Shown here: piece after piece, positions 1 to 64,000 of the stretch | How the letters are laid out: each line of letters begins with the position of its first letter | How positions within the stretch are numbered: the stretch's first letter is position 1 | NCBI RefSeq assembly: GCF_002243515.1 | Contig: NZ_CP022657.1 | Coordinates: forward strand, 3,125,001 to 3,189,000 | DNA: 64,000 nt | Reading direction: 5' to 3' | Origin: Tumebacillus algifaecis | GTDB lineage: Bacteria; Bacillota; Bacilli; Tumebacillales; Tumebacillaceae | Position numbers and translations under genes: made by a program | The notes under the pieces: model-generated | Seen by the model: only the letters and a program-made list of their open reading frames with translations | Database searches by the model: none | Told to the model about the DNA's origin: nothing

Positions 1-1032
<1,032 letters not shown>

Positions 1033-1100
1033 AGTTGAAAAAGTTTGCATCTTGACTCGCATCAGATCTCTGTAACACTCGTTTAGTTTTCAAGGATCAA

Positions 1101-1153
1101 GAACAGGATGTTCATTGTCCAACGTTGCGACAGGATGTCGCGTTCTTCGTTGG
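1101..1153 (-). repeat. ACRTCCTGT hairpin pair in the 16S leader
   Basis: Two hairpins sit between the rrn promoter and the 16S 5' end. The one at 1101-1113 is a GAAC/GTTC stem around the loop motif ACAGGATGT (plus-strand reading). The one at 1119-1153 has an outer CCAAC/GTTGG stem and an inner GCGAC/GTCGC stem around the same motif. The same family recurs at least ten times in the tRNA array at 21.9-23.8 kb. A role in processing of stable-RNA precursors is inference. Confidence 0.7.
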
Positions 1154-1188
1154 GCTACCACCGCGTGTCTCTCGCGGCGACGTCTATT

Positions 1189-1217
1189 AATTTACCACGC
1201 TGAGTACCAAACCGCAA
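1189..1217 (-). promoter_or_regulatory. Candidate sigma-A promoter of the rrn operon
   Basis: On the minus strand TTGCGG and TAAATT are separated by 17 bp. Immediately downstream is GTCGCCGCGAGAG (1169-1181), a 13-mer found at the same place after the tRNA-array promoter at 24.25 kb. Position upstream of 16S and the shared start region support the call; neither hexamer is a perfect match. Confidence 0.55.
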
Positions 1218-1475
1218 CTGGTAAGTTTTTCATACCGTTTTCCTCCCATCTCGACAACAGCGCCAAAGAGACATCTATAACCTCTCCACCATACCGATGT
1301 GCAATCGAAATCCCCCGCATTAATCATACATTCAGCCAATCCCCACAACAACAGATCGACACACAGAAATAGCTCCCACAGAATGAGAATAAAAATTCTT
1401 AACTAAAAAAGACTAGTCAGATGGATATTTTTGTGTCATATTTGAAATGTAAATTTACGTCGAAAAATGTAAAGG

Positions 1476-3245
1476 ATGCTGATTCAATTGACGACTAAGA
1501 AAATTGTGAAATGCGCGATTCATCCTGCCATCGGGATTGCACGCGTCGGGAACAGCCCTGATCAATACTTTATCGGACCCGAAGTCCCCGGCGTTACTCC
1601 TTCCCCGTCTACCGGTTTCAAAGATGAACAAGGCCGCATCAAACGACAAGGTGCCAAATTTCGCATCTATGGACTCGACAGCGATGGCAATGTCGTGCGC
1701 GAACTGTCCATGAATGACACAGATGTCGATTCGATCTCTTGGACTGTGCATCTGGCCAACAAAAAAGCTGCGTGGTACAACTTCGATCTAGCGCTCGACA
1801 TCCCCGTGGCATCCGACATCAAATCCAACCGCCGCAATAGCAAATACAGCGATAATGAGCGGTCCAAACTCATCATCGACCCAGGTCAACGCACGCTCAG
1901 CGCTCCCAATAAAACTGCTCGTTTTGACACCGGAACCTTCCTCGACACCCCCGTTGACCTTGGCGAGATCTTTACCGATTCAAGCGGCAATCTGGTCGTG
2001 CTCGGAGGCTTCGGTCATTCAAGTTCTCCAGACGGTAGCCAAGTCTACACGTTTGCCAACAACGACGGTTGGCACGATGACACCTCAGACGGTCCGATCT
2101 GCGCCAAAGTGACAATCAACGGGGAGTCGATCGAAGTTGATCCCGCTTGGGTCATCGTTGCCCCGCCAGATTTTGCACCAGGTATCGCCGGAATCGTCAC
2201 CATGTACGACATCGCCTTGGAAGTCAGCCAGACCATGAACCCTGTGCCGATCCAAGTATCATTTACGAAACATATCCTGCCGATCTTCCAACGCTTCTCT
2301 CTCTCCCAATGGGTCAATGAAGGCTTCTATCAAGAGTTTGGCTACAATGCTCCTTGGGACTTCCTCAACAAAGATTTGCTTCGACACTTAGCCGATCCAT
2401 CACCTGAGATGCGACCATTGCGCAACGAAATTTTTGAAAAGTTTCGTCAACCCAGCTATGAAAAAATGGAACGTGACGCGTGGCCTCCCATGTATGGAGA
2501 TGGCATGGACATCCCGGCATATAACCCCCGCAACTGGCTGTCTATGACCTCACTGCAATACACTTGGCTGGAAAAATGGGCACAAGGGGACTTCACCGCC
2601 GATTACAACGAGGCAGCAACTTCCGTGCAAAAGCTTGAAGATCTGCCAGTATCAGATCGCCCGGATGCCCTGAACGAAGCGGCACTCGCTGCGGCACTTG
2701 GCGGTGCTTTTCACCCTGGTTGTGAAGCCACGTGGCCCATGCGCATCCTCTCCTTATATAGCGCACCATTTCGCATCAAACTTGGCTCGCCCTGCAGGAA
2801 TGAAGATTGGGGTCCGGTGCTCACGCCGGAGATTGCGCTCGGTGAGGATGGCCCACTTAGCGGAGGCAGTCTGGCAGGTGATATCACGCGTTGGATGGCT
2901 GTGCCGTGGCAAACCGACACCGCGAGCTGCCGATCCGGCTATGAGCCGAAGATCAACAAATACCTGCCCACGTTCTGGCCGGCCCGCGTGCCCAACCATG
3001 TACTGAGTGAAGAGAACTACAACAGAGTCATGGACGTAAACTTGACGATGCCAGAGCGTCAGGATGCTTTCGATATACGAACCGATTGGCTCGAAGCATT
3101 CCCGTCCTCTAAGGAAAACCTCAACCGCTTTGTCGAAGATTGGTACAAAGTAGGTGTTATTGTGCGCCAGGACGGTCCGCCTGACACCACCCGATTCCCA
3201 AGTGCGATTCACGTGGAAATGGGGAACGAGATGAAAAAACAGTGA
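1476..3245 (+). CDS. LodA/GoxA-family CTQ-dependent amino-acid oxidase
   Basis: A 589-residue protein of the LodA/GoxA family, which oxidatively deaminates amino acids (lysine epsilon-oxidase, glycine oxidase) and releases hydrogen peroxide. The family uses a cysteine tryptophylquinone built from its own residues. The N-terminal CAIHPAIGIARVGNS signature is typical. The conserved segment GDITRWMAVPWQTDTASC ends in C485, the likely cross-linked cysteine. W556 in the C-terminal DWYKVGVIV segment is the most likely tryptophan partner; this assignment is by rough spacing to LodA. No signal peptide is evident. The ATG at 1476 lies almost on top of the only AAAGG, so a TTG at 1488 may be the real start. 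The stop overlaps the downstream flavoprotein start, indicating translational coupling. The substrate cannot be read from sequence. Confidence 0.85.
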   Translation: MLIQLTTKKIVKCAIHPAIGIARVGNSPDQYFIGPEVPGVTPSPSTGFKDEQGRIKRQGAKFRIYGLDSDGNVVRELSMNDTDVDSISWTVHLANKKAAWYNFDLALDIPVASDIKSNRRNSKYSDNERSKLIIDPGQRTLSAPNKTARFDTGTFLDTPVDLGEIFTDSSGNLVVLGGFGHSSSPDGSQVYTFANNDGWHDDTSDGPICAKVTINGESIEVDPAWVIVAPPDFAPGIAGIVTMYDIALEVSQTMNPVPIQVSFTKHILPIFQRFSLSQWVNEGFYQEFGYNAPWDFLNKDLLRHLADPSPEMRPLRNEIFEKFRQPSYEKMERDAWPPMYGDGMDIPAYNPRNWLSMTSLQYTWLEKWAQGDFTADYNEAATSVQKLEDLPVSDRPDALNEAALAAALGGAFHPGCEATWPMRILSLYSAPFRIKLGSPCRNEDWGPVLTPEIALGEDGPLSGGSLAGDITRWMAVPWQTDTASCRSGYEPKINKYLPTFWPARVPNHVLSEENYNRVMDVNLTMPERQDAFDIRTDWLEAFPSSKENLNRFVEDWYKVGVIVRQDGPPDTTRFPSAIHVEMGNEMKKQ

Positions 3246-4345
3246 AGCAACATTTTCAAACGGTCATCCTTGGCGGCGGAACAGCAGGTTCCGCCGCCGC
3301 TTTCCTGCTCAGTCGTGCTGATGTCTCCACCCTCATGATTGAACGATCGGCACCGCGCGGATGGAAAATTGGCGAAGGGCTTCCCCCTTCCTCAACCGCT
3401 TTGTTGCAGCAGTTTGGCCTCCTTGACCACTTTTGCTCAGATGGGCATCTTCCTTCCCACGGGAATCGGTCCGCTTGGGGTTCCGCACAGTTTGCTGAAC
3501 ACAGCTTCATCTTTGAAGCGAACGGTCACGGATGGCACCTTGATCGTGAAAAATTGGACCGGATGCTTGCCGAGTCAGCAGTTCGCCAAGGTGCACAACG
3601 ATTCGAGCACACAAGCCTCATCAATTTTTTTCAAACGAATGATGGTTGGGAATTGGAACTGTCCAACGGCACGACCATCCATGCAGAATGGGTGATCGAT
3701 GCGACCGGACGAAACAGCCATTTCGCACATCGTCAGAATGTTCAACGCCAAGCCTATGATCATCTCGTTGCCATTACTGGCTTGTTCATCACAGACCACG
3801 ACCAAGATCAGGACTCACTGACAACGATTGAAGCGTCCGAACATGGCTGGTGGTACACCGCCCTCCTACCAGAGCGCAGGCGAGTCGTCGCCTATTTGAG
3901 CGACGGCGATCTTCCGCTGACGAAGGAGGCGCGAAATCCTGACAGATGGCAACAAATGCTCTTTGAGAGCACACAAATCGGCAGTTTGATGATGAAACAC
4001 AACTATCAGCTGCACATTCCCCCACGCATGGTGAATGCGAACAGTTCCTGCCTGCCCACTGCAGTTGGTGACCGATGGCTGGCGATTGGCGATGCAGCCG
4101 CCGCCTATGATCCGCTCTCCTCTCAAGGCATACTGATGGCGCTTGGCACAGCTCTCGAATCGACCGAAGCTTTGCTGGCACACCGTAAAGGCGACACCCG
4201 TGCGATACCTGCGTATGCCGACTTTGTCAATCAGATCTATCTGGAGTACTTAGGATCTCGTGACTATTTCTATTCGATGGAACAACGCTTTCCAAAGTCA
4301 CCGTTCTGGCAAAGGCGAACCCACACAAAAAGGCGCAATCCATAA
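3242..4345 (+). CDS. LodB-like FAD-dependent oxidoreductase (CTQ maturation)
   Basis: A 367-residue flavoprotein with an N-terminal Rossmann FAD motif (ILGGGTAGSAAAFLL, residues about 9-23). A second FAD-binding segment, GDAAAAYDPLSSQGI, lies near residue 280. This is the tryptophan-halogenase/geranylgeranyl-reductase-like fold to which LodB belongs. In characterised systems LodB is needed to form the quinone cofactor of its LodA partner, and lodA-lodB pairs are contiguous. Here the GTG start overlaps the upstream stop by four bases (GTGA), which fits that partnership. A terminator hairpin overlaps the 3' end. Function is inferred from family and context. Confidence 0.78.
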   Translation: MKQHFQTVILGGGTAGSAAAFLLSRADVSTLMIERSAPRGWKIGEGLPPSSTALLQQFGLLDHFCSDGHLPSHGNRSAWGSAQFAEHSFIFEANGHGWHLDREKLDRMLAESAVRQGAQRFEHTSLINFFQTNDGWELELSNGTTIHAEWVIDATGRNSHFAHRQNVQRQAYDHLVAITGLFITDHDQDQDSLTTIEASEHGWWYTALLPERRRVVAYLSDGDLPLTKEARNPDRWQQMLFESTQIGSLMMKHNYQLHIPPRMVNANSSCLPTAVGDRWLAIGDAAAAYDPLSSQGILMALGTALESTEALLAHRKGDTRAIPAYADFVNQIYLEYLGSRDYFYSMEQRFPKSPFWQRRTHTKRRNP

Positions 4346-4361
4346 TGGATCGCGCCTTTTC
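4327..4361 (+). terminator. Intrinsic terminator of the lodAB-like operon
   Basis: AAAAGGCGC and GCGCCTTTT arms with near-perfect inner pairing (ATCCAT/ATGGAT) are followed by T-rich sequence. The hairpin overlaps the stop codon of the upstream gene. Confidence 0.8.
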
Positions 4362-4582
4362 TTTGATCCGATCAAGTGGGCTAATAGATCCACAAAAAGA
4401 AGCCGAACTGAACAGATCATGAATGGATGAAACCAACTTTGCTATCACGTATACTTCCCCCAGATGCTTGATTCGGACAACTCTTCGAACTACGTATTTG
4501 CCTCCGAGACTTCAGCCTCAAATCCAATCCCAGCCCCGCGAGCTAGTCCCAGTCTTTTGATCCATTGCCAATCACGAAAATG

Positions 4583-4622
4583 AAAAAAGCTCCCGAATCG
4601 CCACTAGGACAAATTCGGGAGC
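4583..4622 (-). terminator. Intrinsic terminator after tRNA-Thr/tRNA-Leu
   Basis: Read on the minus strand, GCTCCCGAAT and ATTCGGGAGC form a 10-bp stem followed by six T residues, 20 nt beyond the 3' end of tRNA-Leu. Confidence 0.85.
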
Positions 4623-4641
4623 TGATTCATTGTGAAGTTGG

Positions 4642-4725
4642 TGCGGTCAAGAGGACTTGAACCTCCACAGGGTTGCCCCCACAAGAACCTGAATCTTGCG
4701 CGTCTGCCAATTCCGCCATGACCGC
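4642..4725 (-). tRNA. tRNA-Leu (CAG)
   Basis: The full cloverleaf begins GCGGTCATGGCGGAATTGG and has a long variable arm. The anticodon stem CAAGA/TCTTG frames the loop TTCAGGT, giving anticodon CAG. CCA is not encoded. Confidence 0.95.
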
Positions 4726-4737
4726 ATTGGTAACTGG

Positions 4738-4810
4738 TGCCGATGACAGGACTCAAACCTGCGACCTATCGATTACGAATCGATTGCTCTATCAACTGAG
4801 CTACATCGGC
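4738..4810 (-). tRNA. tRNA-Thr (CGT)
   Basis: The acceptor arms GCCGATG and CATCGGC pair. The anticodon stem ATCGA/TCGAT frames TTCGTAA, giving anticodon CGT. It lies just upstream of tRNA-Leu in the same transcription direction. Confidence 0.95.
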
Positions 4811-5284
4811 ATGGGATACATCCGAAAATTGAACTTGATACTGTGCGATGACCGTTAAGCGTCATTTCGAAATCACCTTGGCTATTACGCACTTGGTCGT
4901 GAATTTCATGGTGATGATGACGACCGTATTGAGGTGACAGGAATAATAGTATCATGCTTTTTCGTGATCAAACAATCAGCATCTCGTTACCATGCAGAAC
5001 AAATTTTTTGCTTTGTACCAATTACCTTTTTCGCACTCCTCCTATCTCCTTTTTTTGCAAACTTGCGCCATCTAGAAACGGCCAAGCGAACGACGACCAG
5101 CGGGGCGTACAGAGCCAACATCGTTCACAGGTCTCCGTAAGAGCGATTTTCGCATTCCCCGAGCCAACTCATTAGCAAAGACGCCGATCATATGAACCCT
5201 GATCATTGGCTGCTGTCGATTGGTTTTACAGCTGTCTGTTGGCAGGACAAGTATTAACGCATCATACACGGTTCCTTATCCATA
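4811..5284. other. Intergenic region, no confident gene
   Basis: The left part holds a weak candidate promoter for the two tRNA genes (TTGTTT, 18 bp, TACTAT on the minus strand, 4946-4975). A 39-codon arginine-rich minus-strand ORF (MIGVFANELARGMRK...) lies near 5072-5190 behind a modest AGGG. It has no recognisable relatives by eye and is not called. An isolated AAAGGAGATAGGAGG on the minus strand near 5045 precedes only a four-codon ORF. Confidence 0.4.
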
Positions 5285-5328
5285 CAAACAGCCACTTCTG
5301 CGGCACTGACTGCAGAAGTGGCTGTTTG
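5285..5328 (-). terminator. Intrinsic terminator of the GNAT gene
   Basis: CAAACAGCCACTTCTGC pairs with GCAGAAGTGGCTGTTTG, an extended stem with a short loop, 10 nt beyond the stop of the acetyltransferase gene. The arms carry A/T ends on both sides, so it could act in both directions. Confidence 0.75.
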
Positions 5329-5338
5329 ATGAGTTGTT

Positions 5339-5845
5339 TTAGTTGAGCAGTTTATAGTAGAGAATGGTGGGATGTAATTCCCCGTTCGCCGATCGCGCAA
5401 AATGAGGAATCCGTCCCGCTTGGATGTAATCAAGGGAGGTATACAGAAGATTAGAAGGATCTCCTTCTCTCGTATCGAGCACGATCAGCGTTCGTTCCTC
5501 CTGCTTTGCTCGTTCTTCCGCCTGTTGCATCAACTTGCGAGCGATCCCGTGACGTCGAAACTTGGGATGTGTCATCAATTTGGCGATCTCGGCTCGATGG
5601 TTACCGTTTGGCTTGGTCGAGAGGTGCAACTGAATCGTTCCAGCGATCTGATCGTCTTGAAAAGCGACAAACAGAATTACACTAGGTTCCAACACCGTTT
5701 CCCAATAACGACTTGCATCCGCAAGTTGCAACGGTGGGACGAAGCCGATCGAAGCACCCTCTGCCACAACTTGAATGAGCAGTTCCGAAAGTTCCTCCAG
5801 ATGTTCCTGAATCGAGTGAATTTGTTCGATGCGAAATGCAACCAC
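5339..5845 (-). CDS. GNAT-family N-acetyltransferase
   Basis: A 168-residue single-domain GNAT acetyltransferase. The acetyl-CoA pyrophosphate loop (motif A) is visible as HPKFRRHGIARKLMQQAEERA, near residues 93-112. A beta strand with LVLD-like character (TLIVLDTREGD) follows, and a C-terminal aromatic segment ends ILYYKLLN. The GTG start is chosen because GGGGGGA lies about seven bases upstream. The gene is monocistronic, with a terminator directly after it. The acceptor substrate cannot be deduced. Confidence 0.82.
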   Translation of the reverse strand: MVAFRIEQIHSIQEHLEELSELLIQVVAEGASIGFVPPLQLADASRYWETVLEPSVILFVAFQDDQIAGTIQLHLSTKPNGNHRAEIAKLMTHPKFRRHGIARKLMQQAEERAKQEERTLIVLDTREGDPSNLLYTSLDYIQAGRIPHFARSANGELHPTILYYKLLN

Positions 5846-6238
5846 CTGATTCCCCCCGTTTCCATTTTATTTTTCCATCATAAAACATGGGGAAATATTT
5901 TTGAACAACAAAACACTTCTTTTGATGATACATGGTGGCTTTCATTTGATTGGGGCAGGTCAGCCCTCAAGGTCCCACCTGTTCTAGGGTGTGCTTGCCA
6001 TTGAACTACGTGTTCCTGAGAAATGGTTCCTTCTACAAGTTGAAAGGCACCGATTGCGTGAGCACTTACAGTAGACGCGCCACCAAGGAGAAACAGTTTG
6101 AATTTGCTCAGCATTGCCGCACAATCTCTGACTAGGGCCACACTTTACTTGATGTGCAATTCGATGAGTTCTCCCTTGTACAGCATGGCGCATCTGGCCA
6201 GATCTGTGAAAGAGCGTACTTTCCTTGCACGCTACATG
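5846..6238. other. Intergenic region beyond the dhb operon
   Basis: No convincing gene is seen. On the minus strand a short ORF from about 6105 to 5878 begins MLSKFKLFLLGGASTVSAHA, which looks like a signal-peptide-like N-terminus. It lacks a clear ribosome-binding site and may be decayed sequence. No intrinsic terminator for the siderophore operon was found here. Confidence 0.35.
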
Positions 6239-7690
6239 TTAGCTCTTTACATTTGATGACGAAACGGGAGCCGCTCCAGTCGGAGTCTGTTTGCGCATGG
6301 TGGCAGCCGCATCGGTAGGTCGAATGCGAAACGCGAAGAGCAGGCCTATCAGCAAGAACCCAGCGGCGCCGAACATGGCAACCCGATACGCAGTCAGATT
6401 GGGCTGTGCCACGTCGGACAGATCAACCGTGCTGGTGCCAACCAACGCGAGCAGTGTTGCCAATACGGCCAATCCCATCGCTGAGCCGAGTCGATTCTGC
6501 ACCGTGAACAGCGTGGATGCTCGCCCCATCGACGCTCCGGGAATGTTGGAAAATGATGCGATCTGCACCGCTCCCACCGCCTGCCCCAAGAAGAAGCCTG
6601 CACCAAACATCATCGTGCGAATGATCCATGGGTTGCTTGCCGGACCCACCCAACTCAGGAGCACAAAGGTAGCAGCCGCGCAGGAAAGCGCGAGGATAAT
6701 CTGCCGTCGCGGCCCCAGTCGTGGATAGATCAACGGTACGAGCTGTGAGGAAACCATCAGACCGAGTGCTTCTGGGAAGGTGATCATGCCAGCGTCCAAA
6801 GCGGAGGCATGTAATACATCCTGATACATCAGTGGAAACACATAGAGCATTCCGAGCAAGCCCGCCGCGATGAACAGCGAGATCAATCCTGTAGTTTGGA
6901 ACAACCGTTCCCGAAGCAGGCGCAAATCCAGCATCGGCTGACTGACGCGCAATTCCACGAAAATCAGGGCGGTGATGAAAAGCAGTCCGAGTATACCTGC
7001 ACCCAGTATCTCCGGCGAACTCCAACCTCGTACGGACCCTTGAATTAGCGCATACACGATCATCGCGAAACCAGGAGCAGAGAGCAAGAAGCCTGGTAGG
7101 TCCAGTTTTCCAACGGTCGGCTCCACATGCTCACGAAGAAAGAACCAACCAAACAGGAGCGCCAAGATTCCGACCGGGATGTTGACATAGAACCCCCAGC
7201 GCCACGAGAATTGATCGACGAGGAACCCACCCAAGATCGGGCCCAACGCAGGCGCTAAAGCGATCGGCAAGACCAGATATCGACTGAGCTTCACTCGCTC
7301 TTGCGGCGGGAATGTTCGAAAGAGCATCGCCATGCCAATCGGAGTGAGCAGGCCACCGGCCGCACCTTGCATGATTCGGAAACAAGTCAATGCACCCAGA
7401 CTGTTTGCAAATCCGCAAAGTGCGGACGCCGCGGTGAACAAGCCGATGGCGAGCAAAAACATACGTTTGGTGCAAAACCGATCCCCCAACCACCCTGCGA
7501 CAGGCAGAACTAACGCTAGACTGACCAAGTACCCCACGTTGATCGTACTGGATGCCGAGGTCGGTACTTCAAAGTCTGCGCTGATCGTCCGCAGTGCCAC
7601 GTTGACGATCGTCCCGTCCATGGCGACCATAAACATCGCAACCACATAAAGAATCGGCACGATCCGTTTCGGGTTGAGCCAAAAGCTCAT
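6239..7690 (-). CDS. MFS transporter, DHA2 (EmrB/QacA) family, probable siderophore exporter
   Basis: A 483-residue polytopic membrane protein with about 14 hydrophobic segments. It carries the DHA2-family motif A region [15 protein letters not shown] near residues 66-80 and the antiporter motif C region [19 protein letters not shown] near 143-161. Its ATG overlaps the end of the MbtH-like gene, and it is the last gene of the dhb operon. Export of bacillibactin or its precursor is inferred from that position; the Bacillus subtilis exporter is encoded elsewhere. Specificity cannot be read from sequence. Confidence 0.85.
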
Positions 7691-7914
7691 CGTTTTTCAC
7701 CAGCAGCCGCGCCCTCCGACCGATTCAAGCTAGTCGGTCGCAAATCGCTCCAGTTCGAATTGATAAAATCAAGACACGCTTCCTTGCTCGCTTGCCCGTA
7801 CACAACGTCCCAACCGTCCGGTATAAAAGCGAAGGCTGGCCAGAGTGAGTACTGGCCTTCTTCATTTTTCAATACCAAGTAGATCCCGTTTGTCATTTCA
7901 AATGGATTGATCAT
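7687..7914 (-). CDS. MbtH-like protein
   Basis: A 75-residue MbtH-family protein, a small chaperone-like activator of NRPS adenylation domains. The family pattern is clear: [12 protein letters not shown], then P-DGW, then a region ending SNWSDLRP. It starts inside the 3' end of dhbF (17-bp overlap) with AAAGGAG eight bases upstream. Its stop overlaps the MFS start, so the three genes are coupled. It presumably activates the glycine and threonine adenylation domains of DhbF. Confidence 0.95.
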
Positions 7915-10900
7915 ACACGATCTCCTTTTCGTTTGGTTGTGCGGTTGCTCCCTTCATCTCCCGCAGTTTGGCTGCGATGACCCGCCCTATTTCCACCAGC
8001 GGTTCCGGCTGGCAAAGGTCTTTGTGGCGACAGTGAATGTCGATCTGCTCGATGTTCCCGTCCAGATAAGGGTGCCACGTTTCTGGAGCGATCGGTGTGA
8101 ACCAGTCAGGGATGATCGTCGATCGGAAGAACAGCAGATCCCCCTCATAACGGCGCGGAACATATTCGCCCAAGATCCGCACAGAGTTCACATAGGTTTC
8201 TTTTAAATTTAGAATCGTCTCCCCGTCCAAGCTGGCCAATGCGCTGCCGTCGCTTTGCAAGATTTCGATGGCGCTCGCGAGATCCAACGGTTTATCGCCC
8301 ATGCTATCCGGGTCGTATCCACCGAGTGCAAGCAACGCGATCAAAGCTTCCTCTTCACTTGGCCCTTCATTAATCGGTAGGAAATGGCTCGGGTACGAAT
8401 CGAGCATGACCAGAAGCGACACCTGCTCTCCTCGTTCTTGCAAGAGAACTGCCATCGCATGGACGACATTGCCGCCAAGCGACCAACCGAGCAGGTGATA
8501 GGGACCGTGCGGTTGCACGCTGCGGATCTGTTCGAGGTAATCTTCTGCCATCTCTTCCAACGTCTGCGGAAATCCGGTGCGCTTTGCGATGCCGCGCGCT
8601 TGCAACCCGTAGATCGGAGTGTCCGTCCCGAGATGCTTCATGAGACCTGCATAGCACCAGCTCAGTCCACCTGCCGGATGTACACAAAACAGTGGAGCGT
8701 TGTCTCCAAGCGTTCTGAGTGGTAACAGGACTTCCAGCGCGCTTTGGCTGGTTCCCATCTCTAAAAGTTCAGAGAGTGCCGCAACGGTCGGTGCCTCAAA
8801 CAGGTTGCCAATTCCCAGCTCCAAACCTAAATCTTCGCGAATTCGACTGGTCAAGCGCACCGCCAGCAAGGAATGTCCGCCTAAGTCGAAGAATCCGTCA
8901 TCGATGCTGACACGGGGCACAGCCAACACCTCTGCGAACAGATCACAGAGGATCTCTTCTTGAGGAGTGCGCGGACCACGACCTGACATCGACACCATGA
9001 TCTCCGGAGCTGGCAACCCTTTTCGATCCAACTTGCCGTTCGGTGTCAACGGCAATTCGTCCATCGTCACAAAGGCTGATGGCACCATGTGATCCGGCAG
9101 GCTTGCTGAGACAAAGCGCCGGAGATCGATCGGTTCAGGGCTCGCTTGCGTCTGAGGCACAACATACGCCACCAGCCGCTGATCGCCCGGTTGGTCTTCA
9201 CGAACGATCACCGCAACTTGCGCAATTTCAGCATGCCGGGCCAACGCTGCCTCGATCTCCCCCAATTCGATCCGAAAACCGCGAATCTTGATCTGGTGAT
9301 CGGCGCGGCCTAAGTAATCCAAAGAGCCATCAGCAAGCCATCGGGCCAGATCCCCTGTGCGGTACATACGTGAACCGGGCACACCGTACGGGTCGGCGAC
9401 GAAACGCTCCGCCGTCAAGCCTGGACGCCCCAGATACCCGCGCGCCAAACCCTCACCCGCCACATACATCTCTCCGATCACGCTTGGGGGCACAGGTTGC
9501 AAAGCCCCATCCAGCACATAGATCCGAAGATCTGGGATGCCTCGCCCGATCAAACTGTTCGCTATTTGCAAAACAATATCTCGATCAAGCGGATGATACG
9601 TGACATGCACAGTCGTCTCCGTGATCCCGTACATGTTGATCAGCATTGGCGAATCTTCAGGGTGTCGATCATACCAATCCTCGAGACGGCTCAGGTCAAG
9701 CGCTTCACCGCCAAAAATGACATAGCGCAACGCGAGCGCCTGCCCGGTTTCCTCATCTTCTCGCTCTGCCTGCATCAATTGATAGAAGGCGGACGGAGTC
9801 TGGTTGAGAACGGTCACTCCCTCTTTGGCCAGCAGGAGCAAGAACTCCCTCGGTGAACGACTGATCGTATGCGGTACAACGAGAAGTCTACCGCCATGCA
9901 GCAACGGACCCCAGATCTCCCAAACGGAAAAGTCGAACGCATAGGAGTGGAACATCGTCCAGACATCCTCCGCATGAAAATGGAACCAGTGCTCAGTCGA
10001 AGCGAACAAGCGAACCACATTTTGATGCGGGATGACAACACCTTTTGGTCTGCCTGTCGAACCGGATGTGTAGATGACATAGGCAGGGCTGAGTGGGGAC
10101 AAGTTCGCGAGACGGTCCTTTGCACGTGGATTGGTTTTCGGATACGTATTCAAACGTTCCACGAAGTTCACATCATCGAGCACGATCTTTGGCGTTTCCT
10201 GTGCCGCGGGCAGATTTTCTAGCACTTGTGTGTTCGCGATCATGCAGATCGGCTGGGTATCGGCGAGCATGAATGCAATCCGCTCAGCTGGGTAATCGGG
10301 ATCTAGCGGCAGATACGTACCGCCAGCTTTTAGCACAGCTAACAACCCTACGATCATGTCCAGCGAGCGCGGCAAGGCGAGCGCGACGATCCGCTCTGGC
10401 CCAACACCGCTTGCGATCAACAGATGCGCCAATCGATTCGCCCTTTCGTTCAGTTCTGCGTAACTCAGATCAACATCCTCGCAGGTCACAGCGATCGCGT
10501 CCAGACTGCGTGCCACCTGTTCCTCAAACAACTCCACGAGCGTAGCGTGCGGTCCTACAGTTGGAACTTCGTTCCACTCGTGCAGGATTTTGTGACGCTC
10601 ATCGGGCGCGAGAATATCCAAATGCCCGATCGGTTGCTCAGGGTCGGTTGCAGCAGCCTCTAACAAGCGCAACAGGCGCGACGCGATCGCTTCTGCCGTC
10701 TCTCGTTTGAACAGGTCGGTACTGAACTCCAGCAAGCCCTCGATTCCATCTGGCGACCCGTCACCAGCGCGGCGCTCGCGAAGTTCAACTGTGAGATCGA
10801 ATTTTGAAGCCCCCACGGTGTTCAGTTGCACACTCGTTTGCAATCCTGGCATGTCCAAAGTCGGGTCTGGCGTATTTTGGAACACAAACATGAGTTGGAA

Positions 10901-13900
10901 CAGCGGGTGCCGAGATCGCGAACGAACGGGGTTCAGCACCTCGACGAGCCGCTCAAAAGGTACATCTTGATGTTCATAAGCTTCCAAATTAACGTGACGG
11001 ACGCGATCGACCAGTTCGCGGAAGCTCGGATCACCCGACGTGTCGGTTCGCAACACCAACGTATTGATAAACAGTCCGACAAGATCATCGAGCGCATCAT
11101 CGTTGCGTCCGGCGATCGGACTGCCGATCGGAATATCGGTCCCTGCTCCCAGTCGAGTGAGCAACGCAACCAATCCGGCTTGTAACACCATGAACAGGCT
11201 TGCACGGTTGGCACGAGCGAGCGAAAGGAGACGGCCATGCAACCCAGTGTCGATTTGGAAATCAATCGTCTCACCGCGATAACTCGGGCTCATCGGACGC
11301 GGGTAATCGGTATGCAGCTCCAATTGATCGGGTAGATTTTGAAGCGTTTGCGTCCAGTACGCAAGTTGCTTTGCGATCAAACTTTCCGCATCGTTGTCAC
11401 TGCCCAGCAATCGATTTTGCCAGAGCGCATAGTCTGCATATTGGACAGGCAACGGCTTCCACGCCGGCGACTCTTCTTGGCAACGCGCAGCATATGCGAC
11501 CGAGAGATCACGAGAAAGCGGGTGTAGCGACCAGCCGTCGCCGATGACATGATGCAACAAGATCAGGAGCACATGTTCATCCGGCCCGAGCACGAACAGT
11601 TGCGCGCGAATCGCCGATTCGTTTGCGAGATCGAAACTGTACCGTACCGCTTCTTGCAGCAATGCTGGGAGCTTCGCCTCGCTGGTCTCCACAACATGCA
11701 ACTCCAACTCGGAATCAGCAGGATCGATCACCAACTGATAAGATGTACCCGCCGCATCTGGGAAGATCGTCCGCAGCGTCTCATGTCGAGCCACCACATC
11801 GACGAGAGCCGCTTGCAAGGCAACGCGATTCAGTTCGCCACGCAAGCGCGCCACGAGCGGAATGTTGTAGGTCGGGCTCGGTCCTTCCAAACAATGTAGA
11901 AACCACAACCTCTGCTGCGCAAAAGACAGCGGAATCTCATTCGGTCGCTCCATCGAACACACCGCTGGGCGGGCACTCTGCGCCTGATCGAGTCGTTTGA
12001 CTAACCCTGCTACTGTCGGTGCCTCGAACAGGTGTCCGATGGAAAGTTCGACGCCGAACGCCTCGCGGATGCGAATCATCAGACGACCACCGAGTAGGGA
12101 ATGACCGCCCAGTTCAAAGAACCCATCATCGATCCCCACTCGTGGCATCGAGAGCACTTCGGCAAACAGCTCACAAAGAATCTCTTCTTGTGGCGTCCGC
12201 GGACCCCTACCTGTCGCGATCAGACTGAAATCTGGCGCAGGTAACGCCTTGCGATCAATCTTGCCGTTCGGGGTAAGAGGTAACTCGCTTAGCTTCACAA
12301 TCGCGGAAGGCACCATGTAATCGGGCAAGTATTGCGCGACTACATCGCGGAGTTTTGCAGGTTCGAACGCGTCGTCCGAGGGGGATACGACATACGCGAC
12401 AAGGCGTTTGTCGCCAGGTTGGTCTTCGCGAACCAGCACGGTGACCTGCTCGACACCCGGCTGCTTGGCAAGCAAAGCCTCGATCTCACCAATCTCGATT
12501 CGAAATCCGCGAACTTTTACCTGATGGTCGGAGCGACCCACATATTCCAAGGAGCCGTCTTCCAGCCATTTGGCCAAATCCCCTGTACGGTACATCCGGC
12601 TGCCCGGTGAGCCGAACGGATCGGCTACAAAACGCTCCGCTGTCAAATCCGGCCGATTCAAATACCCTCGCGCAAGCCCTGCACCCGCCAGATAGAGATC
12701 TCCTACCACACCCCGCGGTACGGGCTGTAAACCAGAATCCAAGACGTATGCCTGTGTATTCCAGATCGGGTTACCGATCGGAGGTGTCCCTTCAACTCGG
12801 AACTCTAAGGAAGCAGCCGTAGACCAGATCGTAGTCTCCGTCGGCCCATAGAGATTGGTGATCTGACAGTTCAGTTCCTGCAAAGCAGAGGTGAGTGCGC
12901 TCGGAAGTGCCTCACCGCCGACAAGCACGCGCAAATCGCGGAGAAACTCGGGTCGGTTCGACACTAGCGCTTGCCACAGTGTTGGTGTTGCTTGCATGAT
13001 CGTCGCACCCGATTCAACGATCCTCTCCGCGAGCGCAATCGGCTCCTGTACCACACGTTTCGGAGCGATGGCAACAGAAGCCCCGCTGATGAGCGGAAGG
13101 TACACTTCGAGACCCGATATATCAAACGCAACCGTGGTCACAGCCAAGAGGCGATCCTGTTCGTTCAGTTTGAAGCGATCCTGCATCGACAGGAGGAAGT
13201 TCGTCAAGTTAGCATAGGAAATGACGACCCCTTTAGGTTTTCCGGTGGAACCAGAGGTATAGATCACATAGGCAGGATGGAGCGACGACCGACGCTCGAT
13301 CAGTTCATCATCGCGAAGTCCACAATCTGAGCAACGTTCCAATTTGTTGGCCAGATCAGGCTCATCGAGCACGACCTTTTTGACAGTCATGAGTTCAGAC
13401 AAATTGGCAGCGGTCAGTTGGTTCGTGATCAAGCACAGCGGTTTGGCGTCTTCGAGCACATGCTTGATTCGCTCCCCCGGATAGTCTGGGTCGAGGGGCA
13501 GATATGCCGCACCGGCCTTGAGCACAGCCAACATCGCGACAACCAGCTCCGCCACCCTTGGCAACGCTAGTGCTACGATCTGTTCTGGGCCAACCCCTTG
13601 CTCGATTAGCAGACGGGCCAGTCGGTTCGCACGCGCATCGAGCTCCGCGTAACTCAAGGAAACATCGTCACCAAGCACAGCGATCGCCTGCGGACGACTT
13701 GCCGCCTGTACTTCGAACAACTCCACCACACTGGCCTGCGGTTCAGGATGAACTGTTGCATTCCACTCCACGACGATCTGTTGACGCTCTTCTGGCAAAA
13801 GCAGTTCGAAACTGGCGATCGGCAAGTTCAGATCGACCGAGGAAACCGTTTCGAGGAACTGTAAAAATCGTCGTTGATGTGCCACCAGTTCCTCTGCGCT

Positions 13901-15109
13901 GTAGTTCGCCGGATTCGCGTCCACATCGATCCGCAGGCCGCTCCCATCCGATCGGTCATACACATTGATCGACATGTCATCGACCGGACCCGCCGATAGA
14001 TTGTGCGTGATCCCGCGATGACCGGCAAAGTTCAAGCTGTAATCGAAGGGCATGATGTTGACCTGAGGGCCGAACAAGCGCCGATTGCCACTGAGCAGTT
14101 TCAGCTCGCGCCGCAATTCTTCCTGTCGAAACCCTTGGTGGCGACGCACTTGACGAATCTCAGAGGCGACCTGTGTTGCAAGTTCAGCCAAGCTCATGTC
14201 AGGGCGAACCGCCAAACGCAACGGCAACAAATTCATCACCATGCCCGGAATTTTCAAAGCCACCGAGCCCAGACGACACATCATCGGCAGTCCGAGCACC
14301 ACATCTTGCGCCCCGGTCAGTCGATGAACGTAAGCGGCCGTCGTAGCCAACACGAGATCTGACCAGTTTACCATCATCTTCGTCGCCGCCGCTTTCAAGC
14401 GAGAGGCGCTGGCAGGTGGTAGCGATGCAGTCCGTCTGTGAAAGCTGTGCGATGTTTTCGGCGCGCGATCCGCCAGACTGACAACTTCAGGCTCGTCAGC
14501 AAAACGCTCCAACCAAAAGCTCCGATCTTTCTCACACTGCTCGGATGTACGATACTGCATGTCAGCTTCCAAGATGGAACGATAGGAAGCAAAAGCTCCC
14601 TTGTCGTACGATTCGCCCTGTACGAGCGCCGTATAGAGCCGGGCCACCCGCTGTGCCAAAAGTGCGACACCAAAGCCATCGATCGCGATGTGATGGATTC
14701 GTTGATACCAAAGAAAATGATCCTCCGCCACTTTGAACAAAGCTTGTGAAAAAAGTGGCCCCTGCCTGAGATCCACCGTCTTCGCTAGATCGGCCTTCAT
14801 CCAAGATAGTGCTGCTTCGATCGGTTCCGATTCCGTACTGACATCCACTCGAGATAATGTCCAGTCGGTCTGTGGAGCGATGATCTGCCAAGGCCCTTCA
14901 TGATCCTCACCGAACTGCAGATGCAATGTCTCCGCTTCTGTCACTACCTGTCGCAAGGCCGCCTCGAAAAGTTCCGGATCGACAGAACCCTGAATCTCTA
15001 TGTATTCGCCCGTGTTAAAACTCGGATTTTCAACGTCAAGTTTTTGCGCAAACCAAATCCCTGACTGAGCACCTGTCAGTGACCACTGAACGTTCTGACG
15101 GTTCTGCAA
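7898..15109 (-). CDS. dhbF: Bacillibactin nonribosomal peptide synthetase DhbF (C-A-T-C-A-T-TE)
   Basis: A 2403-residue NRPS, close to the usual DhbF length. Order: condensation domain 1 (HHIAIDG at 139-145); adenylation 1 (about 460-960; [10 protein letters not shown] at 618-627); carrier 1 (GGHSLL, Ser1004); condensation 2 (HHVIGDG at 1186-1192); adenylation 2 (about 1520-2030); carrier 2 (Ser2080); thioesterase (GWSLGG, Ser2210; a likely His near 2359-2362). Reading the ten-residue binding-pocket code by eye gives DILQLGLIW for A1, a glycine code. A2 gives DFWNIGMVH, the classical threonine code. This matches the DHB-Gly-Thr unit that DhbF trimerises and cyclises to bacillibactin. The first condensation domain would accept dihydroxybenzoyl from the DhbB carrier domain. 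Confidence 0.96.
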
Positions 15110-15161
15110 AGTTTTCTACCTCCTTTGAACAAGCAATAGGTTTGCAGTCTGGCACCACAAG

Positions 15162-16076
15162 TCACGCTTTTGCCCCTAGTAGTTCGTACCACTTGGCAAG
15201 CGTCGGTTGTTCTGCCAGTTCCACAAAAGAGACCTCCACCCCACTGCGTCGCCACCGTTCCACCAAACTCATGATTCGAATCGAATCGAGACCTCTGCTG
15301 TTGATTAAGTCTTCATCCTCCCCGAGATCTGCCGAGGAGGTCTGCAACAACTCGGCGACCTGTTCACGCACAAGCGCAGGCGTCAAAAGCTGGTCGTTCT
15401 TCCCGGTTGCGGATGGAGCACCAGACTCGAGCAGATTGGATTGGTTCAACGACTCCATCAGATCTTCGGTCAACATCGTGACCCCACAGCGTTCCGCCAC
15501 GTAGGTCAAAGCCATTTTGTGATGATCGAGCGAGAAATCGGCCACCGCATCGGCCACATAAAACGCTTCTACTTCCTGCATAAATGCATCGCAGGCGGTG
15601 AGCAGACATCCGATATGGGCATACACCCCGCAGATGATCATTTGGTCACGACCCTGTTCATGCAAAATCTCCCTGAGATTCGTTTTTTGGAAACCGCTGT
15701 ATCGCCATTTGGTCAGTTGAAGGTCATTCTCACTCGGGGCCAGATCGGCTACGATCTGTTTTTGATCCGGTACATCCTTGAGGCCCGGTCCCCAAAAATC
15801 GAGTTGCAGACCGCGTTGTTCCGTCGTTTGACCACCCGGTTGTGCCGTATAGATGACCGGAATGCCAAGCGCAACACAATGGCTTTTCAAAGCTTGAATA
15901 TTGGCGATCAGGTCCACGATCGGCGACTCTCCGGCCGTGAACGCGTTAATAAAATATTGCTGCATATCATGGATGAGCAGAACTGCTCGCTTCGGATCGG
16001 GCGTCCACGTCACCTTGTTGCGAGGTAAATCGGATGCCGTTGGCATTTTGTATGGCAAAATGGTAGGAAGAGCCAT
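15162..16076 (-). CDS. dhbB: Isochorismatase with C-terminal aryl carrier domain DhbB
   Basis: A 304-residue bifunctional protein. The N-terminal isochorismatase domain (residues about 1-210; [11 protein letters not shown], then [17 protein letters not shown]) converts isochorismate to 2,3-dihydro-2,3-dihydroxybenzoate and pyruvate. The C-terminal aryl carrier domain (about 225-300) has the phosphopantetheine site RGLDSIRIM. It carries the dihydroxybenzoyl group loaded by DhbE to DhbF. GAGGGAATGAA precedes the ATG. It lies between dhbE and dhbF in the operon, as in Bacillus. Confidence 0.96.
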
Positions 16077-16114
16077 TTCATTCCCTCTTTTCGTTCATTT
16101 TTATAATCATTGTG

Positions 16115-17743
16115 CTATTTTCTGGCACGTGAAATCGTCTGCAGGTTTTGAATGATGGCCTCACGCAACGCTTTTTTGTTCACTTTTCCAACCCCTGTTT
16201 GCGGAAACGAGTCGATAAACTCCATCCGATCTGGGATCTTGTAGGAAGCAAGCCCACGCTCTTGTAGAAACGTTTTGAGCGCAGCTGGTGTCGGAGCTTC
16301 CTCTCGTGGAATTACAAAGGCGCAAGTTCGTTCGCCTAAAAATTCGTCGGGCATCGAGACGACTGCCACATCATGGACAGCCGGATGCGCGAGTAAGTGA
16401 TTCTCCACTTCCTCTGCCGCCACTTTGTCACCACCGCGGTTGATTTGGTCCTTGACCCGCCCTTCGACGACCAAGTAGCCTTGCTCCGTCACTTTCACCA
16501 CATCACCCGTGCGGTAAAAGCCGTCAGGGGTGAACGCCTGTGCGTTGTGCGCGTCCGCTTTGTAGTATCCACGGATGGTATACGGCCCCCGAGTCAACAA
16601 CTGTCCCTCCTGACCTGGTGTTACATCGCGGTCCAACTCATCGACAACGCGAATCTCATCTTGCGCAGAGATCGGTCTGCCCTGCGTATTCACAATGATC
16701 TCTTCCGGATCGTCCAATCGGGTGTAGTTGACCAAGCCTTCCGCCATTCCAAACACCTGCTGCAAGGTACATCCCAGCTCAATGCGAACCCGTCGGGCCG
16801 CCTCCGCACTGAATTTTGCACCACCGACCTGTAACACTTGCAGGCTGGACAAATCGTAACGATGCGATGCGGCCGCCTCGAGCCAGATCAGTGCAAGTGG
16901 TGGCACCAACGCGGTGATCGTCACGCGTTCTTTTTCGATCACCGGAAATGCATCATCTGGGCTGGGACGTGGAACTAACACGACCCGTCCTCCAGCAAAT
17001 AACGTCCCGAGCGTACCCGGCGAACTCAGCGGGAAGTTGTGGGCGACCGGCAGGGCGGCAAGATACACGCTGTTCTCATCCAAACGGCAAATCCCCACAC
17101 TCCCTTCGATACTGTACATGTAATCGTCGTGCGTTCGCGGGATCAATTTGGGCAAACCTGTACTACCACCTGACAGTTGCAGGAACGCGACCTCACTGGC
17201 ATTCACTTCAAACGGCTGTTCGTTCGGTTCTATGTGCAGGTCTTCTAGCGCCACAAACTCCTCTGCTGCGCCGACCACGATCACATGTTGCAAGGTCGAT
17301 ACCTTGCTTTGCACGTTTCTCGCCAATTGTCGATAATCAAATCCGGAATGGACATCGGGAATCACATACGCTACAGCTTCCGTAAACTCGGCAAAATAGG
17401 TGATTTCACTGCTGCGATGCAGAGGAAGGGCAAAAACGGGCAAGGCCCCCAAGCGAAACAGCGCGAAACAAACCTCGAAAAATTCCGCGATGTTCGGCAG
17501 TTGCACGATGACGCGGTCCATCTTTTTGATCCCTGCCTTGTGGAAGCCAGCCGCCAGACGATCTGCTCGCCGATCAAGCTCCGCATAGCTCCACTGCGTA
17601 TCTCCATCGGTGATCGCGATGCGATCCTTATATCGGGCAGCTCGCTCCCGCAACATCTCGCCCAATGTGACTCCGCTCCAAAAACCGGCCGCACGGTAGC
17701 GTTTTGCAAATTCCTCTGGCCACGTGGGACAATTTGCTAACAT
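16115..17743 (-). CDS. dhbE: 2,3-dihydroxybenzoate-AMP ligase DhbE
   Basis: A 542-residue stand-alone aryl-adenylating enzyme that activates 2,3-dihydroxybenzoate with ATP and loads it on the DhbB carrier domain. The sequence follows Bacillus DhbE closely: [36 protein letters not shown] (roughly residues 90-125), the A3 loop [21 protein letters not shown], then YRTGD and [15 protein letters not shown]. The ORF is open for another 71 codons upstream. The start at [12 protein letters not shown] is chosen because GGAGGA precedes it and family length ends there; the extension would run into dhbC. Confidence 0.96.
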
Positions 17744-17760
17744 ATCGATTCCTCCGTTTC

Positions 17761-18969
17761 TCATGAGGTGGTTTCGTTGTTCAGACCCATCGCGTGCAAC
17801 ATCGTGCGAAACTTGGCCGATGTTTCCGCAAGTTCTGCCTCTGGGCTCGATCCAAGGACAACACCTGCCCCCGCATACAAACGCATTGAGCGATCTTCTA
17901 CCTCCGCACAACGGATTGTCACCACCCAATCCCCATCTCCCTGCGAGTTGCACCATCCGATCATCCCGGTGTAAAACTCGCGATCGAAAGGCTCAATTTC
18001 TCCAATGGCCGTTCTGGCCAAATCGGTTGGAGTCCCGCAAACAGCAGGAGTCGGATGCATGGCGAGCGCTACTTCCAGCGACGAGGTAGACGGATCGGAC
18101 AGTTCTCCTGTGATCGTGGTGGATAAATGCCACATGGTCTCGGTGTGCACCAACGACGGTGACTCCGGAACTTCTAACGTTCGGCAAAAGGGTCGCAGAG
18201 CAGCAGCTACCGCATCGATGACCACCGCATGCTCATGCAGGTCCTTCGCGGACGCGAGCAGTGCCTGCGCACGTTTTTGATCCTCGATCGGATCTTTGCT
18301 ACGGGGTGTAGAGCCCGCTAATGGATTGGCAGTTACTGTCATCCCGGTTCGCGATACGAGCAGTTCTGGACTCGCCCCGATCAGCGTTCGCTTCGAATAG
18401 CGGGAATCAGACTCCTCATCGCCAGGCAGATCAACAGCAAACGTATAGCCGTGCTTATTTTTCCGAGCCAAATTTTTCAGCAGTTGGTGGATATCGACAG
18501 GGGTTGTGGAGGTCATTTGCAGAGTTCTGGACAGGACAATCTTGCAAAGCTCACCCGATTCCAGCCGGGCCAAACCCGATTCGACCCCTCGCATAAACTG
18601 CTCTGGCGTAGGAACAGGCTCTATCTCATACGTCGTCGAAGCTGGGGGATTCTCCGCAGCGTTCGCGTCGAAGTGGAGCGGGCCTGCGATTTGAACGGAT
18701 GTCGGCACAACCAACTGAGCAGGTCTGCGGTGATCGAACGGCACAGCACCAACAATGATCGAAACATCTTCCTCAGACTGCTTGGCATGCTTCAACAACT
18801 CATCAACGTGCTCGGCCAACTTACCCGACTCGCCTTTGGGCAATGAGAGCAAAGTTCCTCGCGCCAGCAAAGTGCGAAGCGGGGAAGAGAAGAAAAAGGA
18901 CGATCCGGCCTGATAGTCTTCCAAAAGTTGTGTAGCCTTTTCCGCAGTCGAAACAGTAAATGTAGTCAT
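17761..18969 (-). CDS. dhbC: Isochorismate synthase DhbC
   Basis: A 402-residue chorismate-utilising enzyme that isomerises chorismate to isochorismate, the first committed step of dihydroxybenzoate synthesis. The C-terminal catalytic half shows family signatures: [10 protein letters not shown] near residue 145, [40 protein letters not shown], then FYTGMIGW and a final [24 protein letters not shown] lies upstream of the ATG. Only 24 bp separate it from dhbA and 17 bp from dhbE. Confidence 0.96.
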
Positions 18970-18993
18970 TTTTCCAACCTCTCTCCGTGATTT

Positions 18994-19779
18994 TTAATTG
19001 CCCAGCGTGGCCCCACCGTCAACTCGCAAGTCATGCATCGTGATGTGACTTGCTCGGTCGGAGGCCAAAAAGAGCACAGCGTCGGCTATGTCAGAAGGTG
19101 AGGCCAATTTCTGAAGCGGGATGCCCAGTTTGTACGACGCTAGCGAGCCGACAATGACAGCATCCGCACCATTTGCATCCGTCCACATCGAGCGTTGCAT
19201 CTCAGTATCCGTTGAACCGGGCGACACCACGTTACAGCGAATGTGATGTTGAGCGTTCTCCAGGCCAAGGCATTTTGTGAACATGGTCACCGCCGCTTTG
19301 GAGGATGCATAAGCGGCCATGTGCATGCGCGGCACGCTGGCCGCATTCGACCCGACCGTTACGATCGAACCGGACTGACGCGGCACCATGCGTCGAATGA
19401 CAGAGCGCGACACATAAAAAACCCCCGAAACATTGACCGCAAATGTCTCCTCCCAATCTTCATCGCGAAGCATGTCAATCGGTCCCATTCGCAGCAAACC
19501 CGCGACGTTGACCAAGATTTCAATCGGACCGAGGTCACGTTCGATCTGCTCAACAACCGCTTCTACCGCAACTTTGTCGCTGACATCTAACGGGAAAGCT
19601 GCTGCACGTTTTCCCTCAAGATTTAGTTCCGCCATGATTTGATCGAGTCCAGCAGAGTTTTTATCCACTGCAACAACGAATTCTCCCGCCTCAACAAAAG
19701 CCCGTGCCACCGCCGCACCAATCCCTTGTGCCGCACCTGTTACCAGAACAACTCGGCCTTTATGATCTCGATTCTTCAT
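18994..19779 (-). CDS. dhbA: 2,3-dihydro-2,3-dihydroxybenzoate dehydrogenase DhbA
   Basis: A 261-residue short-chain dehydrogenase that oxidises 2,3-dihydro-2,3-dihydroxybenzoate to 2,3-dihydroxybenzoate with NAD. The nucleotide-binding TGAAQGIG lies near residue 14, NVAGLLR near 89, the catalytic Ser in GSNAAS, and YASSK as the Tyr/Lys pair. The ORF extends 13 codons upstream. The start [15 protein letters not shown] is preferred because AAAGGAAATGAGG lies just before it and the length equals Bacillus DhbA. It is the first gene of the siderophore operon and is preceded by an unusually long leader with a decamer repeat. Confidence 0.95.
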
Positions 19780-19880
19780 GTCCTCATTTCCTTTCGCGAG
19801 ATAAGCGGCTTTTTGCAATCGGCGTGTTGCTCGACAGATCCTTACCGGTTCATTAAGCCCGCTTCAACTGCAAACTGATC

Positions 19881-20340
19881 TCAACTGGTCTCAACTGGTC
19901 TCAACTGGTCTCAACTGGTCTCAACTGGTCTCAACTGGTCTCAACTGGTCTCAACTGGTCTCATCTGGTCTCATCTGGTCTCATCTGGTCTCATCTGGTC
20001 TCATCTGGTCTCATCTGGTCTCATCTGGTCTCATCTGGTCTCATCTGGTCTCATCTGGTCTCATCTGGTCTCAACTGCTCTCATCTGGTCTCATCTGGTC
20101 TCATCTGGTCTCAACTGGTCTCAACTGGTCTCAACTGGTCTCAACTGGTCTCAACTGGTCTCAACTGGTCTCAACTGGTCTCAACTGGTCTCAACTGGTC
20201 TCAACTGGTCTCAACTGGTCTCAACTGGTCTCAACTGGTCTCAACTGGTCTCAACTGGTCTCAACTGGTCTCAACTGGTCTCTACTGGTCTCATCTGGTC
20301 TCATCTGGTCTCTACTGGTCTCAACTGGTCTCAACTGGTC
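19881..20340. repeat. 46-unit 10-bp tandem repeat (TCAACTGGTC) upstream of dhbA
   Basis: Forty-six contiguous, gap-free decamers, all in the same register. In plus-strand order: 8 x TCAACTGGTC, 11 x TCATCTGGTC, one TCAACTGCTC, 3 x TCATCTGGTC, 17 x TCAACTGGTC, one TCTACTGGTC, 2 x TCATCTGGTC, one TCTACTGGTC, 2 x TCAACTGGTC. Nearly all differences fall at positions 3 and 4 of the unit. The unit is not palindromic and has no spacers. In the direction of dhb transcription every frame meets TGA within each 30 bases, so it is not coding there. Each junction creates GGTCTC, about 45 times. A degenerate unit (CAAACTGATC) flanks the left side. The array lies about 100 bp upstream of the dhbA start, inside the presumed operon leader. 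Confidence 0.98.
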
Positions 20341-20433
20341 TCAAGTTCATCTCGAACTCTTCTTTCAAACTTCTCTCTAAGTAAGCAACTCCTCAAAAGG
20401 GGTGATTGTGTAACCTCGTAAAGGCGAGGGGAA

Positions 20434-20613
20434 TTACGGTTTCTCAGTCGGTAAATGCGTGTGTAGCTCACCGAGCGATTCGTTTTGCTTGCGTATGGAG
20501 TGCTTGTGCGATTGCATCGAACGTCGATCCTTTTGCCAAATCGTCACCTCGCATCTGTCGCTTCCCTTGCACCTGAGCCTGAAGACCAGCTGTTCAATGC
20601 CTTGGTGTGCCAC
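20434..20613 (-). CDS. Possible 59-residue leader-encoded protein of the dhb transcript
   Basis: A GTG-initiated ORF of 59 codons (starts VAHQGIEQLVFRLRCKG, ends HTHLPTEKP) lies between the presumed Fur-controlled promoter and the decamer array, on the same strand as dhb. TTAGGAGGG lies about 12 bases before the GTG, a little far. The peptide is rich in Lys, Arg, His and Gln, with no membrane segment and two cysteines. I recognise no family. Its stop codon lies in a hairpin (GTAATTCCCCTCG/CGAGGTTAC) without a T run. It could be a real small gene, a leader peptide or chance. Confidence 0.35.
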   Translation of the reverse strand: MAHQGIEQLVFRLRCKGSDRCEVTIWQKDRRSMQSHKHSIRKQNESLGELHTHLPTEKP

Positions 20614-20978
20614 GTTAGCAGTTGCCCTCCTAACTAAAAAAACTTCAATTGATATTGATTCTCATTACCAATTATAAAATATGCCCCTTGCTTCGAACAT
20701 GGACAATCCCCAGAATTACAGATGGACAATCGGCGTATCTGAACAAAAAAAGACCCATTCCAACGAAGGAGTGCGTCTTAAAAAAAGCTGTAGTCCACTG
20801 TAGTGTTTTGCGACAGTCAGCGGGGAGTCTGCATGTATGCTCTCTCCCGCTTTCCTCTCAACGCTTTGCAAATCCCTATCGAATAACCTTGAGAAACGGC
20901 GAACGTGTCGTTCTCGAAAAAAGGATCGCGCGCTCTGCAGTCGAATTGAGACACCAACGAGAGATTGGAGTGGTAGCA
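20614..20978. other. Intergenic region between the dhb promoter and the NUDIX gene
   Basis: The left end holds the Fur-like site and minus-strand -10 described separately. The remainder, upstream of the NUDIX start, is open in the NUDIX frame but has no ribosome-binding site or recognisable sequence and is treated as non-coding. I could not identify a convincing promoter for the NUDIX gene. Confidence 0.4.
20650..20676 (-). promoter_or_regulatory. Fur-like box overlapping a candidate promoter of the dhb operon
   Basis: GATATTGATTCTCATTACC (20651-20669) matches the 19-bp Fur consensus at about 15 positions. It sits inside the larger inverted repeat AATTG...CAATT. On the minus strand a perfect TATAAT (20671-20676) directly precedes it, so bound Fur would cover the transcription start. 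The -35 is weak. Iron-dependent repression of dhb by Fur is known in Bacillus; assigning this site to dhb, about 870 bp from dhbA, is inference from strand and the lack of a nearer site. Confidence 0.65.
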
Positions 20979-21470
20979 ATGAAAGTGATCAATAAAATTC
21001 GTGCGATGAATCTCGCGTTTCTATTCAACGGTGACGATGTCTTAATGATCCACCGCGGTGCCCACAAAAAGATCTGGCCTAACAAATGGTCAGGTGTCGG
21101 CGGGAATGTCGAGACCCACGAATATCAGAATCTAGCAGAATCTGTGCTACGAGAAATACGGGAAGAAACAGGCATCACTCCCGAGCAAGTTATCGACCTG
21201 TCACAGCGCTATCTCATCTTCCGACAATGGGATGACGAACTTCGACAACTCTACGTGTATTTCGGAAGAACAACGACTCGTGAGATCATTCAGACGGACG
21301 AAGGCGTGCTAAAGTGGATCTCACGAAACGAATGGCTCGATTTGGACTTAATTCCGACGAACCGTGTCATGATTGAGCATTACCTTCAACATGAGCAGGA
21401 GCGCACCGTTTTCATGAGCGTACACACAGACGATGACAGTTCGCCCAACTGGATTCGCATGAATAATTGA
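20979..21470 (+). CDS. NUDIX hydrolase (probable 8-oxo-dGTP diphosphatase-type)
   Basis: A 163-residue NUDIX protein. The box reads GNVETHE, nine residues, then REIREETGI (residues about 43-67), a variant with two extra residues between the Glu and REUXEEXGU. A related Firmicute subgroup has the pattern WSGVGGHIE...REIYEETG. Members hydrolyse nucleoside diphosphates linked to another moiety, often oxidised dNTPs. The longer open frame upstream is rejected; MKVINKIRAM is preceded by GGAG eight bases away. It is transcribed alone and ends in a strong terminator. Confidence 0.85.
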   Translation: MKVINKIRAMNLAFLFNGDDVLMIHRGAHKKIWPNKWSGVGGNVETHEYQNLAESVLREIREETGITPEQVIDLSQRYLIFRQWDDELRQLYVYFGRTTTREIIQTDEGVLKWISRNEWLDLDLIPTNRVMIEHYLQHEQERTVFMSVHTDDDSSPNWIRMNN

Positions 21471-21501
21471 AAAGACCCGATCCAGTCAGGATCGGGTCTT
21501 T
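21471..21501 (+). terminator. Intrinsic terminator of the NUDIX gene
   Basis: AAAGACCCGATCC and GGATCGGGTCTTT form a 13-bp stem with a five-base loop, immediately after the TGA stop. Confidence 0.9.
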
Positions 21502-21614
21502 CATTTTCTAGTAAGTTCTCCGTTCTCCAAAGGACCGAACAGTCTAAACACCATGCCGCCACGATCACTGCGGTGGTGCTTCGAACTTGGCACCGTTCTT
21601 TTGTCTATGGACAA

Positions 21615-21644
21615 CAAAAAAGACTCAGTTCTACGAACTGAGTC
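21615..21644 (-). terminator. Terminator of the tRNA array/5S transcript
   Basis: On the minus strand GACTCAGTTC and GAACTGAGTC pair around a short loop and are followed by six to seven T residues, 10 nt beyond the 3' end of 5S rRNA. Confidence 0.92.
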
Positions 21645-21653
21645 CTCATCTTT

Positions 21654-21770
21654 GCCTAGCGGCGTCTTACTCTCCCAGGACCCTGCGGTCCAAGTACCAT
21701 CAGCTCTGTGGAGCTTAACTTCTGTGTTCGAGATGGGAACAGGTGTGACCTCCACGACATTACCACTAGA
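21654..21770 (-). rRNA. rrf: 5S ribosomal RNA
   Basis: 117 nt with pairing ends (TCTAGTGG... and ...CGCTAGGC), the conserved CACACCTGTTCCCATCTCGAA segment and GAAGTTAAGCTCC. It lies at the 3' end of the 22-gene tRNA array and no 16S or 23S gene is adjacent. It is therefore an orphan 5S gene, apparently expressed from the tRNA-array promoter. Confidence 0.96.
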
Positions 21771-21788
21771 CGATAGTGCTTAATAAAA

Positions 21789-21865
21789 TGGTGGGCCCAA
21801 GAAGATTCGAACTTCCGACCTCACGATTATCAGTCGTGCGCTCTAGCCAACTGAGCTATGGGCCC
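21789..21865 (-). tRNA. tRNA-Ile (GAT), copy 1
   Basis: Acceptor arms GGGCCCA/TGGGCCC. The anticodon stem CACGA/TCGTG frames CTGATAA (anticodon GAT). CCA is encoded. A second copy lies at 23126-23202. Confidence 0.97.
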
Positions 21866-21872
21866 TTAAAAA

Positions 21873-21947
21873 TGGAGCGGAAGACGGGATTCGAACCCGC
21901 GACCCTCGCCTTGGCAAGGCGATGCTCTACCCCTGAGCCACTTCCGC
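21873..21947 (-). tRNA. tRNA-Gly (GCC), copy 1
   Basis: Acceptor arms GCGGAAG/CTTCCGC. The anticodon stem TCGCC/GGCGA frames TTGCCAA (anticodon GCC). CCA is encoded. A second copy lies at 23210-23284. Confidence 0.97.
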
Positions 21948-22076
21948 ATACAGGATGTATGCGTCCCGCGTTGCGACAGGACGTCGCGTTCTTAGCGGGG
22001 CTACCTCTGCCCCATGTTGCAACAGGACGTTGCGATCTTAGTGAGGCACCTTTGTCCAACGTTGCTTTTGTTGGAC
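21946..22076 (-). repeat. Four spacer hairpins between tRNA-Ala and tRNA-Gly
   Basis: In plus-strand reading: GCATAC-AGGAT-GTATGC (21946-21962); CCCGC...GCGGG enclosing GCGAC-AGGAC-GTCGC (21965-21999); an outer weak stem enclosing GCAAC-AGGAC-GTTGC (22019-22033); and a simple GTCCAAC...GTTGGAC hairpin (22054-22076). The outer stem CCCGC/GCGGG replaces CCAAC/GTTGG of other copies. The inner GCAAC/GTTGC replaces GCGAC/GTCGC. These are paired, compensatory changes. Confidence 0.75.
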
Positions 22077-22089
22077 AAGTCATGAGAAC

Positions 22090-22165
22090 TGGTGGAGATA
22101 AGCGGATTCGAACCGCTGACCCCCTGCTTGCAAGGCAGGTGCTCTACCAACTGAGCTATACCCCC
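22090..22165 (-). tRNA. tRNA-Ala (TGC)
   Basis: Begins GGGGGTATAGCTCAGTTGG. The anticodon stem CTGCC/GGCAG frames the loop with anticodon TGC. CCA is encoded. Single copy in the array. Confidence 0.97.
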
Positions 22166-22172
22166 GTAAAAA

Positions 22173-22249
22173 TGGCGTGCCCAGAGAGATTCGAACTCCC
22201 GGCCTTTTGATTCGTAGTCAAACGCTCTATCCAGCTGAGCTATGGGCAC
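22173..22249 (-). tRNA. tRNA-Arg (ACG), copy 1
   Basis: Acceptor arms GTGCCCA/TGGGCAC with discriminator G. The anticodon stem TTTGA/TCAAA frames CTACGAA (anticodon ACG, expected to be edited to ICG). CCA is encoded. Confidence 0.97.
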
Positions 22250-22268
22250 ATTTATGAGATTGTAATAG

Positions 22269-22344
22269 TGGTGAGCCATGAAGGACTCGAACCTTCGACC
22301 CACTGATTAAAAGTCAGTTGCTCTACCAACTGAGCTAATGGCTC
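22269..22344 (-). tRNA. tRNA-Lys (TTT), copy 1
   Basis: Acceptor arms GAGCCAT/ATGGCTC. The anticodon stem ACTGA/TCAGT frames CTTTTAA (anticodon TTT). CCA is encoded. The Arg-Lys pair is repeated at 23930-24101. Confidence 0.97.
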
Positions 22345-22357
22345 ACATACAGGATGT

Positions 22358-22392
22358 CCAACATCGCGCCAGGAGATCGCATAGTAAGTTGG
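22358..22392 (-). repeat. Spacer hairpin between tRNA-Asp and tRNA-Lys
   Basis: An outer CCAAC/GTTGG stem is conserved. The inner stem is degenerate (GCG/CGC around CCAGGAGAT). It belongs to the same hairpin family as in the other tRNA spacers and the 16S leader. Confidence 0.6.
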
Positions 22393-22403
22393 GCAAATTT
22401 AAA

Positions 22404-22480
22404 TGGCGGAGCTGACGGGATTCGAACCCGCGGTCTCCCGCGTGACAGGCGGGCATGTTAGGCCACTACACCACAGCTCC
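22404..22480 (-). tRNA. tRNA-Asp (GTC), copy 1
   Basis: Begins GGAGCTGTGGTGTAGTGG. The anticodon stem CCCGC/GCGGG frames CTGTCAC (anticodon GTC). CCA is encoded. First element of a 452-bp block repeated at 23473-23924. Confidence 0.97.
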
Positions 22481-22483
22481 ATG

Positions 22484-22559
22484 TGGTTGCGGGGACAGGA
22501 CTTGAACCTGCGACCTTCGGGTTATGAGCCCGACGAGCTGCCAACTGCTCCACCCCGCG
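22484..22559 (-). tRNA. Initiator tRNA-fMet (CAT), copy 1
   Basis: CGCGGGG/CCCCGCA leaves the C1-A72 mismatch of initiators. Three G-C pairs in the anticodon stem (TCGGG/CCCGA) frame CTCATAA. CCA is encoded. Confidence 0.97.
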
Positions 22560-22585
22560 ATATGATGTTTGGAAATGTCCACCTT

Positions 22586-22600
22586 GCGACAAGACGTCGC
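22586..22600 (-). repeat. Spacer hairpin between tRNA-Val and tRNA-fMet, copy 1
   Basis: GCGAC and GTCGC pair around AAGAC, a loop variant of the ACAGGACGT family. The outer stem is not preserved. Confidence 0.6.
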
Positions 22601-22630
22601 GAACAAAAGCCGACCTTCCTGTTTTAAAAA

Positions 22631-22706
22631 TGGTGGAGGTTGACGGGATCGAACCGCCGACCCTCTGCTTGTAAGGCAGATGCTCTCCCAGCTGAGCTAA
22701 ACCTCC
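22631..22706 (-). tRNA. tRNA-Val (TAC), copy 1
   Basis: Acceptor arms GGAGGTT/AACCTCC. The anticodon stem TCTGC/GCAGA frames the loop with anticodon TAC. CCA is encoded. Confidence 0.97.
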
Positions 22707-22761
22707 ACGTACAGGACGTACCGTGTCCAACGTTGCGACAGGACATCGCGCCCTTAGTTGG
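22706..22761 (-). repeat. Two spacer hairpins between tRNA-Glu and tRNA-Val, copy 1
   Basis: CACGTAC-AGGAC-GTACCGTG is followed by CCAAC...GTTGG (22727-22761) enclosing GCGAC-AGGAC-ATCGC. The inner C/A clash exists only in plus-strand reading; as minus-strand RNA the same position is a U-G wobble and the stem holds. Confidence 0.72.
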
Positions 22762-22778
22762 GCAACCTCTAAAGAAAA

Positions 22779-22855
22779 TGGTGACTCGTACGGGATTCGA
22801 ACCCGTGAATGCCGCCTTGAAAGGGCGGTGAGTTAAGCCGCTTCTCCAACGAGCC
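22779..22855 (-). tRNA. tRNA-Glu (TTC), copy 1
   Basis: Begins GGCTCGTTGGAGAAGCGG. The anticodon stem CCGCC/GGCGG frames CTTTCAA (anticodon TTC). CCA is encoded. Confidence 0.96.
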
Positions 22856-22856
22856 A

Positions 22857-22931
22857 TGGCTGGGGAGGAAGGGATCGAACCTTCGCATGACGGAGTCAAA
22901 GTCCGTTGCCTTACCGCTTGGCGACTCCCCA
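22857..22931 (-). tRNA. tRNA-Gln (TTG)
   Basis: Acceptor arms TGGGGAG/CTCCCCA. The anticodon stem ACGGA/TCCGT frames CTTTGAC (anticodon TTG). CCA is encoded. Single copy. Confidence 0.97.
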
Positions 22932-22936
22932 ATGTG

Positions 22937-23013
22937 TGGTAGCGGCGGAGGGACTTGAACCCCCGACCCACCGGGTATGAACCGATTGCTCTAGCCAACT
23001 GAGCTACACCGCC
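22937..23013 (-). tRNA. Elongator tRNA-Met (CAT)
   Basis: Begins GGCGGTGTAGCTCAGTTGG. The anticodon loop TTCATAC gives CAT. The body resembles Bacillus elongator Met rather than the lysidine-modified Ile2 type, which I cannot exclude completely. CCA is encoded. Confidence 0.9.
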
Positions 23014-23016
23014 ACA

Positions 23017-23109
23017 TGGCGGAGAGAGGGGGATTCGAACCCCCGAGACGTTTTAGGCGCCTACACGATTTCCAATCGTGCTCCTTCGACCAAACTCGGA
23101 CATCTCTCC
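23017..23109 (-). tRNA. tRNA-Ser (GGA)
   Basis: Long variable arm, about 93 nt with CCA. The anticodon stem CACGA/TCGTG frames TTGGAAA (anticodon GGA). Confidence 0.96.
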
Positions 23110-23125
23110 AGAAGAAATATTGAAA

Positions 23126-23202
23126 TGGTGGGCCCAAGAAGATTCGAACTTCCGACCTCACGATTATCAGTCGTGCGCTCTAGCCAACTGAGCTATGGGC
23201 CC
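23126..23202 (-). tRNA. tRNA-Ile (GAT), copy 2
   Basis: Identical by eye to the copy at 21789-21865. It is followed by the same tRNA-Gly and spacer. Confidence 0.97.
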
Positions 23203-23209
23203 TTAAAAA

Positions 23210-23284
23210 TGGAGCGGAAGACGGGATTCGAACCCGCGACCCTCGCCTTGGCAAGGCGATGCTCTACCCCTGAGCCACTTCCGC
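23210..23284 (-). tRNA. tRNA-Gly (GCC), copy 2
   Basis: Identical by eye to the copy at 21873-21947. The spacer beyond its 5' end is also conserved for about 60 bp. Confidence 0.97.
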
Positions 23285-23365
23285 ATACAGGATGTATGCG
23301 TCCCACGTTGCGACAGGACGTCGCGTTCTTAGCGGGGCTACCTCTGTCCCGCGCTGCAACAGGAC
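23283..23365 (-). repeat. Spacer hairpins between tRNA-Phe and tRNA-Gly
   Basis: GCATAC-AGGAT-GTATGC is followed by a GCGAC-AGGAC-GTCGC inner hairpin whose outer arm is CCCAC against GCGGG. Then comes a truncated element (CCCGC...GCAACAGGAC) that loses its 3' half at the Phe gene. It looks like the breakpoint of the duplication. Confidence 0.65.
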
Positions 23366-23378
23366 TATTTTTGAAAAA

Positions 23379-23454
<76 letters not shown>

Positions 23455-23472
23455 ATATTGAGATGAAAAAAG

Positions 23473-23549
23473 TGGCGGAGCTGACGGGATTCGAACCCGC
23501 GGTCTCCCGCGTGACAGGCGGGCATGTTAGGCCACTACACCACAGCTCC
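23473..23549 (-). tRNA. tRNA-Asp (GTC), copy 2
   Basis: Identical by eye to the copy at 22404-22480. CCA is encoded. Confidence 0.97.
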
Positions 23550-23552
23550 ATG

Positions 23553-23628
23553 TGGTTGCGGGGACAGGACTTGAACCTGCGACCTTCGGGTTATGAGCCC
23601 GACGAGCTGCCAACTGCTCCACCCCGCG
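23553..23628 (-). tRNA. Initiator tRNA-fMet (CAT), copy 2
   Basis: Identical by eye to 22484-22559, including the C1-A72 mismatch. Confidence 0.97.
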
Positions 23629-23654
23629 ATATGATGTTTGGAAATGTCCACCTT

Positions 23655-23669
23655 GCGACAAGACGTCGC
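23655..23669 (-). repeat. Spacer hairpin between tRNA-Val and tRNA-fMet, copy 2
   Basis: GCGAC-AAGAC-GTCGC, the same as at 22586-22600. Confidence 0.6.
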
Positions 23670-23699
23670 GAACAAAAGCCGACCTTCCTGTTTTAAAAA

Positions 23700-23775
23700 T
23701 GGTGGAGGTTGACGGGATCGAACCGCCGACCCTCTGCTTGTAAGGCAGATGCTCTCCCAGCTGAGCTAAACCTCC
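23700..23775 (-). tRNA. tRNA-Val (TAC), copy 2
   Basis: Identical by eye to 22631-22706. CCA is encoded. Confidence 0.97.
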
Positions 23776-23830
23776 ACGTACAGGACGTACCGTGTCCAAC
23801 GTTGCGACAGGACGTCGCGCCCTTAGTTGG
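23775..23830 (-). repeat. Two spacer hairpins between tRNA-Glu and tRNA-Val, copy 2
   Basis: CACGTAC-AGGAC-GTACCGTG is followed by the full two-stem element (CCAAC/GTTGG at 23796-23830, inner GCGAC/GTCGC). This is the most complete copy of the family. Confidence 0.75.
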
Positions 23831-23847
23831 GCAACCTCTAAAGAAAA

Positions 23848-23924
23848 TGGTGACTCGTACGGGATTCGAACCCGTGAATGCCGCCTTGAAAGGGCGGTGA
23901 GTTAAGCCGCTTCTCCAACGAGCC
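23848..23924 (-). tRNA. tRNA-Glu (TTC), copy 2
   Basis: Identical by eye to 22779-22855. CCA is encoded. Confidence 0.96.
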
Positions 23925-23929
23925 ATACA

Positions 23930-24006
23930 TGGCGTGCCCAGAGAGATTCGAACTCCCGGCCTTTTGATTCGTAGTCAAACGCTCTATCCAGCTGAGCTAT
24001 GGGCAC
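23930..24006 (-). tRNA. tRNA-Arg (ACG), copy 2
   Basis: Identical by eye to 22173-22249. Together with tRNA-Lys it forms a 172-bp block equal in length to copy 1, with one spacer substitution. Confidence 0.97.
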
Positions 24007-24025
24007 ATTTATGAGATTGTAACAG

Positions 24026-24101
24026 TGGTGAGCCATGAAGGACTCGAACCTTCGACCCACTGATTAAAAGTCAGTTGCTCTACCAACTGAGCTAATGGCT
24101 C
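24026..24101 (-). tRNA. tRNA-Lys (TTT), copy 2
   Basis: Identical by eye to 22269-22344. CCA is encoded. Confidence 0.97.
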
Positions 24102-24103
24102 AC

Positions 24104-24195
24104 TGGCGGAGGAAGAGGGATTCGAACCCCCGAGACGGTTACCCGCCTACTTGATTTCGAGTCAAGCTCCTTCGACCGAACTCGGACATTCCTCC
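24104..24195 (-). tRNA. tRNA-Ser (CGA)
   Basis: Long variable arm. The anticodon stem CTTGA/TCAAG frames CTCGAAA (anticodon CGA). CCA is encoded. First gene of the array. Confidence 0.96.
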
Positions 24196-24254
24196 GTGAT
24201 ACATCATGCGTTTCTTTCATTGTTTTGCTGTCGGCTCTCGCGGCGACAGGTATT

Positions 24255-24284
24255 AATATAACACGTTTCAATGCTTGTACTCAA
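24255..24284 (-). promoter_or_regulatory. Candidate promoter of the tRNA array
   Basis: On the minus strand TTGAGT and TATATT are separated by 18 bp. GTCGCCGCGAGAG (24235-24247) follows at the expected start, exactly as after the rrn promoter near 1.2 kb. The first tRNA gene begins about 50 bp downstream. Confidence 0.6.
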
Positions 24285-24487
24285 AGCATTCCACACTCGA
24301 AATACAAGCAAATTGATTCATTACACAAGATCACCTCCCTCATTATCACTCAATCACTAAAATACCTCACGCAATCAAAAGGCGCGCTCGATCAACTCAG
24401 ACTGCTAAACCATCCCTACATTCGCAGTCATGGCCCACACACTGCTCTGTTCACAATCAGGTATGACTTGCGATCTTTGATAGACAA

Positions 24488-24518
24488 TAAAAAGAGACTC
24501 CTATTCAAGAGTCTCTTT
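24488..24518 (-). terminator. Intrinsic terminator after ftsZ
   Basis: AAAGAGACTC and GAGTCTCTTT pair around an eight-base loop. A T run follows on the minus strand, five bases beyond the stop. Confidence 0.88.
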
Positions 24519-24523
24519 CTTAG

Positions 24524-25600
24524 CTAGCGGTTGTTGCGGCGCAAGAACGCCGGAATGTCGAGGTTATCGACAGCAGCGTTGTTACCCGTACCAAACGACT
24601 TGATATCGGTCTTGTTCAATGCCGGCTTCGGCTGAGCTGGGCGTTCTTTGTGCTCAAATCCGGTCGCAATCACAGTGACTACGATTTCGTCTTTCAGATC
24701 TGGGTTGATCACCGCACCAAAAATCATGTTCACTTCCGGGTCGGCCGCCGAGGAAACGATATCGGCTGCTTCATTGACTTCAAACAGCGACAAATTGTTG
24801 CCCCCTGCGATATGCATCAAGACACCACGTGCGCCATCGATCGACGTCTCCAGAAGCGGAGAGCAGATCGCTTTTTTCGCAGCTTCTGCTGCACGGCTTT
24901 CACCGGAGTGTACACCAATGCCCATCAGCGCCGAACCACGCTCGGTCATGATGGTTTTCACGTCAGCGAAGTCAACGTTGATCAGGCCCGGTACTGCGAT
25001 CAAATCAGAGATACCTTGAACACCCTGACGCAACACGTTGTCCGCTTCACGGAATGCTTCAAGCATCGGCGTATTCTTGTCAACAATCTCCAACAGTCGG
25101 TCGTTCGGAATGACGATCAGCGTATCAACTTTTTCCTTGAGGTTAGCGATACCAGTTTCCGCTTGGTTCATGCGTCGGCGGCCTTCAAAGGTAAACGGCT
25201 TGGTAACAACACCGACCGTCAGCGCTCCGAGCTCCTTCGCGATCTCAGCGACAACTGGCGCAGCACCGGTTCCGGTACCGCCACCCATGCCAGCGGTGAC
25301 AAAAACCATGTCAGCACCGCGCAGTGCGTTCATGATCAGTTCTTTGCTTTCCTCTGCCGCTTTCTTTCCGATATCAGGGTTCGCCCCTGCTCCTAGCCCG
25401 CGGGTGAGTTTTTCACCGATCTGCAAACGGTGTTCTGCTTTCGAAAGATGCAGAGCTTGCGCGTCCGTGTTGACAGTGATGAATTCAACACCTTTGATGC
25501 CCGCTTCGATCATTCGATTGACTGCATTGCAACCGCCGCCACCGCAACCAATTACTTTTATCTGAGCCAGAGCCTCCACATCGAGATCGAACTCCAACAT
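24524..25600 (-). CDS. ftsZ: Cell division GTPase FtsZ
   Basis: A 358-residue tubulin homologue that polymerises into the Z ring at mid-cell. The GTPase signature [11 protein letters not shown] lies near residues 104-114. The N-terminal [17 protein letters not shown] and the C-terminal conserved peptide LDIPAFLRR (binding FtsA/SepF/EzrA-type partners) are intact. The open frame extends five codons upstream. The start MLEFDLDVE is chosen because GAGGAGGAACAGT precedes it. It is the last gene of the dcw cluster, 50 bp after ftsA, and is followed by a terminator. Confidence 0.98.
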
Positions 25601-25650
25601 ACTGTTCCTCCTCACTAACTAAACCCAAGATGTTACAGATTGTGCTTGAA

Positions 25651-26883
25651 TTAAATAAACTCGTTGAACCAGTTTTTGATCTTCTCGACGAATCCCCCGC
25701 CTTGGTTGCCACCTGCTTTACGACGCGGAGCTGCTGCTGCCACTTCCACCTTGTTCGTAAAGTTCCGGGCAACGTTTCGGATGATTCCTACACCATTGAT
25801 GAACGATGCGTCTTTCACGCCGAGGAACTCGGGAATCGCAACGCGCACTGAGGATTCAAGTTCAAACTCCGCGAGCTTATCAACAGCAGGCAGATTCGCC
25901 CCACCGCCGGTCAGCACATAGCCGCCCGCCAATTCCTTGTAGCCCAGCTTTTCCATCTCTTGACGCACCATCATGAATATTTCTTGCAGGCGCGGCTCGA
26001 TGATATGTGCCAGATCGACTTGTGTAAATTCCTTGTCCGCATTGCCACCGACGCGCGATACCTTGAAAGTGTGATCCTGTACACTCTCGCTGACCAACGC
26101 GCAAGCATGACGCAATTTGATCCCTTCCGCCGCTTCTGTCTGCGTACGCAGACCGATCGCGATGTCGTTGGTCACATGGTCACCACCGACCGGAAGGACA
26201 GTAGTCGCTTCCAAAATGCCTTCTTTAAAGACCGAGACGGTCGTTTGTCCAGCACCAAGGTCGATCAAGCCGACACCGAGTTTCTTTTCGTCATTGGTCA
26301 AAGCGACGGTGCCTGCCGATAGAGGGGACAACACAAGGCCGGCAATCTGAACGCCAGCCCGTTCCACACAACGCACCAGATTGTGAATGATTGTGCGGGA
26401 ACCAGTGATGATATAAGCTTCAACCTCAAGACGTACCCCGATCATGCCACGAGGGTCTGAGATATCTGTCAAACCATCTACTACGTAGCCTTTTGGGACT
26501 ACATCGATAATCTCGCGCTCCGGAGGAAGCGCAATCACACGCGAAGCCTGCAACACGCGGTCGATGTCCTCTTCCCCGATCTCACGGTTCGGAGAGTTGA
26601 CAGCGACGACGCCGTGGCTGTTTTGAAGGGAGATATGATTGCCTGAGATGCCGATGTACGCAGACGAGATTTGAATGCCGACCATCCGTTCCGCATGATC
26701 GATCGCGGCCCGAATGGATTGAACAGTCTTATCTATATCAACGATTGCACCTTTACGTATACCGTCACCGTCAGCAGAACCAACACCGATAATCTGTATC
26801 TCCGTGCCAGTCACTTCGCCAATTATGGCCCGCACCTTGGATGTTCCTATGTCTAAGCTGACGATGATATCGCCGTTTGTCAA
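25651..26883 (-). CDS. ftsA: Cell division protein FtsA
   Basis: A 410-residue actin-like ATPase that anchors FtsZ filaments to the membrane. The N-terminal VSLDIGTSKVRAIIG phosphate-binding loop, the SHS2 insertion region and GGGANLPAVDKLAE near residue 340 are present. The C-terminus ends FVEKIKNWFNEFI, an amphipathic membrane-targeting helix. The TTG start is chosen because GGGAGG lies nine bases upstream; the GTG seven codons earlier would translate through the ribosome-binding site. It is preceded by a sigma-H-like promoter. Confidence 0.97.
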   Translation of the reverse strand: MTNGDIIVSLDIGTSKVRAIIGEVTGTEIQIIGVGSADGDGIRKGAIVDIDKTVQSIRAAIDHAERMVGIQISSAYIGISGNHISLQNSHGVVAVNSPNREIGEEDIDRVLQASRVIALPPEREIIDVVPKGYVVDGLTDISDPRGMIGVRLEVEAYIITGSRTIIHNLVRCVERAGVQIAGLVLSPLSAGTVALTNDEKKLGVGLIDLGAGQTTVSVFKEGILEATTVLPVGGDHVTNDIAIGLRTQTEAAEGIKLRHACALVSESVQDHTFKVSRVGGNADKEFTQVDLAHIIEPRLQEIFMMVRQEMEKLGYKELAGGYVLTGGGANLPAVDKLAEFELESSVRVAIPEFLGVKDASFINGVGIIRNVARNFTNKVEVAAAAPRRKAGGNQGGGFVEKIKNWFNEFI

Positions 26884-26934
26884 GCGGTGGCACCTCCCTA
26901 GCACTATGCCCTACTATTCTTTATACCAGTTTTT

Positions 26935-26963
26935 AAATTCAACGTAACATGTCGATTCCCTTT
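26935..26963 (-). promoter_or_regulatory. Sigma-H-like promoter of ftsA-ftsZ
   Basis: On the minus strand AAAGGGAAT, 11 bp, GTTGAATTT match the sigma-H consensus RNAGGAWWW-N11/12-RNNGAATWW at 17 of 18 positions. It lies in the sbp-ftsA gap. In Bacillus subtilis ftsAZ has a sigma-H promoter at the equivalent place, used at entry into sporulation. Confidence 0.65.
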
Positions 26964-26998
26964 TTTTCGGAACGATTTTCTCAAAAAAGTTCCTTGAA

Positions 26999-27358
26999 TT
27001 ATAAAGTTTTTTCAGGTGGTTTACGTGAACGAGTTACCATTAGACGACGAATTGCCGCGATGTTATTGAATAAACGTACACCAAACGCGAAGACTGCCGC
27101 CAAGTAGAGATCGACGCCAAGTTGCACCCCGATGAAAGCGAGCAGGGCGGCCAGCAATGTATTGAAGAAAAAACCACTGATAAACACGCTGCTGTCAAAG
27201 TGACGCTCTAAACTAGCCCGTATCCCGCCAAACACCGTGTCAAGCGCTGCTAAGATCGCGATCGACAAATAGCTGCTGTATTGGAGTGGGATCGAGAAAT
27301 TGAAGGAAAGTCCAATGAACACACCCAGCACAAGGCCGATTACCGGAATCCAGATCAT
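26999..27358 (-). CDS. sbp: Small basic protein Sbp (DUF1290)
   Basis: A 119-residue membrane protein with three to four hydrophobic helices. The conserved core YLSIAILAALDTVFGGIRA lies near residues 29-47, and the C-terminus is basic (RRLMVTRSRKPPEK). It is a conserved dcw-cluster member in Bacillales, always next to ftsA, with no established biochemical function. Its start overlaps the stop of the upstream DUF881 gene. Confidence 0.93.
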   Translation of the reverse strand: MIWIPVIGLVLGVFIGLSFNFSIPLQYSSYLSIAILAALDTVFGGIRASLERHFDSSVFISGFFFNTLLAALLAFIGVQLGVDLYLAAVFAFGVRLFNNIAAIRRLMVTRSRKPPEKTL

Positions 27359-28095
27359 AACTTTTTCTCTCCTTCAGGATGCGCATACTCATATTGCACC
27401 GAATCATCGTCGTAAGGCGGAATGACCAGGCTTCCGTCGCCCACTTCCTGCACTGTGAATTTCTTGCCCATCTCAGCAAATGACGGCGGGAAAATGCTCA
27501 TGCCGACCTTCATCTGCTCGACGTTGCCAACCGCCTTGATGATGATTTTGTCTGGCGAGACCATGACGGTGTTCACTTGCAGGTTGTTCGAGTCGATCGT
27601 GCGAACTGAGCTAAAGGAAACGATGCGATGGTTGTTGACGACGATCGCCTTCGCCTCGTTGCCTTTTAAATAATTGACGACGCGGTACAGATAATCCCCA
27701 AGACTCCGGCGGTTCATGTCCAACTCCTCTGGATTTTTCACCGCGATCAGATCAAAATCATCTTCGATCGTCACGATGATGCCGCTGCCTTTAACCTCGC
27801 TCATCCCAGCCTGGTTTTTGACACGTTCCAACTCCTCGGCCAAAGTGCGGACCAATTGGCTCTGATTCCCTTTTTGGCTCTGCAAATCGGCAATCTTCTG
27901 CTCAATCTCGCGGATCTGTGAGCGCAAGAACTGCTGACGCTCCGTCTCCTGCTTGAGTTCTGTCGTCAATTGCAACGTATCTCCAGCCGGACTTGATTCG
28001 AGTTTGGGGCGATTGATAGACGTGAACTGAACGGTCATCATCCAGCCGAGCAGGGCAGCAACCAATACTAAACTGATCTTGCTGTTAAGTTTCAA
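27355..28095 (-). CDS. ylxX: DUF881 family protein (YlxX position)
   Basis: A 246-residue protein with one N-terminal membrane helix (ISLVLVAALLGWMMTVQF), then a coiled coil at about residues 45-95 (ELKQETERQQFLRSQIREIEQKIADLQ). The globular DUF881 domain contains GSGIIVTIEDDFD and IVVNNHRIVSFSSVR. The start is TTG with AAGGAG five bases upstream. Two DUF881 genes in tandem before sbp match Bacillus ylxW-ylxX; the symbol is assigned by position only. Function is unknown, probably envelope or division related. Confidence 0.85.
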   Translation of the reverse strand: MKLNSKISLVLVAALLGWMMTVQFTSINRPKLESSPAGDTLQLTTELKQETERQQFLRSQIREIEQKIADLQSQKGNQSQLVRTLAEELERVKNQAGMSEVKGSGIIVTIEDDFDLIAVKNPEELDMNRRSLGDYLYRVVNYLKGNEAKAIVVNNHRIVSFSSVRTIDSNNLQVNTVMVSPDKIIIKAVGNVEQMKVGMSIFPPSFAEMGKKFTVQEVGDGSLVIPPYDDDSVQYEYAHPEGEKKL

Positions 28096-28113
28096 TGCTC
28101 TCCTTCACCCTTT

Positions 28114-28857
28114 CTATTTCCCAAGCCCATTAAAGTCGCCAGAGTAGCCATTAATCGTCACCGAAAGGCTTTTTTTCGGAGGTTGAATCGTGATCGTGCG
28201 GTAGCGCAGAATGTCGAGAATGCCGTTTTTCATCGTCAGCGCCGCTTCCAAACGGTCGCGGTTGCCCACCGCTCGAAACTCATACGGACGGTTGATCTTC
28301 TGACCGTTGATCTTGATCACTGGACCGATGCAGATAATACCGGTCGTCGAGGAGATCCGCTGATCGTTGATCTGCACCGCTTCCGCCCCAGCGATCAACA
28401 ATTCATTGGTGATGTTCATCAGGTCGGAGTCATGTACGATCAAAAAGTCTGGCGGAAAACCCTTTGGCACGTCTTTGACCGTGCTGTCATCGATGGTAAA
28501 GGTGATCCCTTCGCCTTTCAACGGCAAAATGCCCGACATCACGCGATACTTGCTCAGCTCTTCTTTGAGATCGGGAGACTCTGGCTTGGCCAGGTCCCCA
28601 GCCTTTTCTTCCAGTTCAAACATCTTCTTTTTCAAGCTTTCCAATTCGGCTTCAAACTGGCTGTTGCTCTCCTTGACTTTGTTTAGCTGATCGGCCGTGT
28701 ACTGGGCGCGCGGGTCATAGACACGCGCCTCATCCACTTGAAACTGGGCGGCCGCACGGGTGTTTTTATATTGCATCGAGAGCATCAGACCGAGGATGAC
28801 AGAAATCAAGGTGAGCGATACAGTCAATTTGATACGCGGATTCGGTTTTTTGGCCAT
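28114..28857 (-). CDS. ylxW: DUF881 family protein (YlxW position)
   Basis: A 247-residue paralogue of the next gene: N-terminal membrane helix (LTVSLTLISVILGLMLSMQY), coiled coil at about residues 52-90, then a DUF881 domain with GEGITFTIDDST and AVQINDQRISSTTGI. The two genes are 18 bp apart and share the same architecture, suggesting an old tandem duplication. The stop of divIB nearly abuts the ATG. Function is unknown. Confidence 0.85.
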   Translation of the reverse strand: MAKKPNPRIKLTVSLTLISVILGLMLSMQYKNTRAAAQFQVDEARVYDPRAQYTADQLNKVKESNSQFEAELESLKKKMFELEEKAGDLAKPESPDLKEELSKYRVMSGILPLKGEGITFTIDDSTVKDVPKGFPPDFLIVHDSDLMNITNELLIAGAEAVQINDQRISSTTGIICIGPVIKINGQKINRPYEFRAVGNRDRLEAALTMKNGILDILRYRTITIQPPKKSLSVTINGYSGDFNGLGK

Positions 28858-28860
28858 CTC

Positions 28861-29652
28861 TTACTCTCCCTTCTTGTCCTCCGGCTTGAAGTTTTCCATG
28901 TAGTTCGCCTCAAGCATGTTAATGATGCTAGGTTTCGTATCGACTGGCAGCGCACTGCGGTAAGCCAGGTACGCCTTCATCTTGTCGGCAAATTGACGCG
29001 GCGGGATGCGAACTTCGAACTTATCGCGCATATAAATGCGCCAAGGTCCTTCGTCGGTCACATAAATCTCAGAGATCTGATCGAGCACCGCCCGCTCCAC
29101 CTCTGGAATCTGTTTGACCAGTTCCAGTACATCCTCCGAAATGACTTTTTGCCCGGGAGTAAGCGAGGTCGGCACATCGAGGGAGATCACCGGCAACTGC
29201 TCGGCTTCCAACTTCTCTCTGCCAGGCAGTACCATCCCGTCTTGCAGGATGCGAAAGAGTTTCGCGTCTTGCAGCATCAGACCTGCAACCCGCTTCTCCA
29301 CGACAGCGATCACGACTTCACCTTTCCATGAGACCTCTACATCAACTGTTTCCACAATCGGATAGGTCGTGAGGAGCTTCTCTTTCACTGCGCCTTTGTT
29401 GATCGAAAGCAGGCTCATGCCTCGCTCAAGCTCTGCCGTCCGCAAGATCTCCTCATATCGCACTTGATGGTTCCCCTTCACTTCGATATAGGAAACCTCA
29501 GATAAGGGAGACTTCAGCAATCCGGCGACCAAAAGGAGCCCGAAAAAGATGACAACAAAAAGCAACGCCTTCCGATTGGGGCGGCGCTTGCCTGTTTGTG
29601 GCTGTTGTTGTTCCGCATACGATTCTAAGACGGTCGGCGGCGGTTTAGGCAT
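28861..29652 (-). CDS. divIB: Cell division protein DivIB/FtsQ
   Basis: A 263-residue bitopic protein: a cytoplasmic proline- and glutamine-rich N-terminus, one membrane helix (ALLFVVIFFGLLLVAGLL) at about residues 29-46, and a POTRA domain from about 50 (VSYIEVKGNHQVRYEEIL). The FtsQ/DivIB beta domain follows. It scaffolds the septal complex with DivIC and FtsL. It heads a transcription unit with its own promoter, after the murA terminator. Confidence 0.93.
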   Translation of the reverse strand: MPKPPPTVLESYAEQQQPQTGKRRPNRKALLFVVIFFGLLLVAGLLKSPLSEVSYIEVKGNHQVRYEEILRTAELERGMSLLSINKGAVKEKLLTTYPIVETVDVEVSWKGEVVIAVVEKRVAGLMLQDAKLFRILQDGMVLPGREKLEAEQLPVISLDVPTSLTPGQKVISEDVLELVKQIPEVERAVLDQISEIYVTDEGPWRIYMRDKFEVRIPPRQFADKMKAYLAYRSALPVDTKPSIINMLEANYMENFKPEDKKGE

Positions 29653-29694
29653 GTGAAGACCGGCTCCTTTTCTCCTGTGCTAGTGGCCGTACCT

Positions 29695-29733
29695 AATTGA
29701 AAAACGGCAGTATCACATGATATGCCGTTCGTA
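29695..29733 (-). terminator. Hairpin plus T run in the divIB leader (possible attenuator)
   Basis: On the minus strand AACGGCATATCA and TGATACTGCCGTT form a long stem with a two- to four-base loop and one bulge, followed directly by TTTTTC. It lies only about ten bases after the expected transcription start and before the divIB ribosome-binding site. It could terminate or attenuate the transcript, or protect its 5' end. Confidence 0.6.
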
Positions 29734-29740
29734 TTGCTTC

Positions 29741-29768
29741 ATTATATCACGTTTAACCCCCTTTTCAA
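29741..29768 (-). promoter_or_regulatory. Sigma-A promoter of the divIB-ftsZ unit
   Basis: On the minus strand TTGAAA, 16 bp, TATAAT, with TG one base before the -10 (extended -10). It lies between the murA terminator and divIB. Confidence 0.75.
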
Positions 29769-29793
29769 TAAGCTCATAGACTCATAGAATGTG

Positions 29794-29836
29794 AACAAAA
29801 AACGAGACCGTGCATCATGTTCGATACACCGTCTCG
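29794..29836 (-). terminator. Intrinsic terminator of murB-murA
   Basis: CGAGACGGTG and CACGGTCTCG-type arms pair over at least ten bases and are followed by TTTTTT on the minus strand, about 20 nt beyond the murA stop. Confidence 0.88.
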
Positions 29837-29854
29837 AATATACTGTATGGTGTG

Positions 29855-31135
29855 CTACTCAGTAGCAGCAACGCGTTCTTCATGTGTCAACCGTCTGATC
29901 TTTGCACCAAGCAATCCAAACATTTCTTCGACATTTTCATACCCGCGATCGATGTGGTGCACATTTTCCACATAGGTCGTTCCGTTTGCCACCAATCCGG
30001 CCAAAATCAACGCAGCACCAGCCCGCAGATCGGATGCTTCTACCACAGCACCGGTCAGTTCAGATACGCCTTCCATGAGCGCCGTGCGCAGGTCTACCTT
30101 AATCTTCGCCCCCATGCGTCGCAACTCACTGACATGCTGGAAGCGTCCTTCAAAAACCGACTCGGTCACCATCGACGTTCCGCTGGCTACCGACATCACT
30201 GTCATAAAAGGCGATTGCAGGTCGGTCGGGAACCCTGGATAATAGGTCGTCTTGATGCTGTCGATCGGTTTGGGACGCCCCTCCATCTTGATATGCATCC
30301 GGTCACCGTCAATCGTGATCTCAGCCCCAGCCTCACGCAGCTTGTTGATCACAACACCCAGATGCGCGGCATTGGTGTTTAGCAACGTAACATCCCCTTG
30401 CGTCACCACCGCAGCTGCCATCATCGTGCCTGTGACGATCCGATCGGGAATCACACGGTATTGCACCGCTTCCAAACGCTCGACACCCTCGATGACCACC
30501 GTGTCATCGCCCGCACCTTGCACCTTCGCTCCCATCGCGTTCAAATAATTGGCGAGATCAGCAATCTCAGGCTCGCGAGCAGCATTTTCGATCACAGTCG
30601 TGCCTTCTGCAAGCACGGCGGCCATGATCAGGTTTTCGGTTGCGCCAACGCTTGGAATATCGAGATTGATCTTCGCCCCGTGCAGGCGAGTGGCTGTGCA
30701 TTCGATATAGCCATGCCGCTCTTTGATCATTGCCCCCAGCGCGTGCAAGCCTTTGAGATGCAGGTCGATCGGCCGAGAACCGATCGAACAACCGCCCGGT
30801 TTAGAAACGCGCACGTGTCCGAAGCGCGCCAAAATCGGCCCCATCAAGAAGATGGATGAGCGCATCTGACGCATCAGGTGTTCCGGTACCTCCGTGCTTT
30901 GCAACACCGTTGCGTCGATGTGCAGCGTGGTACCTTCTTCCTTCACCTTGGCGCCAAGCTGCCGAAGAATTGTCGTCATCACGCGAATATCCTGCAAATC
31001 GGGAACATCTTGAATCTTGCTCTCTCCGTACGCCATAACACTCGCAGCGAGAATTGGCAATGCCGCATTTTTGGCGCCGTGAATCCGCAAAGTTCCCGTA
31101 AGTCGATGCCCGCCTTCGATGGCCAAGCATACCAC
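29855..31135 (-). CDS. murA: UDP-N-acetylglucosamine 1-carboxyvinyltransferase MurA
   Basis: A 426-residue enolpyruvyl transferase that catalyses the first committed step of peptidoglycan synthesis, adding PEP to UDP-GlcNAc. N-terminal HGAKNAALPILAAS and the active-site loop PGGCSIGSRPIDLHL (Cys116, the residue attacked by fosfomycin) are intact. LRAGAALILAGL lies near the C-terminus. The start is GTG, with GGGGGTG about seven bases upstream. It follows murB at 13 bp. In Bacillus subtilis murAA is elsewhere, so this location is a rearrangement relative to that species. Confidence 0.96.
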   Translation of the reverse strand: MVCLAIEGGHRLTGTLRIHGAKNAALPILAASVMAYGESKIQDVPDLQDIRVMTTILRQLGAKVKEEGTTLHIDATVLQSTEVPEHLMRQMRSSIFLMGPILARFGHVRVSKPGGCSIGSRPIDLHLKGLHALGAMIKERHGYIECTATRLHGAKINLDIPSVGATENLIMAAVLAEGTTVIENAAREPEIADLANYLNAMGAKVQGAGDDTVVIEGVERLEAVQYRVIPDRIVTGTMMAAAVVTQGDVTLLNTNAAHLGVVINKLREAGAEITIDGDRMHIKMEGRPKPIDSIKTTYYPGFPTDLQSPFMTVMSVASGTSMVTESVFEGRFQHVSELRRMGAKIKVDLRTALMEGVSELTGAVVEASDLRAGAALILAGLVANGTTYVENVHHIDRGYENVEEMFGLLGAKIRRLTHEERVAATE

Positions 31136-31148
31136 CGCGTGTCACCCC

Positions 31149-32066
31149 CTATGGTGTCTCCTCTCCAACGATCCGCACTTCAGGGTGAAGTTCATAGCCG
31201 TATTTTTCTAAAATCGTGCTTTGCACAAGCTCGATCAATTGAATGACATCAGTCGCTGTTGCGCCCCCCGTGTTCACGATGAAGTTTCCGTGGAGTTCAG
31301 AAATTTGTGCCCCACCGATTCGCTTCCCCTTCAGACCAGCTTCCTCGATAAGTTTGCCCGCATGCGAGCCTTCCGGATTGCGGAAGACGCTGCCGCAGCT
31401 CGGCATCGTGAGCGGCTGTGTGGACTGACGGCGTTCACGCCAGTTTTTCACTCGCTCGCTCATCTCCTGAGTGTCGCCCGGATGGAGCTTAAAAGCTGCA
31501 TCGATGACGATAGCCGGTCGATCTTTCAGTCTGGAATAGCGATAGTCAAAATTGAGGTCATCGTGCGAGAGATGAACGATCTTGCCTTCTTCGGTCAAGA
31601 CACGGCACTCAATCAGCACATCTTTCACCTCACCACCATGTGCTCCCGCGTTCATCATCACAGCACCACCGACCGTGCCTGGTATTCCCGTGGCAAATTC
31701 CAACCCGCTAAATCCTCTGCGAATCGCATGTTTGGCTGCGGAAACGAACGAGTGACCACCTTGTGCTATCAGCTTCTGATCTTCGAACTGAAGATCGGCA
31801 AATTGATCGCCGAGCTTAATTACGACACCGCGCAGCCCACCATCCTTCACCAGCAGATTCGAGCCTTTCCCGATCACGTACCAAGGAATCTGATGTTCAT
31901 GTGTCAGTTCCATGATCTGCACGAGATGTTCGATTGTGGTTGGCAGCACAAACACATCTGCCGGGCCGCCGATCTTCCAGGAGGTATGCTTGGAAAGTGG
32001 CTCATCCAGCAGCACCGTGCCGAGATTTTTGTTTGCAAAAAGGGCCTTTGTCTGCTCTTTGTTCAT
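31149..32066 (-). CDS. murB: UDP-N-acetylenolpyruvoylglucosamine reductase MurB
   Basis: A 305-residue flavoenzyme that reduces UDP-GlcNAc-enolpyruvate to UDP-MurNAc using NADPH. The FAD-binding segment VIGKGSNLLV, GLEFATGIPGTVGGAVMMNAGAHGG and the C-terminal PSCGSVFRNPEGSHAGKLIE (catalytic Ser) and GNFIVN are present. The start MNKEQTKAL is set by GGAGGTACGAC just upstream. In Bacillus the gene is preceded by murG; here it directly follows ftsW after a terminator and a structured leader. Confidence 0.95.
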   Translation of the reverse strand: MNKEQTKALFANKNLGTVLLDEPLSKHTSWKIGGPADVFVLPTTIEHLVQIMELTHEHQIPWYVIGKGSNLLVKDGGLRGVVIKLGDQFADLQFEDQKLIAQGGHSFVSAAKHAIRRGFSGLEFATGIPGTVGGAVMMNAGAHGGEVKDVLIECRVLTEEGKIVHLSHDDLNFDYRYSRLKDRPAIVIDAAFKLHPGDTQEMSERVKNWRERRQSTQPLTMPSCGSVFRNPEGSHAGKLIEEAGLKGKRIGGAQISELHGNFIVNTGGATATDVIQLIELVQSTILEKYGYELHPEVRIVGEETP

Positions 32067-32109
32067 GTCGTACCTCCAGATCAAACCTGACAAGATAGTT
32101 AACTCTTAC

Positions 32110-32150
32110 TTTCCGCGCTTCGTACCCCCATGATATGGAGCACGCGGAAA
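32110..32150 (-). promoter_or_regulatory. Inverted repeat in the murB leader
   Basis: TTTCCGCG and CGCGGAAA are exact inverted repeats. The interior can pair further as minus-strand RNA (GTGCTCC with GGGGGTAC, using G-U pairs). It lies between the ftsW terminator and the murB ribosome-binding site. It could be an operator or a leader structure. Confidence 0.4.
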
Positions 32151-32174
32151 ATTTGTGACATCTGCCTAAAAAGA

Positions 32175-32203
32175 ACAAAAAACCTGAGCCGCAAAGCTCA
32201 GGT
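32175..32203 (-). terminator. Intrinsic terminator after ftsW/spoVE
   Basis: On the minus strand ACCTGAGC and GCTCAGGT pair around a six-base loop and are followed by TTTTTT. Confidence 0.9.
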
Positions 32204-32250
32204 AGAAACTGCGAACTTTACATCCATTATATAACGGGCAGCGTGGAGCG

Positions 32251-33351
32251 TCACCTCGTCTGTCTGGATATGTTCAAAAGTATCCCCACCCCCGTCAGCA
32301 TCAGTGTGAGCGATGATCCCCCATAACTGATAAACGGAAGTGTAATCCCCGTGACCGGCATCGAGCCGGTGACCACCCCTACGTTGATGATAACCTGAAC
32401 GGCGATCATCCCGGTGATGCCCACTGCGAGCAACGAACCGAACGTATCGGGCGCTGTGATCGCCGTGCGCAACCCTCGCCAAACCAACAGCAGGAACAAA
32501 AGCAAGAGCGTAGCCCCGCCGATAAACCCCAATTCTTCTGCCAAAATCGAGAAGATAAAGTCGGTCTGCGGCTCCGGCAGATATAGAAATTTCTGTCGGC
32601 TGCGGCCCAGCCCCAAACCGAGCAACCCACCCGGTCCGATCGCATACAGCGATTGGATGATATGGTACCCCTCGTCCAACTGATAGGCCCAAGGGTCCAT
32701 AAAAGCAGTAATCCTCTTCAAACGATACGGTGCCACCACAACCAGCGCGATGAATGCGGGAATTGCCAGACTGGCCAAACCGAGCAAGTGTTTGATTTTT
32801 GCCCCTGCGGCAAAGAGGATGATGATGACAGTGCCCATCAGGACCGTACTTTGTCCAAGGTCAGGCTCCAACATGATCAAACCGACAGCGGCGACAGCAA
32901 TTCCTAGCGGCGGCAAAAGCCCTCGCTTAAACTCGACGATCCTGTCCTGATACCGGGACAACATGTAGGCCAAATAGATGATGATCCCGAGCTTGGCAAA
33001 TTCGGAAGGCTGAATCCCGAGGGAGCCGATTCCAAGCCAAGCCCGCGATCCGCCACGCACCGTACCGATGCCCGGAATCGCAACTGCGATCAAAAACAAA
33101 AAGCAGATGATCAAAAGTGGTTTGGCAATTTTCTTCAGCTTGTGATAATCGTAGTTCATCATCACGAACATCGAAATGATCCCAAGCAACGCCCACATCA
33201 GCTGACGTTTGGCGTAGAAAAAAGCATCATCCATGTTTTGAGCTGCAAGCACTGCACTGGCACTATAGACGATAATGACGCCGATTCCCAGAAGCATCAA
33301 TGTAGACAGGATGATCAGCGTGTCCGGATACGATTTGATCTTGCCATTCAA
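32251..33351 (-). CDS. ftsW: SEDS-family peptidoglycan glycosyltransferase FtsW/SpoVE
   Basis: A 366-residue polytopic protein with about ten membrane helices. SEDS signatures are present: GGSRAWLGIGSLGIQPSEFAKLG near residues 100-122, the loop around LDEGYHIIQSLYAIGPGGLLGLGLGRSRQK, QTDFIFSILAEELG, and the C-terminal PFISYGGSS. The family polymerises glycan strands together with a class B PBP. By position, after murD, it equals Bacillus spoVE. Whether it serves vegetative division, sporulation or both cannot be read from sequence. The TTG start has GGGGGGAA nine bases upstream. Confidence 0.93.
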   Translation of the reverse strand: MNGKIKSYPDTLIILSTLMLLGIGVIIVYSASAVLAAQNMDDAFFYAKRQLMWALLGIISMFVMMNYDYHKLKKIAKPLLIICFLFLIAVAIPGIGTVRGGSRAWLGIGSLGIQPSEFAKLGIIIYLAYMLSRYQDRIVEFKRGLLPPLGIAVAAVGLIMLEPDLGQSTVLMGTVIIILFAAGAKIKHLLGLASLAIPAFIALVVVAPYRLKRITAFMDPWAYQLDEGYHIIQSLYAIGPGGLLGLGLGRSRQKFLYLPEPQTDFIFSILAEELGFIGGATLLLLFLLLVWRGLRTAITAPDTFGSLLAVGITGMIAVQVIINVGVVTGSMPVTGITLPFISYGGSSLTLMLTGVGILLNISRQTR

Positions 33352-33389
33352 GGCAACGTTCCCCCCCGGTGCTCGGTCTCGTCCAATCG

Positions 33390-34757
33390 CTATAATGTAT
33401 GCACAGCTTTTTTAAACATGCTTCCTCTCTCTTCGAATGACGCAAACATGTCCCAACTCGCACATGCTGGTGACAACAGCACGACATCGCCAGGCTGCGC
33501 AACGCCAGCAGCCACCTGTACCGCTTCTTCAAGCGTTGCCAGTTTCGTCCCTTCGATTCCAGCCTGAGCCGCTACATTCAGTAGCTTATCGGCTGCCTCA
33601 CCGATCGCTGCCACATATTTGACCTTTTTCGCAAACACTGGCACCAATTCCAGAAAATCGACACCGCGGTCGAGTCCACCCGCGATCAAGACTACGCGAT
33701 GATCGGCAAACGTGTTGATCGCCATCGTCGCTGCTGTTGAATTGGTCGATTTCGAGTCATTGTAAAAAGCGACTTCGTTTTGCGTGACCACATGCTCCAA
33801 GCGATGTTCCACACCGTTAAACGTGCGTGCGACTTTGACGATCGCCGCAACGTCCGCACCAGCCGTGAGCGCTACCGCCGTGGCCGCCAGCAGATTTTCC
33901 AGGTTGTGCTCCCCTTTGAGTGCCACTTCGCTCACAGGTAGCAGAGAGAGTTCCTTGCCGTGCATACGAGCTTGGATGATTCCATCCTTGACATAAACAC
34001 CCTCATCTAATACCTCTTTCAGCGAAAAGGGGAACAACTTGGACTTGGCAAACGATTGCACCGCGCGCACCGCTTCCTGATCCCAATTGAGCACAGCGAC
34101 ATCGCTTGCTTCCTGTTTGGCAAACAGGCGAAACTTGGCATCGCGGTACTCGTCCAGACTGCCGTGATAATCAAGATGCGCCGGATAGATATTCAACAGC
34201 GCCCCGATCTTCGGTCGGAACTCTGCTGTGCCCATCAATTGAAACGAGGAGAGTTCGGCAACCAGCCACTGCTCTTTGCTGACCTCTTCGACCACTTCGC
34301 TCAGCGCAAGACCGATATTGCCTGCCACCACCGGGTTGAGATTCGCCTCGGTAAGCATTTCACCGACCAGCGTCGTCGTTGTCGTCTTGCCGTTGCTGCC
34401 CGTGATGCCGATGATCGGCGCCTGTGCCAAGCGGTACGCGATCTCCACTTCGGTCAGCACCGAAATGCCTAGTTCCATCGCCAGTTTGACAGGCGGTGCA
34501 CTGTACGGAATGCCAGGATTTTTGACCACAAAATCGAGGCCCGTATGGACAATGCCTTCCGGGTGCCCGCCAGCGATGACCTCGATGCCCAACGCTTGAA
34601 GTTCAGCGACATCCTGTTCAATGGCAGCGAGCTCCTTTTGGTCGTTGACCAGCACGTGCGCGCCGAGCTTATGTAAGAGGCGTGCGGCCGCCACGCCGGA
34701 GCGGGCGACACCGAGCACAAGCACGTTTTTCCCTTGAACATTCACGACCTTCTTCAC
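33390..34757 (-). CDS. murD: UDP-N-acetylmuramoylalanine--D-glutamate ligase MurD
   Basis: A 455-residue Mur ligase that adds D-Glu to UDP-MurNAc-L-Ala. A Rossmann-like N-terminus (VLVLGVARSGVAAARLL) is followed by the ATP loop [14 protein letters not shown] near residue 115. The central-domain YPAHLDYHGS, NDSKSTN and VLLIAGG, and the C-terminal LLSPACASWDMFASFEERG, are also present. The start is GTG, four bases after the mraY stop, with a poor ribosome-binding site, which suggests coupling to mraY translation. Confidence 0.96.
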   Translation of the reverse strand: MKKVVNVQGKNVLVLGVARSGVAAARLLHKLGAHVLVNDQKELAAIEQDVAELQALGIEVIAGGHPEGIVHTGLDFVVKNPGIPYSAPPVKLAMELGISVLTEVEIAYRLAQAPIIGITGSNGKTTTTTLVGEMLTEANLNPVVAGNIGLALSEVVEEVSKEQWLVAELSSFQLMGTAEFRPKIGALLNIYPAHLDYHGSLDEYRDAKFRLFAKQEASDVAVLNWDQEAVRAVQSFAKSKLFPFSLKEVLDEGVYVKDGIIQARMHGKELSLLPVSEVALKGEHNLENLLAATAVALTAGADVAAIVKVARTFNGVEHRLEHVVTQNEVAFYNDSKSTNSTAATMAINTFADHRVVLIAGGLDRGVDFLELVPVFAKKVKYVAAIGEAADKLLNVAAQAGIEGTKLATLEEAVQVAAGVAQPGDVVLLSPACASWDMFASFEERGSMFKKAVHTL

Positions 34758-34761
34758 CTAC

Positions 34762-35724
34762 TTATTTAAGATACAAAACCAACGCGGAAACCGCGAGGCA
34801 CAAACCTGCCGTCCAGAACGTGCCAACCACTCGCCACTCCGACCAGCCGAGCAGTTCAAAATGGTGATGCAGCGGACTCATTTTGAACAGACGCTTACCA
34901 AACGTCTGAAACGAAATCACTTGAATGATTACCGACAGCACTTCGACGACAAACACGCCACCGATCAGCACCAACCAAATTTCGGTCTTGGTCAAAATCG
35001 CTACCGTCGCCAAAGCCCCGCCCAGTGCCAGCGAACCGGTATCGCCCATGAACACTTTCGCTGGGTGCACGTTGAAGACGAGGAAACCGATCAGACCGCC
35101 GACCATCGCCGCGCAGAAGATTGCCACATCCATGTTCGATGTCCACCACGCGAGCACCGCATACGAACCGAAGGCGATCGCTGTGGTCCCTGCAGCCAAA
35201 CCGTCCAGACCATCCGTCAGGTTGACAGCATTCGATGATGCGATGACGATCAACACTAAGAACGGAAGGTAGAAAAAGCCAAGATCCCATTGCGCGTTAA
35301 TAAACGGTATCGAAATCGTCATGTCGATCATGCCGGTATAATACATCACCACATAGAGCACCACGCCGACCAAAATTTGACCGATCAACTTTTGACGAGC
35401 TTTTAATCCCAAGTTGCGTTTCAATGCGACTTTGATGTAATCATCCATAAATCCGACCGCGCCATAAGCTAGCGTCACAAAAAGCAACAGCCAAAGTTCT
35501 GATGACAGATCGGAAAATTTAATCGCGGTGATCGCCATCGCGACCAAGAAAATCACGCCACCCATCGTCGGGGTGCCCGCTTTCTTTTGATGCCCTTGCG
35601 GACCTTCCGCCCGAATCGCCTGCCCAAATTTCAATCGGCGCAAAAACGGAATGAACAGTGGACCGAGCAGTAGTGCGATCACAAAACTAACACCTGTCGT
35701 CCAAAATAAGATTTGCATATCCAT
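34762..35724 (-). CDS. mraY: Phospho-MurNAc-pentapeptide transferase MraY
   Basis: A 320-residue integral membrane enzyme with about ten helices. It transfers phospho-MurNAc-pentapeptide to undecaprenyl phosphate to make lipid I. Conserved segments are [14 protein letters not shown] near residue 47, FMDDYIKV near 92 (catalytic Asp pair), [12 protein letters not shown] near 168, [12 protein letters not shown] and the C-terminal [15 protein letters not shown]. It lies between murF and murD as in other dcw clusters. Confidence 0.97.
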
Positions 35725-35771
35725 GACCTCTGGCCCTCCCTTACCTTCAAAGACAAATCTTCGTTCGTCGC

Positions 35772-37160
35772 TCAGACTAAAGCGCGTACGATTTCTACAA
35801 ACTTCATGCCAAGCGACGATTTGACAAGCACGATCGCCCCGCCGCCCGTTCCATCAGCCTGTTGGCGCAGTACATCTTCCACATAAGCGACAGCCGCTTG
35901 GTTGTTCTCGGCTTGATAGATTTGATGCGATGGATATCCATTGTCACGCGCGCCTTTGGCGATGTCCGCTGCCAATTCACCGACACAGACCAGTTGCTGA
36001 AGCGGCAAGCCAGCGAGCTCTGCACCGATCTCTTGATGCATACGCGCCGAGTCCGGCCCCAATTCCAGCATGCCCCCAAGCACGGCCACCTTAAAACCGC
36101 CAGGCATTTCCGCAAACATCCGCAACGCTGCTCGCAGTGAAGTCGGCGACGAATTGTAGGCATCGTCGATCACCGTTCCTCCGAGCCGCGCCTGTTTCAC
36201 TTCCAATCGACGTGCGGTGAGCGTCGCTTTCGCAAGCCCGGCTTTGATCTTCGCTCCGGTCATGCCAAGCACGCGCCCGACTGCGACAGCCGCCAGCGCA
36301 TTGCCCAATTGGTGTTGGCCCATCACAGGCAACTCATAGCGGGTGTCATCCCCGCGCACGGAAAAACGAGAGCCGTGCACACCGAGATTTTCCACCTCGA
36401 CCGCCTGTACATCATTCGTGGCATGAAATCCAAACCAGACTTGCTTGGCCTGCGTCTTCCCCGCCCGCTCTCGAAGCAGTGGCTCATCACCGAACAGGAT
36501 CGCAGTTCCACCAGTGGGCAGTTGCTCAATCAGCTCGCACTTCGCATCGGCGATGCCCTCACGCGATCCAAGGTACTCAATGTGAGCTTCACCGATGTTG
36601 GTGATCACGCCAAGCTCTGGTGCAGCCAGTTTGGCGAGCAGTTCGATCTCGCCTGCATGGTTCATGCCCATCTCGAGAACAGCGACTTCGGTATCCTCTT
36701 CCAAAGCCAGAATCATCAGCGGCAGACCGATGTGATTGTTCAAATTGCCGAGCGTTTTTTGCACTTTAAAGGCTTCCGCGACAACGGATGAAATCATATC
36801 TTTCGTCGAGGTTTTGCCGTTGCTGCCCGTAATTCCGATCACACGCACTGGCAATGTGCTGCGGTAGGCGGCCGCCAAGCGCTGCAAAGCGACCAGCGTG
36901 TCATCAACCAGAATCAACGCCAACGTCGTTTCGGGCTGCGGATGATCCTGCTGCCACAAAGCGGCGACAGCACCTTGCGCCTCCGCCTGTGCCAGAAAAT
37001 CATGTGCGTCAAAGCGCTCGCCGACCAGCGGAACGAACAGCATCCCTGTCATATCCTTGCGCGTGTCGGTCGAAACACCCCGAACAATAAGATCCGACGC
37101 ATCGCGGAGCAGTTGTCCTTCTGCCATTCTTGCAATCTCAACGATCTGTTTTACGATCAT
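35772..37160 (-). CDS. murF: UDP-MurNAc-tripeptide--D-Ala-D-Ala ligase MurF
   Basis: A 462-residue Mur ligase that adds D-Ala-D-Ala to the UDP-MurNAc-tripeptide. Present are [18 protein letters not shown], the ATP loop [14 protein letters not shown] near residues 107-120, [37 protein letters not shown] and [11 protein letters not shown]. The ATG overlaps the murE stop by four bases (ATGA), with GAGGTGAAG just upstream. Confidence 0.96.
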
Positions 37161-38635
37161 GCTTCACCTCGAATGGCCTGGCTGGCCACTTCCCGATCAT
37201 CAAAATGAATTTTGGTCTTGCCGATGATCTGATAGGTTTCATGACCTTTGCCTGCGATCATGATCACATCTCCCGCCTCGGCTTGTTCCACCGCATATCG
37301 AATCGCTTGCCTGCGGTCCGTGATCCGCACATACCGATCTTGCGCATTCCGCACGCCCGCTTCCATATCATCCAAGATCAGCTCTGGGTCTTCCGTGCGC
37401 GGATTGTCTGACGTGAGCACGGCGAGATCTGCATATCGCACGGCGATCTGTGCCATCAGCGGTCGCTTGCTGCGATCGCGGTCACCGCCGCATCCGACGA
37501 CGCAATACACCTTGCGCTTGGCAAACTCGCGCACCGTCTTCATCGCATTCTCCAGCGAATCGGGCGTGTGCGAATAATCGACGATCACCGTAAAATCTTG
37601 ACCGGCCTGCACCGTTTCAAATCGTCCGTCAACACTTGCGATCGACTCCAGCGATTTCTTAATAGAAGCGAATGGAATTCCCTCCACCAAACAAGCGGTC
37701 ATCGCAGATAGCGCGTTGTATACATTAAACTTGCCAGTCAATTGCAAGTTGAAGCGTTCAACTCCAAACACGCTCTCCACCGTAAACGACACACCGCTCG
37801 CTTCCACTTGCACATCGACGGCACGCACATCGGCCGCCTGCTCGATGCCATAGGTGACCACTTGAGCAGTCGTCACATCGCGGAAGTAGGCTGTCGCTTC
37901 ATCGTCCGCATTGAGCACCGCCACTTTGTTGCCATGTGCCTCGCTCGAATAGGTGTTGCCAAGGCGTGCGAACAGCTTGGCTTTTGCATGGCGATACTGT
38001 TCCATCGTGCCGTGGAAATCAAGATGATCCTGCGTCAAGTTGGTGAAGATGGCGATGTGATAGTCGGTGCCCGCCGTCCGCTTCAAATCGAGCGCATGGG
38101 AGGATACTTCGGTGATCGGATACTCAGTCCCCACTTCGTGCATGCGATGGAACAACTCCTGCAAATCGGCCACATCGGGGGTCGTGTTTTCCATCGGGAT
38201 TTTCGTGTCGCCGATCTTTGCCATGATCGTTCCAATCACGCCGGTCTTCTTTCCGGCATCACGCAGGATCTGATCGATCAAAAAGGTGGTCGTCGTCTTG
38301 CCGTTGGTTCCGGTCACACCGATCACTTTCATCGCTTGCGACGGGTGACGATAGAAAACGGACGCAAGCACCGCACTCGCCGCCCGTGTGTCCTGGACGA
38401 CGATTTGCGGTGCTGAGAGCCCCTCGATCGCTTGTTCGACGACGACGGCAGTAGCCCCCGCCGCCACCGCGCCTGTTACAAAATCATGGCCGTCAACCGT
38501 ATAGCCGCGCAGTGCGATAAACAAACTGCCCGGCCGCACTTGGCGGGAATCGGCCGTCATATGCGTTATTTCAACATCATCCTGATTGATGACGCGCTTG
38601 ATTAAGATCGGAGTGATCAACTCGCTGAGCCTCAC
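37157..38635 (-). CDS. murE: UDP-MurNAc-tripeptide synthetase MurE (meso-DAP type)
   Basis: A 492-residue Mur ligase that adds the third amino acid. GVTGTNGKTTTTFLI, ENTTPDVADLQ and EVSSHALDLKR mark the family. The DNPRTEDP motif near residue 410 is the meso-diaminopimelate-recognition sequence, so the peptidoglycan is of DAP type. The GTG start (MRLSELITP) is selected because GAGGAGGAACCCTG precedes it; the longer open frame has no ribosome-binding site. It lies 86 bp after spoVD. Confidence 0.95.
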   Translation of the reverse strand: MRLSELITPILIKRVINQDDVEITHMTADSRQVRPGSLFIALRGYTVDGHDFVTGAVAAGATAVVVEQAIEGLSAPQIVVQDTRAASAVLASVFYRHPSQAMKVIGVTGTNGKTTTTFLIDQILRDAGKKTGVIGTIMAKIGDTKIPMENTTPDVADLQELFHRMHEVGTEYPITEVSSHALDLKRTAGTDYHIAIFTNLTQDHLDFHGTMEQYRHAKAKLFARLGNTYSSEAHGNKVAVLNADDEATAYFRDVTTAQVVTYGIEQAADVRAVDVQVEASGVSFTVESVFGVERFNLQLTGKFNVYNALSAMTACLVEGIPFASIKKSLESIASVDGRFETVQAGQDFTVIVDYSHTPDSLENAMKTVREFAKRKVYCVVGCGGDRDRSKRPLMAQIAVRYADLAVLTSDNPRTEDPELILDDMEAGVRNAQDRYVRITDRRQAIRYAVEQAEAGDVIMIAGKGHETYQIIGKTKIHFDDREVASQAIRGEA

Positions 38636-38721
38636 CAGGGTTCCTCCTCTTACTTGCCAAAAATAGAACTCGTTTCTCAAACACTCTCATTATTAACCAA
38701 ACCACTCCCTAAGCACAAGGC

Positions 38722-40659
38722 TCAGGGAGACGGTTTATCCGATAAGTACAGCCGTACCGTCGAACCTGGCGGCACTTTCGCCCCCGCATGCGGTTGTTGT
38801 TCGACAATGTAGTCGCCTTTGCCCGTCGTTTCCACTTTCAGTTGCAGGCCGGAGCCGTACATTTCCTTTTGTGCTTCCTTCACCGTCATGCCGGCGATCG
38901 GCGGAACTTCGATCGGTTTGATGTCGGTGTACATGTATTCGCGCTTCAGTCCTGCGGTGCTCGGTTTGACTCCAAGGTAGTGCAAGGAGTCGGCGAGAAC
39001 ATTGCCAACGACAGGCGCTGCGATGATCCCTCCGAAGACGAGCGGTGCTTTCGGGTTGTTGATCGCGACGTAGGCGACGAGGCGCGGATTGTCAACGGGA
39101 GCCATCCCGATAAAGGATACGATGTAATGGCCCGATTTATAAGCGCCGTTTTCTGCAACTTGCGCCGTCCCGGTCTTGCCGCCGACGCGAAAGCCTTCTA
39201 AATAGGCGTTTTTACCGGAACCGCGGGCAACGACCGATTCTAACGATTCGCGCACCTGCTTCGCCGTATTTTCCGACACGACGCGGCGCACCACTTCCGG
39301 CTCCATCTTTTCGATCACTTGATCCGAGTCCGGGTCACGCCACTCTTTGACCACTTGCGGCTTCATCAGTTTGCCGCCGTTGGCGATCGCAGAGACGGCC
39401 ATCACCTGCTGGATCGGCGTCACTGCCACACCTTGACCAAAAGAAGTGGTCGCAAGTTCCAGCGGACCTACATTTTTCAGGTTGAACATGACGCCTTTTC
39501 CTTCACCGGGCAGCTCGATGCCCGATTTTTTACCAAAGCCGAACTTATCAATATAGCTGAACAGCGTCTCCTTGCCCAGTTTCTCCCCCATCAGCATGAA
39601 GCCAGGGTTGCAGGAGTTCTCGACCACATCGAGCATCGTCTCACTGCCGTGACCGCCCGCTTTCCAACAGCGGATCTTGTGGCCTGCCACTTCATAATAA
39701 CCGGGGTCATAGAAGGAGTCGGTAAGCGAAATCTTCTTCTCTTCCAGTGCTGCAGCAAGCGTGACGATCTTAAATGTCGAACCCGGCTCAAAGTTTTTCC
39801 AGATCGCCAAGTTGCGGTTGTACGTCTCTTGCGGGTAGCTGCGGTAGCTTGCCGGTTTGAAATTGGGATAATTGGCCAGCGCCAAAATTTCACCTGTTTT
39901 CGGATCGGCAACGATCATCATCGCTTCGTCTGGATTGTATTGCGCGACCACATTCTCCATCTCGCGTTCGACAAACGTCTGAATCTCCGCATCGATGGTA
40001 GTCACAAGTTTCTCTCCATTTTTCGGTGCGACATACTCATCATTTTCCTGCGGCATCTCCTGCCCTTTGGCGTTCGCGAAAAATGAGATGCGGCCCCGTT
40101 CCCCTTTCAAGCGATCATCATACCAGCGCTCAAGTCCGGTCAGACCTTGGTTATCCACACCGGCGAATCCGAGAATATGCGCGGCTAGTCCATCAAACGG
40201 ATAGTAGCGCTTGCCCTCTTCGGTCACATGGACACCTTCAAGATTCAAGGCGCGCACTTGGCGTGCTTTTTCTTCGGTGATCTTCCGACCGCCCGGCGCA
40301 AGATAGACGAGCAACGTACGCTTGGAAATCGTTTTCAGCACTTTTTCATAAGTCATGTCTAACACCGGGGCCAACTGTTTGGCCGTGCCTGGCTTGTCTT
40401 TCACCTGTGAAGGAATCACGACGATGGTCGGCGCGCTGCCGTTGTAGGCGAGCACCTCGCCGTTGCGGTCGGTGATCACACCACGCTTCGGTTCGACCGG
40501 GATGTTCCGTCGCCAAAGGTCTTCTGCCTGCTCGGTCAGCCAAGGCGCCTGAATCATCTGGACGTAGCCGAGACGACCTACCAAAGCGAGAAACACGGCG
40601 GCCAAAGCCATCAGCACGATCACGAGTCGCTTACGTATCATCACGTTGGACACTCGCAA
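38722..40659 (-). CDS. spoVD: SpoVD-type class B penicillin-binding protein with one PASTA domain
   Basis: A 645-residue transpeptidase with one N-terminal membrane helix (residues about 10-32) and a dimerisation domain with RGVITDRNGEVLA. The transpeptidase domain has active-site STFK (Ser294, Lys297), SCN (349-351) and KTGTAQ. One C-terminal PASTA domain begins near PPIAGMTVKEAQ. It follows pbpB as spoVD does in Bacillus, where SpoVD works with SpoVE on spore cortex. The start is TTG, with GGAGG eight bases upstream. A terminator and a candidate promoter separate it from pbpB. Confidence 0.92.
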   Translation of the reverse strand: MRVSNVMIRKRLVIVLMALAAVFLALVGRLGYVQMIQAPWLTEQAEDLWRRNIPVEPKRGVITDRNGEVLAYNGSAPTIVVIPSQVKDKPGTAKQLAPVLDMTYEKVLKTISKRTLLVYLAPGGRKITEEKARQVRALNLEGVHVTEEGKRYYPFDGLAAHILGFAGVDNQGLTGLERWYDDRLKGERGRISFFANAKGQEMPQENDEYVAPKNGEKLVTTIDAEIQTFVEREMENVVAQYNPDEAMMIVADPKTGEILALANYPNFKPASYRSYPQETYNRNLAIWKNFEPGSTFKIVTLAAALEEKKISLTDSFYDPGYYEVAGHKIRCWKAGGHGSETMLDVVENSCNPGFMLMGEKLGKETLFSYIDKFGFGKKSGIELPGEGKGVMFNLKNVGPLELATTSFGQGVAVTPIQQVMAVSAIANGGKLMKPQVVKEWRDPDSDQVIEKMEPEVVRRVVSENTAKQVRESLESVVARGSGKNAYLEGFRVGGKTGTAQVAENGAYKSGHYIVSFIGMAPVDNPRLVAYVAINNPKAPLVFGGIIAAPVVGNVLADSLHYLGVKPSTAGLKREYMYTDIKPIEVPPIAGMTVKEAQKEMYGSGLQLKVETTGKGDYIVEQQPHAGAKVPPGSTVRLYLSDKPSP

Positions 40660-40724
40660 ACTAGGACGCCTCCTTTTGCATACACATCGGTAATTAAGTA
40701 CAACCATTACCAACGTTATGCGGC

Positions 40725-40753
40725 AGGATATCAGACAAGTACACATTGTCCAA
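40725..40753 (-). promoter_or_regulatory. Candidate promoter of spoVD-murE-murF-mraY-murD-ftsW
   Basis: On the minus strand TTGGAC, 17 bp, TATCCT, with TG before the -10. It lies just after the pbpB terminator. The -10 is only a partial match. Confidence 0.4.
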
Positions 40754-40780
40754 AGCGTCACAACTTGTTCATCTCAACAT

Positions 40781-40809
40781 AAAAACCCCGCAGCGTCAAG
40801 ACTGCGGGG
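40781..40809 (-). terminator. Intrinsic terminator overlapping the pbpB stop
   Basis: CCCCGCAG and CTGCGGGG pair around a loop that contains the pbpB TGA stop, and are followed by TTTTTATG on the minus strand. It separates the mraZ-pbpB unit from spoVD. Confidence 0.85.
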
Positions 40810-43027
40810 AAAGTGTTATCTTGACAGGCGTGCCAACCGGGACGAGCGTTCCGGGCGCCACTTCCTGTTTCGTTACATATCCGCTTCCGGCCGGGTCGAT
40901 CTGAAGCTGCAACAAGGCCAGCGTTTCAATCGCTTCCCGCAATGACAAGCCCGTCAGGTCAGGCAGTTTCACCTTGCCCTCCGCGCTGCCTTCCGGTCCG
41001 AAGTACAATTTGATTCCGGCTCCTTCCGGCACCTGTCCGCTTCCAGCGTCCGGCCATTGTCCGGTCACCTTCGGCCCTTCGCCGACGCGATCCACCCGCA
41101 GCTTGTGACCTTCTGCGATCTTCTCAGCACCGTCTGGTGTCACGCCAACAAAGTCGGGCACATCGACAAACGCTTTCGGTGCTGACGTTGCCACAGGCTG
41201 CTCCTGCCCTTCCGCACCTTGACGGCCCGAGCCTAGGTCGTTCGGGTCGGCAGGAACTTGATAGTAGCGCAAAGCGTTTTCCAACACCGTTTTGGCAGAA
41301 GGCTCGGCGATGAAAGAACCGTACAGATTCGGCGCATTCCGCGTCGGCTGGTCAACCGTCACAAAGATCAAAAATCTCGGCTTGTCGGCCGGTGCGAATC
41401 CGATAAAGGACAGGCGGTAAGAACCATCGTCCAGATACCCGGTGCGGTCCGGCTTTGGCACTTGTGCCGTCCCCGTTTTGCCCGCAACATGATACCCTTT
41501 GATGTAGCCGTGAGCCATCTCCTCTTTTGTGATCGTCTCTTCCATGACTTCACGCACGGTGCTCAACACTTCTTCATTGGCAATTTTCGACATCACTTTC
41601 GGCTTGACTTCACTCAGCGTCTCACCTGTCGATTGGTCGCGGAACTCTTTGACCATGTGCGGCTGATAGATTTTTCCGCCGTTGGCGATCGCCATCATCG
41701 CGGCCACCTGTTGCATCGGCGTGACCGAGATCCCTTGTCCAAACGAGGTCGAGGCCAAGTCGGACTCGCGCATCTCGCCCACCTTAAACAAGGTCGATTG
41801 CTCCTCGCCAGGCAGGTCGATACCTGTGCGTTTGTCGAAGCCAAACTTATAGAGATGGTCGTACAGCAATTCTTTACCAAGCTTTTGCCCGATCTTGACA
41901 AAGCCCACGTTCGAAGAGTTGTACACCCCTTCACGGTAGGAGATCGGTCCCCATCCGTACCCATTCCAATCCTTGATGATGGCTCCACCCACGTCGATGT
42001 AGCCCGATTGGAACTTTTCGTTTAAATCAACTTTGTGCTCCGCAAGCGCTGCGGTCAGCACGAACGACTTAAACGTCGAACCAGGTTCGAACGAGCGCAA
42101 CGCCCAGTTGTTCCACAACGACTCCGACTCTGCTTTGGCATACTCGGCCGGGTTGTAGTGCGGACGATTCCCCAGTGCCAATATCTCACCGTTGTTCGGG
42201 TCGGCCACGATGATCGAGGCGTGCTTCGGTCCATATTTGTTGACGATGTTGTCCAGTTCTTCTTCCACAAAATGCTGGATCGTCGAATCGATTGTCAACA
42301 CCAGATCTTCGCCATCTACCGCTTTTTTGGTCACTTCCGGCTTATAGTTGGGAAGCGGATTGCCTTCGCGGTCAGTATATAAAACCATTTTGCCTGGTTT
42401 ACCTGTCAGCTTGTCGTTGTAAACCGATTCCACGCCAGCGAGTCCTTGTTCGTCGTTCGACTGATCGTTGATCCCGAAATAGCCGAGCACATGAGCGGCA
42501 AAATTCCCGTTCGGATAGCGGCGAATGTCTTTGCGGATCGTATTGATGCCACGCATTTTGTTTTGCTCGTGCATCTCCTCGATTTTCTCATGAACCGACG
42601 AGTCCACTTTCATTCCCTTGGGGCCGATGCCGACCGCTTTTCTTGCCTCTTTCCCGGTGAGGTGCGCATAGTGGGCCGGATCGATGTGCTTCATGATCTC
42701 GGACTCGGTCATCTCGACGAGCGGCGCGAGAAATTGTGCGTACATCTCTGGCGTTTCTGCCCAATCTTTCATCGCCTTCGGATCAACCGAGACGCTGATC
42801 TCATACGCCACCCCGGTAAAAGCCAACTTTTGGCCTTCGCGGTCATAGATCGTGCCGCGTGTCCCAGGAATGTCCACTTCAGCGACGATCCACTCTTGCG
42901 CCAAAGCTGACAATCTCTCAGCCTGCGCCACCTGAATGTACATCAACCGCAGCGCGAGCGCAAAGAGACCGACAAAAAGAAAAAATCCCAGCACCCGTAC
43001 CCGTTTCTTGAACACGCGCTCACTCAT
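40796..43027 (-). CDS. pbpB: Class B penicillin-binding protein PBP2B with two PASTA domains
   Basis: A 743-residue septal transpeptidase. One N-terminal membrane helix (about 11-30) is followed by a pedestal domain and a transpeptidase domain with STFK (Ser317, Lys320), SSN (371-373) and KTGTAQ (517-522). Two PASTA domains follow, from about residue 635 (VDVPDFVGVTPDGAEKIAEG) and from about 690 (KLPDLTGLSLREAIETL). It acts with an FtsW-type SEDS protein at the septum. Its ATG overlaps the ftsL stop (TAATG), so the two are translationally coupled. Confidence 0.95.
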   Translation of the reverse strand: MSERVFKKRVRVLGFFLFVGLFALALRLMYIQVAQAERLSALAQEWIVAEVDIPGTRGTIYDREGQKLAFTGVAYEISVSVDPKAMKDWAETPEMYAQFLAPLVEMTESEIMKHIDPAHYAHLTGKEARKAVGIGPKGMKVDSSVHEKIEEMHEQNKMRGINTIRKDIRRYPNGNFAAHVLGYFGINDQSNDEQGLAGVESVYNDKLTGKPGKMVLYTDREGNPLPNYKPEVTKKAVDGEDLVLTIDSTIQHFVEEELDNIVNKYGPKHASIIVADPNNGEILALGNRPHYNPAEYAKAESESLWNNWALRSFEPGSTFKSFVLTAALAEHKVDLNEKFQSGYIDVGGAIIKDWNGYGWGPISYREGVYNSSNVGFVKIGQKLGKELLYDHLYKFGFDKRTGIDLPGEEQSTLFKVGEMRESDLASTSFGQGISVTPMQQVAAMMAIANGGKIYQPHMVKEFRDQSTGETLSEVKPKVMSKIANEEVLSTVREVMEETITKEEMAHGYIKGYHVAGKTGTAQVPKPDRTGYLDDGSYRLSFIGFAPADKPRFLIFVTVDQPTRNAPNLYGSFIAEPSAKTVLENALRYYQVPADPNDLGSGRQGAEGQEQPVATSAPKAFVDVPDFVGVTPDGAEKIAEGHKLRVDRVGEGPKVTGQWPDAGSGQVPEGAGIKLYFGPEGSAEGKVKLPDLTGLSLREAIETLALLQLQIDPAGSGYVTKQEVAPGTLVPVGTPVKITLSPQS

Positions 43028-43419
43028 TAGTTTTGGCTCCCCGGCAGAATGATCAGGTTCTTATCTTCCACCGATTTCATCCCGAGCTTGTTCGAAGCAT
43101 AGCTTTTGATGCGCTCCGGCGATTCCAGCTCGAGCGTCTGCTGCTCCAATTTGAGCCTGTCATCCTGATGCGACTGCAGTTCGAGCTTTTGCCGCTCGAC
43201 TTCATAGTTGAGCGAGACCATCGACGCATAGCGGGAGACCAGCCCGAGAGCGATGATGATGCAGACCAAGATCGTGCCCAGCCACTTCAATTTTTCTTTC
43301 GCTTCCTGTTTCGACTTTTCCGAGCGGGGGGCTGCTCCCGTTCTTTGCGGTTGTTGATAGGGAACCGCCTCTTGCTGTTTCGGCAAGGGGCGTGCAAGAT
43401 TATCCCGGTACATCGACAT
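43027..43419 (-). CDS. ftsL: Cell division protein FtsL
   Basis: A 130-residue bitopic protein: a charged cytoplasmic region of about 60 residues, one helix (LGTILVCIIIALGLVSRY), then a coiled coil (YEVERQKLELQSHQDDRLKLEQQTLELE). The C-terminus contains SNKLGMK. Length, layout and position between rsmH and pbpB identify it despite low sequence conservation in this family. The frame is open 90 codons upstream, through rsmH, but GGGAG eight bases before MSMYRDN fixes the start. Confidence 0.9.
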   Translation of the reverse strand: MSMYRDNLARPLPKQQEAVPYQQPQRTGAAPRSEKSKQEAKEKLKWLGTILVCIIIALGLVSRYASMVSLNYEVERQKLELQSHQDDRLKLEQQTLELESPERIKSYASNKLGMKSVEDKNLIILPGSQN

Positions 43420-43456
43420 CGTAAAATCTCCCTTCTCTCTGCTCCCAATAAGCCCG

Positions 43457-44404
43457 TTAGAGTTTCTCGGCGATGCGCAATTTGGCGGAACGTGCCCTTG
43501 GGTTTGACGCCAGTTCTTCCTCAGACGGCATGATCGGCTTGCGGGTGACCAATCGCACCTTCGGCTCGTTGCTACACTGGCAAATCGGCAACTGCGGCGG
43601 ACAGATACAACCTTTCGCCGCTTCCTGCAAGGCCAGTTTGGCAATGCGGTCCTCCAAAGAATGGAAGGTGATAATCGCCACGCGTCCACCCGGATTCAGT
43701 ACCCGGATCGCTTGCTGAATCGCCTCGGCGAAGACGTTCAGCTCATCGTTTACCGCGATGCGGATCGCTTGAAACGTCCGTTTCGCGGGGTGTGGCCCTT
43801 CCCTGCGCGCTGCGGCCGGGATCGCCGCCTTGATGATGTCAACCAATTGCCCGGTCGTATTGATCGATCCATTTGCTCTTTCACGCACAATAAATTCGGC
43901 GATGCGCTTCGACCACTTTTCTTCCGCATACTCAAACAAAATTTTGGCCAGTTCTTCCTGGCTATACGTGTTCACCAGATCGTACGCAGTGAACGGCTGT
44001 GTTTTATCCATTCGCATGTCAAGCGGTGCATCGTGTTGGTAAGAGAACCCACGCTCGCCCTCGTCCAGTTGCGGCGAAGATACGCCAAGATCAAAAAGCA
44101 CTCCATCTACGCCCGACAGGCCTTGCTCAGCTACGATCTCCTCTAATCGGCGAAAATTGGAGTGGACGATCGTAAAGCGGCCTTCGTACGCAGCCAGCAC
44201 TTTTTTGGCGTTTTCAATGGCGGTCAAGTCTTGGTCGATCGCGATCAGGCGGCCGGTCGGCGAACTGGCCTGCAAGATGCGCCCCGAGTGTCCTGCTCCG
44301 CCGAGCGTGCAGTCTACATAGATATGATCTGGCTCCGGAATCAGAGCCTCCACAGCCTCATTGGCAAATACGGAAACATGATGAAATGTGGTTTCTTTTG
44401 GCAT
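43457..44404 (-). CDS. rsmH: 16S rRNA (cytosine1402-N4)-methyltransferase RsmH (MraW)
   Basis: A 315-residue SAM-dependent methyltransferase that modifies C1402 of 16S rRNA in the P site. The family start [30 protein letters not shown] (SAM-binding), [40 protein letters not shown] and [12 protein letters not shown] are present. MPKETTFHH is taken as the start, with AGAGGTGG upstream. It follows mraZ by 46 bp. Confidence 0.96.
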
Positions 44405-44450
44405 GGGGTTGTTTTCCACCTCTAGTCTTCGCAATGGTGATGTGTTGTGA

Positions 44451-44882
44451 TTACAGGTCTAAGTCTACAAGTTTTTCCGCAATTTCCCCGAAAGTATCGG
44501 CTGCATGCAGTGTGTATTCGTCCCACACTTCCTTAGCCCAGATTTCCACTCTTCCCGAAACCCCGATCACCACGCAGTCGCGATGTAGCTTCGCGTACTC
44601 GCGCAAATTGTTCGGGATGTTGGCGCGTCCTTGTTTGTCCAAGTCGCACTCCGTCGCTCCGGAAAAGAAAAATCGAGAAAAGGCGCGTGCATCCGCCCTC
44701 GTAAATGGAAGACTTTTCAACTTCGACTCTATCGTCTCCCACTCGCTTCTGGGGTATACAAACAGGCAATTGTCCAAGCCGCGGGTGACCACAAAAGACG
44801 CACCAAGGTCGTCCCGGAATTTGGCCGGGATGATCAGTCGTCCTTTTTCGTCGATGCTGTGTTGAAATTCACCCATGAACAT
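44451..44882 (-). CDS. mraZ: Transcriptional regulator MraZ
   Basis: A 143-residue protein of two AbrB-like repeats ([27 protein letters not shown], then a second half around [22 protein letters not shown]). MraZ forms ring-shaped oligomers that bind direct repeats upstream of its own gene and control the dcw operon. It is the first gene of the cluster. The start MFMGEF matches the family; the 19-codon upstream extension would read through the MraZ-type repeats. Confidence 0.95.
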
Positions 44883-44910
44883 GTCCAATTCACCCACTTT
44901 ACGGAAAGGT

Positions 44911-44938
44911 GCTCCACTTTCCCCCACTTTCCACCACA
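44911..44938 (-). promoter_or_regulatory. MraZ-box direct repeats
   Basis: On the minus strand TGGTGGAAAG, TGGGGGAAAG and TGGAGCACCT lie head to tail with a 10-bp period, 30-60 bp before mraZ. MraZ of other bacteria binds TGGG-type pentamers spaced by five bases. Autoregulation here is inference. Confidence 0.65.
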
Positions 44939-45091
44939 TCGAGTGTTATTCTGTCCACTAAATAGAAATCCTGCCACTTAAACTGTTGAAAGGACTACTT
45001 TTCTTAATTCCTAACTAAAATGATTCCCTGGACTCACGAACATAGATTCGTATTCTGTGACTGTAGTTTTATGAACACGCCTCCGAATAGC

Positions 45092-45146
45092 AAAAAAGTG
45101 GTGAGAAGTGGAGGGTGTTACACATCTCCCTCACTGCTCACCACTT
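45092..45146 (-). terminator. Intrinsic terminator after namA
   Basis: AAGTGGTGAG and CTCACCACTT pair, with further pairing inside (AGGGAG with CTCC-type bases), and are followed by TTTTTTGC on the minus strand, just beyond the stop. Confidence 0.82.
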
Positions 45147-45157
45147 CGATTCAATCG

Positions 45158-46177
45158 TTAGAACGCCCGCTTATAGACGTTGGGCAGTTCCAATTGTGCC
45201 CCCAACGCGATCGCTGCCGTTTTGGCAAAATGCGGGTTGCGCAGCAGTTCACGGCCCACGGCGATCAGATCGGCGCGGCCGTTTTGAATCGCCTCTTCCA
45301 TCAACTGCGGATGATGGAGCAGACCGACAGCGATCGTCGGGATGTCCGCACCCTTTTTGATCTCTTCGGCATATTGCAATTGGTAGCCAGGATAAATGGC
45401 TGGCGGCGGCAGCGGCAATGATCCGCCGGACGACACATCGACCAGATCGACACCTGCTTCTTTAAACAGTTTGACCATCTCGATCATCTCGGCCATTGAA
45501 TAGCCGTCCTCCGAGTATTCAGAAGCGGAGACGCGCATCAAAAGCGGCATGTCGGCTGGAAGGACCTCCTTCACCGCACGAATCACCTGCAAGGGGAAAC
45601 GGACGCGGTTTTCAAACGAGCCACCATATTCGTCGGTCCGCTTGTTGGTCAGCGGCGACAAGAATTGGTTGATCAGGTAGCCGTGCGCCCCATGAAGTTC
45701 CACCGTGTCAAAGCCCGCCTTTTGCGCGCGAATCGCCGCTTGCTTAAACGCTTCGACGATCTCCGCAATCTCTGCGATCGTCAGTTCCTGTGGCGTTTTG
45801 TAATTGTCGAAGTGAGTAAATGCGGACGGGGCCACATTCGGCTCCGGCGTTTCTGCCTTGGTGCCCGCATGTGCGAGTTGGATCGCCGTCTTGGCACCAT
45901 GAAGTTTGCAAAACTCGACAATGCGAGCAAGGCCCGGAATGTGATCATCCGAATAGATGCCCACATCAGCGGTCGAAATCCGACCGCGCGCTTCCACGCC
46001 AGCCGCTTCGACCATCACCAGACCAACTCCACCGATGGCGCGTGCTCCGTAGTGGACAAAGTGCCAGTCTGTCACCGTGCCATCATCTTTCGCCTGATAC
46101 TGACACATCGGCGACATCATAATTCTATTTTTCAATTCCAGACCTTTTAAAGTAAACGAGTCAAACAAACCTGCCAT
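45158..46177 (-). CDS. namA: NADPH dehydrogenase NamA/YqjM (old yellow enzyme)
   Basis: A 339-residue FMN enzyme of the thermophilic-like old-yellow class, which reduces activated C=C bonds of enones and other electrophiles with NADPH. Present are NRIMMSPMCQYQAKDDG (Cys25, the class-typical FMN-modulating cysteine), AIQLAHAGTKAE, the substrate-binding pair in ELHGAHGYLINQFLSP, TDEYGGSFENR and the C-terminal IAVGRELLRNPHFA. The start is fixed by AGGGG before MAGLFDS. It is divergent from an HxlR-type regulator, a pairing common for electrophile-response genes. Confidence 0.94.
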   Translation of the reverse strand: MAGLFDSFTLKGLELKNRIMMSPMCQYQAKDDGTVTDWHFVHYGARAIGGVGLVMVEAAGVEARGRISTADVGIYSDDHIPGLARIVEFCKLHGAKTAIQLAHAGTKAETPEPNVAPSAFTHFDNYKTPQELTIAEIAEIVEAFKQAAIRAQKAGFDTVELHGAHGYLINQFLSPLTNKRTDEYGGSFENRVRFPLQVIRAVKEVLPADMPLLMRVSASEYSEDGYSMAEMIEMVKLFKEAGVDLVDVSSGGSLPLPPPAIYPGYQLQYAEEIKKGADIPTIAVGLLHHPQLMEEAIQNGRADLIAVGRELLRNPHFAKTAAIALGAQLELPNVYKRAF

Positions 46178-46218
46178 TTGCCAAACCCCTCTCTGGGTGG
46201 TGTTTGTTTCCAATCACC

Positions 46219-46247
46219 ACAATAGCAAAATAACTTTTCTAAGTAAA
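46219..46247 (-). promoter_or_regulatory. Candidate namA promoter
   Basis: On the minus strand TTTACT, 17 bp, TATTGT, with an upstream TGC. The -35 lies inside the inverted repeat that may be the regulator operator. Confidence 0.45.
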
Positions 46248-46249
46248 GT
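46233..46249. promoter_or_regulatory. Inverted repeat in the namA-hxlR intergenic region (possible operator)
   Basis: ACTTTTCTAAGTAAAGT has ACTTT/AAAGT arms with a seven-base centre. It overlaps the namA -35 and lies about 35 bp before the hxlR -10. Binding by the divergent HxlR-type protein is inference. Confidence 0.4.
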
Positions 46250-46280
46250 AACGATTTTTTAGATACTGTTGGACGTTTCA

Positions 46281-46289
46281 TGCTATAAT
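46281..46289 (+). promoter_or_regulatory. Extended -10 of the HxlR-family gene
   Basis: TGCTATAAT is a perfect TATAAT with the extended TG; no good -35 is visible. The ribosome-binding site follows about 20 bp downstream. Confidence 0.55.
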
Positions 46290-46324
46290 AGTTGACATAC
46301 TACACAAAAAGAAGGTGGGGAGCG

Positions 46325-46675
46325 ATGGCACAGCAGGAGAATCAATGCTGCCCAATCGAAGTGACACTCGGTATTATCGGCAAAAAGTGGACTGTGCTAA
46401 TCATCCGCGAACTATTTGACGGCAAAAAACGCTTTTCCGAAATCGCGTCCAGCCTACCGATCTCATCGAAGTTGCTGACCGAACGACTGAAAGAATTAGA
46501 AGAGCACGGGATCATCGACCGGACGCTGTATCCGGAGATTCCACCGCGCGTCGAATACACCCTGACGGAGAGCGGCAAGACGCTGTCCTCCGTGTTGGAT
46601 GCCCTGCGCACTTGGGGCGCAGAGCACTACGCCAACCGTTGCAAAGAAGATGCCAAAACCCCCTCGTCATCTTGA
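46325..46675 (+). CDS. HxlR-family winged-helix transcriptional regulator
   Basis: A 116-residue HxlR/YodB-type regulator. It has the pattern CPIEVTLGIIGKKWTVLIIRELFDGKKRFSEI, then the recognition helix region SSKLLTERLKELEEHGII and the wing PRVEYTLTESG. Two adjacent cysteines (C8, C9) occupy the N-terminal position used for thiol-based sensing of quinones and diamide in YodB/HypR relatives. The start at MAQQEN is set by GGGGAG. It probably controls the divergent namA gene; this is context inference. Confidence 0.88.
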   Translation: MAQQENQCCPIEVTLGIIGKKWTVLIIRELFDGKKRFSEIASSLPISSKLLTERLKELEEHGIIDRTLYPEIPPRVEYTLTESGKTLSSVLDALRTWGAEHYANRCKEDAKTPSSS

Positions 46676-46691
46676 TGACTGAGGGGGTTTT
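46655..46691 (+). terminator. Bidirectional terminator between the hxlR-type gene and the membrane-protein gene
   Basis: AAAACCCCCTC and GAGGGGGTTTT pair perfectly and overlap the stop of the regulator gene. A and T runs on both sides would also serve the converging minus-strand gene. Confidence 0.88.
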
Positions 46692-46697
46692 GCTGTA

Positions 46698-47681
46698 TTA
46701 AAGACCGAGCGACGCTCGCAATTCTGGATTGTGCCGCGGTCGCCATGAGAACAGTTCCACCCAAAAGTGGAAGATTGTCAGGCCGAGCAACCCATAGATC
46801 AAGGGCGAATGAAATTGCTCGTTCACCTTGACCAGCACGACAGCGAGCAGTGTGTAGAGCACAGTAAATCCCCAATAGCCGATGAAAAAGCGGGTTTGTT
46901 TGACTTTGGACCACCCTTTGATCCGCTTGTTCTTCCCGTCGTGATAATGAAGAGCCAGCCCGATGTATTGCAAGGAGTGTGGAATGGAGATCAGTGCATA
47001 CATCAGCAAAAAGCTCTCTGTGAAAAAGTAGATCACAAAAAATGCGACCACCGCCGACAGCATCGTCCAAAATGCAGGTCGATTCAGCGTCCCGTTCAGC
47101 CAACGCCAACCCGCATAGAGCAGCCAAACGGTCAGCGTGATGCCATACAAGATCGTAAGCAGGAAGGCTGCCTGCTCCGGCAGATGAAAACGGTAGAGCT
47201 CGATCGTGTAGAAACCGAACGCCCCCGGCCTTGCAAACTGAATCAACAGCGGCAAAAAAAGAAGAAGATGTACAAGCACCTTATCCCCTTGATATTCGGC
47301 CTTGCTCCCTTTCCCCACCTTTGCTTTATACAACATGGCGATGCCCCAATGCTGACGGGCAAAATGCCACAACCCCCAATAGACGTAGACCGACATGAAC
47401 AAGGACAGATTCCACGCCGACAGCGCCACCGACCCTAAGATGATCAGCCAGCCCATGTGCACATAGCGCATCCGGTCGTACCGGAAAAACGTCCCGTCAC
47501 GAAACAACAGCGTCCAATTCGTCCCAATGTGCACCCCTGACAACAACAGCGACCCCAGCGCCACTGCTGCGATCACCTCTTGGGAAGCGGCATCGAGCGG
47601 AAGCAACAACAGCACCCCCACGATCGGCACGATCAACCAACTCAAATCAAAACCGGCACTGCGCAGCCACATGGTTTGCAC
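46698..47681 (-). CDS. Polytopic membrane protein with conserved-looking histidines, unknown
   Basis: A 327-residue protein with about eight predicted membrane helices. Histidines recur at helix ends: SGVHIGTNW, YVHMGW, WHFARQHWG, PHSLQYIGLALHYH and FHFWVELFSW. The spacing resembles membrane-bound metal-dependent oxygenases or desaturases, and faintly the Brp/Blh carotene-cleavage family, but I cannot assign it. The GTG start has GGAGG nine bases upstream. It is monocistronic and converges on the HxlR-type gene. Confidence 0.75.
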   Translation of the reverse strand: MQTMWLRSAGFDLSWLIVPIVGVLLLLPLDAASQEVIAAVALGSLLLSGVHIGTNWTLLFRDGTFFRYDRMRYVHMGWLIILGSVALSAWNLSLFMSVYVYWGLWHFARQHWGIAMLYKAKVGKGSKAEYQGDKVLVHLLLFLPLLIQFARPGAFGFYTIELYRFHLPEQAAFLLTILYGITLTVWLLYAGWRWLNGTLNRPAFWTMLSAVVAFFVIYFFTESFLLMYALISIPHSLQYIGLALHYHDGKNKRIKGWSKVKQTRFFIGYWGFTVLYTLLAVVLVKVNEQFHSPLIYGLLGLTIFHFWVELFSWRPRHNPELRASLGL

Positions 47682-47921
47682 TTGCCAACACCTCCAAAAT
47701 GATTCATATAGTGTAATTTTACACAAAACGTTTCATTTGGCAATATTATTTCAAATTCTCTCCGCCCTGTGCTCCATGCAAGCGTCCAGTCGGTGCTCCC
47801 CTTCGACATGCGGTCAGCACCACACCGATCAGCCTAACTCGGATCGGTGTTTGTTTTTCTAGCAGGTAATCTCTACCAGACAAAGAAAATAGTGAAGTAC
47901 AACCAGAAAGGTGGGATTTCC

Positions 47922-49112
47922 ATGCATCTTGAAGTGCGCCAGATTGCAGAGCATGAATGGGAAACGTTTTGCTACATCCGTGCTGAATCGTATCACATGC
48001 TCTCCCCGGAGCAAGCGTTGAAGAATCGGCATTTGACCGATTTGCACGAAACGCGTTGCGTGTTTGTGAACGATGAGATGAAAGCGACGGGACGATTGTT
48101 CCCTTTTACCCAATATCTGCACGGTCAAGCCCTGTCGATGGGCGGTGTCGCTTCGGTCGCCACCCGCATCGAGGAACGCGGTCAAGGATATGTCCGCGAA
48201 CTGCTGAGCGCCATGCTACAGGAAATGAAAGACAACGCTGTGCCAGTCAGTTGTCTGCACCCAAGCATGTACGAGTTTTATCGTAAATTCGGCTATGCGT
48301 TTTGCTGCGAGAAACGCTTGTTCAAATCCCCGTTCCAACCGAAGATCTTCGCCAAGCCAGCCACTTCTGACAGCGGTCGCATCGTCCGCTGCAACGAAGC
48401 GGAGCTGGCGACGGTGAAAAATCTTTACGACCGCTATGCCCGCACTCAGAACGGCTTCTTGCGCCGTCGTGACCTAGAGTGGTCAAAAATCGTGGACAAC
48501 CCCTTCGGCGGTTCGAAGCCGCGTCTTTACCTCTGGCAAGACGCACAAGAGGAAGCACAAGGGTACATCGTGTTGATCCAACAGGAAGATAACAAACTGG
48601 ACGTGAAAGAGCTGATCGCACTCACCGTCGATGCTCAAAAAGGACTGCTCTCCTTGCTGGAAAAAGACAATTTGCTCACAGGTTGGGAGTGGGAGACACA
48701 CATCGACTCGATCCTCCCCTCGCTGCTCCATGATCCGAAAAAAATGACGTCCGAAAGCGTCAATTGGTTTATGGCCCGCATTGTCGATGTCAGGACCGCT
48801 TGGCAAGTTACTTCTTCGCAAGCACAAGCTGGCACAGCTCGCTTGCAGGTGCACGACCCATTCGCTCCGTGGAACGAAGGAACTTGGCAACTTACAGTTG
48901 CCTCGAGTGGGACGGCCAGCGTTTCGGCCACTGATGAATTGGCCGACGCCAGTGCAGATATCGGCACTTGGACGCAGATTTTCTACGGCTACCTCTCTGT
49001 CGAACAGGCATTATTTCTCGGGAAATTAACGATCCATGATCCGCATGTCCTGCCCTTCCTGCACAAGCTATGGGCTAGTGTTCATCAACCGCTGATGCAC
49101 GACTATTTCTAA
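47922..49112 (+). CDS. Eis-type GNAT acetyltransferase
   Basis: A 396-residue protein with the architecture of the Eis family (enhanced intracellular survival). It has an N-terminal GNAT domain with GGVASVATRIEERGQGYVRELLSAML at about residues 70-95 and PSMYEFYRKFGYAFCCEKR. A second GNAT-like domain and a C-terminal sterol-carrier-like domain follow. Relatives N-acetylate aminoglycosides, polyamines or protein lysines; the substrate here is unknown. The start MHLEVRQ has AAAGGTGGG upstream. It is monocistronic with its own terminator. Confidence 0.85.
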   Translation: MHLEVRQIAEHEWETFCYIRAESYHMLSPEQALKNRHLTDLHETRCVFVNDEMKATGRLFPFTQYLHGQALSMGGVASVATRIEERGQGYVRELLSAMLQEMKDNAVPVSCLHPSMYEFYRKFGYAFCCEKRLFKSPFQPKIFAKPATSDSGRIVRCNEAELATVKNLYDRYARTQNGFLRRRDLEWSKIVDNPFGGSKPRLYLWQDAQEEAQGYIVLIQQEDNKLDVKELIALTVDAQKGLLSLLEKDNLLTGWEWETHIDSILPSLLHDPKKMTSESVNWFMARIVDVRTAWQVTSSQAQAGTARLQVHDPFAPWNEGTWQLTVASSGTASVSATDELADASADIGTWTQIFYGYLSVEQALFLGKLTIHDPHVLPFLHKLWASVHQPLMHDYF

Positions 49113-49155
49113 AAAACAAAAGTGGCAGGTCTGCTGAGCAGACCTGCCACTTTTT
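49111..49155 (+). terminator. Intrinsic terminator of the Eis-type gene
   Basis: AGTGGCAGGTCTGCT and AGCAGACCTGCCACT form a near-perfect 15-bp stem followed by TTTTT. Confidence 0.93.
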
Positions 49156-49422
49156 CGCTAGGATATGAAATATGCAAAGTTAGACAAAAAAAGCGACCGA
49201 CAAGCGGAGGGGCTCATCGATCTCAATTTGGGGTCACTTATAAATCGCAACGTTTACGATTTACTACCGTCATTATACCTTTCGTTCCAGCGGTTGTAAA
49301 TAGCCACTACAAAAAATTATTAGACCGTATAATCCAAGTGAAATAAAGGGTGATATATCGACTCTTTTTCCTTATTGAGAATTACTAAAAATAGAAATTG
49401 AGTATGACTAAAGATCGCGGGT

Positions 49423-50388
49423 TTAATTTCTTTGGAACTCCTCGAACATGCCCTGTAACTGTAATGATGAGAGTATGATCCATTTTGTTTCACATTTTTT
49501 GACCATTTTTTTCAGGAAAGTATTATAGGGGGCTTGAAGGCCCGATTTTTCTGCGATCTCTTCGATCACACCGCACATCGCATCGATCTCCGTACGGCGT
49601 CCTTTCTGCAGATCTTGCCTCATCGACGAACTGTTGGCTGCCGTGTTTTTACACACCTCGAGCACGCGTTCGAAGCTTCCCTGCAAGTTGATCCCCTGTG
49701 CGCGTGCCACCTGCTCCGCCTCTTGCACAGTCGCTTGCATCAAGCGTAGCACTTCCGGTTCTTGTACGAGTTGGCCGTTTCGAACGTCAAGCAGTGCCGT
49801 GAACGGATTGATGCCGATGTTGATCATCGCTTTGCGCCACACTTCGGTGAAAATGTCATCTGACAACAGGGCAGACTGCCCACAGGTCATGAGCAGTTCT
49901 GTCCACCAGCGTGCCGCTCCGCTCCCCCGCTCCACATCACCGACAACCGTCTGCCCTTGCCCTTTATGCCAGACTCGGGTGTCCCCTTCTGCTGTCGCGC
50001 CATGCGTGGTCAACGCCAAAGAAATCCGCTTTGGCGCCAGATAGCGGGCCAGCGTCTCGGCATTGCCCAAGCCATTTTGCAGAGACAGCACCGGAATTGA
50101 TGCGTGCCATGCTGCGATCTGCTGGGCGGCCGCCTCCGTGTCATAACTTTTCACCGTCACGATCAAGCCATCGATCTCCGCCAGCTTCTCATCATCCGCC
50201 TCGAAGACAGCCTCTACTTGAAGATTGTGCTCTTGCCCGGCTGCGTCCACGTAGGTCAACCCCTGTCGCCCTAAGCGCTCCGCCTGCTCCGTTCTACGGC
50301 ACACCATCACCACCTGATGCCCGCCCGAGGCCAACCAATATCCTACCAATCGCCCGATTGCACCTGGGCCGAGAATTGCAATTTTCAT
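49423..50388 (-). CDS. panE: 2-dehydropantoate 2-reductase (ketopantoate reductase) family protein
   Basis: A 321-residue NADPH-dependent reductase of the PanE/ApbA family, which reduces ketopantoate to pantoate in pantothenate synthesis. The Rossmann motif MKIAILGPGAIGRLVGYWLASGG and the catalytic-region VKSYDTEAA, LSLQNGLGN and WRKAMINIGINPFTAL (catalytic Lys) are visible. The start at MKIAILG follows AAAGGA. Paralogues of this family often act on other 2-keto acids, and no pan genes are adjacent, so the precise substrate is uncertain. Confidence 0.85.
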   Translation of the reverse strand: MKIAILGPGAIGRLVGYWLASGGHQVVMVCRRTEQAERLGRQGLTYVDAAGQEHNLQVEAVFEADDEKLAEIDGLIVTVKSYDTEAAAQQIAAWHASIPVLSLQNGLGNAETLARYLAPKRISLALTTHGATAEGDTRVWHKGQGQTVVGDVERGSGAARWWTELLMTCGQSALLSDDIFTEVWRKAMINIGINPFTALLDVRNGQLVQEPEVLRLMQATVQEAEQVARAQGINLQGSFERVLEVCKNTAANSSSMRQDLQKGRRTEIDAMCGVIEEIAEKSGLQAPYNTFLKKMVKKCETKWIILSSLQLQGMFEEFQRN

Positions 50389-50580
50389 CCACAACACAGT
50401 CCTTTCGCAGTTCATCTATTTACCCTGATGCTAGCCAAAATAAGCGCTCCGCGCAATTTATTCTGCTGTTTTGCGAGCAAGAACGGTCAATTACAAATTC
50501 TCGCCAACGAAACTATTAATTGTTATAATATATAAAAGCAGAGAGACTATACTAGGTATCAATAATTGGGGGTTTGTGCA

Positions 50581-52221
50581 TTGAACACAAAGAAATGGCT
50601 GACAATCGGGCTTTCCGTCTCGATGCTCGCAGGCGTGCTGGCTGGCTGTAGCAGTTCGGAGAAGACCGGTGGGACAGACAAAGAGAAGCAAGAAGAGCAA
50701 ATTCTAAACCTCGTGCTCGGCGATGAGTTGCCGACGATGGACGTATCGAAAGCGACCGACAATTTGGCCTTCACCCTGTTCTCCAATGTCAACGAAGGTC
50801 TTGTCCGCTTGGACAAGAACGGCAAAGCGGAAGAAGGCTTGGCAAAGAAATGGGAAATTTCCAAAGATGGTCTGACGTACACCTTCCATCTGCGCGACGG
50901 TATCAAATGGTCGAATGGCGATCCCGTGACCGCGCATGATTTCGAATATTCCTGGAAGCGTACTTTGAACCCGGACACCGGCGCACAGTACGCGTTTATG
51001 GTCGCTTGGGTCAAGGGTGGAACCGCTTACAATGACGGCAAAGGCAAAGCGGAAGATGTCGGGGTCAAAGCAATCAATGACAAAACGCTAGAAGTGAAAC
51101 TGGAGAATCCGCTACCCTTCTTCATCGAGCAGATGGCCTTCCCGACCTTCTTCGCTCAAAACCAAAAATTTGTCGAAGCGGCTGGCGACAAATACGGCTC
51201 AGAAGCGGATAAAGTGTTGTATAACGGTCCGTTTGTGATGAAAGATTGGACGCACGAGCAATCGGCCGTCCTTGTAAAAAATGAATCGTATTGGGATGCC
51301 AAGAAAGTTAAACTGACGCAAGTAAACTACCAGATCGTCAAAGATAGCAACGCATCGGTCAATCTGTATGAAGCGGGTCAAGTCGATCGTGCCCAGCTGT
51401 TGCGCGACCATGTCGATAACTACAAAGGCAAGCCGGGGTATGTAGAACAACCGGACTTGGCATCAGGCTACCTTTCTTACAACCAAAACGAGAAAGCGCT
51501 CCAATCGGCAAAAGTACGCCAAGCGCTGACTTGGGCTGTGGATTGGGAATCATTCGCTGATGTGATCTACCACAACGGTTCCAAAGCTCCGACCGGGTTT
51601 ACTCCGTTTGGTACCTCGGACGGCCAAGGCGGCGACTTCGCGAAAAATGTGGGCAACCTGCTGAAATCCAAAGAGAATGCTCCCAAAGCAAAAGATACGT
51701 TGGCTGCTGGATTAAAAGAGGTTGGCTTGGACAACTTCCCGAAAATCAAGCTGATGATTGACGAAGGCGATATCGGCCGCAAATCGGGGGAATACATCAA
51801 AGAACAATGGCGTAAGAACCTCGGCATCGAAGTGGACCTCGAACCGCTTCCGTTCAAATTGCGCCTGCAAAAGCAAAAAGCTCACGACTATGGCATTTCG
51901 CTTGGCGTTTGGATCGCCGACTACAATGACCCGATGACCTTCCTCGACCTCTTCACCACCGGAGGCGGCATCAACTACGGCAACTGGAGCAACAAGGAGT
52001 ATGATGCCTTGATCAAAAAAGCGCAATCCGAACCGGACCCGAAACGTCGTATCAACATCCTCCAAGATGCTGAGAAACTGCTGATCCAAGAAATGCCGAT
52101 CGGCCCGACCAACTTCCGCTCCCGCGCATACGTGACCAAACCGTATGTGAAGAACTTCGTCTGGAGATCGTTTGCGATCGAGTATGATCTGAAGGAAACG
52201 TATATCGAAGGTAAACAGTAA
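50581..52221 (+). CDS. Oligopeptide ABC transporter substrate-binding lipoprotein (OppA-like)
   Basis: A 546-residue extracellular solute-binding protein of family 5 with a lipoprotein signal peptide (lipobox LAGC, Cys about residue 23). Family features are LNLVLGDELPTMDVSKATD, the WEISKDGLTYTFHLRDGIKWSNGDPVTAHDFEYSW segment (roughly residues 88-122) and a long C-terminal lobe. Similar proteins bind oligopeptides with little selectivity. The start is TTG with GGGGG eight bases upstream. No permease or ATPase genes follow, so it must share components encoded elsewhere. Confidence 0.92.
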   Translation: MNTKKWLTIGLSVSMLAGVLAGCSSSEKTGGTDKEKQEEQILNLVLGDELPTMDVSKATDNLAFTLFSNVNEGLVRLDKNGKAEEGLAKKWEISKDGLTYTFHLRDGIKWSNGDPVTAHDFEYSWKRTLNPDTGAQYAFMVAWVKGGTAYNDGKGKAEDVGVKAINDKTLEVKLENPLPFFIEQMAFPTFFAQNQKFVEAAGDKYGSEADKVLYNGPFVMKDWTHEQSAVLVKNESYWDAKKVKLTQVNYQIVKDSNASVNLYEAGQVDRAQLLRDHVDNYKGKPGYVEQPDLASGYLSYNQNEKALQSAKVRQALTWAVDWESFADVIYHNGSKAPTGFTPFGTSDGQGGDFAKNVGNLLKSKENAPKAKDTLAAGLKEVGLDNFPKIKLMIDEGDIGRKSGEYIKEQWRKNLGIEVDLEPLPFKLRLQKQKAHDYGISLGVWIADYNDPMTFLDLFTTGGGINYGNWSNKEYDALIKKAQSEPDPKRRINILQDAEKLLIQEMPIGPTNFRSRAYVTKPYVKNFVWRSFAIEYDLKETYIEGKQ

Positions 52222-52229
52222 AAAATGCA

Positions 52230-52258
52230 AATCCCCTTCTCTGTCGAGAAGGGGATTT
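52230..52258. terminator. Bidirectional terminator between the oppA-like and yngE genes
   Basis: AATCCCCTTCT and AGAAGGGGATT pair perfectly. T residues follow on the plus strand, and on the minus strand a T-rich tail lies a few bases further. It ends both converging transcripts. Confidence 0.9.
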
Positions 52259-52268
52259 TTCTGTCTGT

Positions 52269-53798
52269 TTAAACCGGATACACCGGATGCTTGCGGTCGG
52301 TGAACGGTGCATATTTGCTGCTGTACAGTTCAAAGCGGCGAATCAGTTCGTTGCGCAACTCGTTCGGATCGATAACAGCGTCGATGATCATTTCGCTGGC
52401 GAGCTTGTAGATATCGATGTCTTGGCGATACTCTTCACGCTTCGCTTCGATGAAGGCGGCGCGCTCTTCTTCCGGCAATTCTGCGATCTTGTTTGCATAG
52501 ACCGCGTTGACTGCTGCTTCTGGGCCCATGACGGCGATCGACGCGGTCGGGAGCGCCAAGCAGGCATCCGGTTCGAAAGCAGGGCCTGCCATCGCGTAAA
52601 GACCTGCACCGTACGCTTTGCGAACAACGACCGAAATCTTCGGAACGGACGCTTCGGCCATTGCGGAGATCAGCTTTGCACCGTGGCGGATGATGCCAGC
52701 GCGCTCGACTTTGGTCCCGATCATGAAGCCCGGAACGTCAGCCAAGAACAGGAGCGGGATGTTAAATGCATCACATAGAGTGATGAACTTCGCCGCTTTG
52801 TCGGAGGAGTCCACAAAGAGCACCCCACCTTTGACTTTCGGTTGGTTGGCGATGATGCCGACCACTTTGCCGTCGATGCGAGCCAGTCCGGTGAGCAACT
52901 CCTGCGCAAACAGCTTCTTGATTTCAAACCACGAACCTTCGTCGATCAATCTGTTGATCAGTTCGAGCATGTTGAACGGTGCGTTCTGGTTTTGCGGGAT
53001 GATCTCACCGAGCGTTTTCTCAAACGCGGCGATGTCTTTGCCCTCTGCCACTGGCGGGTGTTCCGCATAGCTTTGCGGGAAATAGCTCAGATATTGGCGT
53101 GCTTGTTTAATCGCCTCTTCTTCATTCTTCGCCAGCACGTCGCCCACACCAGAGATTTGGCAGTGCATGCGAGCGCCGCCCATCTCTTCCAAGGTCACTT
53201 TTTCACCGATGACCATCTCTGCCATGCGCGGAGAACCGAGGTACATCGAAGCGTTTTTATCGACCATGATCACGATGTCACAGAAAGCTGGAATGTAGGC
53301 TCCACCCGCAGCAGACGGGCCAAACAACACGCAGATTTGCGGCATGCGACCTGAGAACTTAACTTGGTTATAGAAAATTTTACCTGCCCCACGACGACCT
53401 GGGAACATTTCGATCTGATCGGTGATCCGTGCGCCTGCAGAGTCCACCAAGTAGATCATCGGAATGTTCATCTTTTCGGCCGTCTCTTGGATGCGGATGA
53501 TTTTCTCCACGGTGCGCGAGCCCCAAGAGCCTGCTTTTACGGTCGAGTCATTCGCCATCACAGCGACCGTACGGCCATGGATGCGACCAAGGCAGGTGAC
53601 GACGCCGTCGGCTGGCAGGTCGCCTGCCATAAAGTTTGCGAATGCGCCATCTTCGATCACAAATTCATCATCGAATAGCAAGCGCAGACGATCGCGGACA
53701 AACAGTTTGCCCTGCTCAGCATTTTTCTCATGATATTTCGGAGCGCCGCCTTGCTGGATTTTCTCCAGACGCTCTTGCAACGTTTTATCAAAGGACAT
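52269..53798 (-). CDS. yngE: Acyl-CoA carboxylase carboxyltransferase subunit (YngE-like, methylcrotonyl/propionyl-CoA)
   Basis: A 509-residue carboxyltransferase of the biotin-dependent acyl-CoA carboxylases, with N- and C-terminal crotonase-like halves. Present are LVDSAGARITDQIEMFPGRRGAGKIFYNQ, GPSAAGGAYIPAFCD, FLADVPGFMIGTKVERAGIIRHGAK and GAGLYAMAGPAFEPD. It is the last gene of a five-gene set matching Bacillus yngH-HB-G-F-E. With HMG-CoA lyase and a methylglutaconyl-type hydratase alongside, methylcrotonyl-CoA is the most likely substrate. AGGAGGAG precedes the ATG. Confidence 0.92.
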   Translation of the reverse strand: MSFDKTLQERLEKIQQGGAPKYHEKNAEQGKLFVRDRLRLLFDDEFVIEDGAFANFMAGDLPADGVVTCLGRIHGRTVAVMANDSTVKAGSWGSRTVEKIIRIQETAEKMNIPMIYLVDSAGARITDQIEMFPGRRGAGKIFYNQVKFSGRMPQICVLFGPSAAGGAYIPAFCDIVIMVDKNASMYLGSPRMAEMVIGEKVTLEEMGGARMHCQISGVGDVLAKNEEEAIKQARQYLSYFPQSYAEHPPVAEGKDIAAFEKTLGEIIPQNQNAPFNMLELINRLIDEGSWFEIKKLFAQELLTGLARIDGKVVGIIANQPKVKGGVLFVDSSDKAAKFITLCDAFNIPLLFLADVPGFMIGTKVERAGIIRHGAKLISAMAEASVPKISVVVRKAYGAGLYAMAGPAFEPDACLALPTASIAVMGPEAAVNAVYANKIAELPEEERAAFIEAKREEYRQDIDIYKLASEMIIDAVIDPNELRNELIRRFELYSSKYAPFTDRKHPVYPV

Positions 53799-53823
53799 CC
53801 TTGTTTCTCCTCCTTGCGGCCAA

Positions 53824-54657
53824 TTACTCGCCTTTGTAGACCGGCGGGCGTTTTTCCTTAAACGCTTTCAAACCTTCCAAACGGTCTTGCGTCGGCATGA
53901 TCACTTCATACGCGTTCTGCTCGATGGCAAGTCCGGTAGCAAGATCCACTTCGATCCCTTTGTTGATCGCAAGTTTCGCTTGACGCACGGCGAGCGGGCC
54001 GTTTTTCGTGATTTCGCGGGCGAGTTCATGCGCTTTGTTCAACAGCTCTTCCTGCGCTACCACATAGTTGACGAGTCCGATCTGCTCCGCTTCCGATGCA
54101 TCGATCCTGCGGGCGGTCAAAATCAGCTCTTTCGCCTTCGCCACACCGATCAGGCGCGGCAGACGCTGGGTGCCACCTGCGCCTGGGATGATCGCCAGCG
54201 CCGTTTCGGTCAGACCGAACTTAGCACTCTGTACAGCCACGCGAATGTCCACCGCCAACAGCAGCTCGGTTCCGCCGCCAAACGCCACGCCGTTGATCGC
54301 TGCGATCGTCGGCTGCGGAAGCGCTTCCACCTCATTGACGGCCGATCGGATCAGGTTGATATGCTGGCGAGCTTGCGCCATATCCATCTGCCCGCGCTGG
54401 ATCAGGTCGGCACCTGCACAAAACGCTTTTTCTCCGGCGGCAGTGATGATGACCACACGCACCTCCGGGTCGAACTTCAAGCTGTAGAGCGCGTCGATGA
54501 ACTGTTCCAGCATCTCGACTGAAAACGCGTTCGCCGCTTCCGGACGGTTCAACGTGACGGTCGCGATGCCATCGCTAAATTCCGTTTGCACCAGCCCTTT
54601 GCGGTCTTCGGCCAATGGCGTTTCGCGGAAGTTGCGGATGATTGGATCAAATGGCAT
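53824..54657 (-). CDS. yngF: Enoyl-CoA hydratase/isomerase (YngF-like, methylglutaconyl-CoA hydratase role)
   Basis: A 277-residue crotonase-fold protein. ATVTLNRPEAANAFS lies at about residues 33-47, KAFCAGADL forms the oxyanion loop, and INGVAFGGGTELLLAVDIRVA is followed by FGLTETALAIIPGAGGTQRLPRLIG with the catalytic Glu. By context it hydrates 3-methylglutaconyl-CoA to HMG-CoA in leucine breakdown. The N-terminus has about 17 residues beyond the usual crotonase core; GGGGGAGGAG supports this ATG. Confidence 0.92.
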   Translation of the reverse strand: MPFDPIIRNFRETPLAEDRKGLVQTEFSDGIATVTLNRPEAANAFSVEMLEQFIDALYSLKFDPEVRVVIITAAGEKAFCAGADLIQRGQMDMAQARQHINLIRSAVNEVEALPQPTIAAINGVAFGGGTELLLAVDIRVAVQSAKFGLTETALAIIPGAGGTQRLPRLIGVAKAKELILTARRIDASEAEQIGLVNYVVAQEELLNKAHELAREITKNGPLAVRQAKLAINKGIEVDLATGLAIEQNAYEVIMPTQDRLEGLKAFKEKRPPVYKGE

Positions 54658-54677
54658 GTGTTCTCCTCCCCCGTTCC

Positions 54678-55592
54678 TTACGATTCACAAACGGCAGACA
54701 CCGCCTGCAAAGCATGGCTCGGCAACGGTCGTCCGATCTTGCTTTGGATCAGTTGCGCCGCTTCCAGCAGCTTGTCGCTGTTCACACCCGTCTTGATGCC
54801 CATTCCATGCAGCATGTACAGCAGGTCATCGGTGGCCAGATTGCCCGATGCGCCCGGTGCGTACGGACAGCCGCCTAAGCCTCCCAGTGCGCCGTCAAAC
54901 GTGGTGATGCCCATTTCAAGCGACGCGAGGACATTGGCCATCGCCGTGCCGCGCGTGTCATGGAAATGCATCGCCAACTTGTCTTTCGGAATCGTCTTCA
55001 GCAGCACGTCCAACACTTCCTGCACTTGACGCGGGTTGGCCACGCCGATCGTGTCGCCGAGAGACAGCTCATGAATGCCCATCTCCAACAGCTTTTCCGA
55101 AACGTAGACCACCTGTTTCACATCGGTTACCCCTTCATAGGGACATCCGAAGACGGTGGATAGGTAGCCGCGGACGATTTTGCCAGCTTTAAGAGCCTCA
55201 TCGACCACTTCTTTGAGCACCGGAAACGTCTCGTCGATGCTTTTGTTGATGTTCTTTTTGTTGTGCATCTCGGTGGAAGACATGAAGACGGCCACTTCAT
55301 CGAGATTGGCCTGCAATGCACCTTCTAAGCCGCGCATGTTCGGCACCAGCGCCGAGTAGGTCACACCTTCTACCCGGGTGATGCCTTGTGCCACTTCAAG
55401 GGCGTCGGCCAGCGCCGGTATCCATTTGGGATTGACGAACGAGGTGATTTCGATGTGCTGAAGACCGGTTTGGCTCAGGTGGTTGATCCAAGCGATCTTG
55501 TCTTCCGTTTTCACGATACCCTTTTCGTTTTGCAGACCGTCACGCGGTCCCACTTCTTTGATCGTGACGGAGGCCGGCCAGTTTTTACTCAT
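54678..55592 (-). CDS. yngG: Hydroxymethylglutaryl-CoA lyase
   Basis: A 304-residue TIM-barrel lyase that cleaves HMG-CoA to acetoacetate and acetyl-CoA. VGPRDGLQNEKG (residues about 14-25), ITSFVNPKWIPALAD, the metal-binding HFHDTRGTAMAN and the signature GALGGLGGCPYAPGASGNLATDD, with the catalytic Cys, are intact. It sits between yngHB and yngF and completes the lower leucine pathway. Confidence 0.95.
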   Translation of the reverse strand: MSKNWPASVTIKEVGPRDGLQNEKGIVKTEDKIAWINHLSQTGLQHIEITSFVNPKWIPALADALEVAQGITRVEGVTYSALVPNMRGLEGALQANLDEVAVFMSSTEMHNKKNINKSIDETFPVLKEVVDEALKAGKIVRGYLSTVFGCPYEGVTDVKQVVYVSEKLLEMGIHELSLGDTIGVANPRQVQEVLDVLLKTIPKDKLAMHFHDTRGTAMANVLASLEMGITTFDGALGGLGGCPYAPGASGNLATDDLLYMLHGMGIKTGVNSDKLLEAAQLIQSKIGRPLPSHALQAVSAVCES

Positions 55593-55641
55593 GAAAAGTC
55601 ACACCTTTCTACCCGGCAAAGGCGTATTCGGAATCGAACAA

Positions 55642-55857
55642 TTAGTCTTCAACGACGACAAGCACGTCGCCTTCGTTCACAAAGCTGCCCTCTTCACATT
55701 TCACTTCTACGACGGTGCCGCCAAAGTCGGCTGCGATCGGAATTTCCATTTTCATCGATTCCAAGATCACAACATCTTGCCCTTCCTCTACGGTGTCGCC
55801 CGCTTTTACAAGAACTTTCCAAACGTTTCCTGCCATGCTTGCTGTGATTTCTGTCAT
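55642..55857 (-). CDS. yngHB: Biotin/lipoyl attachment carrier protein (YngHB)
   Basis: A 71-residue stand-alone biotin carboxyl carrier protein. The biotinylation motif ESMKMEIPI lies at about residues 33-41, inside the typical hammerhead fold (MAGNVWKVLVKAGDTVEEGQ ... GDVLVVVED). It shuttles carboxybiotin between the carboxylase (YngH) and the transferase (YngE). TAGGAGG precedes the ATG. Confidence 0.95.
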   Translation of the reverse strand: MTEITASMAGNVWKVLVKAGDTVEEGQDVVILESMKMEIPIAADFGGTVVEVKCEEGSFVNEGDVLVVVED

Positions 55858-55888
55858 TGTAAGATCCTCCTAGGCTTCCGTGCCCTGA

Positions 55889-57232
55889 TTATTTTTTCTG
55901 AATGTGTTTTGCCACAAAATCGGTCGTCGTATCCCCGGCGTGGAACGCTTCATGCGCCATCACTTCACGGAGCATCGGGATGTTTGTCTTGATGCCTTCG
56001 ACATGATAATGCTCCAGCGCCTGTTGCATTCTGGAGATCGCTTCGCTACGGTCTTGCCCTTTGACGATCAGTTTTGCGATCATCGGGTCGTAGAACGGAG
56101 TGACTTTTGATTCTGGTCCGACAGCCAGTTCGTTGCGCACAAAGTCGAACTGCGGCGTTTCGAAACGGGTGATCTGCCCAGGGCTTGGGAAAAAGGTCTT
56201 CGGATCTTCCGCATAGATGCGCACTTCGATCGCGTGACCGTCCAATTTGATATCGTCTTGCGTATAGCCAAGCGTTTCCCCATAGGCGATGCGCAATTGT
56301 TCGGCTACAAGATCGAGTCCGGTGATCTCCTCAGTGATCGGATGCTCGACTTGCAGACGGGTGTTCATCTCGAGGAAGTAGAAATTGCGATGCTTATCGA
56401 CCAAAAATTCGATCGTGCCCGCATTGCTGTAGCCGATCGACTTGGCGGCGCGAACGGCCGCTTCCCCCATCTTTTGACGCAACGCTGCGTCGAGGAAAGG
56501 AGACGGGGCTTCTTCCACCACTTTTTGATGGCGGCGCTGAATGGAGCATTCGCGCTCCCACAAGTAAACGGTGTTGCCGTTTTTATCGGCGAGAATCTGC
56601 ACTTCAACATGGCGCGGTTCCTCGACAAACTTTTCGATATACATGGCATCATCGCCGAAAAATTGCTTGGCTCGGTTTTGATTGCCCGCATACGCTTTGC
56701 GCAGCTCTTCATCAGAGTGGCAAACCTGCATGCCGATTCCGCCGCCGCCACCCGATGCTTTCAACATGATCGGATAGCCGATTTCCTGCGCGACCGCCAC
56801 GCCTTCTTCTTCGTCAACGAGCGGTCGGGTGATCCCTGGCACGACTGGAACGCCAGCCTGCTCCATCGCTTTGCGCGATTCGATCTTCGACCCCATCGCA
56901 GCAATCGCTTGTACAGACGGACCGATGAAGGTGATGCCCGCTTCTTCAGCGCGCTTAGCAAATCCAGTGTTTTCTGACAGCAGACCGTAGCCTGGGTGGA
57001 TCGCTTCCACACCTGTCTCTTTGCAGATTTCCAAGATACGGTCAACGTTCAGATAGCTTTTGGCAACTGGCGGTTCACCGACGAGAAACGCTTCGTCCGC
57101 CATTTTGACATGCGGAGCTTCAGCGTCCGCTTCCGAATAGATAGCAACCGTTTGAATGCCTTGCAGCTTGCAGGTACGGATGATACGACAAGCAATTTCG
57201 CCGCGGTTGGCGATCAAAATTTTTCGAAACAT
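55889..57232 (-). CDS. yngH: Biotin carboxylase subunit (YngH-like)
   Basis: A 447-residue biotin carboxylase that carboxylates the carrier biotin with ATP and bicarbonate. Family features: KILIANRGEIACRIIRTC, ADEAFLVG, HPGYGLLSENTGFA, the ATP-grasp loop KASGGGGGIGM, HVEVQILADKNGNTVYLWERECSIQRRHQK, EFLVDKHRNFYFLEMNTRLQVEHPITE. It is the first gene of the operon, with AAAGGAGG upstream and a sigma-E-like promoter about 40 bp before it. The yngI (ligase) and yngJ (dehydrogenase) partners of Bacillus are not present here. Confidence 0.94.
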   Translation of the reverse strand: MFRKILIANRGEIACRIIRTCKLQGIQTVAIYSEADAEAPHVKMADEAFLVGEPPVAKSYLNVDRILEICKETGVEAIHPGYGLLSENTGFAKRAEEAGITFIGPSVQAIAAMGSKIESRKAMEQAGVPVVPGITRPLVDEEEGVAVAQEIGYPIMLKASGGGGGIGMQVCHSDEELRKAYAGNQNRAKQFFGDDAMYIEKFVEEPRHVEVQILADKNGNTVYLWERECSIQRRHQKVVEEAPSPFLDAALRQKMGEAAVRAAKSIGYSNAGTIEFLVDKHRNFYFLEMNTRLQVEHPITEEITGLDLVAEQLRIAYGETLGYTQDDIKLDGHAIEVRIYAEDPKTFFPSPGQITRFETPQFDFVRNELAVGPESKVTPFYDPMIAKLIVKGQDRSEAISRMQQALEHYHVEGIKTNIPMLREVMAHEAFHAGDTTTDFVAKHIQKK

Positions 57233-57273
57233 CGGGATGCCTCCTTTAATCCTATCCGTTCGGTTACGACTTC

Positions 57274-57301
57274 ATTGTATGTGTAGTTGTCCACCGCTAT
57301 G
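57274..57301 (-). promoter_or_regulatory. Sigma-E-like promoter of the yng operon
   Basis: On the minus strand CATAGC (ATA core), 14 bp, CATACAAT. The -10 is an exact match to the sigma-E consensus CATACAMT and the spacing is right. Mother-cell sigma-E control of the yng genes is known in Bacillus subtilis. Confidence 0.6.
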
Positions 57302-57333
57302 GGAAACCTACCGCATGAAGAGGTGATCAGGAA

Positions 57334-58251
57334 ATGAAAAATGAACGAATCATCACTCATTTTCAATCGTATACAACTGTTCATGATTGCGTCAAGGACT
57401 TGACTCCTTATTTTGCAGGAAGAATTTCAATCATGGCTGCCACCCCCGGTCAAAAGGCAGAAGAATCAACGTCCATTCAAGGGCATTCTGACGAAAATTT
57501 TGAAATTCGTGGTGCGCAGGATGAGGAGAGCATGGTGGAGAGCGTGTCGGAGATCGGCGGCATTGCTCTAGGGGCGGTCGCGCTGCTCGTACCAGGCTTA
57601 GGCCCAGTGCTGACGGGCGGTCCGATGGCCGGGCAAGCGGTCGGGGAGACGGTCGGGCACTATTTACGCGCCCAGATGGGGGCAGATCGCCAAACAGAGC
57701 AAGCGGAGACGACCCGAGAATCGGAGAGCACCGATGCGAAAAGCGGAGCGTTCTTCATCGCGGTTGACACGTATTCGGACGAGGAAGCTGACTACGCTGC
57801 CAATATCATGGAACAACACGGCGGCAAAGTCACACGCATGACCGTCGCGACCGAAGCAGATCGCGAATTGCCGGAAGTGGAAGTGCGTTACATCCCCGCC
57901 GACGCTGAGGTGAGGTATGTGGCCCGGCAAGAGGCAACGGACCATGAACTGCGACCCAAGACGCAGGAGATTCCACAGTCCCTACAGATTTTGCATGACC
58001 TACCCAATCAGCAATACCTGCCGCTTGCTGACACCGGGTATGGAACTGCGCAGTTCCCGCAGTTCCCTCGCTACCCGACCGAACAGAACGCCCGACCACG
58101 CCGTGCTCAAGATGGGTATGCACTTGATCCGGTCGCCCCTTTGTCACCCATCAACTGGATCGATCCGAACATCGGGCTTGGCAACTACGATCTATACGAC
58201 CCTGCGACACGAGCACAGGACAACTCACAACCGCCAGATCATTTGAAATAA
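57334..58251 (+). CDS. Stress-protein-like protein with glycine-rich segment, unknown
   Basis: A 305-residue protein. Residues 1-35 (IITHFQSYTTVHDCVKDLTPYFAGRISIMA) resemble the start of general-stress 17M/YflT-type domains. A glycine/alanine-rich hydrophobic segment at about 73-110 (EIGGIALGAVALLVPGLGPVLTGG) could form a membrane hairpin or glycine zipper. A second small alpha/beta-like region (AFFIAVDTYSDEEADYAANIMEQHGG) lies near 137-160. The last 100 residues are rich in Pro, Gln, Tyr and Asn and look disordered. It precedes an alpha/beta hydrolase by 15 bp. No function is assigned. Confidence 0.75.
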   Translation: MKNERIITHFQSYTTVHDCVKDLTPYFAGRISIMAATPGQKAEESTSIQGHSDENFEIRGAQDEESMVESVSEIGGIALGAVALLVPGLGPVLTGGPMAGQAVGETVGHYLRAQMGADRQTEQAETTRESESTDAKSGAFFIAVDTYSDEEADYAANIMEQHGGKVTRMTVATEADRELPEVEVRYIPADAEVRYVARQEATDHELRPKTQEIPQSLQILHDLPNQQYLPLADTGYGTAQFPQFPRYPTEQNARPRRAQDGYALDPVAPLSPINWIDPNIGLGNYDLYDPATRAQDNSQPPDHLK

Positions 58252-58266
58252 AAGGGGGATGTAGCG

Positions 58267-59067
58267 ATGCCCCGTTTTGAACATGATGAAATCTCACATT
58301 ACTATACGATCATCGGCGCTGGATTTCCGATGATCTTCATTCATGGGCTTGGCCTCAATCATCAAAACTGGCTGGGTCAAGTCCCCGTGTTTAAAAAAAA
58401 TTTCACAGTCATCACCTACGACATCCGCGGTCATGGCGGCACCGGCATTTCGCGCGGTCCGATCGAAATCGGTGATCTGAGCGAAGACTTGCACGCCCTC
58501 TGTCGCCATCTAAAGATCGAGAAAGCCTTTCTCGTCGGCTACTCCACAGGCACGTTGATCGCCGAACAGTTCACCCTCGACCATCCTGAGATGGTCGCAG
58601 GTCTTTGCTTGATCGGAGCGTTTGCAAAAGTGCAAGGCATTGCGATGATGATGAAAAACAATTTTTCCAAATGGCTGATCCAAGCCAAATTGCACAAACT
58701 GATCGCCTATTCGGTCGCACAAAACAATGCGCACAACGTCGTTCAACGCGGCTTTTTCTACCGCATCGCCAAACGAGCCGTACCAGCAGAGACGCTGCGC
58801 ATCATCGAAGCTTCCGAACGATTCTTGAGCATGCACGAAGTCGCCAACATCCGATGTCCCGTCCTGCTGATCAACGGCTCGAAAGATCGGGCCACCAAAG
58901 CGTATGCCGAGCAATTCTCCACAGAGATGGACTGTGCAGAGCTTGCGATGATCGAAGGGGTCAACCATTCGGTGGCGACAAGGGCAAAGGATCAATTCAA
59001 CTCGTTGCTGCAAGAGTATGTGCTGCGCATCGAACTGCCGCTCGACCCAACGCTGCACTTCCACTAA
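58267..59067 (+). CDS. Alpha/beta hydrolase
   Basis: A 266-residue hydrolase. FIHGLGLNHQNW forms the oxyanion-hole region near residue 24, and the nucleophile elbow GYSTG (Ser about 92) is present. A probable acid lies in INGSKDRATK and the catalytic His in EGVNHSVATR. The cap region is short. It belongs to the broad esterase/haloperoxidase-like group and the substrate is unknown. GGGGG lies before the ATG. It may be cotranscribed with the upstream gene and with the following SDR. Confidence 0.88.
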   Translation: MPRFEHDEISHYYTIIGAGFPMIFIHGLGLNHQNWLGQVPVFKKNFTVITYDIRGHGGTGISRGPIEIGDLSEDLHALCRHLKIEKAFLVGYSTGTLIAEQFTLDHPEMVAGLCLIGAFAKVQGIAMMMKNNFSKWLIQAKLHKLIAYSVAQNNAHNVVQRGFFYRIAKRAVPAETLRIIEASERFLSMHEVANIRCPVLLINGSKDRATKAYAEQFSTEMDCAELAMIEGVNHSVATRAKDQFNSLLQEYVLRIELPLDPTLHFH

Positions 59068-59117
59068 AGTGTGGTACAATCGGTGGTACGAATTTCGTAG
59101 CAAAGGAAGTGCTGCCG

Positions 59118-59888
59118 ATGAACACCCATTCTTATCCCGACTCTCGGCCACTGGCAGGCGCCAATGCCATCGTGACGGGCGCCTCCCGTGGAATCGGGCG
59201 CGCGATCGCCATCGCGCTGGCTGAAGCGGGTGCAAACCTCGTGGTCAATTATAAAAATTCTGCCGCGGCTGCGCTGGAAACGGTCGAGTCCTGCCGCCGT
59301 GCGGACGTGAACGCCATCGCTGTACAAGCGGATCTCAGCGATCCGGATCAGGCCGCCTATCTGATCGAAGCGACCTGTGTCAATTTTGGCGCACCACAAA
59401 TTTTGGTCAACAATGCTGGCATCGCCAAGACGGGCCTCTTGCTCGATACCACTGTGGAAGAATGGGACGAGATGATGAACGCCAACCTGCGCGCACCATT
59501 TTTGTGTGCCAAAGCGGTCTTGCCACACATGGTCTCCAAACAATATGGTCGGATCATCAACCTGTCCTCGATCTGGGGCATGACTGGTGGTTCTTTTGAA
59601 GTTCCTTACTCGGCCAGCAAAGGCGGGATCATCTCCTTTTCCAAAGCGCTGGCCAAAGAGGTCGGCCCCTCCGGCATCACCGTCAACTGCGTTGCACCAG
59701 GTGCTGTGATGACCGACATGCTCGCCCATCTGAGCGCCGAAGACCTGGCTCGCATCGCCGACGAAACTCCGGTCGGTCGCCTTGGAACACCACAGGATAT
59801 CGCCTCTGTTGTGCGCTTTTTAGCGTTGCCATCTTCCTCGTTCATCACAGGACAAGTGATTTCACCAAACGGTGGACTTGTCACCTAA
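59118..59888 (+). CDS. Short-chain dehydrogenase/reductase, FabG-like
   Basis: A 256-residue [25 protein letters not shown] binds NADP (residues about 14-35), NNAGIAKTG lies near 90, and the catalytic Ser (NLSSIWG) and YSASKGG pair are present. The C-terminal [15 protein letters not shown] is typical of FabG-type reductases. Relatives reduce 3-oxoacyl-ACP, or in Bacillus (YmfI) act in EF-P modification; the role here is open. AAAGGAAG precedes MNTHSYPD. A much longer frame through the hydrolase gene is spurious. Confidence 0.88.
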
Positions 59889-59980
59889 TTTTAAGCTGGG
59901 AATGGGTGAACATTTGGGCCATTTCGGGTATGATAGTATCTGGTACATATAAAAAAAGAGATCGAGGAGGTTCTTCACTG

Positions 59981-60499
59981 ATGACCACTGCAACTGAACG
60001 TCAAGGCATCACCTTTAAAAACAACCCGGTAACCCTGCAAGGCACCGAAGTTAAAGTAGGCGACCAAGCTCCGAACTTTACCGTATTGGCAAATAACCTG
60101 ACCCCGGTGACGCTCGATGAGTCGAAAGGCACCGTTCGCATCATCTCGGTCGTCCCGTCTGTAGACACTGGCGTATGCGACGCGCAAACCCGCCGTTTTA
60201 ACGAAGCTGCAGCAGACCTGACCAACACCACCATCCTGACCGTTTCGGTCGATCTGCCGTTTGCACAAGGCCGTTGGTGCGGTGCTGCTGGCATCGATAA
60301 GGTACAAACTGTGTCTGACCATCGCGACCTGTCCTTCGGTTTGGCATATGGCGTTGTGATCAAAGAACTGCGCCTGCTCGCTCGCGCAGTATTCGTTGTC
60401 GATTCCAACGATAAAATCGTCCACGTTGAATACGTTTCCGAAGTGACCAACCACCCGAACTATGAAGCTGCAATCGAAGCTGCAAAAGCTGCGAAATAA
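59981..60499 (+). CDS. tpx: Thiol peroxidase Tpx
   Basis: A 172-residue atypical 2-Cys peroxiredoxin that reduces hydroperoxides with thioredoxin. The peroxidatic site [11 protein letters not shown] (Thr63, Cys66) and the resolving Cys100 in [11 protein letters not shown] are present. The C-terminal [16 protein letters not shown] is also conserved. GAGGAGG lies upstream of MTTATERQ. It is transcribed alone, with a strong terminator. It may help detoxify peroxide, for instance that produced by the LodA-type oxidase; that link is speculative. Confidence 0.96.
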
Positions 60500-60513
60500 G
60501 TAGCACAAACAAA

Positions 60514-60543
60514 AACAGCACTCCCGAGGGAGTGCTGTTTTTT
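60514..60543. terminator. Bidirectional terminator between tpx and the Fe-S carrier gene
   Basis: AACAGCACTCCC and GGGAGTGCTGTT pair over 12 bases, with A and T runs on opposite sides. Confidence 0.92.
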
Positions 60544-60554
60544 CATGCAATGGA

Positions 60555-60908
60555 TTAGGAACAAGCGCCCGGTTTGCCAGCGTCGCCAGCAGTGCGGAAA
60601 GAAGAACCGCAACCACAAGTCGAAGCAGCGTTCGGGTTCTCAATCTTGAAACCTGCGCCCATCAAAGAATCTACATAGTCCACAACTGCACCTTGGAGGT
60701 ACTGGCCGCTCATCTCATCGACCACTACCTTAACGCCGTTCAACTCGTACAGAGCGTCATTGTCCTTCTTCTCGTCAAGCGCCATGCCATAGCTGAAGCC
60801 AGAGCAGCCGCCAGACTTGATGAAGACGCGCAGTGCCAGTTCAGGGTTGTCTTTCTGAGCCAGCAGGGCAGATACCTTCTCTGCTGCAGATTCGGTCAAG
60901 GTTACCAT
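60555..60908 (-). CDS. erpA: A-type iron-sulfur cluster carrier protein (HesB/IscA/ErpA family)
   Basis: A 117-residue HesB-like domain protein that carries and inserts Fe-S clusters. The three conserved cysteines are present: one in GGCSGFSYGM near residue 35 and two in STCGCGSSF near 100. A short C-terminal extension ends GKPGACS. The ATG after GAGGAGGTGAGTCAC is preferred; a GTG three codons earlier overlaps the ribosome-binding site. The choice of symbol within the family is approximate. Confidence 0.92.
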   Translation of the reverse strand: MVTLTESAAEKVSALLAQKDNPELALRVFIKSGGCSGFSYGMALDEKKDNDALYELNGVKVVVDEMSGQYLQGAVVDYVDSLMGAGFKIENPNAASTCGCGSSFRTAGDAGKPGACS

Positions 60909-60990
60909 GTGACTCACCTCCTCTACTAATAATACCTCTCCAGCATACCCGATATGCGAGCAAATGTACAGTTTCTAAAAGTGACCAACT

Positions 60991-61440
60991 TTACCTTTTG
61001 ATCATGTAAAAGCAGGATTCACGATTATCCCACGCGATTTCTGCCATGTCCATCGTAATGTCGCCACGCGAGACCAGACTGTACAATTGGGCCAAACTTT
61101 CGATTTCGATGATCTTGCGATTCATTTTGTTGAGGTACCATTCGCCCGATTCATTTTCTTCGACCTTACCCGCATAGGCTAGATTGAGACGCTCCGAGAG
61201 GTCATCGCCGATAAACGTCTCGATCACCGCCGAATACTTGTATGCTGTATCTATAAACAACATACGCTTGGTCGGAAGAGATTGCTGCTTGACTCCTGCC
61301 AATTTTTCCAGCGCAGCTACCATTTTCTCGGCAGCCTCAGACTGCTTGTACTCCTGATAAAGCTCCGTAACATCCTTCCCGGCCGCGTCGAACACCTTTC
61401 CATTCTTCATCGTCAATGGATACGAAAACGGCTTCTCCAA
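60991..61440 (-). CDS. Conserved-looking hypothetical protein
   Basis: A 149-residue soluble protein of unknown family. It begins MEKPFSYPLTMKNGKVFD, has a helical charged stretch at about residues 25-50 (ELYQEYKQSEAAEKMVAALEKLAG), and ends IAWDNRESCFYMIKR. The TTG start is favoured because GAGGAGG lies eight bases upstream; the longer frame reads through this site. Codon use and a strong ribosome-binding site indicate a real gene. It stands alone. Confidence 0.65.
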   Translation of the reverse strand: MEKPFSYPLTMKNGKVFDAAGKDVTELYQEYKQSEAAEKMVAALEKLAGVKQQSLPTKRMLFIDTAYKYSAVIETFIGDDLSERLNLAYAGKVEENESGEWYLNKMNRKIIEIESLAQLYSLVSRGDITMDMAEIAWDNRESCFYMIKR

Positions 61441-61556
61441 CGTGCGTCCCTCCTCAGTGCAAGACATGTTATGTATACTCGATTCGCTTGGAAAAAAAGG
61501 CACGTCCTCATGTTGCTGAAGACTGCCCGCATTTATCCTCCCAAATGACGCTCCTG

Positions 61557-62009
61557 CTAGTGACGCAAGGCGGTAAAAATTTCTGTGTCATATTTCTTGG
61601 CCAACGTTTTGTCGTACGTCTTGTCAGCCACCAATTGATTCGTGAGCTTGCCTCCGTAAAACATCACGTCGCGGACAGCATCGATCGAAATCTCCACCCC
61701 AGCCATGTTCAAGGAGACACCTGCTAATTTGTCAATGTACTGTTTCGCGCGACCAGTAATCGCGGTTGCCGTTCCCAGCCCCAACACCGTCACGGTCACA
61801 AGATCATTCTTTGCAATGTTTTGCAACAGCTTGGAGCGGCCATCGATCGCCAGTCGAAGCGTCGTTGGACCTGTGGCCAACAGCCAGGAGATGCAGAGGA
61901 TATTCGGCGAACCGTTCTCCGCATCGATGGAAGCAAGCAGTACAATTTGCTCCCCCTGCAGAAAATTGACCAGGTCCTCTGATAGTTGGTTTGTTGCTTG
62001 TTCAGCCAT
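61557..62009 (-). CDS. Pyridoxamine 5'-phosphate oxidase-family (FMN-binding split-barrel) protein
   Basis: A 150-residue protein with the split-barrel pattern: VNFLQGEQIVLLASIDAENGSPNILCISWLLA, then LRLAIDGRSKLLQNIAKNDLVTVTVLG, then AITGRAKQYIDKL. Such proteins bind FMN, heme or F420; the catalytic PNPOx residues are not evident, so a true pyridoxamine phosphate oxidase is unlikely. AAAGGGG lies nine bases before MAEQATNQ. Confidence 0.78.
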   Translation of the reverse strand: MAEQATNQLSEDLVNFLQGEQIVLLASIDAENGSPNILCISWLLATGPTTLRLAIDGRSKLLQNIAKNDLVTVTVLGLGTATAITGRAKQYIDKLAGVSLNMAGVEISIDAVRDVMFYGGKLTNQLVADKTYDKTLAKKYDTEIFTALRH

Positions 62010-62199
62010 CCTTGTGAACCCCTTTCCGATCGAGCTGCAGCCCTGTGTTGCCAAGACTTTCTATAAGTCATTATAGCATTTTTTGCCCCTTCCCATACGT
62101 GGCCGGGCAGATTCTGTCACGAATAGGAAGCGTGGCTTTACTACATTCTAACAAGTGGAACGAAGTGTGCTTCGATTCCTATCAAAAGGAGGTATTGCA

Positions 62200-62358
62200 G
62201 TGCAGACCACGCATTCTCGCATCGGCGACATCGTCGCAAGTTGGAACGAGGATCTGGTGGCGGCGAACCATCTCGCAGAAGAGGATTGGCTCGAGGCGGG
62301 TCGTCAACGAGCAAAAGAGGCAGTACCTCTTGTCAGCATGGACGAACAAATGGCCTAA
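62200..62358 (+). CDS. Small hypothetical protein, 52 residues
   Basis: A GTG-started ORF with AAAGGAGG seven bases upstream and an intrinsic terminator just downstream. The peptide (MQTTHSRIGDIVASWNEDL ... VSMDEQMA) is acidic, probably helical, without membrane segments. Good translation signals and its own terminator argue for a real gene. No family is recognised. Confidence 0.6.
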   Translation: MQTTHSRIGDIVASWNEDLVAANHLAEEDWLEAGRQRAKEAVPLVSMDEQMA

Positions 62359-62373
62359 CGACGTCACCAATGG

Positions 62374-62409
62374 AAAAAGACCCTGACACTAAAGTGTCAG
62401 GGTCTTTTT
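62374..62409. terminator. Bidirectional terminator
   Basis: AAAAAGACCCTGACACT and AGTGTCAGGGTCTTTTT pair over 17 bases with a two-base loop. It ends the small plus-strand gene and the converging DUF1450 gene, whose stop lies inside the stem. Confidence 0.93.
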
Positions 62410-62643
62410 CTCGATCAATGCCAACAACTTGACTTCAAACTCTGCCAAGTCATGGCCCGAGACGATCTCATCTTCCACAAAGGCAAATGGGCGTACCGCG
62501 CACTCACCGCAGTTAGTGAGGCAGCCGTAACGAGAAACTGTCCATTCTGGATGTTCTTCCCGCAAGCGCAGAAAAAGTTCCTGAGTGAACGACATCAAGT
62601 TCCCATTGCAAAAATCGACGGTTACCCGTTTATTTTCGCCCAC
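62389..62643 (-). CDS. DUF1450 family protein (YuzB-like)
   Basis: An 84-residue protein with the cysteine pattern VDFCNGN, then CLTNCGECAVRPFAFVEDEIV, typical of DUF1450/YuzB, a small family of Bacillales with a thioredoxin-like appearance and no known function. The GTG start lies inside the last codons of typA, with AAGGAG five bases upstream. It is therefore probably coupled to typA translation or at least cotranscribed. Confidence 0.85.
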   Translation of the reverse strand: MGENKRVTVDFCNGNLMSFTQELFLRLREEHPEWTVSRYGCLTNCGECAVRPFAFVEDEIVSGHDLAEFEVKLLALIEKKTLTL

Positions 62644-64000
62644 TTCTTCTCCTTGTCGAAGCGGTCACGCTCATTTTTCTTGAGATACTTCTTGCGCAGG
62701 CGCACCGATTTCGGCGTTATTTCACAGTATTCATCGTCGTTCAAGTATTCAAGCGCTTCTTCCAGCGACATGATGCGCGGAACTTTCAGGCGCGTGGTGT
62801 CATCTTTCGTCGCAGAACGGACGTTGGTCGCCGCTTTGGTCTTGCAAGGGTTGACCGTCAAGTCGGAGTCACGGTTGTGCTCGCCGACGATCATACCTTC
62901 GTACACTTCGGTACCCGGGTGGATGAACATCACCCCACGGTCTTCCAGACCTTCGATCCCATAGGTGCTGGACGTGCCAGTTTCAGCAGCGACGAGAACG
63001 CCCATGTGGCGACCTTCGATCGAGCCTTTGGACGGCATGTAGCTGTGGAAGGAATGGTTCATGATGCCAAAGCCGCGAGTGATCGTCAAGAACTCGGTTC
63101 GGAAACCGATCAGACCGCGCGCAGGGATCAAAAACTCCAAACGCACGTTGCCATTGCCAAAGTTGATCATGTTGGTCATGTCTGCTTTGCGCAGACCGAG
63201 ACGCTCCATGACAGAGCCCATATGATCTTCCGGCACGTCGATCAGCAGATGCTCATACGGTTCGGATTTCACGCCGTCGATCTCTTTGAAGATAACCTGC
63301 GGCTTGGATACTTGCAGTTCGAATCCTTCGCGGCGCATCGTTTCGATCAGGATCGACAGGTGCAATTCCCCACGTCCAGAAACGACGAACGCATCGGGCG
63401 AATCGGTTTCATCGACGCGCATCGATACGTCAGTTTCCAATTCTTGGAACAAACGATCGCGCAGTTTACGCGAGGTGACATGCTTGCCTTCCTGACCCGC
63501 AAACGGAGAATCGTTGACGATGAACGTCATTTGCAGAGTCGGTTCGTCAATATGCAGAAGCGGCAAGGCTTCTTGATTCTGTAAGTCAGCGATCGTTTCC
63601 CCCACATTCAGTTCGCCAAGACCGGAGAAAGCGATCAGATCGCCCGCTTCCGCCTGCTCGACTTCGATGCGGTTGAGCCCTTGGAAGCCAAACAGCTTGA
63701 CGATGCGCTGGCGTTCTACTTTGCCGTCACGCTTCATAACCGCTACCTGTTCATTGACCTTAACTTTACCGCGATGAACGCGGCCGATGCCGATGCGGCC
63801 GAGGTAGTCACTGTAGTCGAGCATGTTGACCTGGAGTTGCAAGGGCGCATCCGGGTCAACAGCCGGACTCGGGATGTGCTCGATGATCGCATCATAGAGC
63901 GGTTTCATGTCTTCGCCAGGCTGTTTGTAGTCGAGCATCGCATAGCCATTGAGCGCCGATGCATAGACCACCGGGAATTCGAGTTGTTCGTCGTTCGCAT
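62622..64000 (-). CDS. typA: Translational GTPase TypA/BipA, C-terminal part (5' end beyond the window)
   Basis: About 459 residues of TypA/BipA are present; the GTPase G1-G3 motifs lie outside the window. Visible are domain II (LGRIGIGRVHRGKVKVNEQVAVM), domain III/V elements (SGRGELHLSILIETMRREGFEL, EFLIPARGLIGFRTEFLT) and the TypA-specific C-terminal domain with GTEVYEGMIVGEHNRDSDLTVNPCKTKAATNVRSA. It ends with a basic tail. TypA is a ribosome-associated GTPase needed under stress and in the cold. The frame continues to the window edge through PVVYASALNG. Confidence 0.97.
   Translation of the reverse strand, partial: ANDEQLEFPVVYASALNGYAMLDYKQPGEDMKPLYDAIIEHIPSPAVDPDAPLQLQVNMLDYSDYLGRIGIGRVHRGKVKVNEQVAVMKRDGKVERQRIVKLFGFQGLNRIEVEQAEAGDLIAFSGLGELNVGETIADLQNQEALPLLHIDEPTLQMTFIVNDSPFAGQEGKHVTSRKLRDRLFQELETDVSMRVDETDSPDAFVVSGRGELHLSILIETMRREGFELQVSKPQVIFKEIDGVKSEPYEHLLIDVPEDHMGSVMERLGLRKADMTNMINFGNGNVRLEFLIPARGLIGFRTEFLTITRGFGIMNHSFHSYMPSKGSIEGRHMGVLVAAETGTSSTYGIEGLEDRGVMFIHPGTEVYEGMIVGEHNRDSDLTVNPCKTKAATNVRSATKDDTTRLKVPRIMSLEEALEYLNDDEYCEITPKSVRLRKKYLKKNERDRFDKEKKWAKING

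Follow-up and report, generated by a model that had tools for sequence, protein, structure and literature searches.

In Burkholderia pseudomallei, hundreds of tandem arrays, most of them intergenic and most with units of 6-9 bp, change in length at rates of 5e-5 to 2e-4 per generation, or about 1e-4 (PMC1853098). By analogy, these VNTRs appear to be the closest known situation to the short-unit arrays in the chromosome of Tumebacillus algifaecis, among which is a 46-copy decamer array near the gene dhbA (the dhb array). Both genomes carry many unrelated, short, non-triplet units that are repeated head to tail, mostly between genes and in some cases near ORF starts (PMC1853098). They differ in that the arrays of B. 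pseudomallei usually have 4-21 copies, compared with 46 in the dhb array, and are denser (70-102 arrays/Mb at looser settings) and in many cases duplicated, and in that their length variation has been measured, whereas the dhb array is known from one genome (PMC1853098). The TAACTGA heptamers of Beggiatoaceae, cyanobacteria and Bacteroidetes, which reach 43 copies in some species, are likewise intergenic tandem direct repeats with AACTG inside the unit (PMC4679880). However, TAACTGA is one unit found at 169 sites, mostly a few nucleotides before start codons, whereas here each array has its own unit and the dhb array lies ~100 bp before an ATG that has a ribosome site (PMC4679880). Thus, the dhb array shows neither reuse of its unit at many loci nor a position that replaces the ribosome site. 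Promoter contingency repeats, such as the nadA TAAA, hifA/B TA and porA G tracts, also lie near gene control regions, but they are located between or beside promoter elements or in frame, whereas the dhb array is ~310 bp from the Fur box (PMC3899988).

Features of the window, which is the whole 64,000-nucleotide stretch of chromosome analysed, are as follows:
19881-20340, 46-unit 10-bp tandem array (sequence, TRF), reading TCAACTGGTC and variants on the plus strand and GACCAGTTGA on the dhb-sense strand
19862-19880, degenerate seed-like stretch CTTCAACTGCAAACTGATC at the dhbA-proximal end of the array, partly out of phase (sequence; TRF extends the array to 19873)
18994-19779, minus strand, dhbA, encoding an SDR of the 2,3-dihydro-2,3-dihydroxybenzoate dehydrogenase type, with its ATG at 19779 and AAAGGAAATGAGGAC ahead
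7898-18969, minus strand, rest of the operon: isochorismate-synthase-type, AMP-ligase, isochorismatase-carrier and NRPS genes (dhbC, E, B, F order)
20434-20613, minus strand, 59-codon GTG ORF after AGGAGG, in the leader between the Fur box and the array (by sequence inspection)
20651-20669, Fur-box match GATATTGATTCTCATTACC, the presumed iron-regulated operator, with 3 mismatches to the 19-bp consensus (0 such matches expected)
20671-20676, minus strand (dhb strand), TATAAT, a candidate -10 element adjoining the Fur box, with no good -35
20979-21470, plus strand, divergent Nudix hydrolase gene, conserved in the genus
1234-20921, segment of ~19.7 kb with a LodA-like gene, an FAD oxidoreductase gene, tRNAs, an MFS gene, the dhb operon, the array and the Fur box, absent at the orthologous site of the sister species (G002)

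Direct parsing resolves positions 19881-20340 into 46 full 10-bp units (27 TCAACTGGTC, 16 TCATCTGGTC, 2 TCTACTGGTC and 1 TCAACTGCTC), all in phase and without an indel. They occur in the order TCAACTGGTC x8, TCATCTGGTC x11, TCAACTGCTC x1, TCATCTGGTC x3, TCAACTGGTC x17, TCTACTGGTC x1, TCATCTGGTC x2, TCTACTGGTC x1 and TCAACTGGTC x2. TRF, by which no other array is detected in the 64-kb window, reports positions 19873-20344 with a period of 10, 47.2 copies, 97% matches, 0% indels and a score of 804. The description in the first-pass annotation of 46 uninterrupted decamers with three point variants, in which no unit has gained or lost a base, is therefore accurate. Its observation that the variants are arranged in blocks, as expected from slippage or unequal exchange, is also confirmed: identical units form 9 runs compared with a shuffled mean of 25.5 (p ~5e-5), which indicates that the variants spread through duplication of adjacent units. 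A chance origin of the array is excluded. The array would have begun as a short local seed next to dhbA, for which the partly decayed CTTCAACTGCAAACTGATC stretch could be the remnant, and would have lengthened through replication slippage, unequal exchange or both. Assemblers commonly misjudge the length of long tandem arrays, and the array or its copy number could accordingly have been invented or mis-sized by the assembler. Such an artefact is extremely unlikely because of the internal variant blocks and the single-contig assembly; the unique flanks and the presence of arrays of several periods also argue against it.

The array was originally placed between a presumed iron-regulated promoter and dhbA, and this placement agrees with the Fur box at 20651-20669 and the dhbA ATG at 19779, the dhb promoter itself being a predicted one. 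The array lies on the dhbA side of the Fur box and ends ~100 bp before the ATG of dhbA, which has its own ribosome site. Because the Fur box and the adjoining TATAAT are located upstream, the array is very probably within the dhb leader, given the predicted transcription start. The Fur box upstream of dhbA and the dhb gene content are those of a Fur-regulated dhb operon with a putative promoter; transcription of the 5′ leader of this operon would probably cross the array, which would add ~460 nt to the leader and most likely has little or no dedicated regulatory function. No strict sigma-70 match is present in 19700-21100, and the best relaxed promoter match at the Fur-box site, TTGATA-18-TATAAA from 20649, points in the direction of the Nudix gene, not of dhb. 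Relaxed plus-strand sigma-70 matches repeated along the array were rejected as an effect of its periodicity. A search of the leader and array against Rfam at a relaxed threshold detected no RNA family. A coding function on the plus strand, where none of the three frames is interrupted by a stop within the array, was rejected because no ORF with a start is listed there, and the dhb-sense frames across the array have recurrent stops. The 59-codon GTG ORF, judged from its sequence, might be a leader peptide or nothing.

On the minus strand, the SDR gene (dhbA) is followed by genes for a chorismate-binding enzyme, an AMP ligase and an isochorismatase with a carrier domain, and then by a 2403-codon NRPS gene and an MFS gene; the three smaller proteins were identified by Pfam and the NRPS from its translation. 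The best matches to dhbA across the class (399 genomes) reach 69% identity, and the six other genomes of the family contain no close match (E below 1e-50). In the sister species, a match to window positions 1-1233, which cover the 5′ portion of a 16S rRNA gene together with the region upstream of it, is followed by ~100 bp and then by a match to 20922 onward, including the Nudix gene (positions 9587 and 9483 of contig L089 match window positions 1233 and 20922). Insertion of the ~19.7-kb segment here and loss in relatives are both possible, and gain is favoured because the presence of the segment is patchy. The segment is bounded by the 16S 5′ end of an rrn operon and the conserved Nudix gene, and two tRNA genes (Leu, Thr) lie inside it. 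At 1476-4345, a LodA-type L-lysine epsilon-oxidase gene is directly followed by an FAD oxidoreductase gene (Trp-halogenase-like), an arrangement that resembles a lodA-lodB pair. A large tRNA cluster at 21776-24200 comprises two partly duplicated, near-identical halves with four Bacillaceae-1 RNAs interleaved.

The 46 near-identical sites could in principle serve as a protein-binding ladder, or as an RNA or DNA sponge, in which a factor recognizes each decamer and is titrated by, or polymerizes along, the array. The commonest unit also gives TTGAGA on the dhb strand, which agrees with the -35 hexamer at 5/6 positions, although no promoter-like hexamer pair spans the array on this strand in strict or relaxed sigma-70 scans. 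The suggestion in the first-pass annotation that a bound protein would meet the same helix face throughout does not hold: at 10.5 bp/turn, a period of 10.0 bp drifts by ~17 degrees with each unit, which adds up to a whole turn after 21 units, and the 46 sites therefore have no common face. The array occurs once in the 4.517-Mb genome, which has no second tandem site of the motif, and a search for a tandem pair of the decamer elsewhere with up to 3 mismatches gave only a few scattered 3-mismatch matches, similar in number to the control. Lone decamers outside the array are only modestly more frequent than a reversed-pattern control (31 vs 18), an excess that base and codon composition could produce. 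A ladder or sponge is thus highly improbable.

The first-pass annotation also held that the array should not fold on itself as RNA. This was only partly correct, because two G-U pairs allow CAGUUG to pair with itself (-1.5 kcal/mol for a two-unit hairpin), although the transcript is overall less structured than shuffled sequences (-80.7 kcal/mol for the dhb-sense array vs -117.9 for shuffles). A leader anti-repeat on the minus strand, AGCTGGTCT at ~20583-20591, is able to pair with a unit and seems to do this in the leader fold, but was discounted as evidence because ~0.2 exact complements of 7 bases would be expected by chance in a sequence of this length. In the RNA model, accessibility of the dhbA ribosome site is 0.65 with the array and 0.54 without it, which suggests that the array does not mask this site. 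These values bear on the proposal that the array is a contingency locus, in which slippage shifts the number of units and, by way of leader length, RNA stability or termination within the leader, the expression of dhb, to give heterogeneous siderophore production. Consistent with this proposal, the array lies between the Fur box and dhbA, a rate of about 1e-4 length changes per generation is known for this array type in another genome (PMC1853098), and promoter repeats that alter expression have bacterial precedents (PMC3899988). Nevertheless, contingency loci are in frame or at or between promoter elements, whereas the array is neither coding nor between the predicted promoter hexamers, and the modelled accessibility hardly shifts. 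The proposal is therefore unlikely.

A TRF sample of 1.63 Mb of the same chromosome, which includes the window and represents 36% of the genome, was screened for arrays of period 5-16 with 5 or more copies and a match of 85% or higher. Twelve arrays with periods of 6-13 bp passed (for example, 8 bp x 27.8 copies, 8 x 20, 13 x 14, 10 x 21, 7 x 19.7 and 8 x 11.9), among which the dhb array, at 46 copies, is the longest. The other 11 have unrelated units of 6-13 bp in 5-28 copies, and 10 of them are intergenic; in all, 11 of the 12 arrays are intergenic, although one of these starts in the final codons of an ORF, and the twelfth is coding. The units of the other arrays are as follows:
AGAGTGAA, 27.8 copies
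GGCTGAAA, 20 copies
GACGAAT, 8.4 copies
TTGCTACTCG, 5.2 copies
CTACTGAGGT, 21.3 copies
CCTTATTGCTTTG, 14.1 copies
CAACTGCT, 9.8 copies
TTGGTGAA, 9 copies
TGGTAA, 15.5 copies (coding)
AGCAGGTA, 11.9 copies
TACTCAA, 19.7 copies

The loci of these 11 arrays are L034, L035, L045, L060, L068, L072, L129, L130, L132 and L152. An ACTG/ACTC core is common to 6 of the 11 intergenic units; it was spotted after the fact and is given no weight. Extrapolation from the sample gives ~30-33 short-unit arrays in the whole chromosome, and because unrelated arrays occur throughout the noncoding DNA, the dhb leader can be regarded as simply holding one of them. No common binding factor explains a set of arrays with units unrelated in sequence and different in length, which is a further point against a ladder or sponge. 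According to ORF-based gene calls, five of the arrays (L045, L060, L068, L072 and L152) are in convergent 3′-3′ gaps. Between convergent genes, no promoter or 5′ leader is expected. The presence of at least 11 other arrays with unrelated 6-13-bp units, five of them in such gaps, speaks against a dhb-specific role, and similar arrays in convergent gaps and beside unrelated genes of the same genome also weigh against copy-number tuning of dhb.

Comparison with other genomes suggests that the expansion is particular to this lineage. Under the same rule, 1.15 Mb of four related genomes (G001, G002, G009 and G011) contains no intergenic array and one coding array locus; the excess in the present chromosome has a binomial p of ~0.004 without the window and 0.019 against single-contig comparators only. 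The dhb array unit is absent from 60 relatives, and none of three tested units (that of the dhb array, AGAGTGAA and TACTCAA) occurs in the 13 other genomes of the order. The 3.7-kb loci (1.5-kb flanks) of three other dhbA genes have no array, and the decamer repeat is absent from 25 other dhb-bearing genomes; the lack of an equivalent at other dhb loci is a further argument against copy-number tuning. No viral contig carrying the repeat and, in the open-access literature, no published report of this array were found. Short tandem runs of GACCAGNNGA, which have the same 8 fixed decamer letters and a period of 10, occur in Actinobaculum suis, Actinoplanes, Bacteroidetes MAGs and others. They differ in having 3-10 copies in unrelated taxa and contexts, several of them inside GC-rich dispersed repeats, and were rejected as relatives of the dhb array, their likeness at the sequence level being probably convergent. 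In Bacteroidetes contigs L025, L026, L027 and L028, a 14-bp GTGGTCGAGCGGCG repeat is joined to GAGACCAGCC decamers; this GTGGTCGAGCGGCG/GAGACCAGCC element is a GC-rich, intergenic-type repeat common to several Bacteroidetes contigs.

Because the genome contains many unrelated arrays, several of which can control nothing, the dhb array is most likely an ordinary slippage minisatellite and not an iron switch. The near-identical head-to-tail units without indels, the block-wise variants and the other unrelated, mainly noncoding arrays are the properties of VNTRs, and the array is very likely a slippage-grown minisatellite of this type in a noncoding leader, one of an estimated ~30 in the chromosome and near-neutral for dhb. 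Short-unit arrays would have expanded independently in this lineage, mostly in noncoding DNA. Against this passenger reading, the array is the longest sampled and occupies the leader of an operon that is used conditionally, a setting in which an effect of copy number would be visible to selection; moreover, single decamers number 31 against 18 in the control, and the TRF scan covers 36% of the genome of one isolate. It is quite improbable that the array is a length-variable rheostat in the leader that generates cell-to-cell siderophore differences and that the many arrays of the lineage supply such tuning generally. The present evidence gives no support for a functional link between the array and iron uptake.

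The dhb array is a true, long and well-formed minisatellite, ordinary in kind, and a repeat that is striking when read alone becomes explicable once the rest of the genome is examined. It is likely to be useful for strain typing, and offers an inexpensive way of asking whether a 460-nt leader repeat matters at all. A chromosome with many independent short-unit arrays, compared with almost none in the sampled relatives, raises the modest question of why arrays have expanded in this one lineage.
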